This document shows positions 1 to 64,000 of a DNA stretch of 64,000 bases, piece after piece; position 1 is the stretch's first letter; each line of letters starts with the position of its first letter. A program made the translations under genes and the position numbers. This DNA comes from Diphasiastrum complanatum (lineage: Eukaryota; Streptophyta; Lycopodiopsida; Lycopodiales; Lycopodiaceae), in contig CM055093.1 in NCBI GenBank assembly GCA_029204225.1, forward strand, positions 19,270,041-19,334,040, written 5' to 3'. The notes below the pieces were generated by a model. The model was not told the origin of the DNA. It was given only the letters and a program-made list of their open reading frames with translations, and ran no database searches.

Positions 1-405
1 CAGATGTTCAAATGTTTTTTTTCATAGATGAGAAATGTCAGATGCAATGTTTGATATTTTGGAGGAATCGAAATTGCACTTCAAACCTACGTTGGATGGT
101 AAAGCTATATGCATAAAAGCATATTAGAATCTCCCATGGAATGTTTTGGCAAGTAATTGATGAGGCACATTATTCCATTGTGTACAAGTTTCATGGAAAC
201 ATCGGCACATTCAAGCAATGTGGACATTCTTCGAAAGGGCTGGTCGTAATGCGTGGGATTTTAGAAAAGCATGCATTGCCTCAACCACATCTGCAACATA
301 AATCAAAAGATGACGTTGTTATTTGCGAACATCATCTCTCACTCGGCATGCATAACGTGACGTCTTCAAAACTATAAACACACAACTTAAATACGCATGT
401 ATTTC
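1..405. other. Left edge, no recognisable gene
   Basis: A 79-codon open frame at 141-377 has no recognisable domain and I do not call it a gene. The stretch ends at the target-site copy that flanks the solo LTR at 411. It is probably older repeat or intergenic DNA. Confidence 0.4.
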
Positions 406-410
406 TCAAG

Positions 411-1101
411 TGTGAAAAATTGCCTACATTGGCAAATCTAGCCATGTAGAATATTGTACGTTTTGTCGATATTTTTTGTTAGTCACTTGAATGGACAAAA
501 CGCCACTTGTAAATCCACACCTAAGGTAGGTTACCACGAGTCAAGAGGAGTGGTAGTGTCCATTTGGTAGTGATTCCTACTTTGTAGGATCTAGACCATG
601 ATTTATGATGAGATTTGTACCTGCCATGCACCTACCAAGCATGACTCTTGGATCTAGGCTAGGGTTTTCACATTAGGGCAAGAAAGTTGAGTCTACTTCC
701 TTATTACATGCTTGATTTTCACCTAACTTGGCAAAGGAAGTGTCTTTTACTATGTATTTCCATTCTCCATAGTGAGAAGATAGAAAGTTTTTGGAGCCTC
801 AAGGAGAAACTTAGATTTTCTCTCTATGTATGGTGATTGTGATTGATTCTAATGAAATCTAGCTTTGGCACACTTCAAACTCTGTCTGCAGGCTGTACTA
901 CAGCCTGATTTTTACATGTGAAAACTTGGATTATAGTTTTTGATCAATGCTCTGATTGTCTCTACTTGTTTTCTATCAAGCTGCTAAACTAGATCTTGTT
1001 TTTAGATGACTAGTATCTGATAGATTGTTTAACAAGCACACAATCAACCTTGTGGATCATTCAAAGGTCCATTTATGGTCCTTAGTACTGTATTTTTCAC
1101 A
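411..1101 (+). repeat. Solo LTR of a copia family related to element A, with target-site duplication
   Basis: The 691-bp unit begins TGTGAAAAATTG and ends CTGTATTTTTCACA. These termini closely resemble the LTRs of copia element A (TGTGAAAATTG ... CTGTATTTTTCACA), although the internal sequence differs. It is flanked by the 5-bp direct repeat TCAAG at 406-410 and 1102-1106. No internal retrotransposon sequence or primer-binding site adjoins it, so it is best read as a solo LTR left by recombination between the two LTRs of a full insertion. Confidence 0.85.
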
Positions 1102-1317
1102 TCAAGATCCACGCCCTACAAGATGTGGAAACAAGAGTTTGAACATGTCAAGACTCCAACAAGACAAAGAATGTCCAAAATGATACCAATTTAGATGGAT
1201 GAATCAAAGTATTAATTATATCAAAAATATGTTTAATTTGGTGTATTGTAAATTCTCGAGTCCATTTCTGAAAATGGAGTTTGAGAAAGTCCAAAATTAA
1301 TTGAGACAGTGTTTTAC

Positions 1318-1386
1318 TGTCCTACTGTGAGTATATTGGCTGATATCTTGACTAAACCTCTATCAAGAGAAAAGCTTAAGGGAGGG
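1318..1386 (+). pseudogene. 3' end of a copia pol gene with polypurine tract
   Basis: One frame reads VLADILTKPLSREK, the usual C-terminal end of copia RNase H, where ADI(F/L)TKPL is a hallmark. It runs into a purine-rich tract ending AAGGGAGGG at 1386, which normally primes plus-strand synthesis. The rest of this copy cannot be followed upstream: 1107-1317 is degenerate and the solo LTR interrupts at 1101. Confidence 0.7.
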
Positions 1387-1708
1387 TGTTGGAATTAAGC
1401 ATCACTCCAACTCACCAAAATTTGAGTCATCAGTCCTCGAGTCATCAGAACTCGAATCATTTGAGTGCGACTCACTCGAATCCCGAGTACCAGTACACTA
1501 TGTAAATATGAACTCTCTCTCTCTACAATGACATTGCAGCCTAAATCTATGAAGTCCAACGTCTGTGTAATCAATCAACAGGAGTAGAAGTAGGATCGAC
1601 ATCAAACTTTTAGAGTTCAAGGTCTTCGAGTTCTACATGTTTTTTGGCCTCCTTCGAGTTCGAGGTCCACGTCATCCACACTGCCCCGTCCGACGCAGAC
1701 CACGTTAC
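1387..1708 (+). repeat. 3' LTR of the degenerate copia copy
   Basis: It starts TGTTGGAATTAAGC directly after the polypurine tract at 1378-1386, the position and dinucleotide expected of a 3' LTR. It is rich in CTCGAGT/ACTCGAA motifs. The 3' boundary is a guess (a TTACA near 1708); no second LTR copy was found in the window to fix it. Confidence 0.5.
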
Positions 1709-1970
1709 AATTCACTTTAGTACTTTTAGTAATTGCGTTGTTTCATGCTCGTTGCACACATAGTCATTGTAGCTATTCCATGTATATATACATAACGGCC
1801 ACTCACGAAGAATGACATGCAAAAATGATATGTAGCAGAGAAGAGTGAATTAGAGTTTCTACGCGAACTCCATTGTGTCTTAACTTTCTGATTTCTTAGA
1901 ATCAAAGATATCCGAGAGAGTGAAAGCTATTCAAGAAATAGAGATAGTTATTCAATATGTAGCTAGCTAA
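1709..1970. other. Unassigned DNA up to the left rearrangement breakpoint
   Basis: There is no gene. At 1970/1971 the sequence switches abruptly into the middle of the copia A gag-pol frame, with no LTR or start codon. This is the left breakpoint of the proposed inversion. In the ancestral arrangement 1970 would have adjoined the complement of 19888. Confidence 0.5.
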
Positions 1971-4918
1971 GTAAAACTGCAAATGATGGTCAATGTGACA
2001 TCAAAGGCATAGGCACTATTCCTATTTCCCTTTCAACAAATAGGAAAGCAAATCTTGAAAATGTCTTGTACATTCCTTCAATCACTAAGAATTTGCTTAG
2101 TGTAAGTCAAATGATTGACAAAGGACTTGATGTGGAGTTCATTGGAGATGCATGTTTGATAAGTAAATGTGGATCCTTGATTGCTCAAGGTAGGAGGCAT
2201 GGTAAACTTTTCAAGCTTGATGCATGTGTGATCTCTAATCATGAAGGATGTATGGCTAGGGAGCAATTGACAAACCAAGAAGTTTGGCACAAGAGGTTGG
2301 GCCATCCCAACTTCAAATCTTTGGAGGTAATGGCAAAGAAAGAGCTTGTTCTTGGTCTCCCTAAAAGTCTTGTTGCAAACAATAGTGTTTGTGAACATTG
2401 TGCCTTGTCCAAATCTCATAGACTTGCTTATTCTAGATCTACTTCTAGATCTAAAGAAGTTTTTCAACTTGTGCATTCTGATATTCATTCTTCTAGTACA
2501 ACTAGCAATGGTGGGGCAAAGATGTATGCAACTTTCATTGATGACTTTAGTAGGTATACTTGGATCTATCTTCTTAAAAGTAAGGATGAAGTGTTTGCTG
2601 CATTTGTCAAGTTCAAGAATGAAATGGAAAACCAATTCAATACAAAGATCAAATGCTTAAGATCTGATAATGGAGGGGAATACACCTCAAATAGGTTCAA
2701 AGACTTTTGTATAGCACATGGGATTAAGAGGGAGATGTCTAGTCCTAGGACTCCACAACAGAATGGAGTGGCCGAGAGGAAGAATAGAACCCTTTGTGAA
2801 TGTGCCAAGGCAATGAGACTACATGCTAATCTTGCTAAGTCTTTTTGGGGGGAAACTTTAGCATGTGCTAACTATCTATGTAATAGATGGACAAGTGCTT
2901 CCTTGGATGGTAAAACTCCTCATGAGGTTCTTTATGGTAGAAGGCCGAGTGTCAAGCATTGTAGGATCTTTGGATGTACATGTTTTGTCAATATCACACT
3001 TGATGATAGAACTAAAGAAGATCCTTCATCAAAGAAGGGTGTGTTTGTTGGCTATAGTGAAGTAAGCAAGGCTTACAAAGTGTACATTCCTTCTACAAAG
3101 AAAGTTGTCATAAGTAGGGATGTCATCTTTCATGAAGAGAATGTTTCCAATGTTGTTGATGTTGATGTTGATGTGCCTACTAATCATCATGATGTGCAAG
3201 ATGTCTTGGATGAAGATGGAGATGCCACTCCAAAGCAAACTTCAAGGAAGACTCAAAGGCAAAGGGCTAAGCCATCAAGGCTAACCTATGATGAAAAAGG
3301 AAAGCAAGTGGTGGACAACTCTAACTTTGCTTTTCTTACCTCTTTTGATGAACCAACTTGTGTAGGTGAAGCAATTCAAAAGAAGGAATGGATCCAAGCC
3401 ATGGATCATGAGCATCAAGCACTCATCAAAAGCAACACATGGAGGTTGGTAAAGCTTCCAAAGGACAAGAAGGCAATTGGTTGTAAGTGGATCTTCAAGA
3501 TCAAGACAAATCAAGATGGATCAATCAACAAGTACAAGGCAAGGTTGGTGGCAAAGGGGTATGCTCAAGAATATGGTATTGACTATGATGAGACCTTTGC
3601 ACCCGTGGCAAAGATGGTAACTATTCGAATCCTAATCTCTCTTGCAACTCTTTATGATTGGGATATGTGGCAAATGGATGTTACTAATGCCTTCTTGAAT
3701 GGTGATCTTGAAGAAGATATTTACATGGAGCAACCCGAGGGCTATGTTTCACATGATGAGCCTAATCATGTGTGCTATCTCCAAAAGAGTTTGTATGGGC
3801 TAAAGCAAGCACCAAGGAGTTGGTATGCTAAGCTCAATTCCTTCTTACTTTCTCAAAACTTTGTTATGAGTGAGTATGATCATTCTCTCTACTTTAGATT
3901 GAATGAAAATGATATCACTTTACTTTTGATCTATGTTGATGACATTATCTTAAGTGGTGGTAACAATCTAGATATAGATGAAATCAAGATGGCACTCAAA
4001 AGAGAGTTTGAAATTCAAGATCTTGGTAAACTTCATTATATCTTAGGAATAGAGATTATTAGAACTTCTAAATCTACATTCATATGTCAAGAAAAGTATG
4101 TTAACTCTATTCTAAAAAGGTTTCATATGGAAGATTGTAAAGTTGTTTCTACTCCTATGGAATCAAATGTAAAGCTAACTACAAGAAGTAATGAAAGATC
4201 CTTCAAGGACATTACTCTCTATAGAAAGCTAATAGGATCTCTTATATGGTTAACCATCACAAGACCTGATCTAAGCTTTGTGGTTGGTAAACTAAGTCAA
4301 TTTATGCAAGATCCTAGTGAGGCTCATTGGAAGCTAGGAAAGAGAGTACTTAGATACATCTCGGGATCTAGAGATTTTGGCATCTTGTATGGAGGTACTA
4401 CACCTAACCTTTGTGGATTTTCAGATTCAGATTTTGCAGGTGATCAAATGGATAGGAAGTCAACAAGTGCCTTTGCAATCTATCTTGGAGATGGAGTGGT
4501 CTCATGGCTATCAAAGAAGCAACCAACTATCTCTCTATCTTCCACCGAAGCCAAGTACAAGGCATTAACAACATGCACCAAGGAGATTCTTTGGATCAAG
4601 AGGATGTTATTGGATCTTCACTTGCTGGAACCAGAGAAGACTCCAATCATACTTTGTGATAACCTTTCAGCCCAAAGCTTGGCAAGCAATCCTGTTTTTC
4701 ATGCAAGGAGCAAGCACATTGAGATTGCTCACCATTTTGTGAGAGATCAAGTCATTGCCAAAGAGGTGGAACTTCAACATGTCTCTTCAAAGGAGTGTGT
4801 GGCTGATATCTTCACCAAACCATTGGGAAAGGACCTATATTTAATGCATAGATCTAATCTTGGAATGTGCTCAAAGACTATGTTGAAACTAGCATCCAAT
4901 GTTGAAGAGGGAGTGTGA
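1971..4918 (+). CDS. Copia element A, 3' half of gag-pol (integrase, reverse transcriptase, RNase H)
   Basis: An uninterrupted frame enters at 1971 and ends at a TGA (4916-4918) overlapping the LTR start. Counting residues from the TTG codon at 2066, it carries the GAG-pre-integrase motif (VWHKRLGHPNF, about 72-82). The integrase zinc-binding Cys pair follows (CEHC). The integrase catalytic triad is D139, D201 and E237, with exactly 35 residues between the last two. The linker contains PSRLTYDEKGK. Reverse transcriptase has YVDD at 623-626, and RNase H ends in VADIFTKPLGK. There are no stops or frameshifts, so this half is well preserved. The usual start, gag and protease are absent here; they lie on the opposite strand at 19889-20897. 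Confidence 0.93.
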
Positions 4919-5568
4919 AAATTGTCAACATTTCCTAGCTAGTTTGAGGCCTAAATTGGCTAAAATTGTAAATAGTTTTGGTTCTGGAGTTTTGCACGTG
5001 TGAACCAGGCCACAATGTTTTTATTTACTGTATTTTTTCAGTATGATGAAGTGTCAAACTTCATACCCTTCAAAATGAGACCATTTTGATGTATTTTGGT
5101 CATATAAGCCATTTTTAGCTATTTTTCCTATATAGGGAATATCTAGGGTCAAGTACCTTCTAGAGAGAGGAGAGAGAGTCATCTTCCTCATCCATAAATA
5201 GTAGGGAAGTCGTGGAGAACAGGTTGGAGAAACCTTTTGTATGCTTCATTGAGATCAATAGATCATTGTCATTGTTTCTTCCTCCATTGAGAGCATTGTT
5301 GTGTGTATTGTCTTCAAGCTATTGTGTATGATCTTAGGTGCTTTCCAAAAGTGGTAGGCTGATGTATTATGGACTGTATAATGCTATTTTGGGCCGCACT
5401 TGATGTTTATGGAAGTTTCCATTTGTGATAAATGCTTTTTGATCAAGTTCTTTGCATTCTAGGTAGCATAGAATGTGTTGCCAATTCCTAGCTTATGTAG
5501 TTTGGAGTGCAAGCATTCAAGCCAATGATCTTGGAGTTTAGATCCACTTAGGATCTGTATTTTTCACA
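4914..5568 (+). repeat. 3' LTR of copia element A
   Basis: A 655-bp LTR runs from TGTGAAAATTG to CTGTATTTTTCACA, directly after a purine tract (GAAGAGGGAG). The pol stop codon lies inside it. It contains the TATA-like CCTATATAGGG near 5130 and is followed by GTTTG (5569-5573). The reverse complement of 22070-22724 has the same length and, read by eye, differs at one base (C at 5186 against T on the minus strand at 22452). Confidence 0.95.
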
Positions 5569-5573
5569 GTTTG

Positions 5574-6058
5574 AAATTTACGAACATATTAACCAATGTG
5601 GTTAAATATTTAACTAGAGACAATGTTGTCGGACAGATTCACACATTCGGGGTAGACACTGTTTTCCAATAGCATTCTCCCATCTTGATCGGCGACTTGT
5701 AGTTGTTAAAATTGAAAAAACAATACATATTGATTTCTTGGCTTGCTACAAATGTTGTACGATGCAAGTATGTAGCTCATAAATGCAAAATGCCAAATTT
5801 GGCCTACATAGAACTCGAGCTACATGGTTACGTAATATCTAGATTGAAGAATACAACTTGCATATAGTTTGTAGACATAGAATTAGCAAAGTCATGCTTG
5901 TAGAAAATCGTGGCAATTCACATGCATTAATTGTAAGTGATCCATAGTGACATGCAAGGCATGCAGAAAGTGTAATGAACACATGCATGATGATTTGTAC
6001 TTTGTTAGTTAGAACTAGCACACTTGTAAAAAGTTGGTAGAATTTCATGCATGGCAAG
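5574..6058. other. Flanking DNA between two copia LTRs
   Basis: No credible gene was found; the minus-strand frame at 5839-6057 has no recognisable features. In the proposed ancestral arrangement this was ordinary DNA downstream of copia A. Confidence 0.4.
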
Positions 6059-6493
6059 TGACAAATGTCACATAGACTCTAGATGTCACTTTAGATGTCA
6101 TTTTTTAATGAATGGATGTGGTTCTACCTTGAGCTACCTTAAACTCCATAAATATGTGTAGCTCTCCTCACAATCAATGATGAAGAACCAAAGTTTTGTA
6201 GCTCTCATGCCATTTTGGATCTAAACTATTTTGCTTGTTATCTCTCTATCTTTCTCTCTCTAGCTCGTGTTGAAGCTAATGCTTATACACTGATATCTTG
6301 TACTTTTGCTAATTATTGATTCATTGCTGCATATTTAGTTGCTTAGCATGCTAGATTGTGGTTAAGCCATTTCTTCTGAACTAGATCTTGCTAATCAATC
6401 TAGAATCAGGTTACTTTGCTAATCACAAAGCTTAATTAGATCCATCATACTTGTGGACATTCCCCACACATGTGAAATATGGAAATTTTGTCA
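6059..6493 (+). repeat. 5' LTR of copia element D
   Basis: The 435-bp LTR begins TGACAAATG and ends ATTTTGTCA, so the ends form the inverted pair TGACAAA/TTTTGTCA. It is followed with no gap by a primer-binding site. The left flank is GCAAG (6054-6058), but the matching duplication cannot be checked because the 3' end of the element is lost at about 8893. Confidence 0.85.
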
Positions 6494-6506
6494 TGGTATC
6501 AGAGCC
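6494..6506 (+). other. Primer-binding site of copia D
   Basis: TGGTATCAGAGCC is complementary to the 3' end of plant initiator tRNA-Met. It directly follows the 5' LTR and fixes element polarity. The untranslated leader runs from 6507 to 7246 and holds nothing else recognisable. Confidence 0.9.
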
Positions 6507-7246
6507 AAATTAAGCTTTGCATGCTAACATCTCTGATTGTACAAGAAATTGAGAGCTAAATCAAGCAAAAAAGCAGTTTTGCACTTTTTCGCACCTTTCT
6601 CTAAATCAGATTGAAACTGAATTTTCAGACCTGAAATGTGGTAGTACGGAATTCTAGAATTTCGCAAGTGTGAAAATCAGAGATTTTCAGTCCCTTTGTT
6701 CTCCTTGCTTATAGATCCAAGGATAACAGTGTTATAGCTTGATGGAGAGCTTACGATCTATACTTTCTATAGAAATTGAAACCAAATCAATATGATGTGT
6801 CTAGCAAGAGTTATAAGCTCTTAAAAAGGATAGGGATAGGTCCAAAATTCAAGTGACAACATTTTGATTTGATTCAATCTTGCTTTGTTCTGAATCCATT
6901 GTTTTGAGCATCCTACACAAGAAACTTAAGATCAAGATTGAGTTTGAAATAATTAACACCTTTTGAGCATTCTGAGAGTCAATTGTGTTTTCTTTTGAAG
7001 CATTTCACACGTACCAAAAGTAGGATTCAAACTAGCCAAACTGTCTCAATCCACTTTGTGTGTCTGATCTAGATAACTTGGCTTGTGGAATATTTGAGAT
7101 TCATCTCAAATACAGTTGCAAGTGTTTTACATAGGAAGGTAGTACATCCTTGAAAATACCTATACTGAAAGAAAGCAGCAACTTTAAGTCTGATTGGAAC
7201 AAGCTCAAACGTATTGCAGTCCAATAACTAAGAAGTCTTCATTAAA

Positions 7247-8893
7247 ATGACATCTCAGGGAGGATATCTTCTAGAAGCCAGTGAAAGACTAAACACTTCT
7301 AATTACTCAATTTGGAAGTTCAAAATGGAGTCTATTTTAATACTCCAGGATGTTATGGATATTGTGCTTGGTGTTGAGGAGGAGCCTCAAGCACAGACTG
7401 AAATTCTTAAGTATATGAAAAGAGCTAGAATGGCTCTACATTTCATGAAGATGAATATATCTAATGAAATTATGAGAGAGATAGGATCTTGCACTACAGC
7501 CAAAGAAGCTTGGGATGCACTAAAGTCCATCTATGAAGCAAAGAATACTTCTAGAATACTCACTCTTAGAAATCAGATTTTCCAAAGTTTCCAAAGAAGT
7601 GAAGAGAGTACATCTAACTATGTTCTGAGAGTTAAAGATTTACATAGAGAGCTTTCCTGTGTTGGTGTTACTATTAACTAAGATGAGCTAGTTCAAGTCA
7701 TACTGAATGGCTTGAGAGATGACTATGATAATCTTGTTCAGTCTTTTGTTATTAAAGAGGAGTTGCCTAATCTAGAAACTCTCCAAGGAATTCTTATTTT
7801 TGAAGAATCTAGACAAAGCTATAAACTCTCCAGGATGAACAAACTCGAGCATGGTAGAAGTGACAAAGCCCTCTTTGTCAAAGACAAGCATAAAGGAAGG
7901 AGTAAGAACCAATTCTCTCAGGCATCCAACAAAGACAAAGCCAAAGATTGAGACAAAGATGGTGAAAGGATGATACATCTCATCCTTCTAACTCAAAGAC
8001 CAAGAAGAAGAAAGTGAAGTGTGTCTTCTGTGGCAAGAAGAGGCACTATGCCTCTAATTGCTTTAAGAAGAAAAACCAACTCAAGCAAGCTAATCTCTCC
8101 AAAGAGATTTAAGAAGATTCTGTTGCAAGTGATGGAGAAGGATCACTCATGGTGTCCAGTTTTTCTTCATCACCTTTCAAGAAAGATGGAGCTTGGTACA
8201 TAGATAGTGGAAATTCTTCACATATGAGCTGTTCAAAGGAGTCATTTGACTCAATCTTACCCTACAAAGGACTCAAGAGATCTATTTATTTTGCTAATGA
8301 TCATGAGTGCCCAATAGAAGGAATTGGCAATATTCCAATGAAACTTGCTTCTTCAAAAGTTCTTGCACTTTTAAATGTTCTTTTCATTCCAAAACTCACA
8401 AAGAACTTAATTAGTGTGGGAAAGTTGCTTGATAATGGTTGTGATGTAAAGTTCAACTCCAATACTTGTTTTATCAAGAAAAATGAAGAGATCCTTGCTG
8501 ATGGATCTAGATGTGGTCGAATTTTTAAGTTGAATTCTCATGAGAATGCAAACCTTTGTGAAGTTGCTTTGTTATCTAAGGAGGAGCTGTGGCATAGAAG
8601 GTTGGTTCATCCTAACTTTAAATCTATGTCTTCTATGGCTAAGAAGGTGAAGGCTATTGGTCTTCCAAAATCTCTTTCTAAAGCTTTCAAGCCTTGTGAG
8701 GCTTGTGCCATTGCAAAGTCACATAGAAAGCCATATCAGAAGTCTTTTATAAAGACTACTCATCCTTTGGATTCACTTAGATGTACATTTTTCCTCTTCT
8801 AAAAGTATTGGTGGTGCAACATGTTTTGTCACCTTTATTGATGACTTTACTAGATATACTTGGATGTATCTACTTTCTTCAAAGGCTATGGTT
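7247..8893 (+). pseudogene. Copia element D, gag-protease-integrase N-terminus, broken
   Basis: It starts at ATG 7247 (MTSQGGYLLEASERLN). A UBN2-type gag of about 235 codons follows, then a CCHC zinc knuckle (CVFCGKKRHYASNC, near 8020-8065), the aspartic protease motif DSGNSSHMS near 8199, and the GAG-pre-integrase motif LWHRRLVHPNF. The integrase Cys pair CEAC and the start of the integrase core (FIDDFTRYTW) come next. In-frame stops lie at 7679-7681, 7949-7951 and 8110-8112, with a frameshift near 8795. At about 8893 homology ends abruptly and unrelated sequence follows; RT, RNase H and the 3' LTR are missing. Gag is similar to that of element A but clearly a different family. Confidence 0.85.
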
Positions 8894-9490
8894 ACCCCCT
8901 GTTGCGACTCGCTCTGCACTACCCATTCCCTCAGCCTTTGTAACTACCCTCATCTCTGATTTCTCACAAGGGCCATCTGTGAAAATTAGATCTACCATTC
9001 CAATCACAATTACCCAAGTCGTCTCACCCCCACAAACTTTAGATATTTCTCTGAATACTCAACCGTTTATGGAGATGATCGATGATTCTTACAGGCATAT
9101 GAATGTTTTGTGATGCCATTGAGCCCTGGACCCTTTGAACTAGAATCCCCTGGATTCGATCATTTCTCGAAAACCTTTGATACTTTTGATTCAATACCGG
9201 CATTTCAGCAAGGCCAACAAGTAGATCAAACAGTTCAAGCACCAAACACCATCATAGTTACTTTTGTGGTTATATCCCCAAAGCAATTTGATGTAGAAGT
9301 TCCAAATGGTTTTGAAGGAGAAGATATATTTTTAAAAAATGATCTTATCAATCAGAAACTCATCCAGCTAAACTGAGAGTTGAAGATAGCCAAACAAGAC
9401 GAAGACAAGTCAGAAGTAGAGATGAAAAAGACAAAGAAACTTGCGGATGTGTGGAGACATATTTTTCAACTCTTTAGAATGTGCCGACTA
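8894..9490 (+). pseudogene. Unidentified degenerate coding-like stretch
   Basis: Two overlapping frames (8781-9113 and 9110-9376) read as one protein after a shift near 9110. They are rich in Pro, Ser, Phe and Asp and continue past a stop at 9374 into a lysine/glutamate-rich, coiled-coil-like stretch. I recognise no domain. It resembles in style the extra ORF at 48222-50030, but I cannot show homology. Confidence 0.3.
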
Positions 9491-9653
9491 ATGCACAAGA
9501 CCAGGTTGATAAAGACACCAACTTAAGAAATTCTCCCAATGTAATATCCATCTTACTAGATAGAATATTCACGATCAATTTTGTTTGTGGGGCTTCAGAT
9601 TTGGTCATCTTGAAAGGCTCTTCGTGATGGTGCAACTGAGTACTAACATATGT

Positions 9654-11119
9654 TCATGTATTACATAAATCCAATGGTGGCACAGGTGAAAAATGAACTT
9701 TGGCTGCAGTTTTAATGGCTTCCAATGCCTCCTCATCTTGCAAGTCTTTAATCCAGTGTCTCATATTGTTGTATTTCTTCTTCTCTGAGTTGAGATTCAG
9801 ATATACCCCTGATGCGGTAGGAATATCAGTAGTTGACATAGATTCAGGAGGTGTTGGATCAACATCAACTCCTTTCTACTTCTGAGCTCGTCTTGTTGGG
9901 GACAGTCTTTGTAACGATGTCCATAACTGCATTCCCGACAGAATGGAGTAAACTTTTCTTTATTCGGATATTCAGCAATTATGTGATTTTTTCCACATCC
10001 AAAGCATCCAAGTGGTGCTCTAGCCCACTGTCTAGACTGTTGTTGTTGCGCAACAGCATAGATAATGTATTGCTCTGAAGGACCAACATCTTGATCAGTA
10101 TTGTAATTCCATTGGTCATTACTAACTGAAGATTCTGGTACGATCATATTTGCAGAAGGACCATGTTGTATTGGGGGGCCTGGCAAAGCTAATCATTCTG
10201 AAAATCCAAGATCTTGGAGCTTACCATCTGGCAATAAGTATCTTTCACATGTCGTTTTAGTGTTGGACACTCATTTATGGTGTGCTTTCCAGCACAAATC
10301 ACACACCAAATATTTTCTTTTCTAGAAAATGTTTTAGTCGTCTTGTTAGCTGCTTTGTCAGGCTTGGCATTCTACTCTTCCAATGATTTCAATTTTGCAT
10401 CGAACTGTGACTACATCTTCTCTAGTTGTATTTGTTGCTTCTTGGCAAGTTTTTTCAAGCTCATCGATCATTAACTCAGCTGTTGCATTGACATTTGTAG
10501 ATGCAATAGTTGTGGATGTTGTAGCGGTTTGCCGCACTATATATGATAGCATTCCCACATTTGGTTCATCATCTGAATCTTCGTCCTCTTCATGTATTGC
10601 ATCATCCATAGCATGTTGTAATGATCTATAATCAGCTCGACGTTTAAGTTCACCTCTTATCCTTTTAGGTAGACCTGCTAAAATCACATAATCATAGCAT
10701 CATTATTTATTAGTTCAAGTTCATACTCTGGTCTGAGATGCTTGACTCATTCTATATAATCTTCCACCCTTTCCCTCTTTCCCATTTGAATTTTACTTAA
10801 AAGTAGGAAAGGATCTTCCAAGAACTTTCTGGGTTTAAATCTTGTGATTAGGCCAGCTTTAGCAACTTCCCAATCCATACGTTCAGTCTCATCTTGGTTG
10901 TAAAACCATTCCTTGTGCTGCGGGCCTGTTAAGGACATAGGAAATAGTTTAAATTTATCTTGTGAAAAAAATTCTCCATAAACTTCACATGATTCATCTG
11001 ACTAGATCAGATAAAACATCATACTTTGGTAACTCTAGATGATGTGACCTTATAACAATAACTTGTGGAACAACCATTGCAGGTTCAAGTGGCTCAAGAG
11101 CATTGTCTATATCCGACAT
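9654..11119 (-). pseudogene. Gypsy-type gag polyprotein remnant
   Basis: Reading leftward from an ATG at 11119 (MSDIDNALEPLEP), pieces in shifting frames give a retrotransposon gag core. Examples are WFYNQDETERMDWEVAKAG and ITRFKPRKFLEDPF at 10747-10938, with RVEDYI and then LPKRIRGEL near 10650. An acidic linker is followed by two zinc-knuckle-like motifs at 9900-10050. The first, CFGCGKNHIIAEY, has the last Cys replaced by Tyr; the second is FCRECSYGHRYKDC. Stops and shifts are frequent. It lies directly downstream of an LTR and primer site on the same strand, so this is the 5' part of one gypsy element (H). Confidence 0.7.
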
Positions 11120-11443
11120 CTTTTCAAATTACTTCAAACAACAATGAGTTTGGCTCTATATTTTTCATTTGACTACTATCTTTAATCAGGTTTGTAAAAT
11201 TGCAATCACTTGACAATTATCAAATTTTTTGTTTTGGAAAAAATATCTTGATCAAGCGATCAACAGTTCTAGATATAATAATTTCTCATAATCAATATCA
11301 AACTGTAACTAAATCCCGTGAAGGATTCATATAGGTCCTAAGAAGCAGTATAGGTTGAGAACGAAGATTTCTTGGTTTGTAGAATTGAAAATAGCTTCAA
11401 ACTTGATGGAGATGGAGCATAAGCCACCAGCCACCAATTTATA

Positions 11444-11665
11444 GCTCTAATAGCTTGTTGGGAAGGTAAACAGAAATGTTAATCTTGTTGTAAAATGCAT
11501 TATTCTATATAGAGACAGTTTCTGACTGGGCAGCGAAGATTGTTGAGTATCTGATGCTAGGGCAACCGAATGACTCTTTGATAGAAGTACAGAAGAGGCA
11601 ATTTGTTCATAAGGCTCAACCTTATCAATTGAATTCAGGTCAATTGTATCATCGTGGATCAAACA
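11444..11665 (-). repeat. 5' LTR and primer-binding site of gypsy element H
   Basis: On the minus strand the LTR runs 11665-11456 (210 bp), from TGTTTGATCC to CTTCCCAACA, with TGTT/AACA ends. It contains a TATA box (CTCTATATAGAA). It is followed at 11455-11444 by AGCTATTAGAGC, which matches the tRNA-iMet site TGGTATCAGAGC at 9 of 12 positions. The gag start lies about 325 bp further on. Boundaries rest on termini and context, since no partner LTR is in the window. Confidence 0.6.
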
Positions 11666-11700
11666 ATATTCTACATATATGTGTTTTACCGCATGAAATA

Positions 11701-12498
11701 TCAGCTAGTACCCCCAGAGCCCGATGAATTGGTTGGTATTTGAGCTCCTTGTCCCAAGGGTTGGCTTTGAAATGTGGAGCCTTGAGTTGCAAGAGGGGGC
11801 TGTTGAAATCCTACGCCATCTCCACCATCAGGTCCATCAAAGTGAAATTGGGCGTGCTCTGCATGAACCGATGGTGTCGATTGGGCAGCAGCCTTTAAGC
11901 GTTCTTCGAGGGTGGCTATGTGCTGGTTTAGGGCCTCAACGAATGCAATGTATGATTGTTGTAATTTTGTGTGTTGCTCCATCATGGCTTGTAGCTTTTG
12001 GGCCAACGTTTGATAGGCCACCACTGGAATGGCAGTTCCCTTAGGGATAGTTGGTGGTGCGAAGTCGTTGAAGTCCACCATTTCCAGCTGTTCCTTCATA
12101 GCAGAACGTGCTGCTTGTGAATCTGCTATAGCCTCATCCTTCTCGGCTTTGAGGGTATCGACGGTTTGCTGCATGTTGGATACCTTCAATTGGAGCTGGT
12201 TTTGGAAATGGATTAGCATCTACTGCTGTTATTGATTATAATTCGTGAGGTTTTGGATCTGCAGCTGCTGTTGTTTGGTTTCCTCCTCCAGCCTTGCTTT
12301 TTCTTTTTGAAGGCCCGCCATAGCACCATCGTCGAATTGCCGCATAGTGTGTTGTCCCCCTAGGGTGCCGAATATATTGTATTGGAGCTCATTCACCAAC
12401 CATCCCGCTTTTTGGGCTGTAAGGGGTAGCTGCTCCCAAGGACCAATGTCAGGTAGGTTTTGTGTGTAGTAGGGTGAAAGAAAAAACACATATTTCAA
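11701..12498 (-). pseudogene. Unknown glutamine-rich coiled-coil protein, interrupted
   Basis: Two minus frames (12498-12229 and 12219-11701) are in one reading frame, separated by TAA and TAG codons where CAA and CAG would continue a Gln run (YNQ-stop-QQ-stop-MLIHF). The N-terminal part has GWLVNELQYN. The middle is heptad-like and rich in Gln, Glu, Lys and Leu, typical of coiled coils. The C-terminus is low-complexity (Gly, Gln, Ser, Pro). No domain is recognised. It ends just upstream of the gypsy H LTR, so that element probably inserted beside or into it. It may be a gag-like or accessory retroelement protein. Confidence 0.45.
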
Positions 12499-12679
12499 AA
12501 CAATGAGTGATTAACTCATTCTTGCTCTTCCTAAATCCGAGAGCACTCATTTGATTCATAACAATTTTTAGATAACTAAGACATAAAAACTTGCTCTCAA
12601 ATGAGTCATTACACATCTTATCTTCAGCTTCCTTTTTGATGAAGCCCTCAAGTCGTCTCATGTAGTTCTCAAAGCATAC

Positions 12680-12900
12680 CTAGGTTTGCCTCATGTAGAT
12701 CTCATAGCAAAATGGTCCATCAAGCATTGAAGTAAGAAAAGTGAATGGTTGGGAATCTTCCCCTTGATTACCTTTGCCAAGATAAGTGAGCCTTGAAGGC
12801 TCGGCCCCTGTCTTTTTGGATCTTCTTGGAGCACTTGATCTTTGAGGTGGATCCTCAAGATCTCCATCACTTTGTTGCTCCTCCTCAATACTTGCAAGGG
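12680..12900 (-). pseudogene. Copia integrase-RT linker fragment
   Basis: One minus frame reads ...RRSKKTGAEPSRLTY followed by LGKGNQGEDS and FTFLTSMLDGP. This matches the linker of copia A (RAKPSRLTYDEKGK ... FAFLTSFDEP at 3270-3350). The fragment is about 220 bp, lacks both flanking domains, and abuts a plus-strand copia fragment at about 12905. Confidence 0.6.
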
Positions 12901-12904
12901 TCTA

Positions 12905-14466
12905 CTAAACACCTTTTGGGCAGAAGCTTGTAGCACAACTACACACATCCTGAATCGGTGTCCTACAAAATCCATGGAAGGTAAGAATAAGCATCATATT
13001 CCTGATGAGAAACGAAGGAAATTGGATGCAAAAGCTATCAAGTGTATTCTCCTTGGATATGATGAGAAGGCCAAGGCATACAGGATGTATGACACAAATG
13101 CACAAAAGCTTGTAATTTCTAGAGATGCTATGTTTGATGAGATGGGCCAAGGTGAACAATCTGAAGTAATCACTGAACCTTTTGATGAGGGAGCGAAAGT
13201 ATAGGTCAAGAAGGAAATGGATTTTGATATAGAAAATCCATTGGACAAAGGCAAGCCTGATGTTGAAATTCCCAAGAGAGTATCTAAATGGTACTTATCA
13301 GTCACTAATGGTGCAAAGAAGGGCGATACTCCTGAATCTAGTGAGCAGGGAGAGCTTAGAAGATCAAGTAGAAATCGAAAACCTCCTGCAAGATTAGAGA
13401 TGAATCTTTGCTCAAGGCTCAAGAACCAAAAACTTTTGATAAAGCAAAGGAGCACGAGGAGTGGCGTGAAGCTATGGAAACAGAAATGGGAGTTATATCA
13501 AAAAATAGGACTTGGACCTTGGTTAAGCTACCTGATGGTAAGATGCCTATCACTTGCAAATGGATATACAAGATCAAATATGGAGCTGATGGGCAACTCA
13601 ACAAATACAAAGCACGGTTGGTTGTGAGAGGATTTGAGCAGCAGGAAGGTATTGATTTTGAGAAAACCTTTGCACCCGTAGCTAAGATGGTAACTATACG
13701 TTCTGTCATTGCTATTTCTGCCTTCTATGGTTGGAAGATCCAGCAAATGGATGTTAAATCTGCTTTTCTTAATGGAGTGCTAGATGAAGAGGTGTACTTA
13801 GTACAACCTCAAGGATTTATTGAACCAGGGAGAGAGCACCTTGTTTGTAAGCTCAACAAAGCTATTTATGGATTGAAGCAAGCACCACGGGCATGGTACT
13901 CTTGCATTGATAAACACTTTAAGCGAAGGGGAATGGTAAAGAGTGATGCTGATCCTAATCTCTACATTCTAAGGCAAGATTCAGATATAGTGTTCATTGT
14001 GCTGTACATGGACGATTTGATTATTACAAGAAGTAATGAGAGCTTAATTGATGAAATCAAATCAGATCTTTCCAATGCTTTTGACATGAGCGATCCAGGA
14101 TTGATGCACTATTGTCTTGGCATTGAAGTATGGCAAAATCAAAAATGTTTTCTTTCTTACACAAAGCAAATATGCACGAGATTTGCTTTATAAGTTCAAT
14201 ATGAAGGATTGTAAGCCTTTGGGTACACCTATGGATGTCAACACGAAGCTTACTGCATATGATGAATCTGAGAAAGTGGATGCTTATTTGTATAGACAGC
14301 TGGTGGGTAGTTCTGCACAAGAAGCAGTATGGTTACGAAGATTGCTTGTGGATTTAGGTCAACCACAGGTGGATGCAACTACTATATCTTGCGACAATCA
14401 AAGCTGCATTCACCTTGCCAAAAATCCAGTTTTACATGCTCGAACCAAGCACATCGAAATACATTA
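12905..14466 (+). pseudogene. Copia element B pol fragment (integrase end, RT, RNase H)
   Basis: The frame begins in the integrase C-terminus (TFWAEACSTTTHILNRCPTK) and skips the usual VFGC segment, about 90 bp being deleted near 12980. It continues KCILLGYDEKAKAYRMYD. A frameshift at about 13410 leads to a long reverse transcriptase frame (13408-14193) with ARLVVRGFEQ, VAKMVTIR, AIYGLKQAPRAWY and YMDDLIIT. A further shift occurs at about 14190. A deletion joins YRQLVGS directly to EAVWLRRLLVDL, removing the RT-RNase H connection. The end (KHIEI) is followed by a 3' LTR. The copy is therefore inactive. Confidence 0.85.
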
Positions 14467-14469
14467 GAG

Positions 14470-14730
14470 TGTTAGAAATCAATGATAAACTTCATTGTTA
14501 CACTGCTTAGTTATTGTTTACGATGTACTTTATTACTAGCTGTAACTAGCCGTTGGCTAGTCTAGTAGTCTACTCCTAGGTTCTCCCTCTCTATTAGGGT
14601 CCAGGGTTTATATGTACATTTTACATTCAGTATGTGGCAGCGTGATAGATTGATAGTGTGTGTTCTTCTTCCGGCTTCTTTGGTGATTGCTTATGTTGAA
14701 TGATTGATGTTTCATTTCTGATTGTTGACA
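14470..14730 (+). repeat. 3' LTR of copia element B
   Basis: The 261-bp LTR begins TGTTAGAAATCAATG and ends CTGATTGTTGACA. It is clearly homologous, with several substitutions, to the 264-bp minus-strand LTR at 53334-53597, which confirms both boundaries. The sequence right of 14730 is antisense copia gag, not a target-site duplication. Confidence 0.85.
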
Positions 14731-14734
14731 TCCT

Positions 14735-15010
14735 ACACTCTTCAGCGACTAATACACTGTGAAGTTTTTCTATAGTTGGCAAAGTGTCTTGGATGGCAAA
14801 ACTTTGGACCAAATTTGCAAAGTCATCTCCTAGACCATTAAGAACAATTTGTACAAGCTCTCCATCATGAATCTTCTCTCCAATGGAAGCCAACTCCCTA
14901 TTTAGAGACTTGATTCTGAGTACATAATCTTGTGCACTCTCCTCACTTCTCCTCATGCTTTGCAAAATCTAATTTCTAAGCATGAGTAATCTTGAAGTGT
15001 TACTAGATTC
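14735..15010 (-). pseudogene. Copia gag fragment
   Basis: Reading leftward from about 15010 the translation is LRN-stop-ILQSMRRSEESAQDYVLRI and continues through LVQIVLNGLGDDFANLVQSF to LVAEECR. This aligns with the middle of the gag of copia A (REGESAHAFILRVKSLS ... LVQSFAIQRVLP) and of copia D. The frame runs on artificially into LTR B. Protein and zinc knuckle are otherwise missing. Confidence 0.75.
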
Positions 15011-15202
15011 ATAGTGTGAACTTGAAGTGAAGGTCTCCTAAATTCTAAAGTCCTGACTTAAACATTGTGTCTTAAAAAGAAACAAATCAACAAAACACTG
15101 ATGAATAAATCCGAAAAGAACTCAAAGCTTAATGAAGTAATTCATCAATCAATCACAAAAGCATTCATTCATGAGACTTGCTTAGGGGTCAAGATGGGAA
15201 CA

Positions 15203-15224
15203 CCCCCCCCCCCCCCCCTCCCCC
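15203..15224. repeat. Poly-C tract
   Basis: Sixteen consecutive C, then T and five more C. It interrupts an otherwise featureless 350 bp between the gag fragment and the tandem repeat. Length in such tracts is often uncertain in assemblies. Confidence 0.8.
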
Positions 15225-15357
15225 AAAAGGATTTTTCTCTTAAATTATGCAAGGTCAAATGGCCCAAGTCCAAATACATATACAATGGTTTGGGAAGAAA
15301 TCTTCTATAAAGGAAAGTGGTTTCTTATGACATGCAAAAGCTTAATGATAAAAAATG

Positions 15358-15743
15358 GAGCATGCATAGTCATTAGGCAATGGAAGGTGTGACATGCAAG
15401 CTTGAAATCAGACATGCAAGCTTGAAATTAGACATGCATGGTCATTAGGCTATGGATGGTATGACATGCAAACTTCAAATATGACATGCAAGCTTTAGAT
15501 CTGACATGCAAGCTTCAAATCAAACATGCAAGGTCATTAGGCTATGGATGGTATGACATGCAAGCTTCAAATCAGACATGCAGGCTTCAAATCAGACATG
15601 CAAGTTCCAAATTAGACATGCATGGCCATCAGGCTATGGATGGTGTGTCATGCGTGGCCATCAAGCTATGGATGGTGTGACATGCATGGCCATTAGGCTA
15701 TGGATGGTGTGACATGCATGGCCATCAGGCTATGGATGGTGTG
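15358..15743. repeat. Two-module tandem repeat
   Basis: About 385 bp built from two interleaved modules. One is near 20 bp (GACATGCAAGCTTCAAATCA and variants). The other is near 32 bp (GACATGCATGGCCATTAGG plus CTATGGATGGTGT). The first dominates the left side and the second the right, where four copies run in succession. Open frames through it are artefacts of the repeat period. Confidence 0.85.
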
Positions 15744-16860
15744 TAAGTTTTAGAGAGAGAGAGAGATGAAAGAGGTAAGAGAAAGTGAGTGTGTGTGTGC
15801 ATGGTTCCAAAATGGTTCCAACAAGCTTGGTAGATCCTCCTTATGCCATAGTTCCAAGCTTCCTTCCAATCACCTACACACATAGAAATAAGAATAAGAG
15901 ACAAACCAAAAATGAAAAGGAGATGAATAATGAGGGAGAAGGATGAGTTACTCCTTTTATAGGGAATGTGTAGCCTTGAGGGAGTGGCTGAGGTGTCCAA
16001 AATATGTGTGAGAGGTGTATGGGAGACTCTAGGAGAAGTAGAGTGAGAGGGTGAGGTGTATAGGTGTGAGAGGGTGTTTAACAACTTCTTAAAGCAAAAG
16101 GGGAGGAGTAGGAGGCCGCATTTTCCTAGGTGTCTTATGGCTTACAAGCATTGTGACAAAGTAGGTAAGTTACATATTGATAAGGATGGAAGGTAGGTGG
16201 CTTAACATTTAATGTTAGCCACTTTCAAGTTGTATTTTTTTTGGTTTACAACATTGGGATTTACCTCAAGTGTTTTTCATAACTGGGAAAGGCTTTGTAT
16301 ATGTCCATCTTACCTTGTATAATTTTCATCAATTCCTAGGCCCTTTTTTCTAGGGGTTGTCCATCTCCAATCATAGTGGAGTGTGGCACAAAGGGTGATC
16401 AGTCCTTTGGTTTCTTCTTCAAATCTTTATAGACTCGAGTGAGCCTCTTTATAGACTCGATTTGAGCCTTCTTAATAGACTTTGTAAAAAGCCTTCTTTA
16501 GGTACCATCTTTAAGCTTTAAGAAGCTTCTTTAGTTCATTCTTTAGGCACTCTTCTTAGTACCTGCACATGGCCTTAAGAAAAGGTTAGGAGTCATACCA
16601 TAAAATGGTTCATCATTAGATTCTATTTCTAGAACCTGCACATCAAACTGTTAGCATTGATCTACAATTTCATTTCTTGTCTTCAGGTAATGATACCTAC
16701 ACACATATTTCATCAGTTAGAGTAATAAGCTCTAATATTCAAGATATGTTTCATACAAAAAGAATGGAAGACTGGATAGCCTTTATTTCTTGGTCAATTT
16801 GGTCTATACAACTCTGACATATTAAACGTTGTCCTCAATGGATATTTCTCAAATAAACAT
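15744..16860 (-). repeat. Probable 3' LTR region of a gypsy element
   Basis: This lies downstream, in the minus sense, of the gypsy integrase/chromodomain remnant. It has a TATA-like CTATAAAAGG at 15953-15962 followed by TC-rich sequence, the usual make-up of an LTR promoter and leader. No second LTR copy was found, so exact ends are unknown. The minus frame at 15725-16084 is low-complexity and not called. Confidence 0.35.
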
Positions 16861-17640
16861 TTAAAATACTCGATATTCTTGGAAGAATTCTTCTTCCATC
16901 CATCTTGCATCCATAGTAGGATAGTTTTTAAATTTGAGGAGGTATAATGTAGAAGTTATTCTCTTTCTTCCAGTTCTTGTCTTGTGCATCAAGATCTGCT
17001 CAAGTTGAAGGATTTCTTCTTTGGTCATCTTTGTTCTACTAGGAGATGCATGAACTTTGTCCCTTTGAAGGATTTCTTTTTTGGTCATCTTTTGTGCTAC
17101 TATGAGATGCATGAACTTTGTCCCATGGTCGACAACCATCATTTTAGGTGTCTTGATAATCCTGCACAAATTCATCTAAGGCAAATATCTTTTTTTTAGT
17201 CCTCAATACGAGAGGCACAATAGGTTTTCCATATATTACTTCAAAAGGCGCTTTACTAGTAGAAGAATGAACTGTGTTATTGTAAGCAAATTCTAGTATA
17301 GGAAGATAGTATTCCCATTGAGTCTTTTGATCACTTACATAACTTCTCAACAAGTCTATGATGGTTCAATTAGTAATTTCACTTTGATCATCAGTTTGGG
17401 GGTGGAAGGAGGAAGAGAATTTAAGGGTTGTCCCAAAGTTATCAAAAAGGGCTCTCCAAAAGTTGCTAGTAAATCTTGTATCCCAATCAGATACTATACT
17501 CTTGGGTAGTCCATGCAGCCTAAAGATGTGACAGATAAACAAATGAGCAGCTTCAGGTCCCTTAAGCTTTTTTTTACAGGAAATAAAATGAGCTTGTTTG
17601 CTAAATCTATCCAAAGTTAAAATATCATATAGTAAAAACT
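16861..17640 (-). pseudogene. Gypsy (chromovirus-like) integrase and chromodomain remnant
   Basis: Frame pieces in order give: MDRFSKQAHFISCKK, then the integrase core with FRLHGLPKSIVSDWDTRF and HPQTDDQSE (catalytic Asp and Glu visible). The integrase C-terminal part follows (WEYYLPILEFAYNNTVHSST, APFEVIYGK). The tail YLLKFKNYPTMDARWMEEEF resembles a chromodomain. Frameshifts occur near 17360 and 17150, and a short direct duplication (KMTKKEILQ/KMTKEEILQ) lies in between. The upstream RT and protease are missing. Confidence 0.8.
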
Positions 17641-19226
17641 GCCAGCAAATTCATTGTGGTTCCTTCTATCAATTTTAAATTATCTATTATTGGGAAATAA
17701 TTTAGTCTTAGTGAAACCATTGTGACTAACACTGACTGATAAATTCAGTATAGTCAATTCGCTAATCTAATCTCATTCCATAGATAGTGAAAAATTTCTA
17801 AAATTTTGATTTTTTGGAAAAACTGAATTTTTAGTTCATTTTACGTAATTCAAAAAAATTCTCACAAAAATACTATTAGTACAAAAGGCAATCAAAATTG
17901 AAAAATCAAAATATTGTTCGATTTCTAATGTCACTAAACCAATGTCCAACTGGCATGCAAAGCATACTACATCAGTTACTAAAGGTCATTACAAATTTTT
18001 TTAGGTAAACGTTAGTTTTACGAAATTTGTCAACCAATATCACTGATTTGTGACCCAACCATTAGAGCACATGCGTATAACCACTCAAATCAACTGTAAA
18101 TCCCTCACGTATGTCAGAAGCTCTCTCAGAATCAACATGCAACCAATCCATGCAATCACATTACTACAAACTAAGGCAATGACTGGCATGCAATCAGAAC
18201 AATTACGGATTTTGCAAATTTTGCTCACAAAACTACAAAAATTTTAGATGGTCATAACTTTGGATACAAACACCAAATTGGGTGCCGTAAAGCTCAAAAC
18301 AGAGGGAGACCAAGTGACCAAGATGATTGCTACATCAGCCTACCACCTAGGCTTCACACGTGCGAGAACAGAACATCTAAAATTCTATAGTACAGGGTGC
18401 ATTTCTACAAGGCATAATCTTGCAAACTTGCCACCTAGACTTGCCACATCAATGCTAATCATGTTGTAAAAAAAAATTTGGAATGATCTCCTTATGGATT
18501 TAGGGAGATCCATCCCCCAAAAATTACCAAAAATGGTCATTTTTGCACTTTTTTATCTTCCTACAAGCTCAATTGCTGGATTTCTTGGCTCTAACTTCAA
18601 GAACAGCTTCAAAAGACATTGGTTCAACTCTTTACAAGCTCTACATGGTGTTTTACAACAACCTACTATCCAACTTTATGAAAAAAACAAACAAAAATCA
18701 TGATTTATAGCTCTTTTTTTTATCTTTCTTCACTATAAAGTGGAAATTCATGACATGCAACTCTTTCTCAACCACATGCAAACCAATTTACAGAATTATG
18801 GCCATCTAATTAATCTGATCTTTCTGGATTTTAGTTTTTACTATCAATTTTGAGTCAAAAAGCATGAAAATCCAAACAATTTTGACCTGAACATAGCCGA
18901 GAATTATAAATTATAGAAAGAACCAGCATGCATCATTCATGATTCTGAAAATGAAAGTACACTTGCTGGAAAATTCAGATCTACACAATATTTGAACTAC
19001 ACAAGAAAAAACTCCAAAAAAGACATGACAAATTGGCTTTCTAGGACAATTCTCCATAAGACCCCAAAAAATTTCGAGAGTAATAAATCTTAGCAACATG
19101 CAAATGAAAACTGGGATAGAACACCCACTTGCCATCTTGCTATCCACTTGGAAGAGAATTCCAATTGATCCAAACAGAAATTTTGACGAAAGGTAGCACT
19201 TCTCCAAGTTCTCCAATCTTCGTATG
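17641..19226. other. No recognisable gene
   Basis: AT-rich DNA with scattered short frames. The minus frame at 18911-19336 runs across an LTR end and primer site and looks like retroelement leader rather than a protein gene. Confidence 0.4.
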
Positions 19227-19560
19227 CCTTGCTCTGCTACCACTATAAGGGAAAGCTCCTCAAGATTCTGCTTACAAGACAAACACAATGGAAAACACAC
19301 TATGGAGAAACCACCCAACCAAGTAGAAGAAACCAATCAACCTCTAGAAGCTTCACCCCTAAGCCAAGGAATAGGAAGCATGAAAGTAGAGTGAGAGCCT
19401 GACAATGAATCAACCACAAATGTGTGTAGTAGGGCGAGTTTGGCCTCCTTATATAGAGCCTAGGACCACCTGTGCACATGGTCATGCAAGGTCCTAAATC
19501 CCTTATACATAGATTCATCTAGAATAGAGTCTCTATGCATAGATCTGTTGGGGGCTCTCG
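19227..19560 (-). repeat. LTR promoter/end and primer-binding site of an unassigned retroelement
   Basis: On the minus strand a TATA box (CTATATAAGG, about 19448-19457) is followed some 205 bp later by TGGTAGCAGAGCAAGG (19242-19227). That is a near match to the initiator-tRNA-Met site with one change inside the usual 12-mer. The LTR start is not visible. No gag follows; the internal region is replaced by unassigned DNA. Confidence 0.45.
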
Positions 19561-19888
19561 AAGAGATTAGGTGCAAAATAGTAAATAGAGCTCTAGCATA
19601 GAGAACTTGAATAGGAACTTTACTAAACTACAACAGCAACATTGACTTAGATCGAATGGAAGATTTTTTGGTAGGGGTCGAAGACAACCATGAAAGGAGC
19701 GAAACAATTAGGTGTTTGAGACAACTATGTTTTCTTCGAGATGAGTGAGCATCAATTGAGATAGAAAATGATCAAGAAGCATTCATAGTGGAATACACAT
19801 AAGAAAATAAAGAATCTGAATTAAGCTTATTGTGAATACAATGATCTAATCACGATCTTGTGTCCAAGAATGGTTCACAGTAGTGATG
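19561..19888. other. Unassigned DNA ending at the right rearrangement breakpoint
   Basis: There is no gene. At 19888/19889 the sequence enters the copia A gag-protease frame from its broken side. This is the partner of the breakpoint at 1970/1971. Confidence 0.5.
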
Positions 19889-20897
19889 CACTATGTTTAC
19901 CTTCTCCCTCATAAGACAATAAGGATGTAAAGTATTCCTTATGTCTTGTCATGTGAGATGAGGCTCCACTACCAATCCACCAAGGATCATTATCATCTAT
20001 GTTGGCTAACAAACTTGAAGTCATAACAAGTGATTCACATGTGTTATGTTCTTCCTCATCTATTGTAAGATTTCCTTGCCTCTCTCCTTGCTCTCTTTTC
20101 TTCTTATAACATTCATTTGCAAAATGACCTTTTATCCCACAATAAAAGCACTTGAACTTTGACTTATTGTTCTTAGTAGAAGAGGAAGAGGAAGAGTGAT
20201 CATCATGATCAAAGTTACCACCTTTGGACCAATTCCCTTTGCCTTTACCTTTGCCCTTGAATTTGCCTTTTGTGAAGAAAGCCTCTTCACCTCCACCTTG
20301 CAAGGATGCACCATCAAGCTTTGATTGCAACCTATGTTCTTCAGCCAATAAGATTTCTTGCAAGTCAACCACACTTGGCAAGACTCTTTGAATGGCAAAA
20401 CTTTGCACAAGGTTAGCATGTTCATTTAGCAAACCATTCAACATAACTTGGACTATTTCACCATCTTTTATGTTCTCATCAATGCATGCTAAATCATCAC
20501 TTAGGGACTTAACTCTCAAGATAAATGCATGAGCACTTTCACCCTCTCTTTGCCTACTAGAAAATGTTTGTCTCCTTAGGGTCAATACCCTAGATGTGGA
20601 CTTTGATTCAAAGAGCTTCTTTAAGGCATTCCATGCCTCACTTGCACTTTGACACTTTCCAACTTCCTTGAGAAGTTCATTTGTAACATTCATTTTAATG
20701 ATATGAAGAGCCCTTTTGGCCTTCTTATCAAACCTTTGTTGCTCTTGAAGTGTGAGAGGTCTCTCTTCAATTTCTGCAACTATGTCCATGAGTTCATTCA
20801 ACTCAAGTAAGGACTCCATCCTCACTTTCCAAGTAGAGTAGTTTGATGAACTCAACCTTTCACTAGACTCTAGCATGATCCCACCATTGGAAGCCAT
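19889..20897 (-). CDS. Copia element A, 5' half of gag-pol (gag, zinc knuckle, protease start)
   Basis: ATG at 20897 (MASNGGIMLESSERLSSSN) opens an uninterrupted UBN2-type gag. A basic Gly/Lys-rich stretch follows, then a CCHC knuckle (CFYCGIKGHFANEC) and the protease motif WWIGSGASSHMTRHKEYF. The catalytic Asp of the D-S-G triad is Gly (codon GGT at 19973-19971). Homology stops at about 19889 in mid-protease; the last few codons before the TGA at 19875 are foreign. The missing remainder begins at 1971 on the plus strand. The two open segments add up to 3,957 nt, a multiple of three, although the exact junction is uncertain by a few bases. Confidence 0.92.
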
Positions 20898-22053
20898 GAT
20901 TCTAATGTTTCTTCAACTTTTAGGTTCTGTCCTAAAGCACTTAGCACTCACTTTTCTCTCAACAAATGATAGATAAAGAGATCTATGAAGATTTAGGACC
21001 CTAAAACACTTCTATCTTGAACCTAGATGGTTTCCAAGCATAGAAAGGAAGATTGAAACACATGCAACACTTTGCACACACTAAGAATGGATTACAAAAT
21101 CAAACCAACCTGAACACACTCTTGCTTAAGCTCTCAAACTTTCCAGCAAGTGACCAAATCAAGTTATGGTGTGAAGAGTTACTTGCATTCTTAGAAAATA
21201 CCCAAAACTAGGATGCCAAGATTACCTAGTAATGAACAAACTTGATCAACATATGATCAACACACTAAGATATTGATTCAACCTGTAAAACCACATGTAA
21301 ACCACACTTCTAAAAGTTTATAAACTCCAGCAAGTGATAAATACAAGATTTAGAGGTGAATGAATGAGCACACTTAGTGAATCACAAGACTAGCTTCACT
21401 ATCTTGTCAAATCTTGGTGTTTAGATGTAGATCTAAGATCACTTCACATGAGAATGTTCCTCAACCTGTTAAGAACCTGAAAACACACTTGCATAATGGT
21501 TAACACCTTCCAGCAAATGCTCCAATCAAATTACATAAGGAGAGTTACTTACATGCTCAACAAAGTACACCAAAATTTATGCCAAAATTGATGACAATCT
21601 TTACAATATGCTCTTCACAATGGAGCTTACAATATGTTCACCCAAAAAAGGGGATCTTTCATCCAAATGGGAGCTTTGCTCAGCCTTTAGGAGAATTACA
21701 ACTCACTCAAAAGAGCATTTTTCATCCACTTAAGGAGAAGTTTCATCCACTTAAGGAGAGTGTTCATCCAAGAATGGAGATTGTCAACAATAGGATTGAA
21801 AAGAACATTGTTAGTATTGAATATGCACAAGCCTCACAATCACAAATGATTAGGTGTTATAATCTGATCCAAAATAGTTTCTTTTCAGCCTCTGATCTTC
21901 AATAGACCTGAAATATGCTTTTGATCCACAAGTTCAACTCACAAAACAAAGGTTAGTAAGATTTGATCAACAAAGCAATGCAAAATCATGCTAGAACTTG
22001 ATCAAACATCCAAATATCACCAAAAATGGAATACTTACTGTAAATAGAAGCCA
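20898..22053 (-). other. Untranslated leader of copia A
   Basis: About 1.15 kb between primer site and gag ATG. It includes short degenerate repeats of a TTCATCCACTTAAGGAGA-like unit near 21650-21780. The plus-strand frame at 21579-21905 is a by-product of this repetition. Confidence 0.6.
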
Positions 22054-22069
22054 ACCAGCTCTGATACCA
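22054..22069 (-). other. Primer-binding site of copia A
   Basis: The minus strand reads TGGTATCAGAGCTGG immediately after the 5' LTR, complementary to the 3' end of initiator tRNA-Met. It shows that 22070-22724 is the 5' LTR and that the element is read leftward here. Confidence 0.93.
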
Positions 22070-22724
22070 TGTGAAAAATACAGATCCTAAGTGGATCTAA
22101 ACTCCAAGATCATTGGCTTGAATGCTTGCACTCCAAACTACATAAGCTAGGAATTGGCAACACATTCTATGCTACCTAGAATGCAAAGAACTTGATCAAA
22201 AAGCATTTATCACAAATGGAAACTTCCATAAACATCAAGTGCGGCCCAAAATAGCATTATACAGTCCATAATACATCAGCCTACCACTTTTGGAAAGCAC
22301 CTAAGATCATACACAATAGCTTGAAGACAATACACACAACAATGCTCTCAATGGAGGAAGAAACAATGACAATGATCTATTGATCTCAATGAAGCATACA
22401 AAAGGTTTCTCCAACCTGTTCTCCACGACTTCCCTACTATTTATGGATGAGAAAGATGACTCTCTCTCCTCTCTCTAGAAGGTACTTGACCCTAGATATT
22501 CCCTATATAGGAAAAATAGCTAAAAATGGCTTATATGACCAAAATACATCAAAATGGTCTCATTTTGAAGGGTATGAAGTTTGACACTTCATCATACTGA
22601 AAAAATACAGTAAATAAAAACATTGTGGCCTGGTTCACACGTGCAAAACTCCAGAACCAAAACTATTTACAATTTTAGCCAATTTAGGCCTCAAACTAGC
22701 TAGGAAATGTTGACAATTTTCACA
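22070..22724 (-). repeat. 5' LTR of copia element A
   Basis: A 655-bp LTR on the minus strand, TGTGAAAATTG ... CTGTATTTTTCACA, the same length as the LTR at 4914-5568 and nearly identical by eye. It is preceded on the minus strand by GTTTG (plus-strand CAAAC at 22725-22729), the same 5-mer that follows the other LTR at 5569-5573. Near-identity implies a recent insertion. Confidence 0.95.
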
Positions 22725-22729
22725 CAAAC

Positions 22730-23377
22730 TACCCAGGTTTACCAACAGTAAGTTAGCACATGCTTTGGAATCGGTGACCCCATGTTGTTTCCCAATATCC
22801 TTGCGTCACAGTTAGACAGTAAGCATAGTTACCACATGTTGTTATTGTGGTCTAGTTGCCCGTTCACATTTAATAAGTATCATATAACTTTGAATCAATC
22901 TGGTATTTTATAGATTTGAGAATTTGGCGCTAAACTTTGGCAACAATCACTATGGCTAGGAGACCAAGATCCAAAATTAAATCGATGATTGGAAACCAAC
23001 AAGATATATAAAAAACTCATTGGTTCTACTACATCCGTCCTCAAAAGGCATGTTTAGACCAAGTAAGAAGGCAAAAATGACATTCAAATCTTATTGGAAA
23101 GCAAAGATCCTTGATTTTAGGACTTTTTCAGGAGGGCAATCAATCTCAGAAGTCTTGGTTCAGCATGTCTATATGCATTCAGAACTGTATCTACAAGATC
23201 TCAATATTCATGATTTATTGGGATCTATTTTTTAACATTCATGCTTTTGAAACTTGTAGAAATCATATCAGTTATCATATATGTATTGCATTCTTGCAGA
23301 TTTATATCCATCCAGCATAAGTGAATGGGAGCCAGCACAATCCCTAGCAGGTATATTGGATGTGATTCATTCATATA
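22730..23377. other. No recognisable gene
   Basis: Flanking DNA of copia A, with only short frames (for example 23020-23235) that carry no recognisable domain. Confidence 0.4.
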
Positions 23378-23831
23378 TTGGAAAATCTACAATACAGAGG
23401 AAGAACTTCTAAGGAGCTTGCAGATAGTGGTATATTGTTCTATGAGTCCAAGTACATTCCAGTATGCATGGAGGTTTCGGAAAGCTTGAAGATATCGCAC
23501 TGCCATGGAAGCGATGAATGGGTTGCACCTGATAGTATTGTGTCAAAAAAATTTCAGATGCAAATTACTGTTAGATTTGAAAAACTCAATGAAAGCGAGC
23601 ACTGGATCAAAAGTCAATAAATTAAGTTGGTTTATGTCCTTATATATATTTGTTGATTTCTTTTCAAATGCAAATGTTCGTAGGACACCAACATTATTTG
23701 TTTGTAAGGATGTGCCAGATGACACTCTTTCAAATCTGATGGATGTGGGCTGGGAATGCAAGGTAGTTGGAGATATTGAATGTAGAATTAAGAATGATAT
23801 TTCGTTATTGCATTGCAATATAAATGCTTAG
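23378..23831 (+). pseudogene. Unidentified coding-like stretch
   Basis: Two overlapping frames (23378-23620 and 23505-23831) have protein-like composition. The first includes the stretch HGSDEWVAPDSIVSKKF. No domain is recognised. It lies 3' of the Ulp1-like exons on the other strand and may be another decayed exon of the same repeat-rich cluster. Confidence 0.25.
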
Positions 23832-24622
23832 TTTTACATTCAGTTACCAGAGATGGAAATGAATAAGTGGAACTTGGATGCCACTAGATCAAGACCTTCA
23901 AATGGATGGTCACACAAATTGAAAAGAAGTCCACATTTTCAACAATGAAGATATGCTAACTACAACTGAAGTGAAAGATCATCGGAGCTTGAGTTATAGC
24001 AGACAAAAGCTGGTCTTAATGCACTATGAAATTCTACCTGAACACTTAAGATTCATTATCAATGAAAAGCTGGTAACATTTTCTTGTGATGTGCAAATCA
24101 GTCATTGATTATATATGTCACTCTATTCAGAGAATAACCAAACTAACAAGTTGCTTAGCTCTCATGCAAATACAAAAAAGACAGAAAAACACAACACTCT
24201 GCAAGGATCTTCCAACACATATCAATATTGTAGAAGAACAATAAAAAGTCATACAATCAATTGTACAAACCGATATATGTATTCAATACAATATCACGAA
24301 TTTGGAGAGTTTGTACAATTGTGCAAATATTTCTTTTTTTGTATTTACTATATGTCTATTTCTCATTTTATGTCTATATTTCTATTTTAGTATGAAACTA
24401 TGTCTATCTATTCAGCTTGGGTATTTACAAATTCCCCAGCTTCATTTAGAATCTGAAAATCATCTGGCTTAGAAGGCCCAACAACATCAGTCTTTTGTCC
24501 AACAGTTGACCTGGCCAATAGACTAAAGATGAGTTCTTGTCAAAATCTATACACTTCGCCAGCTATATTAATAACAAACAATATCTTACATGAAGATAAA
24601 AGAAAAATGGGTAATAACTCAC

Positions 24623-25008
24623 CTTCGAAATATCAACCCCCTCTTGAAGAATGTACCACTCAAAAAATAATTTGGCATTGTAAAGAGTACACCATGCACA
24701 TCTAAATGAGTCATTTTGCTGGGGTGTCTGCAATACATTCAGCTGATTAATAATGGGACGAAAAAACTGACAGTAAACAAAGATCATAAACAAAAGTATG
24801 CAAGAAATGTTCAATTATTACCTCAATGCTTACAATTTCACATGTTCCTGTCATAGGATTGTCTATTGGATAATATTTACATATAGCGGATAGTAGCGAG
24901 TCAATATCTTTATGTGTGTTACTGGCAAAATTCATCTTTACACAGAAAATGTTTACTATATTATTTGCAGTAGTTTTTATAGAGACTATAGTTAAGCTCC
25001 AGTTATTA
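24623..25008 (-). pseudogene. Ulp1/C48 SUMO-protease-like gene fragment, two exons
   Basis: Exon 25008-24822 is preceded by a TTTTTGTAG acceptor and reads NNWSLTIVSIK ... KDIDSLL. The next exon, 24727-24623, is preceded by TATTGCAG and followed by a GTGAGT donor; it reads TPQQNDSFRCAWCTLYNAKLF. The intron is GTAATA...TTGCAG. Ulp1 proteases have an (H)W-L-(I/V)-(I/V) motif, an Asp before a short acidic run and a Q-N-(x)-D-C-G box. Here His is replaced by Asn and D-C-G by R-C-A, with the Cys kept. The likely catalytic dyad is therefore damaged. Ulp1-like genes are known cargo of plant Mutator-like (KI-MULE) transposons. Confidence 0.5.
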
Positions 25009-25102
25009 CTACAAAAACAAAGAAGAATTCTATTAGATAGATGATACAATGATTACAAGTAAAGAAATAGACATTTGGTATGATAAGGCATCAACAAGAA
25101 CT

Positions 25103-25740
25103 TCACAGTTGGTGTGCATGCACCAAGGAGACAATGTGACAAAGTGTCGTTGTCGTCCTTGATGGCTTGTAGAAAAAATTGTTGAGAAGTTTCAACTCAT
25201 TCATAGAATTCCTTGCAATATCAAATTGCAGTAGGGGGAGATCCGTCTCTATCACTGGATTGCTGATAGAAGCCCTTTTGTCCTTTATTTGAATACAGTC
25301 TGGGATTCTAAAGCTAAGCTCAAAACCAATTTCTTCTATTTGGAAGAGAATTGGCATGTCGATATTATCTATAGCATCTGATATTTTAAATAACCATCAG
25401 AATCTAAATATAATATAGGTTTGATATTAATAGGAGAAGAGGGTAGAGTATTCACAATGGAGGGGATGTCCAAAATTTTTGTGGCTGAATCGACCACAGT
25501 ATCTAAGACTACTAGATTTACAATTACATCAACTCCAGATGGGGAATGTTGGAGGTCCATGCGTTGGACTTTTTAGGGGCCTGAGCAGATGATTTCTTGT
25601 TCCTTTTAGGGGCAGGTTGCTAAGTTTATAGAATCTCTCCTTCATTCTATACAAAATTTGAAAATCTTTGAGCATTATGGTGACCCGCTTAGCATGGATT
25701 GAAAGCAAAAAAGAATCTTCAAAAAGAAGTCCCAAATAGT
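25103..25740 (-). pseudogene. Degenerate coding-like stretch upstream of the Ulp1-like exons
   Basis: Three short minus frames (25735-25529, 25560-25369, 25357-25103) follow one another toward the Ulp1-like exons and may be its 5' exons. Composition is protein-like but no motif is recognised. Exon borders are not determined. Confidence 0.3.
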
Positions 25741-26097
25741 CCTTTGCGGACTACTGCAAGCACTGCAATGCTCCAGGTGTAAACCTAACAAGGCTTTGTA
25801 GACTATCCTTGATAATATTACGGATAGTTCTATAGAATGGTGCTCTTGATATTAGGAGCAAGGATGATCTCTGATATTTCTTAATCTCATAGAGCCATCT
25901 GCTCATGTTACGTCTGGTCTGTCGTGGTAAATTAACAGCAGGGGTACTAGTGGATACAGTGCCAGGAGAGAAAAAACTCCTCCGGTTCTGTTTTGACCCT
26001 AGACATCAGGCCAATATCGATTTTGTGCACAATTATCGTTACAGTGATGAGAGTACGATAACCAGGCTCGTAGAGGTGTGATATGTACTGATGTATC

Positions 26098-26800
26098 GGT
26101 CTTGTGTGAGGGTAGACAATGAAAAAAGAAGAGAATGATTTAACGGTGCATAGACGCGATATGTACGGTAGTAGTATCGCTCTTGTGCACCCGCAGAAGG
26201 GCGAGGCAATCAAGGAGCAAACGGGACGTGCAGAGAAGTGATACGAGATGAAAATCAAACGAAAAAAAGTGAAAATGACTTCTGTGCTCACGAGGATGTA
26301 TCGTATTTTTTCGCACATGTGGTCACACGTGTGACCCAAACCATGCAATCAACAATTGCCATGTGGCATTCACACGTGTGTCCAGAGTAGCTCAATCAGA
26401 TGTCGACACATGCCATTATTTGACAAATCAGTTCGTGACATGTGGCCATTATGAACGAATTGTAGGACGACACATGTTGCACGTGTGGACCTCATAAGCG
26501 AATTGTAGAATGACACATGGACAGTTGACCGTTTGAATCACACGTGTGAAACAGCTACAAATGGCACAATCCCCGGAAATATTTTTTTTGTCTTTCTCGG
26601 GTTGTTCTCATATCGGTTCTCTACGCGCCATATTTTTATATGATTTTCATCACATATCGCATCTCTGCACATCCCATTCGCTCCCTCATTGTCTCGTTGC
26701 TATGTGTGTGCACAAGAGCGATATGCCGACTGTACATATCGTTTCTGTGCATGCGTTGTGTACTCCATTAATCTCGGTTACTCCCCTCTCACACAAAACC
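26098..26800. repeat. Imperfect inverted repeat between divergent gene remnants
   Basis: The arm at about 26098-26258 is the degenerate reverse complement of about 26636-26800. Shared blocks include CTTGTGTGAG, CGATATGTAC, ATCGCTCTTGTGCAC and ACGTGCAGAGA. The arms surround a 377-bp centre. Antisense frames across both arms translate to similar peptides, confirming the match. It lies between coding remnants read outward on both sides, so it could be a duplicated promoter, a transposon terminal-repeat pair or a foldback element. Confidence 0.7.
26326..26546. promoter_or_regulatory. Cluster of CACGTG palindromes
   Basis: CACGTG occurs at 26326-26331, 26373-26378, 26480-26485 and 26541-26546, three times within CACACGTGTG. 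CACATG/CATGTG half-matches lie in between. CACGTG is the plant G-box/E-box core bound by bZIP and bHLH factors. Four in 220 bp of AT-rich DNA is well above expectation. A regulatory role is inferred, not shown. Confidence 0.45.
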
Positions 26801-27249
26801 AATACTAGGCAATGGCTTCCTTGTTTGATCCTAGCCGGAGTCCTTGTTGTCCAGTTTTCTCACTGAGTTTGGTATAATTGAGTGCATAGAGTACTTCAAG
26901 TCCCTCTTCCAGCCTTTCTTACATGTGTTCAGTACAACACAACAGAGTTCGGATGTTTTTTATGACCAATATATCAGATTCAGGCATATAATCAGTATCT
27001 ATCTAATCTCTATCTGTAATTTGTTGTTTATGCATTTCACTAACATTGTAGATACTTTTTCACATTATAAGCAGTGGCTGGACATGATGTACACTAAACT
27101 TTTTGAACAATTTAAGAATTCCAGTGAATGTAATTGTTGTAATTGAAAATGACGTTTTCTTGAGTATCAAACCGGATTTGCGTTTTTCCTGTTAGTACAA
27201 ATCCCAATAGAGTCAGATACATTGATTTCTGATACTGATATCCCTTCAT

Positions 27250-28323
27250 CCCACTCCTGAATATTCCATAAAGGATATCAGTCATTTTTTGGTTGATACA
27301 CCTGATAAAGACACTGACTATTTGAGTGTAGATACTGATAAGCTGAGGGATGCTTTCATTGGCTCTAATGCCAATATTGAGGAAAAGAATTGTTGATGTA
27401 CATTCCAAATGCTTTTTTGATTTGCCGAAGTATTATATAAATGAAGATGTGTATATCATAACAGCAGATCTCTGTGTTTTTTTTCGATTATCGGGAGGAT
27501 GAGGTGCTTCGTCTATTGTCAAGCACCATTTCTGAGTTCTCTAACATTGTTGATTTTGAAACTGAAGACTTGGTGTCGGGCATTGACTATTATGGTGAAG
27601 ATGGTATTCTGACTGGTGAGGAATGTTTGTCCTAGGCTATGGCAAATGTTCGTGATCATGGATGAAGTTTGCCTTCTGATGAGGAATTTATTTCATTCCT
27701 GGCCCAGTTGGGATTCCCTCGTCCATCAGTTATGAAATTTGCAGATGACTCTTCTTCAATAGGTGGTCACAATATAGATCATCCCGATCTAGTTGCAGCA
27801 GATGATGATGAATGCGTAAGTTTAGAAGTTTCACTGTATGTTTATCTGATGTATGAGTTCTATTGAATTTTATATACTAAGAACTCCAATTTGGTAATTG
27901 AAGGATACACTTATGATCGATGACTTTGCTACTCGTCGAGGGGACTTTAGACAACATTTAGCATCTTTACACAGGGATAGTGGTCTCGACCACTACTTGA
28001 GGCACTTTCAGAACAATGAAATCTGCGTTGCTCATTCCAAACTCAGTCCAGTTGGAGAGACTATGATAATGGCTGTGAAAGCCTTATCTTATTATCTAGG
28101 TGGACATAAATTTGCGAATGCAAATAAAATAATTTTTGTGAAGAGATCGTATGTTTGGAACATATCAGAATTTGTAGATGGGAATGTACCATTAAGGAGT
28201 TCCCATAATTCATTGTATGCAACATATAATGAATTGAGTGGTAACAAGGACAATGTGCATCTTCTGGATGCATATGCAAGTAGAGAGTTACTTCACGCCG
28301 AGCACAACAATTGGACAAGATGA
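27250..28323 (+). pseudogene. Unknown acidic protein, probably two exons, damaged
   Basis: In-frame blocks run VDTPDKDTDYLSVDTDKLRD (about 27295), DYREDEVLRLLSSTISEF (27485), a TAG near 27633, and PSDEEFISFLAQLGFPRPS (27670). An apparent intron or gap at about 27820-27900 precedes DTLMIDDFATRRGDFRQHL and HNSLYATYNEL, ending at 28323. It is rich in Asp, Glu and Ser and has no recognised domain. It reads away from the Ulp1-like remnant across the CACGTG palindrome region. Function is unknown. Confidence 0.35.
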
Positions 28324-28389
28324 AATATCATATCCCTCTAAATGAAACTTTGTATATATTGAATATTATGAATGCAATTTACATTTGTA

Positions 28390-29091
28390 GCATCTTTGTA
28401 GCTCTGAATTTTTAGCTTCTTTGCTGCTCAATGAATTTGCAAGCTTTTCTAAATTTGTCGTAATTTGAAGATTTGGTGATCTGTCGAATTTGAACTTTGC
28501 AGTAGAACCACTGGAATAATTGACAAATATAGCTTCATTTATCATTTGTTCCTCCATGTTGTGTATTTCGATGAAATACTGCCCGTTCTTGCCAATGTGA
28601 ATTCTCCATCCCTTGTGATGACCAAACACTTAAGCTTCCATATGTGTTTGCAAAAAATGATGTATGATCTCTTAGTATGTGTTACACATGTCAAAATCGT
28701 AATGTCAGTCTTATACTTGGATCAAAATACATACTCGAATTGAAAGCTGCTCTAAGCATGCATACTAACTATGTAATGAGTGATGTGATCTTCTCCCCAT
28801 GCTTTTGATATTGCATCAACAAAATTGACACGTCTTTTGTAGCACTCTCTTATCAGTATCAGAAAATTTGTCTTTTCTTAATATTTTAATCATACAGTCA
28901 AGCATCCTCCATACATCAACTTTCGATAATCTTGATTTGTTGATCACCCTTGTGTCTTGAGTGGCAGCAGCGATATCTTTCCAGACTGAGTGTTGAATGT
29001 TAGAAGCCTTACCAGTATGGTTTGATAGGAATCGACATGCTTTTTCTCCTCCAATGCTTGGCTTAGTAGGCATATTTTGTGAAAGATTCAA
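28390..29091 (-). pseudogene. Unknown two-block coding remnant
   Basis: The first block (29091-28816) reads GGEKACRFLSNHTGKAS and KVDVWRMLDCMIKILRKDKF. After a one-base shift in AAGAGAG near 28845 it continues ECYKRRVNFVDAISKAWGED. The second block (28629-28390) reads GWRIHIGKNGQYFIEIHN and ends at a stop. The protein-like quality and the recoverable frameshift suggest a real ancestral gene. I do not recognise the family. Confidence 0.35.
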
Positions 29092-30090
29092 CTAGTTTGA
29101 TCATATTTGTTATATTTTCATATTTGTCATATTGAGGCCAACTTTATTTTTAGACTTAGAGATTGACTTTTCAAAGTTCATAAGTCTAAATGTCATTCGG
29201 AATAAATACATTTTGAAAGTGTGGGAAAGTTAGAAGGCGAGTTTGAGTAGATTCAAATTTGAATTTTGGGTACTTTGAATCTAGACCCAAAAATAGTAGG
29301 GTTAGCATTTTGGAGGGAAAGCCAAGTGGCCATATAGGGTCTGGACCTGCTACAAAAGGATGTAACTCATGGAGAGAGTGATCTTCTCTCTTCCCTATCT
29401 CATTTCATGGCGATCATGTTTTCATTCATGTTGAGGGAATCCATATTCATACATTTTGGAGATGGCACTCATATTTTCAGTCCAATGTAAATATGGCGTC
29501 CATAATTGGAGATGGCGCTCAAATTTTCATTCTAGTGGAGGGAATGCATATTCATACATTTTGCTTTTTTCCCTGATTTGAATTTGGGGATGGCGGTCAT
29601 ATTCTAGATCCAATGGATGGAATGTATTTTTGAATTTTGACAAGTTAGACTGTGAATAGTTAAGAGTTCTTAACTGGGACTATAGACTCTATGGTTAGAT
29701 CATTGGGAGTTGGGGAGGCCTCGGGAGTGGTGGGGACAAGCAACTAAGCAATATTGTTTTTTTTATTTTGATATTTTTCTTTATCCTACATGGCATTCCT
29801 TAAAGGGTCATTTTTATATTGAGAACTCCTCTAATGGGTAGTGATTATCTCATCGATGACTTTGGTCTAGGTTATCAGTTGAGCTCTTCTCCTCTTGCTA
29901 TCACATGGCATGGCTTGGGGGCTAGATCCAGGAGGGTTCTCCAAGAGGGATCTAGGTCTGGTTGGGTGGTTTTGCTCCATAGTCTCTCTTGTTGTGTTTT
30001 CTTATCCTCATCTTAGGGGTTATCCCTAGTGGTCTTTACAAAAAACCATGCTATTACAAGAATCTAAAAAAAGAAAAACTATTAAACTTA
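29092..30090. other. No gene; short degenerate repeats
   Basis: Between 29440 and 29620 a GGAGATGGC(A/G)CTCATATTTT-like unit recurs three to four times with divergence. The frame at 29819-30016 has no recognised features. Confidence 0.4.
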
Positions 30091-30094
30091 CTCT

Positions 30095-31557
30095 TGTTGG
30101 TTATATAATATTTTGAACCTCCTACTAAGATCACATTGAATGGTCCACATATGTCAGAATGCACTAACTCCAAAATCTTAGTCGTTCTGTAGGAGTCTTT
30201 GATGAATGGAGTGCGTGACATCTTGCCCTTCAAACATGCATCATAGGTGGTTGAACTAGTTGTATTCGAGATGCTGGCCTCCATTATCGCTCCATGATGG
30301 CTTGCTTAGTAAAGCGCCATTGAGTTCATGTGGTAGTCTTCTGTGCCACAGAGTGTCTGGAGAGTCATCATGAGTCTGATGAACCTGCTCTACAGGTAGG
30401 CGTACCTTAAGATGATATAGGTTTCCTTTCCTTCTGTCTTGAGCGATCAGAGTACTAGTACTGGCAAAATCATGTTGCATGCTTCATCTAAAAATGTTAC
30501 ACGCGTCCTTGCATATGCTATTCTTGCTATAGAAAGCAAGTCTTGTTGCAGAGTAGGCACAAACAGAACGTCTTCGAGTCATCTGTCTTTGCCATTAGTG
30601 TTGACCATAGTGAACCAATACCATTCACTTGATGTCTAGATCCATCTCCAAGAACTATGAATCTTGAAGGATTTGCACTTATGAAATCAGACATTATTCG
30701 TCTTGATGTCACAAAGTGTGAGGTGGCTCCTGAATCTAGGATCACCTCATGCGTGTTAGATGTTGATGCTGCACACACATCTTCACAGATGTAGGCGGTC
30801 GAACAGTTTCTGTTCGTTCTTTCTTCGCCCATCTTCGAGCTCTCAGGCTCCTCGACATAGGATGAGCTGTTGTTGTTCTCCTGTCTGTTCTGTGCTGATT
30901 TGTTTCTCGGATTCTGGTAGCAATCCATGGTTGTGTGACCCTTCTTGTGGCAATGGATACACTCAATATTGGGATTGAGTCAGCATGTATCTATTGTATG
31001 CCCGTCTCTTCTACATCTCACGCAAGTCTTCTTGTCTATACCTTGTTGTTTCGACCTCCCTTTGCTCTTCCATTTGCCTTTGTTGGTCCCCTCTGCTTGC
31101 TGATCACGATCCTGCCTCTGATTCAACTCCCTCTTAGGCTTAAATTGTTTCTTGGATTTTTCTTTGTTGTCGTAGAGGGCCTGATCAGAACCAACCTTGT
31201 GATCAAGGTGTTCTCTAGCCTCGACTTCGTTTGAGGTTCATGGTAGGATCCTTTGCGAGCAGGGTTCTCGTTGTCTGAAATGATCTAGGTAAGGCTCTCA
31301 ATAGGTACGTGAGCTGTTTCTCAGCTGACACAACGTTCTCTGTTCCAGAGTTATGTAGTGACAAAAACAGATCCTTAATCTTTCTTACGAAAGAAGTGAG
31401 GTCTTTTCCATCCCACTGTAGATTCGTCAGCTGATCTTCCAACATCATGATTTGACTGATTTCGTCTGAAATCTGGTGAGTAATGCATCCCACATCTCCT
31501 TAGCTTTGGAGAGTGTTGCCAGGTCAAGTGTGAGACTATCTTCGATGGAAGATGATA
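30095..31557 (-). pseudogene. Copia element F2, gag to integrase N-terminus, broken
   Basis: Reading leftward: a gag fragment (LTNLQWDGKDLTSFVRKIKD ... ALPRSFQTTRTLLAKDP), an acidic linker, and the protease motif ILDSGATSHFVTSRR with the catalytic Asp intact. Then come GAG-pre-integrase (LWHRRLPHELNG) and the start of the integrase core (ELVHSDICGPFN). Homology ends at about 30095 in VGGSKYYI. The gag begins mid-frame at about 31557, where it is joined directly to the RNase H of F1. There is no LTR at either end. Confidence 0.8.
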
Positions 31558-34500
31558 GCAAGAAACCATCTCATTCGTTCCAATGAAAGTAGTCTGCAGC
31601 TTCTTCTTCTCGATCAAGTCCCTTATCAAGTGGTATTTGATTGCAATGTGCTTCATCCTTGAGTGAAACACAGGATCCTTTGTCAGGTGTATTGTGGATG
31701 TATTATCCATCTGCAAAATCAGAGGTCATTTCTTGTTTCACCCATTTTGTCAAGGAACTGTTTGAGCCAAGTAATTTCATTAGCCATCTTTGTTGCTAGT
31801 ACATATTCTACTTCGCAGGATGATTGAGCCACGATGGTCTGCTTTTTGCTGACCCAGAGAATTGCTGCTCTCGATGCGATGGTACATCCTCCTGAGGCAC
31901 TTTTGCAGTCATCCTTGAGAGATGCCCAACTAGCATCACTATAGGAAAGCATCTGGAATCCTGCATCACGAGAATAACACAATCCAAAATCCTTCGTTAA
32001 TTGAAGGTATTGCAAGATTCGTTTCGCGATCTTCCAATGAGTCAAGCCTGGATTTGTGCTGAATTGGCTCATCTTGAATACAACATAAGCAATGTCAAGG
32101 TGTGTGTTATCTGTAAGATACACTAGTGATCCGATCAGCTTCATATATGGTGTATGCTCCATCAATTGACTTTCTTCTTCAGTCTTTGAGCAATCTTTAT
32201 TTGTCAGGATTGTTCTTGCAAGCATTGGAGTATTTGCTCCTTTGCAATTCATCTTTTGAAAATCTTCTAAGATCTTCTGGGTATATCTAGACTGATGAAA
32301 GTACAATTTTCCTTCCTCATAGTCCTTGTCAATTTGTAAGCCAAGATAGCATTTGAGTTCTCCTAGGTCTGCAATCTCGAAATGTTTCGAGATGTCGTAC
32401 TTTACCTCATCAATAAGTTCTTCACTTTTGTAGAGTATCAGGGTGTCGTCCACATATACAGCTACAATGATGATCAGATCTGTAATTCTTACATAAACAT
32501 TGGAATCAGCTATTAGTGGATTGAATCCTAAGGATTTCAGGGCTTGATCTTTCTTCTTATACCATTGTTGCACTGATTGCTTCAGACCGTAGATACTCCT
32601 GTGCATTCTGCATGCAAAAGTAGGAAGTGAGTTCGAAATGTAGCCTGGAGTTGATCCATGTAGACTTCTGCATTTAGCTCACCATGCAAGAATGTTGTCC
32701 TTTCATCCACGATGTAAATCTTGAGATCATAAGCGGCTACATATGCAAACAGTACGCGTAGGGACGAATGTTTCATCATAGGAGAGAAGGTCTCAGCATA
32801 GTTGATACATATCTCTGAGATAAACCCTTCATTGTAAGTCTGGATTTATACTTTGAAATATTTCCATTGGTCCATACTTCAGCTTGTATACCCACTTGCA
32901 TTGTGTAGTCTTTCGTTTATCTGGTAATGGCTGCAATGTACATACCTCAATTCCATCTCCTCATTCATGGCTTGGATCCATTTGTCCTTCTCTAGACATT
33001 CAATTGCTTTCTCAAATGTCTATGGTTCTCCACTGAATCCACAAAATTCTTTTGATGTAGAAGTTGAGTTGCTTGGCGCAACTCTTGTTGGCACTCTTCA
33101 TTCTCTTGTCAATCTTCTAGGAGATCCTTCTGGTATCACAATGCTCTTGTCTTTATCTGATCTGCTAGGTCCAGAGCCATTTTGGTTTACAGGTGTTGTA
33201 GCAGTAGGCTGGCTTGCAAATCTTTCTTCATCTAATTTGTCACTTCGACTGAAATATCTTTGTCTGATTGTTCATCCTCTGCTCCCTCTGTCATGGTTGG
33301 TAGATCATAGTATTGTCTTCCAAGGACTTCATAACTAACAGAATCATTGTTGGCCATTGTTATGCTCTCAGTGAATTTGACGTCTCTGACTATCTTCACT
33401 GTGTTTGTCTCTGACATATAGACTCTGTAGTATGATGAATGATTTTCATATCCTACAAGATATCCTTGTTCTACTTTCACATCAAGCTTCTTTCGAAGCT
33501 TGTCAAGAAATGTGCATATGCTGCACAGCCAAAGATTCAAATATGAATCAGATTGGGTTTTCTACCCCACCATAATTTGTGTGGTGTTGTATGAGGAACA
33601 CCAAATTTTCTTGTCCTGTTCTGAATGTAAGTAACTGTAGCTACTGCTTCAGCCCAGAGTACTCTTGGAGCCTTCGAATAGGCCACCATGCATCCGGCGG
33701 CTTCCATGAGAGTCATGTTCTTACTTTCTACAACACCGTTGTGCTGCGGTGTATAAGATGCAGTCCTTCCATGAATGATTTCTAGATCATTGCATAAATC
33801 AGTGAATTGGTTTGAGATGTATTCTCCACCTTGATCTATTCTGATCTGCTTCACCTTGTTTCTTGTGCATCTTTCTGCCCAATTCACATACTCTGTGAAT
33901 TTGTCAAATACATCTGATTTATTGTAAATGAAGTAGACTCTAGAAAACTTACTGTAATTATCAACAAAGGTAGTATAATATTTTGAGCCTCCTACTGAGA
34001 TCACATTAAAAGGTCCACAGATGTTTGAATGTACTAGCTCCAAAATAATTGTCATTCTGTAGGAGTCCTTGACAAAAGGAGTACGTGACATCTTACCCTT
34101 TATACATGCATCACAGGTCATGGAATTAGTTTCATTCGAGATGCTCACCCCTGTGATAGCTCCATGATGGTTTGCTTGATACAGTGCCATTGAATTTATA
34201 TGGCATAGTCTCCTGTGTCATAGAATATCTGACGAATCATCATGGGTTTGATCTGCAGGTAGTCATACCCTCAAGTGATACATGTTGTCTTTTCTTCTAC
34301 CTTGAGTAATCAGTTTACTGATGCTTGTATCAATAACATTGCATGTTTCATCTGAGAACGTTACATGCATCCCTGCCACTAATAGCAAGTCCTGCTACAG
34401 TGTAGGCATGAGTAGAACGTCTTCGAGTCATCTGTCTCTGCCATTTGTGTTGAGCCATAGTGAACTAATATCATTCACTTGATGCTTTGATCCGTTTCCA

Positions 34501-35640
34501 AGAATGATAAATCTTGATGGATCTGTACTTAGACATTATCCATCTTAATGTAACAAAGTGCGAGGTAGCTCCTGAATTAAGGATTACCTCTTGTGTGTCA
34601 AGTGTTGATACTGCATGCATGTCTGCATAGATGTAGGCGGTCGAATTTCTGTGATTCGATCTTTTTTTGCCCATCTTCGAGCTCTCTGGTTCTTCGACAT
34701 AGGACGAACTATTATTGTTCTCCCGTCTGCCTTGAGCTTGTTTGTTTCTTGGGTTCTGGTGGCAGTCCATGGCTGCATGACCCTTCTTATGACATTGGAT
34801 ACACTCAATTTTTGGATCTAGCCAACACGAATCGACAATATGTCCTTCGCATTTGCATCTCATGCAAATATTCTTATCTCCACTCTACTATTCGACTTTT
34901 TTTTGTTCTTCCATTTGCCTTTGCTAGCTCCTTCTGATTGCTGGTCTCGACCATGCTTTCGGTTTGACTCCCTCTTAGGCTTGAACTACTTTTTTGTCTT
35001 TTCCTTGTTGTTGTAGAGAGTTTGGTCAGAAGCATCCTTGTGATCAAGGTGCTATCAAGCTTCGACTTCTTCTCGAATCTCGACCATTGTCTTTTCAAGT
35101 GTCATAGCTGGATCCTTTGCTAGCAGCGTTCGGGTTGTCTGGAAGGATCTTGGTAAAGCTCTCAACAGATAGGTAAGCTGCTTCTCTGTTGATACTGCAT
35201 TCTCTGCTCCGGAATTGTGTAATAAAAGGAGCAGATCTTTCACCTTTTTGATAAAGGAGGGGAGGTCTTTGCCATCCCATTGCAGATTTGTCAGCTAATC
35301 TTCAAAAAGCATGATATGACTACGTGATTTTGTCTAAAATCTTGTGAGTAAAGTATCTCACATCTCTCTTGCATTGGAGAGTGTAGCCAGGTCAAGAGTC
35401 AGGCTATCCTCGATGGATGATGACAACACGGCTATTGCCTTGTCATTCTTCTCTCTCCATTCACGTAGCTCATTGCCTGTAGTTGTAGGCATCTCCTCGG
35501 TGCCTTCTACCCAAATAATCCTTCTCCTTTTAGTATAATAGAGGTCTTGACCTTCCATGCTAGGAAGTTAGATCCTGATGAGTCGAGGATTGTATAGATC
35601 TTTGACTGTATACTACTTATTGAAGCCATTGTTGTAGATT
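31558..35640 (-). pseudogene. Copia element F1, nearly full-length gag-pol, inactivated
   Basis: Gag starts near 35630 (MASISSIQSKIYT) and carries several shifts. A CCHC knuckle follows (CIQCHKKGHAAMDC). The protease is ILNSGATSHFV, with catalytic Asp changed to Asn. In the integrase (34190-33537) the first catalytic Asp is also Asn (ELVHSNICGP), while RIDQGGEY is retained. The RT spans 32779-31719 with IYGLKQSVQQWY and YVDDTLIL. RNase H (SDASWASLKDD, QSSCEVEYV) runs to TTFIGTNEMV at about 31560 and stops there. The copy is the same family as F2 and related to element G at 60-63 kb. It cannot be functional. Confidence 0.88.
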
Positions 35641-35778
35641 GTGTTCCCACTTGTTAATGGTTCTTTATCTTGAATGCTTTGCCTCCTGAATCTGATAGCT
35701 TTGCGTCTATGGTAGAATATGACAGGCGTTGATACCACTGAAGAAAAATTCATGACTCTAACTACTACTGATAGCAAT

Positions 35779-36625
35779 CGAGCTCTGAAACCACTGAAGC
35801 GAAAAATAATCATGAACAAAATCAATTTGGATGGAGTCCAGATATGATTGCTGGTCACTGCCTATTATATCATTTTTACAATCCTCTAGAAAGTAGACAG
35901 ACACTGTTAACCTACATTTTAAATTAATTCAGCATTCAACAAGATTGAACCAATGTGCGAAATAGATAAAACAAGTGAATGAGATATATGAACAATAGCA
36001 GATTAGTAATTTATTTGAGATCAGACAAGATTTAGAATGATATGTGCATAACAGCTACAACATCATCTATTGATCCTCTTTGTTTTAAGCATTGTGCGAT
36101 AGACCCACACATCGCATTGGCGTGAGAGAAGCGGTGTTCCCCCACGAACAATGTCTCGCTTACTAGCGGACTTCTTGGATCTCTGTGAATCTTGCTTACA
36201 AAATTGTCTCACTCACCGGCGAACTTCTTTTCTGTATATTGTCTATATGTATTTGTATCTATGTTATGCATCTAGAAATTGCATACATTCAGAGTAGCAT
36301 TTTTGATTAGATAGATTAAAAAATCTATAACTAATGATGGATTCCAAGAGTGGTGGGTTAGGCACATCCTAATGCTCTTCTGCTGATGTCATCATATCAG
36401 ATCAGAGATTTGTACTTCATGGTACTTTTGATCTTCCTAATCCTTTGGAGCATGAAGGGTTTTGTGTCGCGAAGATTTTTGTGTCGCTTCGAGTCGTTTG
36501 ACCTTCTCTTTTTCGTGTCGTCTGACCTTCTCATGTTGTGTCGCGAACATTTTTCTTTCGCGAGTATTTCGCTTTCGTGTCTTTTCGTCAGACCGGGAGT
36601 TGAGAGCTAGCAGAGCTTTGGTAAC
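35779..36625 (-). repeat. 5' LTR and primer-binding site of copia F1
   Basis: On the minus strand the region begins near 36625 (TGTTACCAAAGCTC), contains repeated GTCGCGA/TTCGCGA and GAAGTTCGCCGG-like motifs, and ends CGCTTCA at 35795. TGGTTTCAGAGCTCG follows at 35793-35779, one mismatch from the tRNA-iMet complement. The gag start lies 150 bp further on. The LTR start is approximate because no second LTR is present. It shares GAGTGAGACA/GCGAGACA-type repeats with the LTR of element G. Confidence 0.6.
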
Positions 36626-39576
36626 AGAAACATTTTGTTTCTTTAAAAAAAAATCTAAGAACTATACATAGGCCATCTTTATACATTTTGAAGTTATGAT
36701 TCCAAATATTGCGACTCCCCATATTGATTTTGAGTTGTTAGATTCCTATTTATTTTTTGTACTTAGAGACTTTCATAGTTTGTAGGCTCAAAAAAAATTC
36801 TCTATGAGGTATTTCACATAATCATGCCTTTTGAAATATATATTTGTCAAAGCCATTGTAAAATTTATAGTAGAGGCTGAAAAACTCCTTGCATGGGATC
36901 TCCACATTGACTAAAATTATAGGATGAAAATGACAATGACCAGAATATATTAGATTGAAAATGAAATCTCTTTTCATTTTGTCTAATAAGTCGGAAAGAC
37001 TATAGATGATGAAAGTGCTATCATTCCCAACAAAGTCACAACCTTATGCTAGTGAAAAAAAATGATGACATGAGAGATATAACTAGTGTTATTGTCCAAA
37101 AGTATAATTTGCAAGTACAAAATGTTGACGCATAAGAAACACCACCACCAATTATTGATGAATAGACACTAGTAGATCCAAATAACATTATTAACTTGTG
37201 AAATAAAATGAAGTTATATATTTTTCATGTCATTGTGTTAATAATTTTTATATTTAATTTTGTTTACATTAAAAAAAAGTGTTGACTTTATATTTATATT
37301 TATTTATTTGAACAATTTAAAAAATAACACACTATAATTTATATTATTTTTTCAAATGCTAAGAGTTCACAAGAATTAAATGATAATTTTTTTTGTACTT
37401 TTTGGTAAAGAATTTTAAAAGTTTTAAGTCTTTAATATATTAATATTAATTTATCAAAACAATAATCTTTTTAAAAATAATAACTTTATATATTCTATAC
37501 TGTAAAATAATTTTTTTTAGATGTCTTATAATTTAGAAAATAATATAACATTTAAATTTTAAAAATATTTTTATTTTTACTTTCATAGCTAATAATCAAA
37601 ATATATATATTTTTTAAAAACTTCAAATATTAAAAATCATAAGAAATCTTTTAGAAATAGAACTAAAATATCTCAATATATTGATAGTTTCAATTAATAA
37701 TATTTTTATTCTCAATTTTTTGTATGTACAAATTCAAACACAAAGAAAATAATCTAATAATTTTTTTATTGGTATTGTCATACGTTTCAATAAAATAAAA
37801 TTTCTATTTAACACAACTACTCCTACTTTATGACCATTGGCTTTTCTTTTATAGATTTTAAAAATAAAAATAAAAATTAGGTCATTTTTTATTCTTTTGG
37901 TTTCTATGTTAAAAAATATTTTTATTTTTTAAAACATTGATATTCAAGTTGAACTAAAAAACTTAGAAAATGAAGAAGGTTTTATGTTCAATATTGTCAA
38001 AAATTTTGTTTTTTCACTATTGAGGTATGAATAGTGGCACTATCTTAACAAATACTAAGGTATGACTAGTGGTGTTATATTCACGACAGTGATGACTTAT
38101 TTTTTATGACATCAAATACCAAGTTCAAATACCAAAGCTATAGAGATTTAAAACATATGTAGAAAAAAAAAATTACAAGTTAGCAAGAATTGTTATGACT
38201 TCTTCAATAATAATCCAAAATATTTTCCATATGAATAAAAGTAAAGCCAAGAAAAAGCTTTAAAACCTTACATAAAGAAACCAAAAGATATCTCTTAGAC
38301 TAGATCTAAAATTTTTAATTAAATTTGAAACAAAATTGTAATCACCTATTTTGAAAACTTTTGAAAAAATTGTAGTGTCCGAATGGTTTGCAAATTGGTG
38401 CAAATAAAAGCTAAAACAGAGCTCTAGAAGGCTATGTGATTATATCAGAAATTTATAATATTCCAAAAAATAATCCAAACAGGTCTTTAAACTTCAAATC
38501 TAGAAACCAACAAAAAAATTAAGCTACAACAAAAAAATAAAATCTCCAAATGAAATAAGAATAATGGTGGTGATCAAGATCTTAAGCTCTAATGTCACAA
38601 ATATGATATGCAAACCTCTCAATCAAAAGTTAAATAAAAAAGAAATAGTATTGAAAAGAACAAAATATAGCAAATAACCGTTAGTTGCCATCAATTATCA
38701 AAATAAAGATAAAAGAAAAGAATAATTCCATACAGATTCATGTGATCTACCAAGATCAAATTCCAAGGCTCACATTTACAAAGAGAAAGTCTATGATAGA
38801 GCTTCAAGTTCACTCAAATGCAAATAAGTTAGAAAAGCCCAAAAATGACATCTATTGCCTGCATATAGGCAAGGCCCATGTATTAACTAAACATAACTAT
38901 CTTGAAGTCCAGTTAGGCTAATTTAGTAGCCTATGTTAAGAAATTTTAAGCCCTTTTTGGTGTCATGAGGGATCTAAAGAAAAAAATGCCTTCATGGTTA
39001 ATGAGTCCTTTAGGCCCAACAAAGCTTATAATGGATAATGTTTATCTCTTCTCAATACCCATGTTTTAAAAATGCATGACATACCTATTAAAACTTCTTA
39101 TGTATTTCAAAAGTTGACCTAATAAATTCACATTCTTCTCTAAGATCATGTAAGGATAAATGTATACATTCTTTAAAGCTTTGCATATATTCTAGAGATC
39201 ATGGAAATAATATTATGCATTAGTTAATAGCCATTGTTGCTCATCAAGTGTAGAATATAAGAGAGTTCTATAGTCTAACACAAACAAAATGATCATTTTC
39301 TTCATAAACTGGATGAAGCAATTTGTGTATAACTTATAACGCTCGGATTAGCATTTGTGCCTCAATAAAATAGCCCTATAATCTTTTCCCTATGAGTTCT
39401 TAGCTTTTAAGGCTTGTATTAGGGCTTTTCTTAAACCAAAACAAAACTAGCCCTTTGTTTTCAACAATCCTATTGAGACAATTTGTGTCAACTGTAACTA
39501 ATAATAATGGTTTTGCAGAGACGCTGTGCGGGGACATATACACGCACCCGCACACGTTCATTCATGCATTTTGAGG
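36626..39576. other. AT-rich stretch without genes
   Basis: Long A/T runs, especially 37.2-38.0 kb, with stop codons in all frames. The only frame of note (38685-38921) has low-complexity Lys/Ile/Asn composition. No repeat ends or RNA genes were recognised. Confidence 0.6.
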
Positions 39577-41329
39577 CTAGTCAGCGTAGAGTTGGCTGTT
39601 CAGACGAGGTGTAGCGATGGCCAGGAGAGGAGACGCTCTAATCAAACCCATCCCAGGACTCTCCTTCATGTCCATCTCCTCTGCTCGCTGTCCCGCTGGA
39701 AGATACCAATCAAAGGAATGGATCAAACTAGCCAACGTAGAGTGCACCACTGTCAACCCCATCGATATGCCCGGGCACGATCTTCTGCCCGATCCGAACG
39801 GTAGCAGCTCAAAGTGCTGCCCCCTCACATCGATATGGCTACTCCTAATGAACCGTTCGGGATCAAACTCCAGTGGCCTTTCCCAGACGGACGGATCCCG
39901 TCCCACTGCCCATGTGTTTACGAGCAGTCTTGTCCTTTTGGGAATGTCGTAACCTGCAATTTTACAATCTTGCAGGGATTCATGTGGTAGCAGCAATGGC
40001 GTGGGCGGGTGCAGTCGGAAGGTCTCCTTCACAATTGCCTGCAAATAGGTGAGTTTGGCTATGTCTGACTCCTCCACTTTTCGTTTGGTGCCAATCACAT
40101 CGTTGAGCTCTTGCCTGGCCTTGTCCAATATATCTTGATGCCTCAATATCTCAGACATCGCCCAATGCACAGTGTTTATTGTTGTGCGAGTACCCGCGAT
40201 GAAGATGTTCTGCTTAGTCTCCAAACGTTAGAAAAAAAAATGCAATACAGTCAATTACTACCTTATAATCATGACCTATATCTATCTCCTTCCTACGCCT
40301 TACAGGCATGATTCATGTCTATCTTTTTATTGCTGCAAAAGATCACACGTAAAGTTACCAATATCAAAGCCTTGATGGACGTTTCATTCAAGAGCTGTTG
40401 ATTGTTTTGGGAGCGTTCATCTGCAAGAGACAATAGCACCTCGAGCACGTCCGTAGTCCTAGGACCGTGGTTCTCCCCCCTCTCTTCTCCATATATTGCA
40501 ATCACTTTTTGCAAAAAAGCATCCATTTCTTTGTGCAAGTTTCTCATTTTGGCATCGTAGCCTTGCAAATCTAGAAATTCTAAGAAAGGAAGGTAATCTC
40601 CAATATTCACTGCACCCAAGTATGCTGACATTCGCTCCGCCATGTTTTTGAAGCTCTCCGATTTTTCTTCGTCATCATCGTTGAAAATCCTTCTATCAAT
40701 AAGAAGACGAGAAATTATGTTGTTGGACATTGTGCAGACCCTATCCAGTATGTTTATCACTCTGTTGTGGAGATGATCTGCAAGGATGGACTGTAGTAGC
40801 AATGAAAGTTCTTCCGACCTCACATATTTGCCTTCTTCAAGCCTCTTGACACTGAGCAGATGTACTTTAAGGATCTTCTTCATCTGCTGAAGATAGTGAT
40901 TATATGGGGAGAATGAAATACTGGAATGACCATATGCTAGAACATCAGCTGCCTTCATTCGAGGCCTGGACGCGAAAATCTCATCATGTGTCTGCAAGCA
41001 GGCCCTCGCCATTTGGGCATTTGATACCACCACCACAGGCACCAAACCCAGGCGAAGATACATAATAGGCCCGTACTTATTTGCCAATTGATGGAGCGAC
41101 TGATGGGGAAGCTTGCCCATGAGGTGTAGGTGGCCAATCAAAGGCCAAGCTGGCGGTCCTGGAGGAAGCTTTGGTCGCCTCTTCCACAGCCACAGCGCCG
41201 GTCTTTGAGAAAGCCAGCACAGGAGAGCCAGACCTGCGACGAAGGCAGCGGTATACGCGGCTCCCAGTTGCCGCGTCTTTGCTGCTTCGATGCTGCCCAA
41301 CAGATCATCTCGTGCGGATGTTGTACTCA

Positions 41330-41336
<7 letters not shown>
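39577..41336 (-). CDS. Cytochrome P450, A-type (CYP71 clan), full length, 539 residues
   Basis: Two exons, 41336-40359 and 40218-39577, are separated by a 140-bp phase-0 intron (GTAACT...TTTGGAG). This is the conserved A-type intron position just before the I-helix. The first in-frame ATG after a (CT)n tract is used; an upstream ATG at 41396 would read through that tract. Features: membrane anchor about residues 24-42, PPGPP hinge 58-62, K-helix ETFR 391-394, FDPERF, and heme loop FGSGRRSCPG 467-476 with ligand Cys474. The I-helix oxygen-activation motif is AGTRTT (334-339): the usual Asp/Glu is Arg337. It is probably an ER monooxygenase of specialised metabolism; the substrate is unknown and the family number cannot be assigned. 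A TATA-like ATATAT (41452-41459) lies about 120 bp upstream. Confidence 0.93.

Positions 41337-41367
<31 letters not shown>
41337..41367. repeat. (CT)n microsatellite in the P450 5' leader
   Basis: About 15 CT units (GA on the coding strand) directly abut the P450 start codon. GA-rich leaders are common plant promoter-proximal elements. The run also keeps an upstream ATG in frame. Confidence 0.9.
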
Positions 41368-41370
<3 letters not shown>

Positions 41371-41450
41371 TGCTGCGTTTCCACGACAACGTACAATTAG
41401 CACCTCGCTAGAACTAGCAGTTCTTTATCCGTAGCACCAAGTTTGCTGCC

Positions 41451-41460
41451 CTCATATATC
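41451..41460 (-). promoter_or_regulatory. Possible TATA box of the P450
   Basis: GATATATGAG on the minus strand, about 115-125 bp 5' of the chosen ATG, leaves room for a GA-rich leader. It is assigned by position and sequence only. Confidence 0.4.
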
Positions 41461-41676
41461 TGGCTGCCTGGCTGATCTGTCACTCAGTGCTCACTCACAA
41501 ACAGGCATCAGATCCGTATGTCCCTACAATAAGTGCGTTTCTGGTTTGTTGATGGGGACCTCCTTCACATACGAACGAGTGAGTAAACCACACAAAGGGC
41601 ATAAGGGATCCTAATATTTTACTTGCCACATATGGCGTGCTAATGCTTTGGGCTTGCCCAATCAATGCTCTCCATG

Positions 41677-41884
41677 TGGATTTGCCACTTAAAGCTTCTT
41701 GGATATGTGTTGGCCATCTGGATTTGCCACTTAAAGCTTCTGGATTTGTGTGCCATCTGGATTTGCCACTTAAAGCTTCTTGGATATGTGTTGGCCATCT
41801 GGATTTGCCACTTAAAGCTTTTGGATTCCTGTGGGCCATCTGGATTTGCCACTTAAAGCTTCTTGATGTATGTTGGCAACATGG
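41677..41884. repeat. 42-bp minisatellite upstream of the P450
   Basis: Five tandem units of 42, 39, 42, 41 and 41 bp, each opening TGGATTTGCCACTTAAAGCTT and diverging in the tail (TTGGATATGTGTTGGCCATC and variants). It lies about 340-550 bp 5' of the P450 start. Frames on both strands stay open because several unit lengths are multiples of three; they are not genes. Confidence 0.92.
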
Positions 41885-44800
41885 ATTCACCACTTTGAAG
41901 CCTTTTGCAATAGTGAAAGCCATCCTTTTGCAAAGAGGGACTATATATGTGAATGTTCATTTAACTTGGGACATTACTAGGAGGGGAGGAATCTAGTTTT
42001 ACATATAGCTTATAAGGACATCCAATTGTTTGACATGATGTGTCAATCATCTTCGTTGTACAAACACCATTCCCAAGTAGTATAGACATGTCTTGTAGTT
42101 GCACTATGTTGGTGCAATGAATGTTCACCAAATGGCAAACATGTATTGAGCCAGGCCCGATGTACTGGAATGTTTGAATGTGTGCTTCTATGAACCAACA
42201 ATCCATGATAAAGTAGTAAGTGATTGTGGCACGCACGAAGTGGATCACTAGTGAACAAGAATGAAAGGTAAGCCTTGTAGAGTGATAGCCTAATGTAATG
42301 GAAAACTATGGACAATCTAGCGACATTTCCTTGTGGCAAGACAATTTTTGCAATTTTTATATTTTTATTTTACAATAATGTTGATATTGATTTTATTGTT
42401 AAGTTTTGCACAAGAAATAATGTCTTATGTTTTCTTTTATTGTGTGCATTAGGCTCCCACATGGAGTTTCCTTTTTGATCTAATATTCATTGAAGGACAT
42501 AAAGCCAAATTCAATGGGCATAAAAAAAAAATCCACCAAAAGGGTCAATTGTCCTAGTTTAGTTATTTTAGTATTTATCTCTTTACCTCATTTTCATGTG
42601 CAAATAAGCATTGCCAAGATATAGAAAATTGGTTTTCTTTATAAAAGATCTCATATTGGAATGATACGTCACTCATAGTAAAATGAGTTTTTTGCTTTGT
42701 AACTATTTTGTTTTCAAGGAACCAATTGCATAATACACTCTTCTACACTATTGTTGTAAAGCTAGATACAAGTGCAAGCTTTACTCCCAACACCACTGGT
42801 GCTAGCACTGTTCTCGGTGCCAACAATGCCAACGGTGCGTAATCCAGTTGGCACCAAGTTCCTATGGCTCGAAAACTTTGATCGGATCCAGCAAAGACCA
42901 GAGATCTTAAATCGATTTGCAATTACATTCTTGGCATGCCGAGTCGATCACACACTTGAAATGTAACCTTCTCATATTTATTAATTGTCAAAAATAAAGA
43001 TCCAGAGTGATCCTAAATATAGATCTAGGCACAATAGAAGATGCACGAAAATTAGTCTTACATTTGTAGACAATTCTATACATAGAATTGACAATTTGAT
43101 CAAGATCTACTCAACATAACTTCATATAATTGAAAACAAATCATAACATATATGGATTTGAATTAATTATATGTGAACAGGCCTACACCAACAAATAAAC
43201 ATTTATTTCCTCCCTCCAATCATAGAGATTGATCAAGCTTACAAGAAGTTCTCTACACACAAGTAGAAGAGAACCACAAATAACAAGCTAGAATTGACTC
43301 TAAAGCATTTAAAATGGTCCTATCTCTTAGTTAACCTATTTCCAACATCTACCCTACTATATATAGCAGTAAATGAAGGCTCTCTCTCATCCAAATGGAT
43401 GAGTTTAGCGAACCTTATTGGTAGAATGATATAAAACAAAACAAACATGCAAGTATCTCTAAGGATTGAATCTGAGAATGTAAATTAAACAACAAAACTT
43501 GTGATTCTAGTATCAATGTTGGGGAGTAAGCCTGAATCCTAATAGAGATCCAGTTTTATGACAAACCTGAATGAGAAAATTGCCCCCCCCCCCCCCCCCC
43601 CCCCCCAAGATTATACAATTATACCCAAGATTGTTCTTACAGTTCTGACAAATTCAATTCGTAATTCAAGCAGAGTAGACAATCAGTACATAGACATCGA
43701 TATAGGACGTAACACACACAAGAAATGCAGTAAATATTTTGTACATCGATCTACTTGAGTACGTCAATGATATAATGACTTTTGTGAATATTCCAACACT
43801 ATGGTCAAATTATTCTCACATTAATAAGGTCATGTGCATTATGATTATATTCTGCTCTATTTTAAAGACAACTAAGTTATAGATCAATAAGTCTAAAATC
43901 TCTCTATTTATATACAATTTAAGTTAGAGAGTTCATTGCATATGAAGTTGGCTTGGCAAGTTAGTTGATGCAAAGTCCTGTCTCAATTAATTTTGGACTT
44001 TTTGATTTATTTAGGACTATTTTTTACACGTGGTACCAAAAGAGCCAGATAAGAAAAACAATAAAAAATTACTAATTGTTGACGTGGGATTTTCTCGAGT
44101 TCGAATCTCATTTCAATACAACTATAAGCCAAACAAGACAAAATTGATTAATGAGTCACAATTTAGTTTCTAAAATTTATTCATGCTTTTTTTCAATAGC
44201 TATGAGCACCTAATATAATTGTAAATCCAAAATAAATTTGGTTCTTGAGTATCATATACATTGATTTAGTTATAATTCAGATGAAGATAGCATTCCAATT
44301 GTTACATCAAGGGGGTTATGGTGGATGTTTTTGGAAAATTAGATATAATCATGTCTAAAATTAGTGTCGATTTGAATAACATAGACAACTTTTAAACATA
44401 TTAAACATTGATATTTAAAATAAACATAAACAAAATTTAAGTAATATAAACATCACTTAATCATATACTACAATAACAACTTTCAAGCTGTATTGTAAGA
44501 AGTCTAATAGAAATTTAATCACAATGTGTCATTTGCCATTAAAAGTGGTTTATATTTATAATTAATGGTCTTGGGCCAAGCAAGCCCTACATTAGTCAAG
44601 AGACTATTACAAAAGATGCACAACTTTGGTGAAATTCTTGATAATATAGAAGTTTAACCTTTTAGACTAGTGATTTACTATTTCAATATTCTAAAGGTTG
44701 AGAATTAGAAACTATCTTCAACCTTTAAAATTTCTAAAAGTCGTTAAACTCTTTCTACATCATGATTCCTCATGGTCTTACAATAGACATGCCATGGAAT

Positions 44801-45038
44801 AGGATTTACTTATAAAAGGGTAACATGGCCACACCCTAGCATACAAAAAAATTAGCTTTCTACAAAATTGCCATGCTGGATTTACAACTAAATTTACAAA
44901 AGGAATTACACGTCTTTTAAAGCCAAATTTGGACTCAATGTTGCATATTCGTAATCTGCCAACACTCACTAATACATTACAAGTCCTACATTGATGGCCA
45001 CAAAGATTGTGACCAGGGTTCTACAACTACAATGAACT
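41885..45038. other. No gene; contains a 24-bp poly-C tract
   Basis: Mostly AT-rich. A run of 24 C lies at 43583-43606. The minus strand around 43370 has a TATATATAG motif followed by TGTTGG, and GTGGTACCAAAAGAGCC at 44030 on + faintly recalls a primer-binding site, so decayed LTR sequence is possible. No protein is recognised. Confidence 0.45.
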
Positions 45039-46800
45039 CTACTCATCAATATTAGCTGCACCTATATTGGATAATTTGGACAAGTATTTTTTGATGTGTG
45101 CCACTGATAATTCCAAAATAGATATTGATTTTTCCACAATATAGCCATGTGCTTTAATTGCTTTTTTCGTCTTCAATTTCCATGCATGAACAACAGTATC
45201 TACATCCAGATATTGTGGTCTGTCGTTGTTCGGAATCCATTCTTTCTCTAAGCAATTTTTGTAGATCTCCGAGTTGTGAACTTGTCTCTGGTTTCTACAC
45301 CATTGATTAGAGTTTGGTTCGTACCACAATGCTTTAAACTTTGTGGCCAAGACTTCTAAGTTTTCTTCACTTCGACAACTTTTGCCACCCAAATAAGTAT
45401 GGAACCCTCCACAACATTTTCATCTGGAGGCCGCATTGCAACGAACTTGTCCAACACAACTTCTCTACATGGGATGAATTCAACCAGAGGTGCATCAACT
45501 TTTTGCCCACAAAACCTCCGGGGTAATAATTCTACATCCATTTCGACCTCATTGATCAAAGTTGATACAGATGAATCTAAAGTGGTTGGCAAGGATTGTG
45601 GCCAAAAAGCTTCTTGGCTATACATTGACTCCTGACAACATCTTTTGTTTGGAAAGATATTTGCAACAATTTGAAAGGTTCACTCCATGCATTGTCTCCA
45701 TCATTAGAATAGTATTTCCATTGCATGGTTGGCTCGCCATTTATCATTTGAAAACAAAAATAGTGAGGATTGGTGTGTCCTTCTAAGCCATCATTTCCTT
45801 GAGCAATACAAGGATCTATAAATTGTTTCCAGTCTACCATTCGTTCCAGTATTTCTACTTCAGTGCTTTCAATACGACCGCCACCTATCTGGCATTGTAT
45901 GAACTGAGCGCGACTTCAAAGCCTTGGTTATGACACTGAATACCTGATCTATGTCTTCATGCTAGCATATTTGGCATTGTATGAACTGAGCGCGACTTCA
46001 AAGCCTTGGATATGCTAGCGCGACTTCGATTCGTGCTAGCATATCTGGCATTGTATGAACTCAGCGCAACTTCAAAGCCTTGGATATGACACTGAATACA
46101 TGATCTATGTCTTCATGTGTGTGGCCAACTAAAAGAAATCTCATTTCTATATTCTGGAAGATGTTATGTGCCACTAACATCCAACATAGGTTTGAAGCGC
46201 AATTTGGGCCCCTCCAAAATATCAAACATTGCGTCTGACATTTCTTGTCTATGAAAAAAACATTTGAACATTTGCAATAATTGATTATGCTTGTCAGCTC
46301 CTCATTTTCTCCACACATCTAGTTGCAAGTCTTCACATTCTTTGTAGGTAATTTGTCGAATGCACAACTTACCACAACATGGTTGCATCAACGTTTCCCT
46401 TCTATCTTCTGACGATATAACATATTCTGCCTTTTTTGGTGCAACATAAGCAAGCACATGTTTTCTTTTGAAACCATGAGTAGTTCCAAAGGATGTTGGA
46501 CATACTTGAGGCTCTCTTTGTAGATCTTCCAAAAGTTCATCTGCTTGTGACCATCTTGATCTTGTAGGATCATTTGTCATAAAAATCTGAATTACGTCGG
46601 GTGGATGCATTTGCACTTGTGAAAATTGATGATTTCGATGTACACTTTGTTTGAATGCTGATTTCAGAATGACGTCTTTTATTTTTGTTGTTATCAACAG
46701 CCTCTTCAACATCCTCCACACATGTAAGAATATCCGAGTTATATGTTGATGCAGATATATTAGTATGAGTGACCACATCCTCGACATCTATCAAGATATC
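45039..46800 (-). pseudogene. DUF7869 protein gene, copy 1, decayed
   Basis: Minus-strand pieces in order: an acidic N-terminus (46794-46570), then SRWSQADELLEDLQREPQ, KKAEYVISSEDRRET and CGKLCIRQITYKECEDLQL. After a gap comes the DUF7869 core CQTQCLIFWRGPNC ... NIEMRFLLVGHTHEDIDHVF (46318-46061). A partial triplication follows, then SEPFKLLQ and a C-terminal block with VAMRPPDEN and WVAKVVEV. That last block matches the C-terminal block of the copy at 59 kb (VALLASENN ... FWIAKVLGF). GHTHEDID is a hallmark of the family, whose function is unknown. Several frameshifts are present. It is cut at about 46890 by gypsy sequence on the other strand. Confidence 0.75.
45885..46110. repeat. Partial triplication inside DUF7869 copy 1
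   Basis: GGCATTGTATGAACT followed by (G/C)AGCGC(G/A)ACTTCAAAGCCTTGG occurs three times (about 45892, 45973 and 46047). The first and last are followed by TATGACACTGAATAC. The segment encodes the GHTHEDID-V-F-S-V-I-S-KAL part, so this conserved helix is repeated in the remnant. Confidence 0.85.
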
Positions 46801-46889
46801 TGAACTATATTACGATCATGAGAAATATCTTCGATTCTTGTCAAGATATCCGAGTTATAGTTACTTGATTTAAATAAAGTAATGGAAAC

Positions 46890-47394
46890 ACATTCTTCTG
46901 ATTGGGATCAGAAGTTACCATCTGTCTTATGGGCATAGAGAACTGCTGAAAAGATTACAACTAGGCAGACTCCATACCATCTTGTGTATGGAATGCATCC
47001 TATACTACCAATAGAATTCGAAGTTCTGACGTTTTGCATTAGTAATGAAGAGTGAATGAATGAATACGATAGATTTCGGGAGCGGATGATATCTTTGACG
47101 CAATTGGAAGAGGATCGTCATCTTTCATTAATCAAGACTGAACAAGTTCAGAATAAAAGAAAAGGAATTTTTGACCAATCCATTAAGAAAATACAAATAA
47201 AATGAGGGGATTACGTGCTTCTGTATGATAATAGACACATGTTGTTTACTGGGAAATTACATACCAGATGGATGGGACCATATAAAGTCATAGAAGTTTT
47301 TAACAATGGATCACTTTAGTTAGCCGATCTTCAAGGATATTTACTTGATACTCGAGTAAATGGCTCAAGGGTGAAGCACTACTATGACTAATTT
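46890..47394 (+). pseudogene. Gypsy integrase C-terminal fragment
   Basis: The frame reads DWDQKLPSVLWA-stop-RTAEKITTRQT, PYHLVYGMHPILP, then RFRERMISLTQLEEDRHL. GDYVLLYDNRHM, WMGPYKVIEVF and LADLQGYLLDTRVNGSRVK follow, ending at a stop near 47389. In-frame stops lie near 46936, 47053, 47203 and 47319. RT and protease are absent: the left border meets the DUF7869 remnant. A long extra ORF follows downstream. Confidence 0.8.
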
Positions 47395-48221
47395 TCGGTG
47401 CTTCTTACATTTTATTCAGTTTCTAAAGGCCGTCATCTGTGGTCCAATCGTTTTCACCGAAGTTTGTGAAATACCCGACACCTTTGCATTCTTCGCCCAT
47501 ATATGTTGTAGCGAAATTCTTGACACCTTCGCTACATTTCTATTTTTGCTACATTTTTTGCGAAAATGCTGAAACCCTCACCTCATTGTTCACTTTATTT
47601 TTGCGGAAAAAATGACACCATATTGGAATATGGTATATTAAGTAAATTTACCATTGATAGAAACACGAAAATTGCGATACTTCGACCTTTGCATTTTTTG
47701 GGATTTTCCTTCATTCCATTTTTGACCTTCGAGAATTTGCGAAAAAATATAACAATTCGCCAGAATGTTGTACATCATTTTGTACATACCTTTGTTTTCA
47801 TCATATTTTCATTTCACCAGTACAACGGAAATATTTCACCTTCATATTTTTCGGTGATACATATTTCGCCCATATATTTTCTCATACATTTTAACGAAGA
47901 AACCAACAGTCTTCACTTTCAATATCACACATTGTTTCATAGATTGTGTATATTATTATTTTCGTAGTTCAAAACTCACAAATACTGAACTGAACTTTTG
48001 CAGACTGAGCGAAGCATTTGTGTATTTATCTATTTATTTATTTTATTTTTTTTGTTTGTTTTTAGAACTAGACATTCTATTATTGAGTATGTACCTTCAA
48101 AATGAAGGACACACTTTCATTTAATATTAGTCTAATCCGTCGAAATATCATCAATACGCTAGAAACCTTAAACACTTCTATTTTTTCGCTACTACTTTCC
48201 ATCACTCTTGCTCTCTGATTT
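47395..48221. other. Spacer between gypsy pol remnant and downstream ORF
   Basis: T-rich, with many TTCGCGAA/TTTCACC-like motifs. Frames at 47566-47967 are Phe/His/Ile-rich and have no recognised domain. I see no gene. Confidence 0.4.
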
Positions 48222-50030
48222 TTGAATGGTTGCAATCAAGCTCTTTTCCGCCATCGCTGGTTTACAATTGCAAGCGCCATGGCAATCGTATTCAAAATGC
48301 ACCCAAATCCAGTTATACCAATGTTACAACCATTGGCTATACGAGCACGAATTGAAGGACTTCTTCAATTTGATACGTCAGCAATTCTTACTGACTTGTG
48401 CCATGAGCTGATCCGCAATTTGAGTGAAACAGAAGAAGGACATATTTTCACCACTGTCTGCAATCGAATAGTTATTATTACAAAAGGATTTTACTGTCGT
48501 GCCTTAGGTTTGCCTACAGACGGCAATATGCCAGTTACAAAACTAGACTTCATCGCAGAGAGCAAAGTTTTCCAAGATGAAGCTTACTTTGAAACGGGGA
48601 TATAAACTCTCTTACATCAGAGATCCCAATCTCAAAAGCTTTGTTCATTTTGCACTTGCTTCTATCTTCTTACCAGAGCAAGAGTACACCATCTCGAATA
48701 TGAGCATGGGATATCTGTTGAAAGCCCTGAATGGAGAACCTATTGTCTTTGGACAGATTGCTTTTAAGCAATTCTGTAAATTAGTAAAGATTAATCAGTT
48801 TTCTAGGCTTGGTTTGCAGATAAGTATCTTGTGTATGCTTGCTAGTGTGCTAACAGTGCAGAAAGACATCAGGATTGCACCAGTACTGCCAAAACTAGCC
48901 CCTTCAGTGGAGGCTGAATCCCAAATGCAAGTATCAAAGGCAACCACCGTAGTGAAGGCATCATCATCATCATCATCAAGCTAGTACCAAGGAAGCTCGG
49001 TGAGGATATCTTCACCATCATCCCAGTATATGCCATTGTCCAGCGCTAAAAGCAATAGGGAAGCATAAGAAAAAGTAGAGATTGTTGCTGAGCAGGAGCA
49101 GAATCAAGCTGATATTCCACAGGAGTTAGCACCACAAGAAGAAGAACAGATTTTTGATATTCAGCAGGAAAGCGGAAGTGATGTCGAGGCACCAATGCTC
49201 GATGTTGAATTGTATAAAAAGATTTTTGGTACAATGCTGCCAGATACACAAGCGACTGTTCAGCATTTTGTCAGCCTAGAAAAAGTCTCCAAGAAGCTTG
49301 GCTCGAAGTATGATTCCCTCCGAGCAGCCCTAATTCAGAAGGATACTGAACAAGAGGAAATCAAGGCTGAGCTGTCCCATAAGAGCGAAGAGCTTGAAGC
49401 AGCCCAAGTAGAGTTGAGCAGGAAGGATGTAGGTCTTGAAGAAGCAAGAGGCAGACATGATGCTACGCTGGAAGTATTGGAAGAGATGCAAGAGCAGTCC
49501 AATGCTTTTGAAAGCAAAAATCTATTGCTCAAACAGTAGATTCAGACCATGCAAGCTTCTTTGCAGGAGGAGAGACACATCGAGCTACTCTCCAGAGTAG
49601 TAATGAGGAGCTGAGCGACAAACTCAACAGTGCCCAGAACTCAGTTGTCTAGCTGCAAAATTCTGCAGATATGTTGAAAAGAGACAACCAAATTTACAAA
49701 AGATAGGCCGAAGAGGCAATCTTATGGCGGATAAGCGCCGAAGTTACATTGGGAGCCTGCGTATCTCATGGTAGATACAGGATCGACCCAACATCCTGGA
49801 AGGGAATTCAAGAAAGGATGATCCAAACCTTCCAGCTGCAATATTTACAACCGTAGATGGTTGCTTATGAAAAATTAAAAGAAGAGTTGGAAGAGGCTAA
49901 ATTCCACTACACTTTTTTAAGGGCAATGTTGGCTTTTCACAAAATCTCAAAGAGAGAGAAAACCCGACAGTCGTCTATTTTCAACAAGGAATGTTCCAGG
50001 CACTTCCCAGAATTTGTGAAGTGAGAGAAA
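48222..50030 (+). pseudogene. Long unknown ORF 3' of gypsy pol, N-terminal globular plus coiled coil
   Basis: The frame gives a globular part (MHPNPVIPMLQPLAIRARIE, FYCRALGLPTDGNMPVTKLD) and, after a shift at about 48600, YIRDPNLKSFVHFALAS and NMSMGYLLKALNGEP. A Ser-rich linker leads to a long Glu/Lys/Leu coiled coil (49195-49620) and a tail with LWRISAEVTLGACVSHGRYR and a second short coil. TAG or TAA stops lie at 48982, 49066, 49537, 49650, 49704 and 49854, at positions where CAG or CAA would fit. The globular part recalls 'putative plant transposon protein' domains found in gypsy elements, but I cannot confirm it. It occupies the position of an extra (env-like) third ORF. Confidence 0.5.
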
Positions 50031-50806
50031 GCCACTTCACATAAAATGCAAAGTGAGAGAATTTGCGATGTCCTCGTCCGCATCAACATTATCTACAGGT
50101 TGACCATGTATAGTTGTCACACAAGCCAAATATTTCCAAGTACAACGACTTACCTAATTAGGTGAAAAATATTTATTGTAATTAATACATGGATGAATTC
50201 TATAATTGGATCATCCAGACACACTCTAAGTGATACTCCATCCACAAGACGTATGATTTGAGCCTCCCAGTTACGCCGCCATTTTGGTTGTAATTGCTAT
50301 TTTATTGTGCTTCAGTGTAATATAGTTAGCAGCACACTTTTCTATCTGTGTATAACATAGATGAATGCTTATTGTGATTGAATGTACTTTATCGTTGTTT
50401 GATCGCGCTTGTTTACTCACTCTGATCAAAACACGGACGCCTATGACTCCTTCGCTTCTGATCAGATGATGGTTATCTTTGATGTCTGAGGAGCTCGCGA
50501 TATCATACTACTCTTTCCATTTATTTCAAAACTTAAACTTCATATTGATTCTGATTTTTAGTAATACCACACACACAAACCATTTCTAATCTCTTCGGTG
50601 GACTGTACTCTCATTTTTGTGAGTATGAAATTTTTTTTAAGATCCTATTGGGAAACTAGAACACTTAAAGTTGTGATTATACTTAGCATAAGCTTTCTAT
50701 TAGACTATTTTTGCATCTAGTAGCTGATTGTAATAGGAGAGCTGTTCCGCAATATTCTTGCTCTCTTCCCCGTTAGGGTTCTCTATTCTTCCTTGTCCCA
50801 TCAGAT

Positions 50807-50819
50807 TGGTATCAGAGCC
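50807..50819 (+). other. Primer-binding site of copia element E
   Basis: TGGTATCAGAGCC lies three bases after an LTR end ...GTCCCATCA at 50803. The 5' LTR occupies sequence to the left, but its start could not be placed (within about 50100-50600). Confidence 0.85.
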
Positions 50820-50871
50820 TAGCTCATATAAATCGAGAGATTAAGTTTGTCCTATTTGTATTACTGTTAGC

Positions 50872-51632
50872 ATGTCTCATATTGGTAGCTCTTCGTCTCC
50901 ATCATCCAACGAAGCTAGAATCATTGACAAGTTCAATGGATCTAACTTCTACATCTGGAAGCTAAAACTCCGGACGATGTTGATAGATAGAGATCTTTGG
51001 GATGTAGTAGAAGGTACTGACCTGAAACCAGAAGATGGTGATCAAGCAAAGACATGGAAGATCAAAGATCAAAAGGCCTTAGCATGTATGGCACTCAATC
51101 TGGCCGACTCCCAAATATCTCATGTCACCACATGCAAAACCTCTAAGGATGTATTAGATTTGTTATCAAATCTCTATGAGACTCATGATGTAACCACTAG
51201 ATTACATCTTAGAAGAAAGTTCTTTACTCTTAGCATGTCTAATTTTACTGCCATCACGTCTCACATCAACAGCTTCAAATCTTTAATAGATCAGTTATCA
51301 GCTGTAGGAAGTGTTATTCAAGATGATGATATCGTTATGACCTTGATTTCTTTTCTTCTAAATTTGTATGAACACATTGTGGTGATGATCTCCACACAAC
51401 CTGACCTCACTCTTCAAAAGGTGATCGATCATCTTCTTCAAGAAGAAATGTGGAGAAAGACCAGCGGCCTGTCCATCAAAGACAAATCCATGGCCCTGTA
51501 CACCAAGAAGAAAGACTATTCCAAGGGCAAGAATCAAATGCAGTAGCAACAGCAAAAGCCTCACACACAAGGTGAGTATGGTGGATCGTGCAAGAAGCTT
51601 TTCTGCAGATATTGCTTGAGCGTAGGCATGTA
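50872..51632 (+). pseudogene. Copia element E gag fragment
   Basis: ATG 50872 (MSHIGSSSSPSSNEARI) opens a UBN2-type gag with NGSNFYIWKLKLRTMLIDRD and VTTCKTSKDVLDLLSNLYE. A TAG at 51544-51546 interrupts a Gln run (QMQ-stop-QQQ), followed by half a zinc knuckle (CKKLFCRYC). At about 51632 homology stops inside the knuckle. Protease and pol are missing. The gag lies 53 bp downstream of the primer site. Confidence 0.85.
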
Positions 51633-51996
51633 GGAATGGAAACGCAATAGTTAGTAGTAGAAATATTCAAGATGAATCATTCATACAAAATTGTGCAAAT
51701 GAACAATACAGTAGTGAGACAAAAATTGAACTTTGATTAATATCAACAGTGAGTACAATGGCTTGATGTGATAACTTTAGCTTGCTGAGCGTGATAACGC
51801 TGGCTACATATGAACTCTAATTATAATATTAAAACAACAGTTACTTGCTTGATCCAACTAATAGTATGTATTTACAAGTGTCTTCAAAAAATATTTTACA
51901 AGCATTGAATGCTATTTACGCCAGTCTTTATGTACAAAGTGGGTAACCGCCCTTGGGATATTTAGCGGTCCAGCTGTTTTTAGGGTTGATGATAAG
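51633..51996. other. No recognisable gene
   Basis: AT-rich filler between a broken copia gag and a gypsy fragment. Nothing is recognised. Confidence 0.4.
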
Positions 51997-52475
51997 TTGG
52001 CGATGTTGGTTTGCCACTGTTGGGAAAAATCGAAAAAACGTGAAGGTGCCCTTGAACAAAGAAGTAAGAAGCGCGGTCCAAACCAAGCAAAATATTTTGA
52101 CGAATCAGATCAAGTAGCATCGAAACCCAAGAAGCCGAAGAGAAAGAGATTCAAGAAATCTATGTCCCAAGAAAAGGCTAAGAAAGAGAACTTATGTTTC
52201 GTCTATAAGAAGCTTGGACATATGATGAAATTTTGTCCAAAAAGGAAAAAAGTGTCTGTTCACATGATTGAGATCCTAGGAGGCAATGGTAAAAATTTGG
52301 AAATTAACTTGACTGATTGTGAGTGTGAATGTTCTTTTAGTACTACTTCTTTCTTGCCTAATGAACTTTTCCATTTAACTGGCACAGTTAAAGATCAAGA
52401 AGTGAGTATTTTGTTGGATAGTAGCTCAACTCATAATTTTATTAATTCTCGTCTTGTGCAGAAATGTGACACTGC
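51997..52475 (+). pseudogene. Gypsy gag knuckle and protease fragment
   Basis: A basic region (KPKKPKRKRFKKSM) leads to a damaged CCHC knuckle (CFVYKKLGHMMKFC, second Cys replaced by Tyr). The retropepsin motif is VSILLDSSSTHNFINSRL; gypsy proteases usually read LLDSGSTHNFI, so the active-site Gly is Ser. Homology ends near 52470, where a short tandem duplication begins. Confidence 0.75.
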
Positions 52476-52800
52476 ATTTTTACACGCAATTTATGACAGG
52501 CGAAAGGTTGACAATGCGACTGTCTGTATTTTAACATACAATTTCTGACAGGTGACAAAAGGTGAAAAATGCGACAGTCCGGATCAAGTAATTTATCACA
52601 CCATAGAACTGTATATTTTTCTGGTTATACATCTGATATCGGAATGGAGCGTGGAAGTACGACTGCTTAGGATCCTCTTTAACTTGTGCACGTGGATCTG
52701 ATATTGAAGCATGCGATATTGGACTTGAGCGCGGATGTACGATTGCTCGGGTTTCTCTTCAGCTAGCGTGCTTGGATCCGATATTGGTATGGAAAAAAAG
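52476..52800. repeat. Two short tandem duplications
   Basis: At about 52487-52580 a unit CAATTTATGACAGGCGAAAGG ... TGCGACTGTC is followed by a diverged copy ending TGCGACAGTC. At 52628-52790 a unit of about 80-105 bp beginning TCTGATAT(C/T)GGA and containing GAGCG(T/C)GGA(A/T)GTACGA(C/T)TGCT is repeated. These may be LTR-internal repeats of a lost element. Confidence 0.6.
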
Positions 52801-53317
52801 AGAGAATATAACATTTTTCAAAGAGAATATTCTAGATTCCCTACTTCGGCACGGCGGCTACGCCTCCTCCTCTTTGCTTAGATTTTGAAACGAATGATCG
52901 TTCAAACAAACAGATATCAGTAATGTGAAAGGTGTGAAGCCACAAAGCTCTAAATGGCAGTACTAGACACTGTCTGGTATGATTTGCAGTACTCCAAATA
53001 AACAAATGAGAGATTTCTTGGCACAACTCTCTGACAAATGACACTTTTCACAAAGACAAAAAAAAAATATTGTAAAACTTTTCCCACTCAACAGATTTTC
53101 AATCTGTCTGATGCTACCCTGGCCTTTCCGATGCCTCCGGGACTGTGTCTTCGTTCTCCACTAATAACTGTGAGCTCCAAAACCTACAAAGTACATCAAA
53201 AAGAATTTCTTCCAGCCGTTTTTGTCTCTCCAAGCTTTCACCTCCTGTGAAGGACTTTCTCACTTGGTTGTGGAGCCTGTGACAAGCTGTATCCACTGTT
53301 CAGGCACGCAGGACTAT

Positions 53318-53597
53318 CGTAGCTCTGATACCATGTTAACAATAAAAAATGCAACATCAAGCATTCACCATAAGCAATCACCAAGTAGGGAGACTGAAGA
53401 AGAACACGCAATATCACTCTATCACACTAACACATACTGAATATAAAATGTACATATAAACCCTGAACCCTGATAGAGAGGGAGAACCTAGGAGTAGACT
53501 ACTAGACTAGCCTACGGCTAGTTACAGCTAGTAATAAAGTACATCGTAAACAGTAACTAGAAAGTGTAACAATGAAGTTTATCATTGATTTCTAACA
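53318..53597 (-). repeat. 5' LTR and primer-binding site of a copia of the B family
   Basis: The LTR, 53597-53334 on the minus strand (264 bp), runs from TGTTAGAAATCAATG to TTTTTATTGTTAACA and is homologous to LTR B at 14470-14730. TGGTATCAGAGCTACG follows directly at 53333-53318. About 470 bp of leader-like sequence continues to about 52850, where the element is lost without gag. Confidence 0.88.
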
Positions 53598-53989
53598 AGT
53601 TGGATATTGGAACAAGTTTCCAAAACTTGTCAGTCCGGAAGTGTTGTAATGAAGTATCGAACGTTTACCATCCAAAGAATAATAACAATGGTTATGTATT
53701 CTATTTCATTGCAAAGTCATGCTCCTCCCGAGATCCTGACATTCGGCTTGTACCTGATATGGAACATTACAAGTAAAATCAATAAAAAATTTTAACTTTA
53801 AAATAAAAAATCCAAAATATAATTATGAATTAAAATAGAATTAATAATTTAGGAACTTAAAAACTTACCACACAATCTTTGTAATTCCCGCATTACAGAA
53901 AGTTAGTAGAGCTTTCTGTACTGAAGCTGACTACCAAGAAGAATGAAAAATAATAGCTCTTCAAATTGGAGAAGTTGTGACTTCGAGAA

Positions 53990-55805
53990 AACCCTGCATG
54001 AAACAATGGATTTCAGTGAATTTGAAGGGGGAATCGTCATTTAATGACTCCTTCATCTGAAATCCATATGGTATATCGGCAATGTAGAGCGTATAAGGCC
54101 TTTTTTTAAAAAAATTTCTCTGCAATCGTCCTCCTCAACTGAGTAAAAGCATGGTTGATCATCGACACTTTTGAGAAGATAGGTCTCTAATGGATCCTCC
54201 TCCGCAATGCTCTCACCCTGTGCCATAGCAAAAAAAATTACCTAGCCACTAGGAAAACCAAGCTGAAATAAATTATCATATTTTGTAAGGCTCTGCGTAG
54301 GAATTTTTGAATCAAAAGGTAGGCCTGTCTCTTGAGCACAGAGTGCTTTAAGCTCTAGTTGATTCACATCTCCTACTTTGGAGACTCTCGTGTATTCTTT
54401 GTAAAAGAATCAGATTCTTTGTATGACGGTCATTTTCATCCGGTAATCTTGATCAATGTTATGGTCTCAAGCCAATAATTTGGCTTCTTCCATTATTAGG
54501 CCAGCAAATGCAATTGCACTCACAGTTCAAAAGGATGGAATATGGGGATACTCATGAGATAACTGTTTTTGGGCTTGTAAATTGTGTATGCCCCCAAGAA
54601 CAAAAAAATGATATGAATCTAATAAAGAAAAATCAAAATTTGCAACATCGTTGCATTTGTTGGGATCAACCAAAACAACAAAAGAAGTAACTATGGCCTG
54701 TGTATGATCTTTAAATTTTAACTTTAAGACATGTACACGTGTTTCATTTGGTTCTCTTACTTCCATTGGCCAGTCTCCTGTTATTGGGTCTACAGGTGGC
54801 CTATCACACTGATTTATATCTAAAATCAAAGTTATTTCTTTAATTTTTGTTGTTTTATGAATATCTTCCCTTAATTTAGCAAGCTCAAGCCTATCTTGTA
54901 ACGGGTGGATGGAGGCACCAGGTAAAGACATAGACGGTTCGGTCGCGGCTTTCTTGCTTTCAGCAGATGGAATGGACTTGTGGCGATCTGTAGCCATGGT
55001 CTATGGGCGTGACTTGGTTCTAGTGGGAGAAGACTCATAAATATTATGAGATCTTTTTTTTGGAATGAGAGACAACTACAGTATCATCCTCAACGTGTTC
55101 AGAGGCTGGCTTTGTGACCTGAGCAGTGGTAGAAGCAGGCTTGCGAGGTCCAATAGATACACCTTTTGAACTCCATAATGAGTAGACTAGATCTTTCTCC
55201 TCAACAATAGCAGCTAGAACCATTTTTAAGCATTGATTCATGCTCTAGACAGAAACACAAAACAAGTCTAAAATATAATGAGTAAAGGCATTTGTACTGA
55301 CTATGCTTACAACACATGACAACTCAATTTACAAAAAGTTTTTTTACTTAAAAAGTTCATAGAATTTTATATCTAGTAACCACTATGCTAAGCATGGAAC
55401 AAATATAAACATACATGAATAAAAATATGTTTTATAATTACACACCAAAGTAACTAGAACTTTATCAAAATAGGCTTTGATGGCCTCATCTTGGCAAAGT
55501 CGAATCTTTATCATAGTCTCGTTCAGAATGAAAATAGAACGAGACTTATCCGTCTCCTTTACAAGCACGTTCACAAAACCTTCTTCCTCATCCTCATCTG
55601 GTTGATAAGCAAACAATCTTCCTTGAATTTTGAACTGTGAGTCTCCCCTGTCAAGCTTCTCAGCTAAATGAATAAAAAGCTCAGACAGCTTTGTGTTGTT
55701 AACCCCTTTGATGAAGAAGTACATGAATTTTTTCTTATCTTTCAGTGGAATATCTTGAGGTTTACCCGAAATTTTAAAAGAAATCCTCGACATTTCGAAG
55801 ATCAT
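53990..55805 (-). pseudogene. ParB-like domain protein, multi-exon, four premature stops
   Basis: ATG 55805 (MIFEMSRISFKISGKPQD) opens exon 1, with the acidic block PDEDEEEGFVNVLVKETDK; a donor lies near 55440. Exon 2 starts after a CTGTCTAG acceptor at about 55246 and continues through a poly-A frameshift near 55052 into MATDRHKSIPSAESKKAA. The core is INQCDRPPVDPITGDWP, then SYHFFVLGGIHNLQAQKQL, then AIAFAGLIMEEAKLLA and HNIDQDYR. The (V/L)-x-G-G-x-H-x-x-x-A signature and the later L-x-x-EEA-x-x-LA-x-x-HN resemble ParB/sulfiredoxin-fold N-terminal domains. A further exon near 54225-54110 reads GESIAEEDPLETYLLKSVD. Stops lie at 55003-55001 (TAG) and 54529, 54469 and 54412 (TGA). It diverges from the DUF7869 gene across a palindrome array. 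Confidence 0.5.
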
Positions 55806-56019
55806 CAGAGATTGAGAATCTACAGAGAAAAAGATTCTTTAGAAAAATTTCAAACATTACCTTAATGAAAATACTGAAAACTTTAAAGACAAATAATTTT
55901 TGTGAAAAATCTCTAAAAAGCATAACTAAAAATTCAACACATTCTTTTACTAAAACATCCTCAAAAGTTTCACTTTTCTCATACTAAGCCTTGTAAAACG
56001 AGAAAAATACGAGTAACGA

Positions 56020-56336
56020 CCTATGCTGAGCATGGGTTGTGTTTGGGTTCTGAGTAATAGCCTATGCTCAGCATAGGATGTCGACGTGATGTTTCTATTT
56101 TTATCACCTATCGACCTATGTTGAGCATAGGTTGCATCTCTAGTCCTCTTCTAACCTATGCTAAACATAAGTTAGCAAGCAGCATGCGAAGACATCCTAT
56201 GATGAGCATAGGTGGGACTAGAGCACGCGAGTGACGACCTATGCTGAGCATAGGTTAGAAGAGGACCAGAGATGCAACCTATGCTCAGCATAGGTTAGAG
56301 GAGAGGACTCATGCAGCCACCTATGCTGAGCATAGG
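56020..56336. repeat. Array of eight phased palindromes, CCTATGCTGAGCATAGG
   Basis: Copies start at about 56020, 56061, 56115, 56155, 56196, 56238, 56278 and 56320. Each is a 17-bp palindrome with arms CCTATGCT/AGCATAGG around one central base; some copies carry one to three changes. Spacing is 40-42 bp except one gap of 54 bp, close to four and five DNA turns. A larger inverted repeat (56115-56176 against 56238-56300) is superimposed. Isolated relatives occur at 55383, 56402 and 56714. The array lies between two divergent genes. Confidence 0.92.
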
Positions 56337-56761
56337 TCACCCAAGTTTTAAGAAGATGAACACTAGCTAAAACCTGAATATTAAGTAATGCGATAATTTA
56401 GTACTCATGCTAAGCATAGAACAAAGTTAAAAAATGACAATAATCTTACCGTCAAGAAATGTGTGAGCGAGAACATATGCAATATACTATAGAAATCTGT
56501 GACTTTGTCGCAGCGAGAGATCTGGCAGCATGTGTGCTTCTGAAATTTCAAGTAACTAGTTACTTTCTAGGCTTGTTGCTCATTTGTATTTAGTTGGTTT
56601 TTTTGTTTACGTCTATTGAGACTCGCATAGCTTTTTATTTGTTCTATGACCAGCATTGGTAGCAATCAAGTTTGTGGAGCACATTTAGTTTTATATGTTA
56701 ACTATTTTAACGGGTCTATGCTTAGCATAAGTACGTGGTTAGAATTTTTTTTAAGGTTACG

Positions 56762-59700
56762 ATGTCAAGTAATTCTACTTCTTCTATTCCAGTAGTTTTA
56801 ACTCAATATGTTGCAACAAGTGCATCATCTTCATATGATATTCTCAATGAAAGCTTTTTTTATAAAGCCACTTTTGATTCTCAACATGTTTTTATAAATG
56901 ATGTGGCATCATCATCATTTACCCGTTCATCTTCTGAAATGTCTCACGCAAGTACTTTTCGAGAAATGACGCCTGTAACTCAACTTGTGTCAAATCTTTC
57001 GACCTCGTCCTCCTCTTCAAAATAGGCTCTGCACAATTAGAACATTGTTCTTTTGAACAAGTTGAATCATTGAGTGATGAGTCAAAAGCTTCAATTCACT
57101 CAGTTACTGATTCTAGTAAATCAACAGATCCACGTAAGTATGTTGATTCACGACGTTCAAGCTTTTCTCATGTTCGTAGGAGACCTTTTCAAACTGATGT
57201 TCATCATGTTAAATCTAAAAGGGCTATATTCGTTGAAAATTTAGAGCCTTCTGAGGGTCCAGAACATCTTGAGGTTGGAGCCAGAATTCCAAGTCATGAA
57301 ATTCTAACACCTTCTCAACTAGTTCAAGCATCTACTAGTGTCACAGGTTCAATTTATAGATCAGACTCCAAACAAAAAGGAAAATACAAGAGAGACTTGA
57401 GATCCTCACCTGATTCAACAAATCGTCAAAAACAATTGATTACAAAATCTGAGATTCGAAAGGTACAAAATATTATTTGCTGCTCATTCTGTTGTTTGCA
57501 AAAGCTGAGTATTAGAGAAATTAAAGAATTAAGATCAACCTTCTTTTTACGAAGTAAGGATGAGAGAAATTACTATGTGTGCAACAGTGAGGCCGGACAA
57601 AAACTCATTTTTGTATTTTTAAAATGCTTTGGAGGTTTGTCACAAAGCTTACAAAGCAGTTCACGCAATCAGAAACTCACGGCTTCAACGAATGCATGCA
57701 CGACTTAAAGACCCAACATTACGGGGATCCTTACAAGGTTGAACTGTTTCTCCATATGCTTTAAATGCAATTGCTTGGCTAAAGCATTTCATAGATGTGC
57801 ATGGAGAGAAATTGCCTAACTCCTTATATTTTCCTTTATAATTTTACAAAATTAGAAATATTTTTGATGTACAAAGAGTTTTTTAAAACAAAAAATGTTC
57901 TCTTTTTGAGTTACTCATATTTTCTTAGAATTTGAAAAAGAAATTTTGGACTGGTAAAGATTCCCCAAAAATCACGAATGACAGTATGCTCCACTTGCGA
58001 GTTGTTAAAGTTTGCAAAACAACTTGCAAAGACCAATGATGAGAAAGATAAATATTAATTAAATTTGTCATTCATTTTAATACTTTCTGTTTTGAAAAAA
58101 TTTAAGCTGTGATCTTTTTTAATATCATTATTGTATGATCTTTATTCTATTAAATAAGTGAATCATTGTATTTTCAGTGGATGCTGCAAAAGCTCTTCAA
58201 CTGCACAAAGATCAACAAACAGTTGAAAGACAAAAGTTGGCCAAGCATCAAAAGAAATGTTTGGAATGTCCACAAAAATATTTGGGCCTTGTTATTGATG
58301 GAATGGATCAGAAGAAAACAATGTTGTCTCATTTTGTCAGAGTGCCCAAAAATTTGAATGAGGTTTTTTTTATTCAGATCTTTTTTAATTATCCCAATGT
58401 TCGAAATGATCCAAATTTGACGATCACCATTGTACATAAGATGATTTGCGAATTTGGTGAAAATCTTCCAGAAATACTTTATTTGCAGCTTGACAACACT
58501 GCTAGAGAAAATAAAAACCAAACTGTTTTGGCATACTTGTCCACGTTAGTGGAGAATTTTTTTTTCAAAAAAGTAAAAATAGGATTTTTGTCGGTAGGAC
58601 ATACCCACGATCAAATTGCTCAAATGTTTAGTTGACTTTTGAAGAGGTTGAGATGCAGAAAAGCATTTTCTTTACCAGTGCTTCAAAGCATTGTTGAGGA
58701 ATCATATGTGCCAAAGCCAAACGTGTCATTAATCAGACACACATATGATTTTCGTGATTATGTTAAGGCGTCCAACGAAATAGAGCGATGCATAGCTAAT
58801 ATTAATGATATTAGCTTTCAGCACCAGTTTAAAACCAAATGTAACGAATCATGCTTTATATTATTATGGGGCAAACTATTTTCAAATTCAGTTTCATGGC
58901 TACCTCTTGAAGGAGTTCGATTTTTACTTAGCATTCCATCGACTCAAATCAAGCTTGATGTGTTGTCTCCCTTGAAGTCCTTGCTAGAAGAACAAAAGGC
59001 GCAAAGAGAACATCATGAGATTGATTCATTTGCCTCATTAATTTTTTTGGAATCAAGTATTCAAGCAACTTATCATTTTTTTGATGAGTTTGATCAGCAT
59101 TGGTGGATGGACTTTTTCGAGAAACAAAAAATTAGTTTGCTCAATCTCAAACATACATCAACAACTGAAGAATTTCACTGGCCTCATAAATTAGGAACAT
59201 CAACTACAACTATTGAACCTTGACATCTTCCTCGAGATAATGATTTCTTGCAGCTTGTGCAAGGTGAGGAACGTGACATTTATGTGGGCTCAAGGAAGAA
59301 TAGGAAAAGTATAAAAGCTGCAAAAATGAAATGGCGTGGTGATTTGAATGAAATCCAAATTGGAAGCCTTGTTGCACTTCTAGCTTCAGAAAACAATGAA
59401 GAACATCCATTTTGGATTGCCAAAGTACTTGGTTTTATTCAAAATAGCAATCAAACAAAAGTACTATGTGTCCATTGGTTGCGCACCACTTCAACGAATG
59501 CTTTTTTGGGAAGGTACGAACTCGAAATGTTGCAAGTAGATCCAAAGGGCAAGAGAAAGAGATTGCCAAAAAATCAACCAAGAGTCGACGATTTGAATCT
59601 ACAGGATGTAAATGTTTTGGCATTTAATTTTGAGTTAACAATGACCAATCATCTACGAAAGTCAACTATACCTATATTGAAAGAACGACTTGGATTATTG

Positions 59701-59916
59701 GAAAATCCATCATCCTCCACTCGTCATCAACAGAGAAAAGCTGATTTACAAGGTTTTTTGTCAACATTAGACGCGGATTCTGAGGAAGATATGCCAGTTG
59801 ACTCTGATGAAGAAGATGGGTCCTCCACTTCATCAGCTGAAAATGAGAGTGTTGAGAATATGTCAAGTTCTGAATTGAGAGGCATTAGTGAAAATTCCTT
59901 AGAAAATGTACTTTAA
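56762..59916 (+). pseudogene. DUF7869 protein gene, copy 2, nearly complete
   Basis: ATG 56762 (MSSNSTSSIPVVL) starts a Ser/Thr-rich N-terminus. A frameshift near 57022 leads into SAQLEHCSFEQVESLSDES. A Cys-rich block (NIICCSFCCLQKLSIREIKE) and SPYALNAIAWLKHFIDVHGEK come before an AT-rich intron. A TTTTCAG acceptor at 58171-58177 opens the core exon. It carries YLGLVIDGMDQKKTMLSHF, LQLDNTARENKNQ and GFLSVGHTHDQIAQMF, the DUF7869 signatures. A C-terminal block has VALLASENNEEHPFWIAKV and an acidic Ser-rich tail. Only two TGA codons (58633 and 59221) interrupt the frame after 58178, both where CGA (Arg) would fit. Function of the family is unknown; an RNase H-like fold is possible but unproven. 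Confidence 0.75.
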
Positions 59917-60099
59917 AAAAAAGAATGTACAAATATAATTTAAGTTGTTTTGTATTTCAATGGGATTTCGAGTTTCAAAAATCATTTGTTCGCTTGAATT
60001 ATTATTTCATTTGTGATTATGATGGCCTTATGAAGTTTGCAATAAAAAACTTGTAGTTCTTTATTTAAAATATGCATTTTTTGGCTTTTTCTACCAGGC
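59917..60099. other. 3' flank of the DUF7869 gene
   Basis: AT-rich, with AATAAA at about 60041 that could serve as a polyadenylation signal. The border with copia G at about 60100 is abrupt. No terminal inverted repeat was recognised. Confidence 0.4.
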
Positions 60100-62791
60100 C
60101 AAAATAATCAGCAACTCTGAAAGCATATTAAATGCTTTAGAAAACGAAGATCAGCTCTGGCATAGAAGAATGTATCGTCTGAACATGCGGAGCCTGTATG
60201 ACATGAGCAGAAAGGACATTGTCATAGGTCTCAAGATTTCAAGGCCAGAGGCTGAGTTCTATGAAGCTTGTCAGAAAGGCAAGCAACATCGGAATCCATT
60301 CACACACGAGGGAAGAAGAGCCAAAGAAGTTCTTGAGCTCGTCCACTCTGATGTGTGTGGACCGATGAAAACAGATTCGCTCTCAGGTTCCAGATATTTT
60401 CTAATGTTCATAGATGATTACAGCTGAATGACCACGATCTACTATTTGAAGAAGAAATCTGAAGTATTTGATTCTTTCAAGAAGTTTGTGGCATTCGCAG
60501 AGCGGCACACCTTGAAGAAGATACAGATCCTTAGATCTGACAATGGAGGTGAATACAAAAACATAGAATTCTCAAGATTCTGTGAAGAACAGGGGATCGA
60601 ACACTAGTTCACTCCTGCATACACACCAAAATACAATGGTGTGGCAGAAAGAAGAAACAAAATGCTAGTCGAAGGAGCCAAATGCTTGATGGCACAGGCT
60701 CAATTGTTGTGTCAATTTTGGGTCGAGACAATAGCTGTAGTTGTACACCTGCAGAATAGATCTACAACGACAACGCTGGAGAACAAAACACCATAAGAAA
60801 TGTGGACAGGTAGAAAGCCTGATCTGTCATACGTAAAAGTGTTTGGATGTGCAACATACAAGCACATTTCAAAGGAAAAGAAAAGCAAGCTCGATGAAAA
60901 ATCCGTACAAACAATCATGGTTGGCTACTCGAACGGAACACATGTGTACAGACTCTACAATCCAACCACGAAGAAGGTTGTTTTGAGCAGAGATGTGAAG
61001 CTCTACGAGTCCACATTCCCTGGACTGAAAGACGAAAGAGGCCATGAGATCTTCACACTGTTGCCTATTCAAGAGGGAGATCGAGGACATACATCAAATC
61101 AGAATGCAGAGCCCTAGATTCCAAGGCAGCAGGAAGCAGAGGATTGACCCCACGAACAAGAAATGTTTGAGCAGCAACGAAACGAACCTCGAAGGTCAAC
61201 AAGACAAAGAAGACCTCCAGACCGCTATTCTGACAATCTTCAATGGAGCAAAGACACATAGTTCAAGTACTGCAGCTTCACAGAAGAGTCAGCAACATAC
61301 CAAGAAGTTATCCAGAGTCCAGAGGGAGAATTCTGGAAGCAGACAATGTCAGAGGAGATCGAGTCGATGAGGCAAAATGAGGCATGGACCTTAGAGCCAC
61401 TTCTAGAAAATAGAAAAATAGTCGACTACAAGTGGGTGTACAAGAAAAAGCTAAAATCAAATGGCACTATTGGCCGCTACAAGACAAGGCTTGTCACAAA
61501 GGGCTACACGCAGAGATATGGTGTCGACTATTTCGACACATATTTGCCCATGGTGAAGATGACAAGCATAAGGCTACTCCTTGCATACGCCACATAGTAC
61601 AGTCTGGAAATTCACCAGACTGACGTGAAAATAGCCTTTCTCCACGGAGATCTAGAGGAGGAAATCTTCATCAAGCAACCTGAAGGCTATGAAGACCCCG
61701 ACAATAGACAATATGTCTGTCGATTAAAAGATGCATCTACGGTCTAAAACAGGCATCACGGGCCTGGTACAAAAAGCTTGATGGTCTTCTGAAGTCTCTA
61801 GACTTCAACCCTACTCAACCAGACTGTAATGTCTACATCAAAAGAGTAGGAAAGGATTTTGTGATATTGACCATTTTTGTGGATGATCCGCTGATGATAG
61901 AAAATTTCTTGATGCTGATCAAGGACACGAAGAGTCAGATTTTTGAAAGCTACGAGATCACAGATCTTGGAGAAACAACAAAATGCCTAGGGCTGAAGAT
62001 CAGAAGAGATCGAACAAATGGTGAAATGCACTTGAGTGAGTCAGAATACGTCAAAAAAGTGCTGAAGCAGTATGATAGCTGGAGCCAAGCTTACGAAACA
62101 AGATTGCCCAAAAACAGAAGAGGAAGAACAGAAGATGGCAGGTATACCCTACCAAAACTTAATCGGGAGTCTGATGTACTTGACAATTTGTACCAGACCG
62201 GATCTGGCCTTCTATGTATATGCATTGAGCAAATATTATTCCAATCCTGGTCTAGCACATTGGAAAATGGCCAAACGAATCCTACAGTATCTGAAGGGTA
62301 CCCAAAATATTGGATTAACCTACAGAGCTAGAAACAAGGAGAAAGAATTCGAGCTGTATCACTACAGCGATGCGAACTGGGCGAGCTGCAAGGATGACAG
62401 CAGGTCCATTACTGGAGGATGTACAATAGCGTGCGGAGCTGCAATCAGCTGGATATGCAAAAAGCAAACCCTGGTAGCTCAATCTTCTTGCGAAGCTAAG
62501 TACGTCATAGTCTCGAAAGTGGCGAATGAGGTAGTGTGGCTGCGGATGATGTTGGAAGCAATCGAGATACCACAAGAGGGGCCAAGCACAATGATGATGG
62601 ACTCCCAGAGTGCCATCTATCCATCCCCGGATCCTGTCTTCCATTCAAAGACGAAGCACATTCCTCTGAAGTACCATCACATTCGATATTTGATCTTGAA
62701 AGGAGAGCTCCAGGTCCATTTCATAAAATCAGAAAGTATGATTGCAGATTTTCTCATGAAACCGCTCGACAAACCACTCTTTACCAAGTAA
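60100..62791 (+). pseudogene. Copia element G, integrase to RNase H, decayed
   Basis: It enters at the GAG-pre-integrase motif (QLWHRRMYRLNMRSL) without gag or protease. The integrase core has VLELVHSDVCGPMK, LRSDNGGEYKN and PKYNGVAERRNKM; RT has [12 protein letters not shown] and the active site FVDD. RNase H has SDANWASCKDDSRS and QSSCEAKYVIV, ending DFLMKPLDKP. In-frame stops lie at 60425, 60605, 60794, 61115, 61145, 61259 and 61595, each at a residue where related elements have Arg (CGA) or Gln (CAG/CAA) or where these fit. One-base shifts lie near 61728 and 62070. It is the same broad clade as F1/F2. Confidence 0.88.
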
Positions 62792-62838
62792 AGAGAAACA
62801 ATTGGATTGAATGAACAAAGCTGCAAGGTTCAAGAGAG

Positions 62839-63428
62839 AGTGTCAGAAATGGTGAACTCTTGCAACTTTGTCGCAACACAAACAAGACACGAAGGTCGAA
62901 CGAGAACAATTCGCGATAGTCAATGTGTCTTTGACTTGAAGCACAAATGATTCGCGAATCAATCGCGAATCGTAAATACACCTTCAGGACCGCAAACCAC
63001 CACAAAAGGGACGTAGAACGAAGACTACGAAAAGAATGAAAAGAACGAAACAAACGAAGAGAAATCCTTCGCGCTGCCAGCTGGCAGCTCAATGGGCTTC
63101 ATGCCCAGCTGAAACGAATAGCAACGACAAAGACTAACTAAGTAGTTGATTAGCGTTAATTAGTCTTGTGATTCTACGTTTAGCTATCTTGTAAATTCCA
63201 CATGGTGGAGGTATAAACAATCCTCTCTGGATCATAACTGTAAGTACAAAGATAGTGAATACAGAGATCTGTAAGAAACAGAGAAAGACTTAGCGAATAG
63301 AGGAAGAAAACAAAAGTACCATAGCTGTGTATGAAAGTCTGCCAACGAGCAGAACACAACGAAAGAGCAGAGTGTCAATCTGCCAACGAGCGAGACACTG
63401 ACGATCTCGTTCTGAAATCAAATTGACA
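62839..63428 (+). repeat. 3' LTR of copia element G
   Basis: The 590-bp LTR begins TGTCAGAAATGG just after a purine tract (CAAGAGAGAG) and ends CAAATTGACA, with TGTCA/TGACA inverted ends. It contains repeated TCTGCCAACGAGC(G)AGA motifs. No 5' LTR lies in the window, so the target duplication cannot be tested. Confidence 0.8.
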
Positions 63429-64000
63429 ATATAGTTGCTCTATTTCGTATAGCTCTTGGCCTTGTGATGTGTCTCTTGATTGCTAGAATAAAACATGTTC
63501 TGTGATGTGTAGTCGAGTGTCTGGGATCCCGTAAGAGTTTCCGCACGAAAAGAGAATTCAAAGACAGAAATTGTTCATGAATCAGAAGAAAGAGGACGAA
63601 CATGAAACAAGAAAGAAAAAGCTTCTGCAACAAGATGTTAAATTCTCACTATGCTCCAAGAAATGTGAACCAGATGAAGACATATTCACTATAAGAAATT
63701 CTTGTAATAACAAAGTAACACCTCACAAAACTCACTGTTATCCAATTCTACTTGATTGATAATGAAAATTGAAGAAATTGGTGAAAAGAACTGATGTGTG
63801 CTCACTTTGGCATATCACATGAGATGAGTACTCTCCCAAACTATCTGATTGTCTAAAACTCTTCTAGAAATAAATCAAATTGATTTAAAAACCCAAACAA
63901 CACATTTTTCTCTTCAACATCTATCCAACAAGCTATAGAACATCAAATTTGGATCATTCCTTGAAAAGTAGCACTCAAACAAAGAGGGCTGATTTCACAC
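63429..64000. other. Right edge, no recognisable gene
   Basis: Short frames only; no domain, LTR end or repeat was recognised. Confidence 0.4.

Follow-up and report, generated by a model that had tools for sequence, protein, structure and literature searches.

A young Ty1/copia retrotransposon of Diphasiastrum complanatum lies in two oppositely oriented pieces, and very probably this reflects a single copia insertion followed by two breaks about 17.9 kb apart whose ends were rejoined in reverse by end joining, the un-inverted form of the locus being carried on another contig, C3291. The window, meaning the whole stretch of 64,000 nucleotides that was analysed, corresponds to C2:19270041-19334040 of a genome comprising 5176 contigs and 1.74 Gb.

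Two complementary pieces of a young copia element

The young element and the segment between its pieces comprise the following features:

1976 to 19896, no strand: inverted segment, 17.9 kb (low end 1976 or 1977, base 1976 being ambiguous)
1976 to 5568, plus strand: 3' part of the young copia element, with the rest of the protease region, integrase, reverse transcriptase (RT), RNase H and 3' LTR
4914 to 5568, plus strand: 3' LTR, 655 bp
5569 to 5573, plus strand: target-site duplication GTTTG, adjoining the 3' LTR; single copy in C3291
19897 to 22724, minus strand: 5' part of the young copia element, with 5' LTR, primer-binding site, gag and the start of the protease region
22058 to 22069, minus strand: primer-binding site TGGTATCAGAGC, adjoining the 5' LTR
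22070 to 22724, minus strand: 5' LTR, 655 bp
22725 to 22729, minus strand: target-site duplication GTTTG, adjoining the 5' LTR

A sequence-only reading of this DNA had described the pieces as complementary halves, one with gag and the start of the protease, the other with integrase and RT. The Pfam domains agree: the minus-strand 5' half has gag, a zinc knuckle and the first part of the Pol_BBD/protease region, and the plus-strand 3' half has gag_pre-integrs, rve, SH3 and RVT_2. The open reading frame of the 3' part spans 2066-4918, its frame being open back to 1973 and closed by the stop at 4918. RNase H is our own assignment from sequence features, the Pfam listing holding no RNase H match, and the primer-binding site TGGTATCAGAGC is presumably a match to initiator tRNA-Met. 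Across both halves the Pfam order places integrase before RT, with a copia-type gag and RVT_2, and the element has paired LTRs, TG...CA ends and a short target-site duplication. It is thus like Ty1/copia in its gag, protease, integrase and RT order, LTRs, primer-binding site and 5-bp duplication, and unlike a typical member in that this copy is in two pieces and has a changed protease catalytic residue.

The two pieces also stop at the same point of the protein, as the sequence-only reading had proposed. Both matched 100 of the 120 listed protein relatives, and among these matches the pieces end no more than 32 residues apart in 95; in the other 5 the gap is 162-172, with one local alignment ending early. 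Among the listed relatives, identity is as high as 44% where 99-100% of the query is covered, and 49% where 58-59% is. With the stretch next to the break as query, a protein search listed no more than 3 matches, all distant. The lengths agree with a single element: the parts (2828 and 3593 bp) and 10 bp sum to 6431 bp, and four LTR pairs elsewhere in the genome span 6431, 6430, 6423 and 6431 bp by coordinate subtraction. The protease catalytic residue is substituted in this copy, and therefore its own protease was probably defective. That residue is kept in all four uncut genomic copies and in 103 of the 104 relatives whose motif was found by a simple pattern, which found no motif in 16 of 120.

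Breakpoints and lost bases

Breakpoints were set by aligning four uncut genomic copies at the break. Uncut is not the same as intact, since one of the four (L011) has a small gap beside the break and stops in frame. In all four copies the two pieces are neighbours, with the 10-11 bp between them missing from the window. By this comparison 19897 is the last base of the 5' part and 1976 or 1977 the first of the 3' part, and bases 1971-1975 and 19889-19896 belong to the flank, outside the element. The sequence-only reading had placed the breaks at 1971 and 19889, which is 5-8 bp off, and had expected that reversal would restore the element exactly, which fails because 10-11 bp of it are gone. With 7-8 bp of flank also lost, the total loss is 18 bp. 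Blunt, lossless junctions at 1970/1971 and 19888/19889 were ruled out by the same comparison, and a hairpin noticed by eye at 19888/19889 has no role given the corrected breakpoints. An apparent excess of 2-3 residues in the protein at the break, compared with many relatives, came from counting flank bases as part of the element. One base is shared at junction 1 and none at junction 2, which together with the 18-bp loss fits end joining.

An empty, un-inverted copy of the locus

Contig C3291 (44,066 bp) is collinear with C2:19252047-19298753 throughout except for indels and a tandem-repeat stretch. Its blocks correspond to the window as follows:

C3291 18093-20069: window 1-1976, same orientation
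C3291 20077-27078: window 19896-12894, reversed
C3291 31133-37473: window 12898-6559, reversed
C3291 37471-38015: window 6113-5568, reversed
C3291 38010-40000: window 22725-24718, same orientation

The inverted segment is thus represented in C3291 by three reversed blocks, 99.3-99.6% identical, and the segment lies in opposite orientation on this contig while the flanks are collinear. In C3291, window base 1976 is followed by 7 bp and then by the complement of 19896; at the other end, the outer flanks of the element meet with one GTTTG and the copia element is absent. C3291 holds the ancestral arrangement, empty and un-inverted, and both orientations therefore occur in one assembly (C2 inverted, C3291 un-inverted). 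Since both ancestral joins are present in C3291, one insertion followed by one inversion accounts for the arrangement in the window, and the central proposal of the sequence-only reading, a young copia insertion split by an inversion of about 17.9 kb, is borne out.

Two length differences lie within the segment. C3291 27079-31132 (L043/L044) is a stretch of 4,054 bp absent from the window, with the 5-mer CTTGC at both ends and copia-like frames on both strands; the difference is either an insertion in C3291 or a deletion in the window. Conversely, about 446 bp at window 6113-6559, near the 5' end of an older copia within the segment, have no C3291 counterpart.

Older repeats at the break and at the insertion site

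The flank breakpoint and the young insertion each fall in an older repeat:

1334 to 1386, plus strand: tail of an older copia, which we take from its motifs to be the end of an RNase H frame and a polypurine tract (low end approximate)
1387 to 1976, plus strand: first ~590 bp of the older 3' LTR, starting TGTTGG and cut by the flank breakpoint
19546 to 19896, minus strand: remainder of the older LTR, ~350 bp (low end approximate)
22730 to 23329, plus strand: older dispersed repeat, target of the young insertion (40 matches listed)

The older LTR is uncut in C3291, where it runs from 19478 to about 20427 (TGTTGG...CCAACA). A flank break just 2 bp short of the older LTR's end, with CTAACA completed by the join, was considered and rejected, as the uncut C3291 LTR runs about 350 bp further. 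Other copies of this LTR are 73-83% identical among the matches listed, and 26 of the 28 copies examined (of 54 listed matches) read through the un-inverted join; the remaining two, L017 and L018, read differently after it. The empty site is likewise read through in 8 of 8 target-repeat copies examined, of 40 listed matches. This support from the older LTR and the target repeat is independent of C3291 being an allele.

LTR identity, age and polymorphism

The 5' and 3' LTRs have a single mismatch, at LTR position 273, and GTTTG adjoins both (5569-5573 and the complement of 22725-22729), exactly as had been read by eye. The form of the 5' LTR that differs by one base was absent among 8 LTR loci examined. 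All 40 scored LTR places (of 960 candidates), this locus among them, match the 3' LTR at 100% identity and are spread over several large contigs, and this young copia family appears to have undergone a very recent burst. With so many identical places, LTR near-identity is no proof of a single insertion, and the weight that the sequence-only reading had put on it is not warranted taken alone. The shared 5-mer and the coincident break are better evidence of a single insertion: by simple counts, the chance of a matching 5-mer is ~1/1024 and that of the break coinciding within 10 bp ~0.004.

If substitutions accrue at 7e-9 per site per year, the single difference between the 655-bp LTRs dates the insertion to about 109 thousand years ago (95% interval 3 to 608 thousand), and the inversion came after it. 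Between C2 and C3291, 107 of 21,796 aligned sites are different (0.49%), with 74 of 13,843 in the inverted part and 33 of 7,953 in the flanks, which is not a significant difference (p = 0.27). Because the site is empty in C3291, the copies on C2 and C3291 had probably already diverged when the element inserted. In view of its similarity to C2, C3291 most likely represents the alternative haplotype at this locus, and for that reason the inversion is probably polymorphic.

Proposed course of events and alternatives

A young Ty1/copia element of a recently proliferating family inserted into the older dispersed repeat, duplicating GTTTG, of which C3291 has a single copy. We propose that two double-strand breaks about 17.9 kb apart on the same chromosome later fell in the protease-coding region of the young element and in the LTR of the older copia; the stretch between them now stands reversed, the orientation seen in C2. 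This order, insertion then inversion, is deduced from the element being cut; a filled, un-inverted haplotype was not seen. With 0-1 bp shared and 7-11 bp lost per break, the junctions point to ordinary end joining, not repeat recombination. End joining is described as a plant repair route in the parts consulted of PMC7156093 and PMC10893937. Beyond cutting this copy, the inversion probably has no effect, because the features identified in the segment are retroelement or unannotated DNA (six-frame scan of 14201-19888). There is a small chance that the two events were linked, in that the arrival of the young copia, or another attempt at integration by the same family, broke the element; if so, a retrotransposition burst would give rise to inversions that break within the family's most recent copies.

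Several other readings of the locus were weighed. A misjoin in C2, the true arrangement being either that of C3291 or one with the element present and uncut, might be expected in so repetitive a family (960 first-look candidates), and of 40 listed matches to the derived junction 2, the one on C2 is the only one to carry it whole. Such an error is nevertheless unlikely: it would take two reciprocal chimeric joins between different sequences with at most 1 bp in common, the 7-11 bp lost at each break would be unexpected for a misjoin, C3291 lacks the element and is hence no source for its halves, and no N was found in the window, in the 20 kb of C2 before it or in C3291 1-40000. That the halves came from two separate insertions whose GTTTG match is chance is hardly credible, even though the family is young and abundant and unrelated insertions share identical LTRs; the outer flanks are adjacent with one GTTTG in C3291, all 8 target-repeat copies agree, and the simple counts given above make the coincidences rare.

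Recombination between inverted repeats would fit the presence of copia-type elements at both breaks and the enrichment of retroelements at rice inversion breakpoints reported in the consulted part of PMC10030860. We consider it very improbable: one break falls in coding sequence and the other in an LTR, the two belong to different families, and no more than 1 bp is shared at either join. No long inverted homology was found at the breaks, where window self-blastn listed no inverted pair, and the young LTRs lie away from them. A further reading, fairly unlikely and compatible with insertion followed by end-joined inversion, is that C3291 is a recent segmental duplicate, in which case the inverted form may be fixed. 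C3291 is indeed a separate short contig, yet it is collinear with C2 throughout, its 107 differences in 21,796 sites are as for an unpurged haplotig, and the target-repeat flank has just two near-identical matches, the next-ranked full-length match being 86% (40 scored of 1208 candidates).

Relation to known inversions

An inversion breakpoint inside an LTR retrotransposon is a known kind of event, with a close rice precedent in the consulted part of PMC3060143. There, an inversion in the Orp region of Oryza glaberrima, absent from related rices by PCR, left the LTR retrotransposon R16 in two fragments, some of its sequence having been lost. The Diphasiastrum locus is alike in having one breakpoint inside an LTR retrotransposon, two fragments and loss at the break. 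It differs in the element loss (10-11 bp vs ~4.3 kb deduced for R16), in the segment, which here holds mostly old retroelement fragments over 17.9 kb whereas that of Orp carries genes, and in the presence of an empty, un-inverted form in the same assembly. The rice pan-genome inversion index, in its consulted part (PMC10030860), reports 59 of 100 sampled inversions without clear repeats of the sought kinds at the breaks; it likewise has LTR retrotransposons at breakpoints, and is a population catalogue, whereas the present case is one inversion for which the order of events and the junctions are resolved. Large inversions are described in maize (PMC2773423), the consulted part of which mentions no split element.

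The locus is an unusually complete record of a small inversion, in that target repeat, empty site, insertion, and cut and rejoined ends were all sequence-checked in one genome. A split young element gives an upper age bound for an inversion and a simple genotyping test, and with many identical LTRs in the family, a genome-wide scan for split copies could gauge the rate at which young insertions are rearranged.

Other features of the window

The Rfam scan of the window returned nothing, and neither did the tRNA scan, run with a program for the bacterial code; in a viral-contig scan one stretch gave a pattern match, for which no relative was found. Six-frame Pfam searches of 1-1970 gave sub-threshold matches only. 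At 14.2-19.9 kb, within the inverted segment, the plus-strand scan was empty, and the minus strand had a copia gag above threshold and weak integrase and chromodomain matches. An imperfect-repeat array containing gacatgcaagctt also lies inside the segment, at 15353-15743. The six-frame search of 22.7-27.2 kb gave a core-histone-like fragment at 25643-25924 (minus strand; PF00125, E 5e-19), which we take from its motif to be H3-like and which, having an internal stop, is probably a pseudogene. Cytochrome P450-like frames occupy two ORFs at 39577-41396 on the minus strand, the first with listed protein matches of 43-59% identity.
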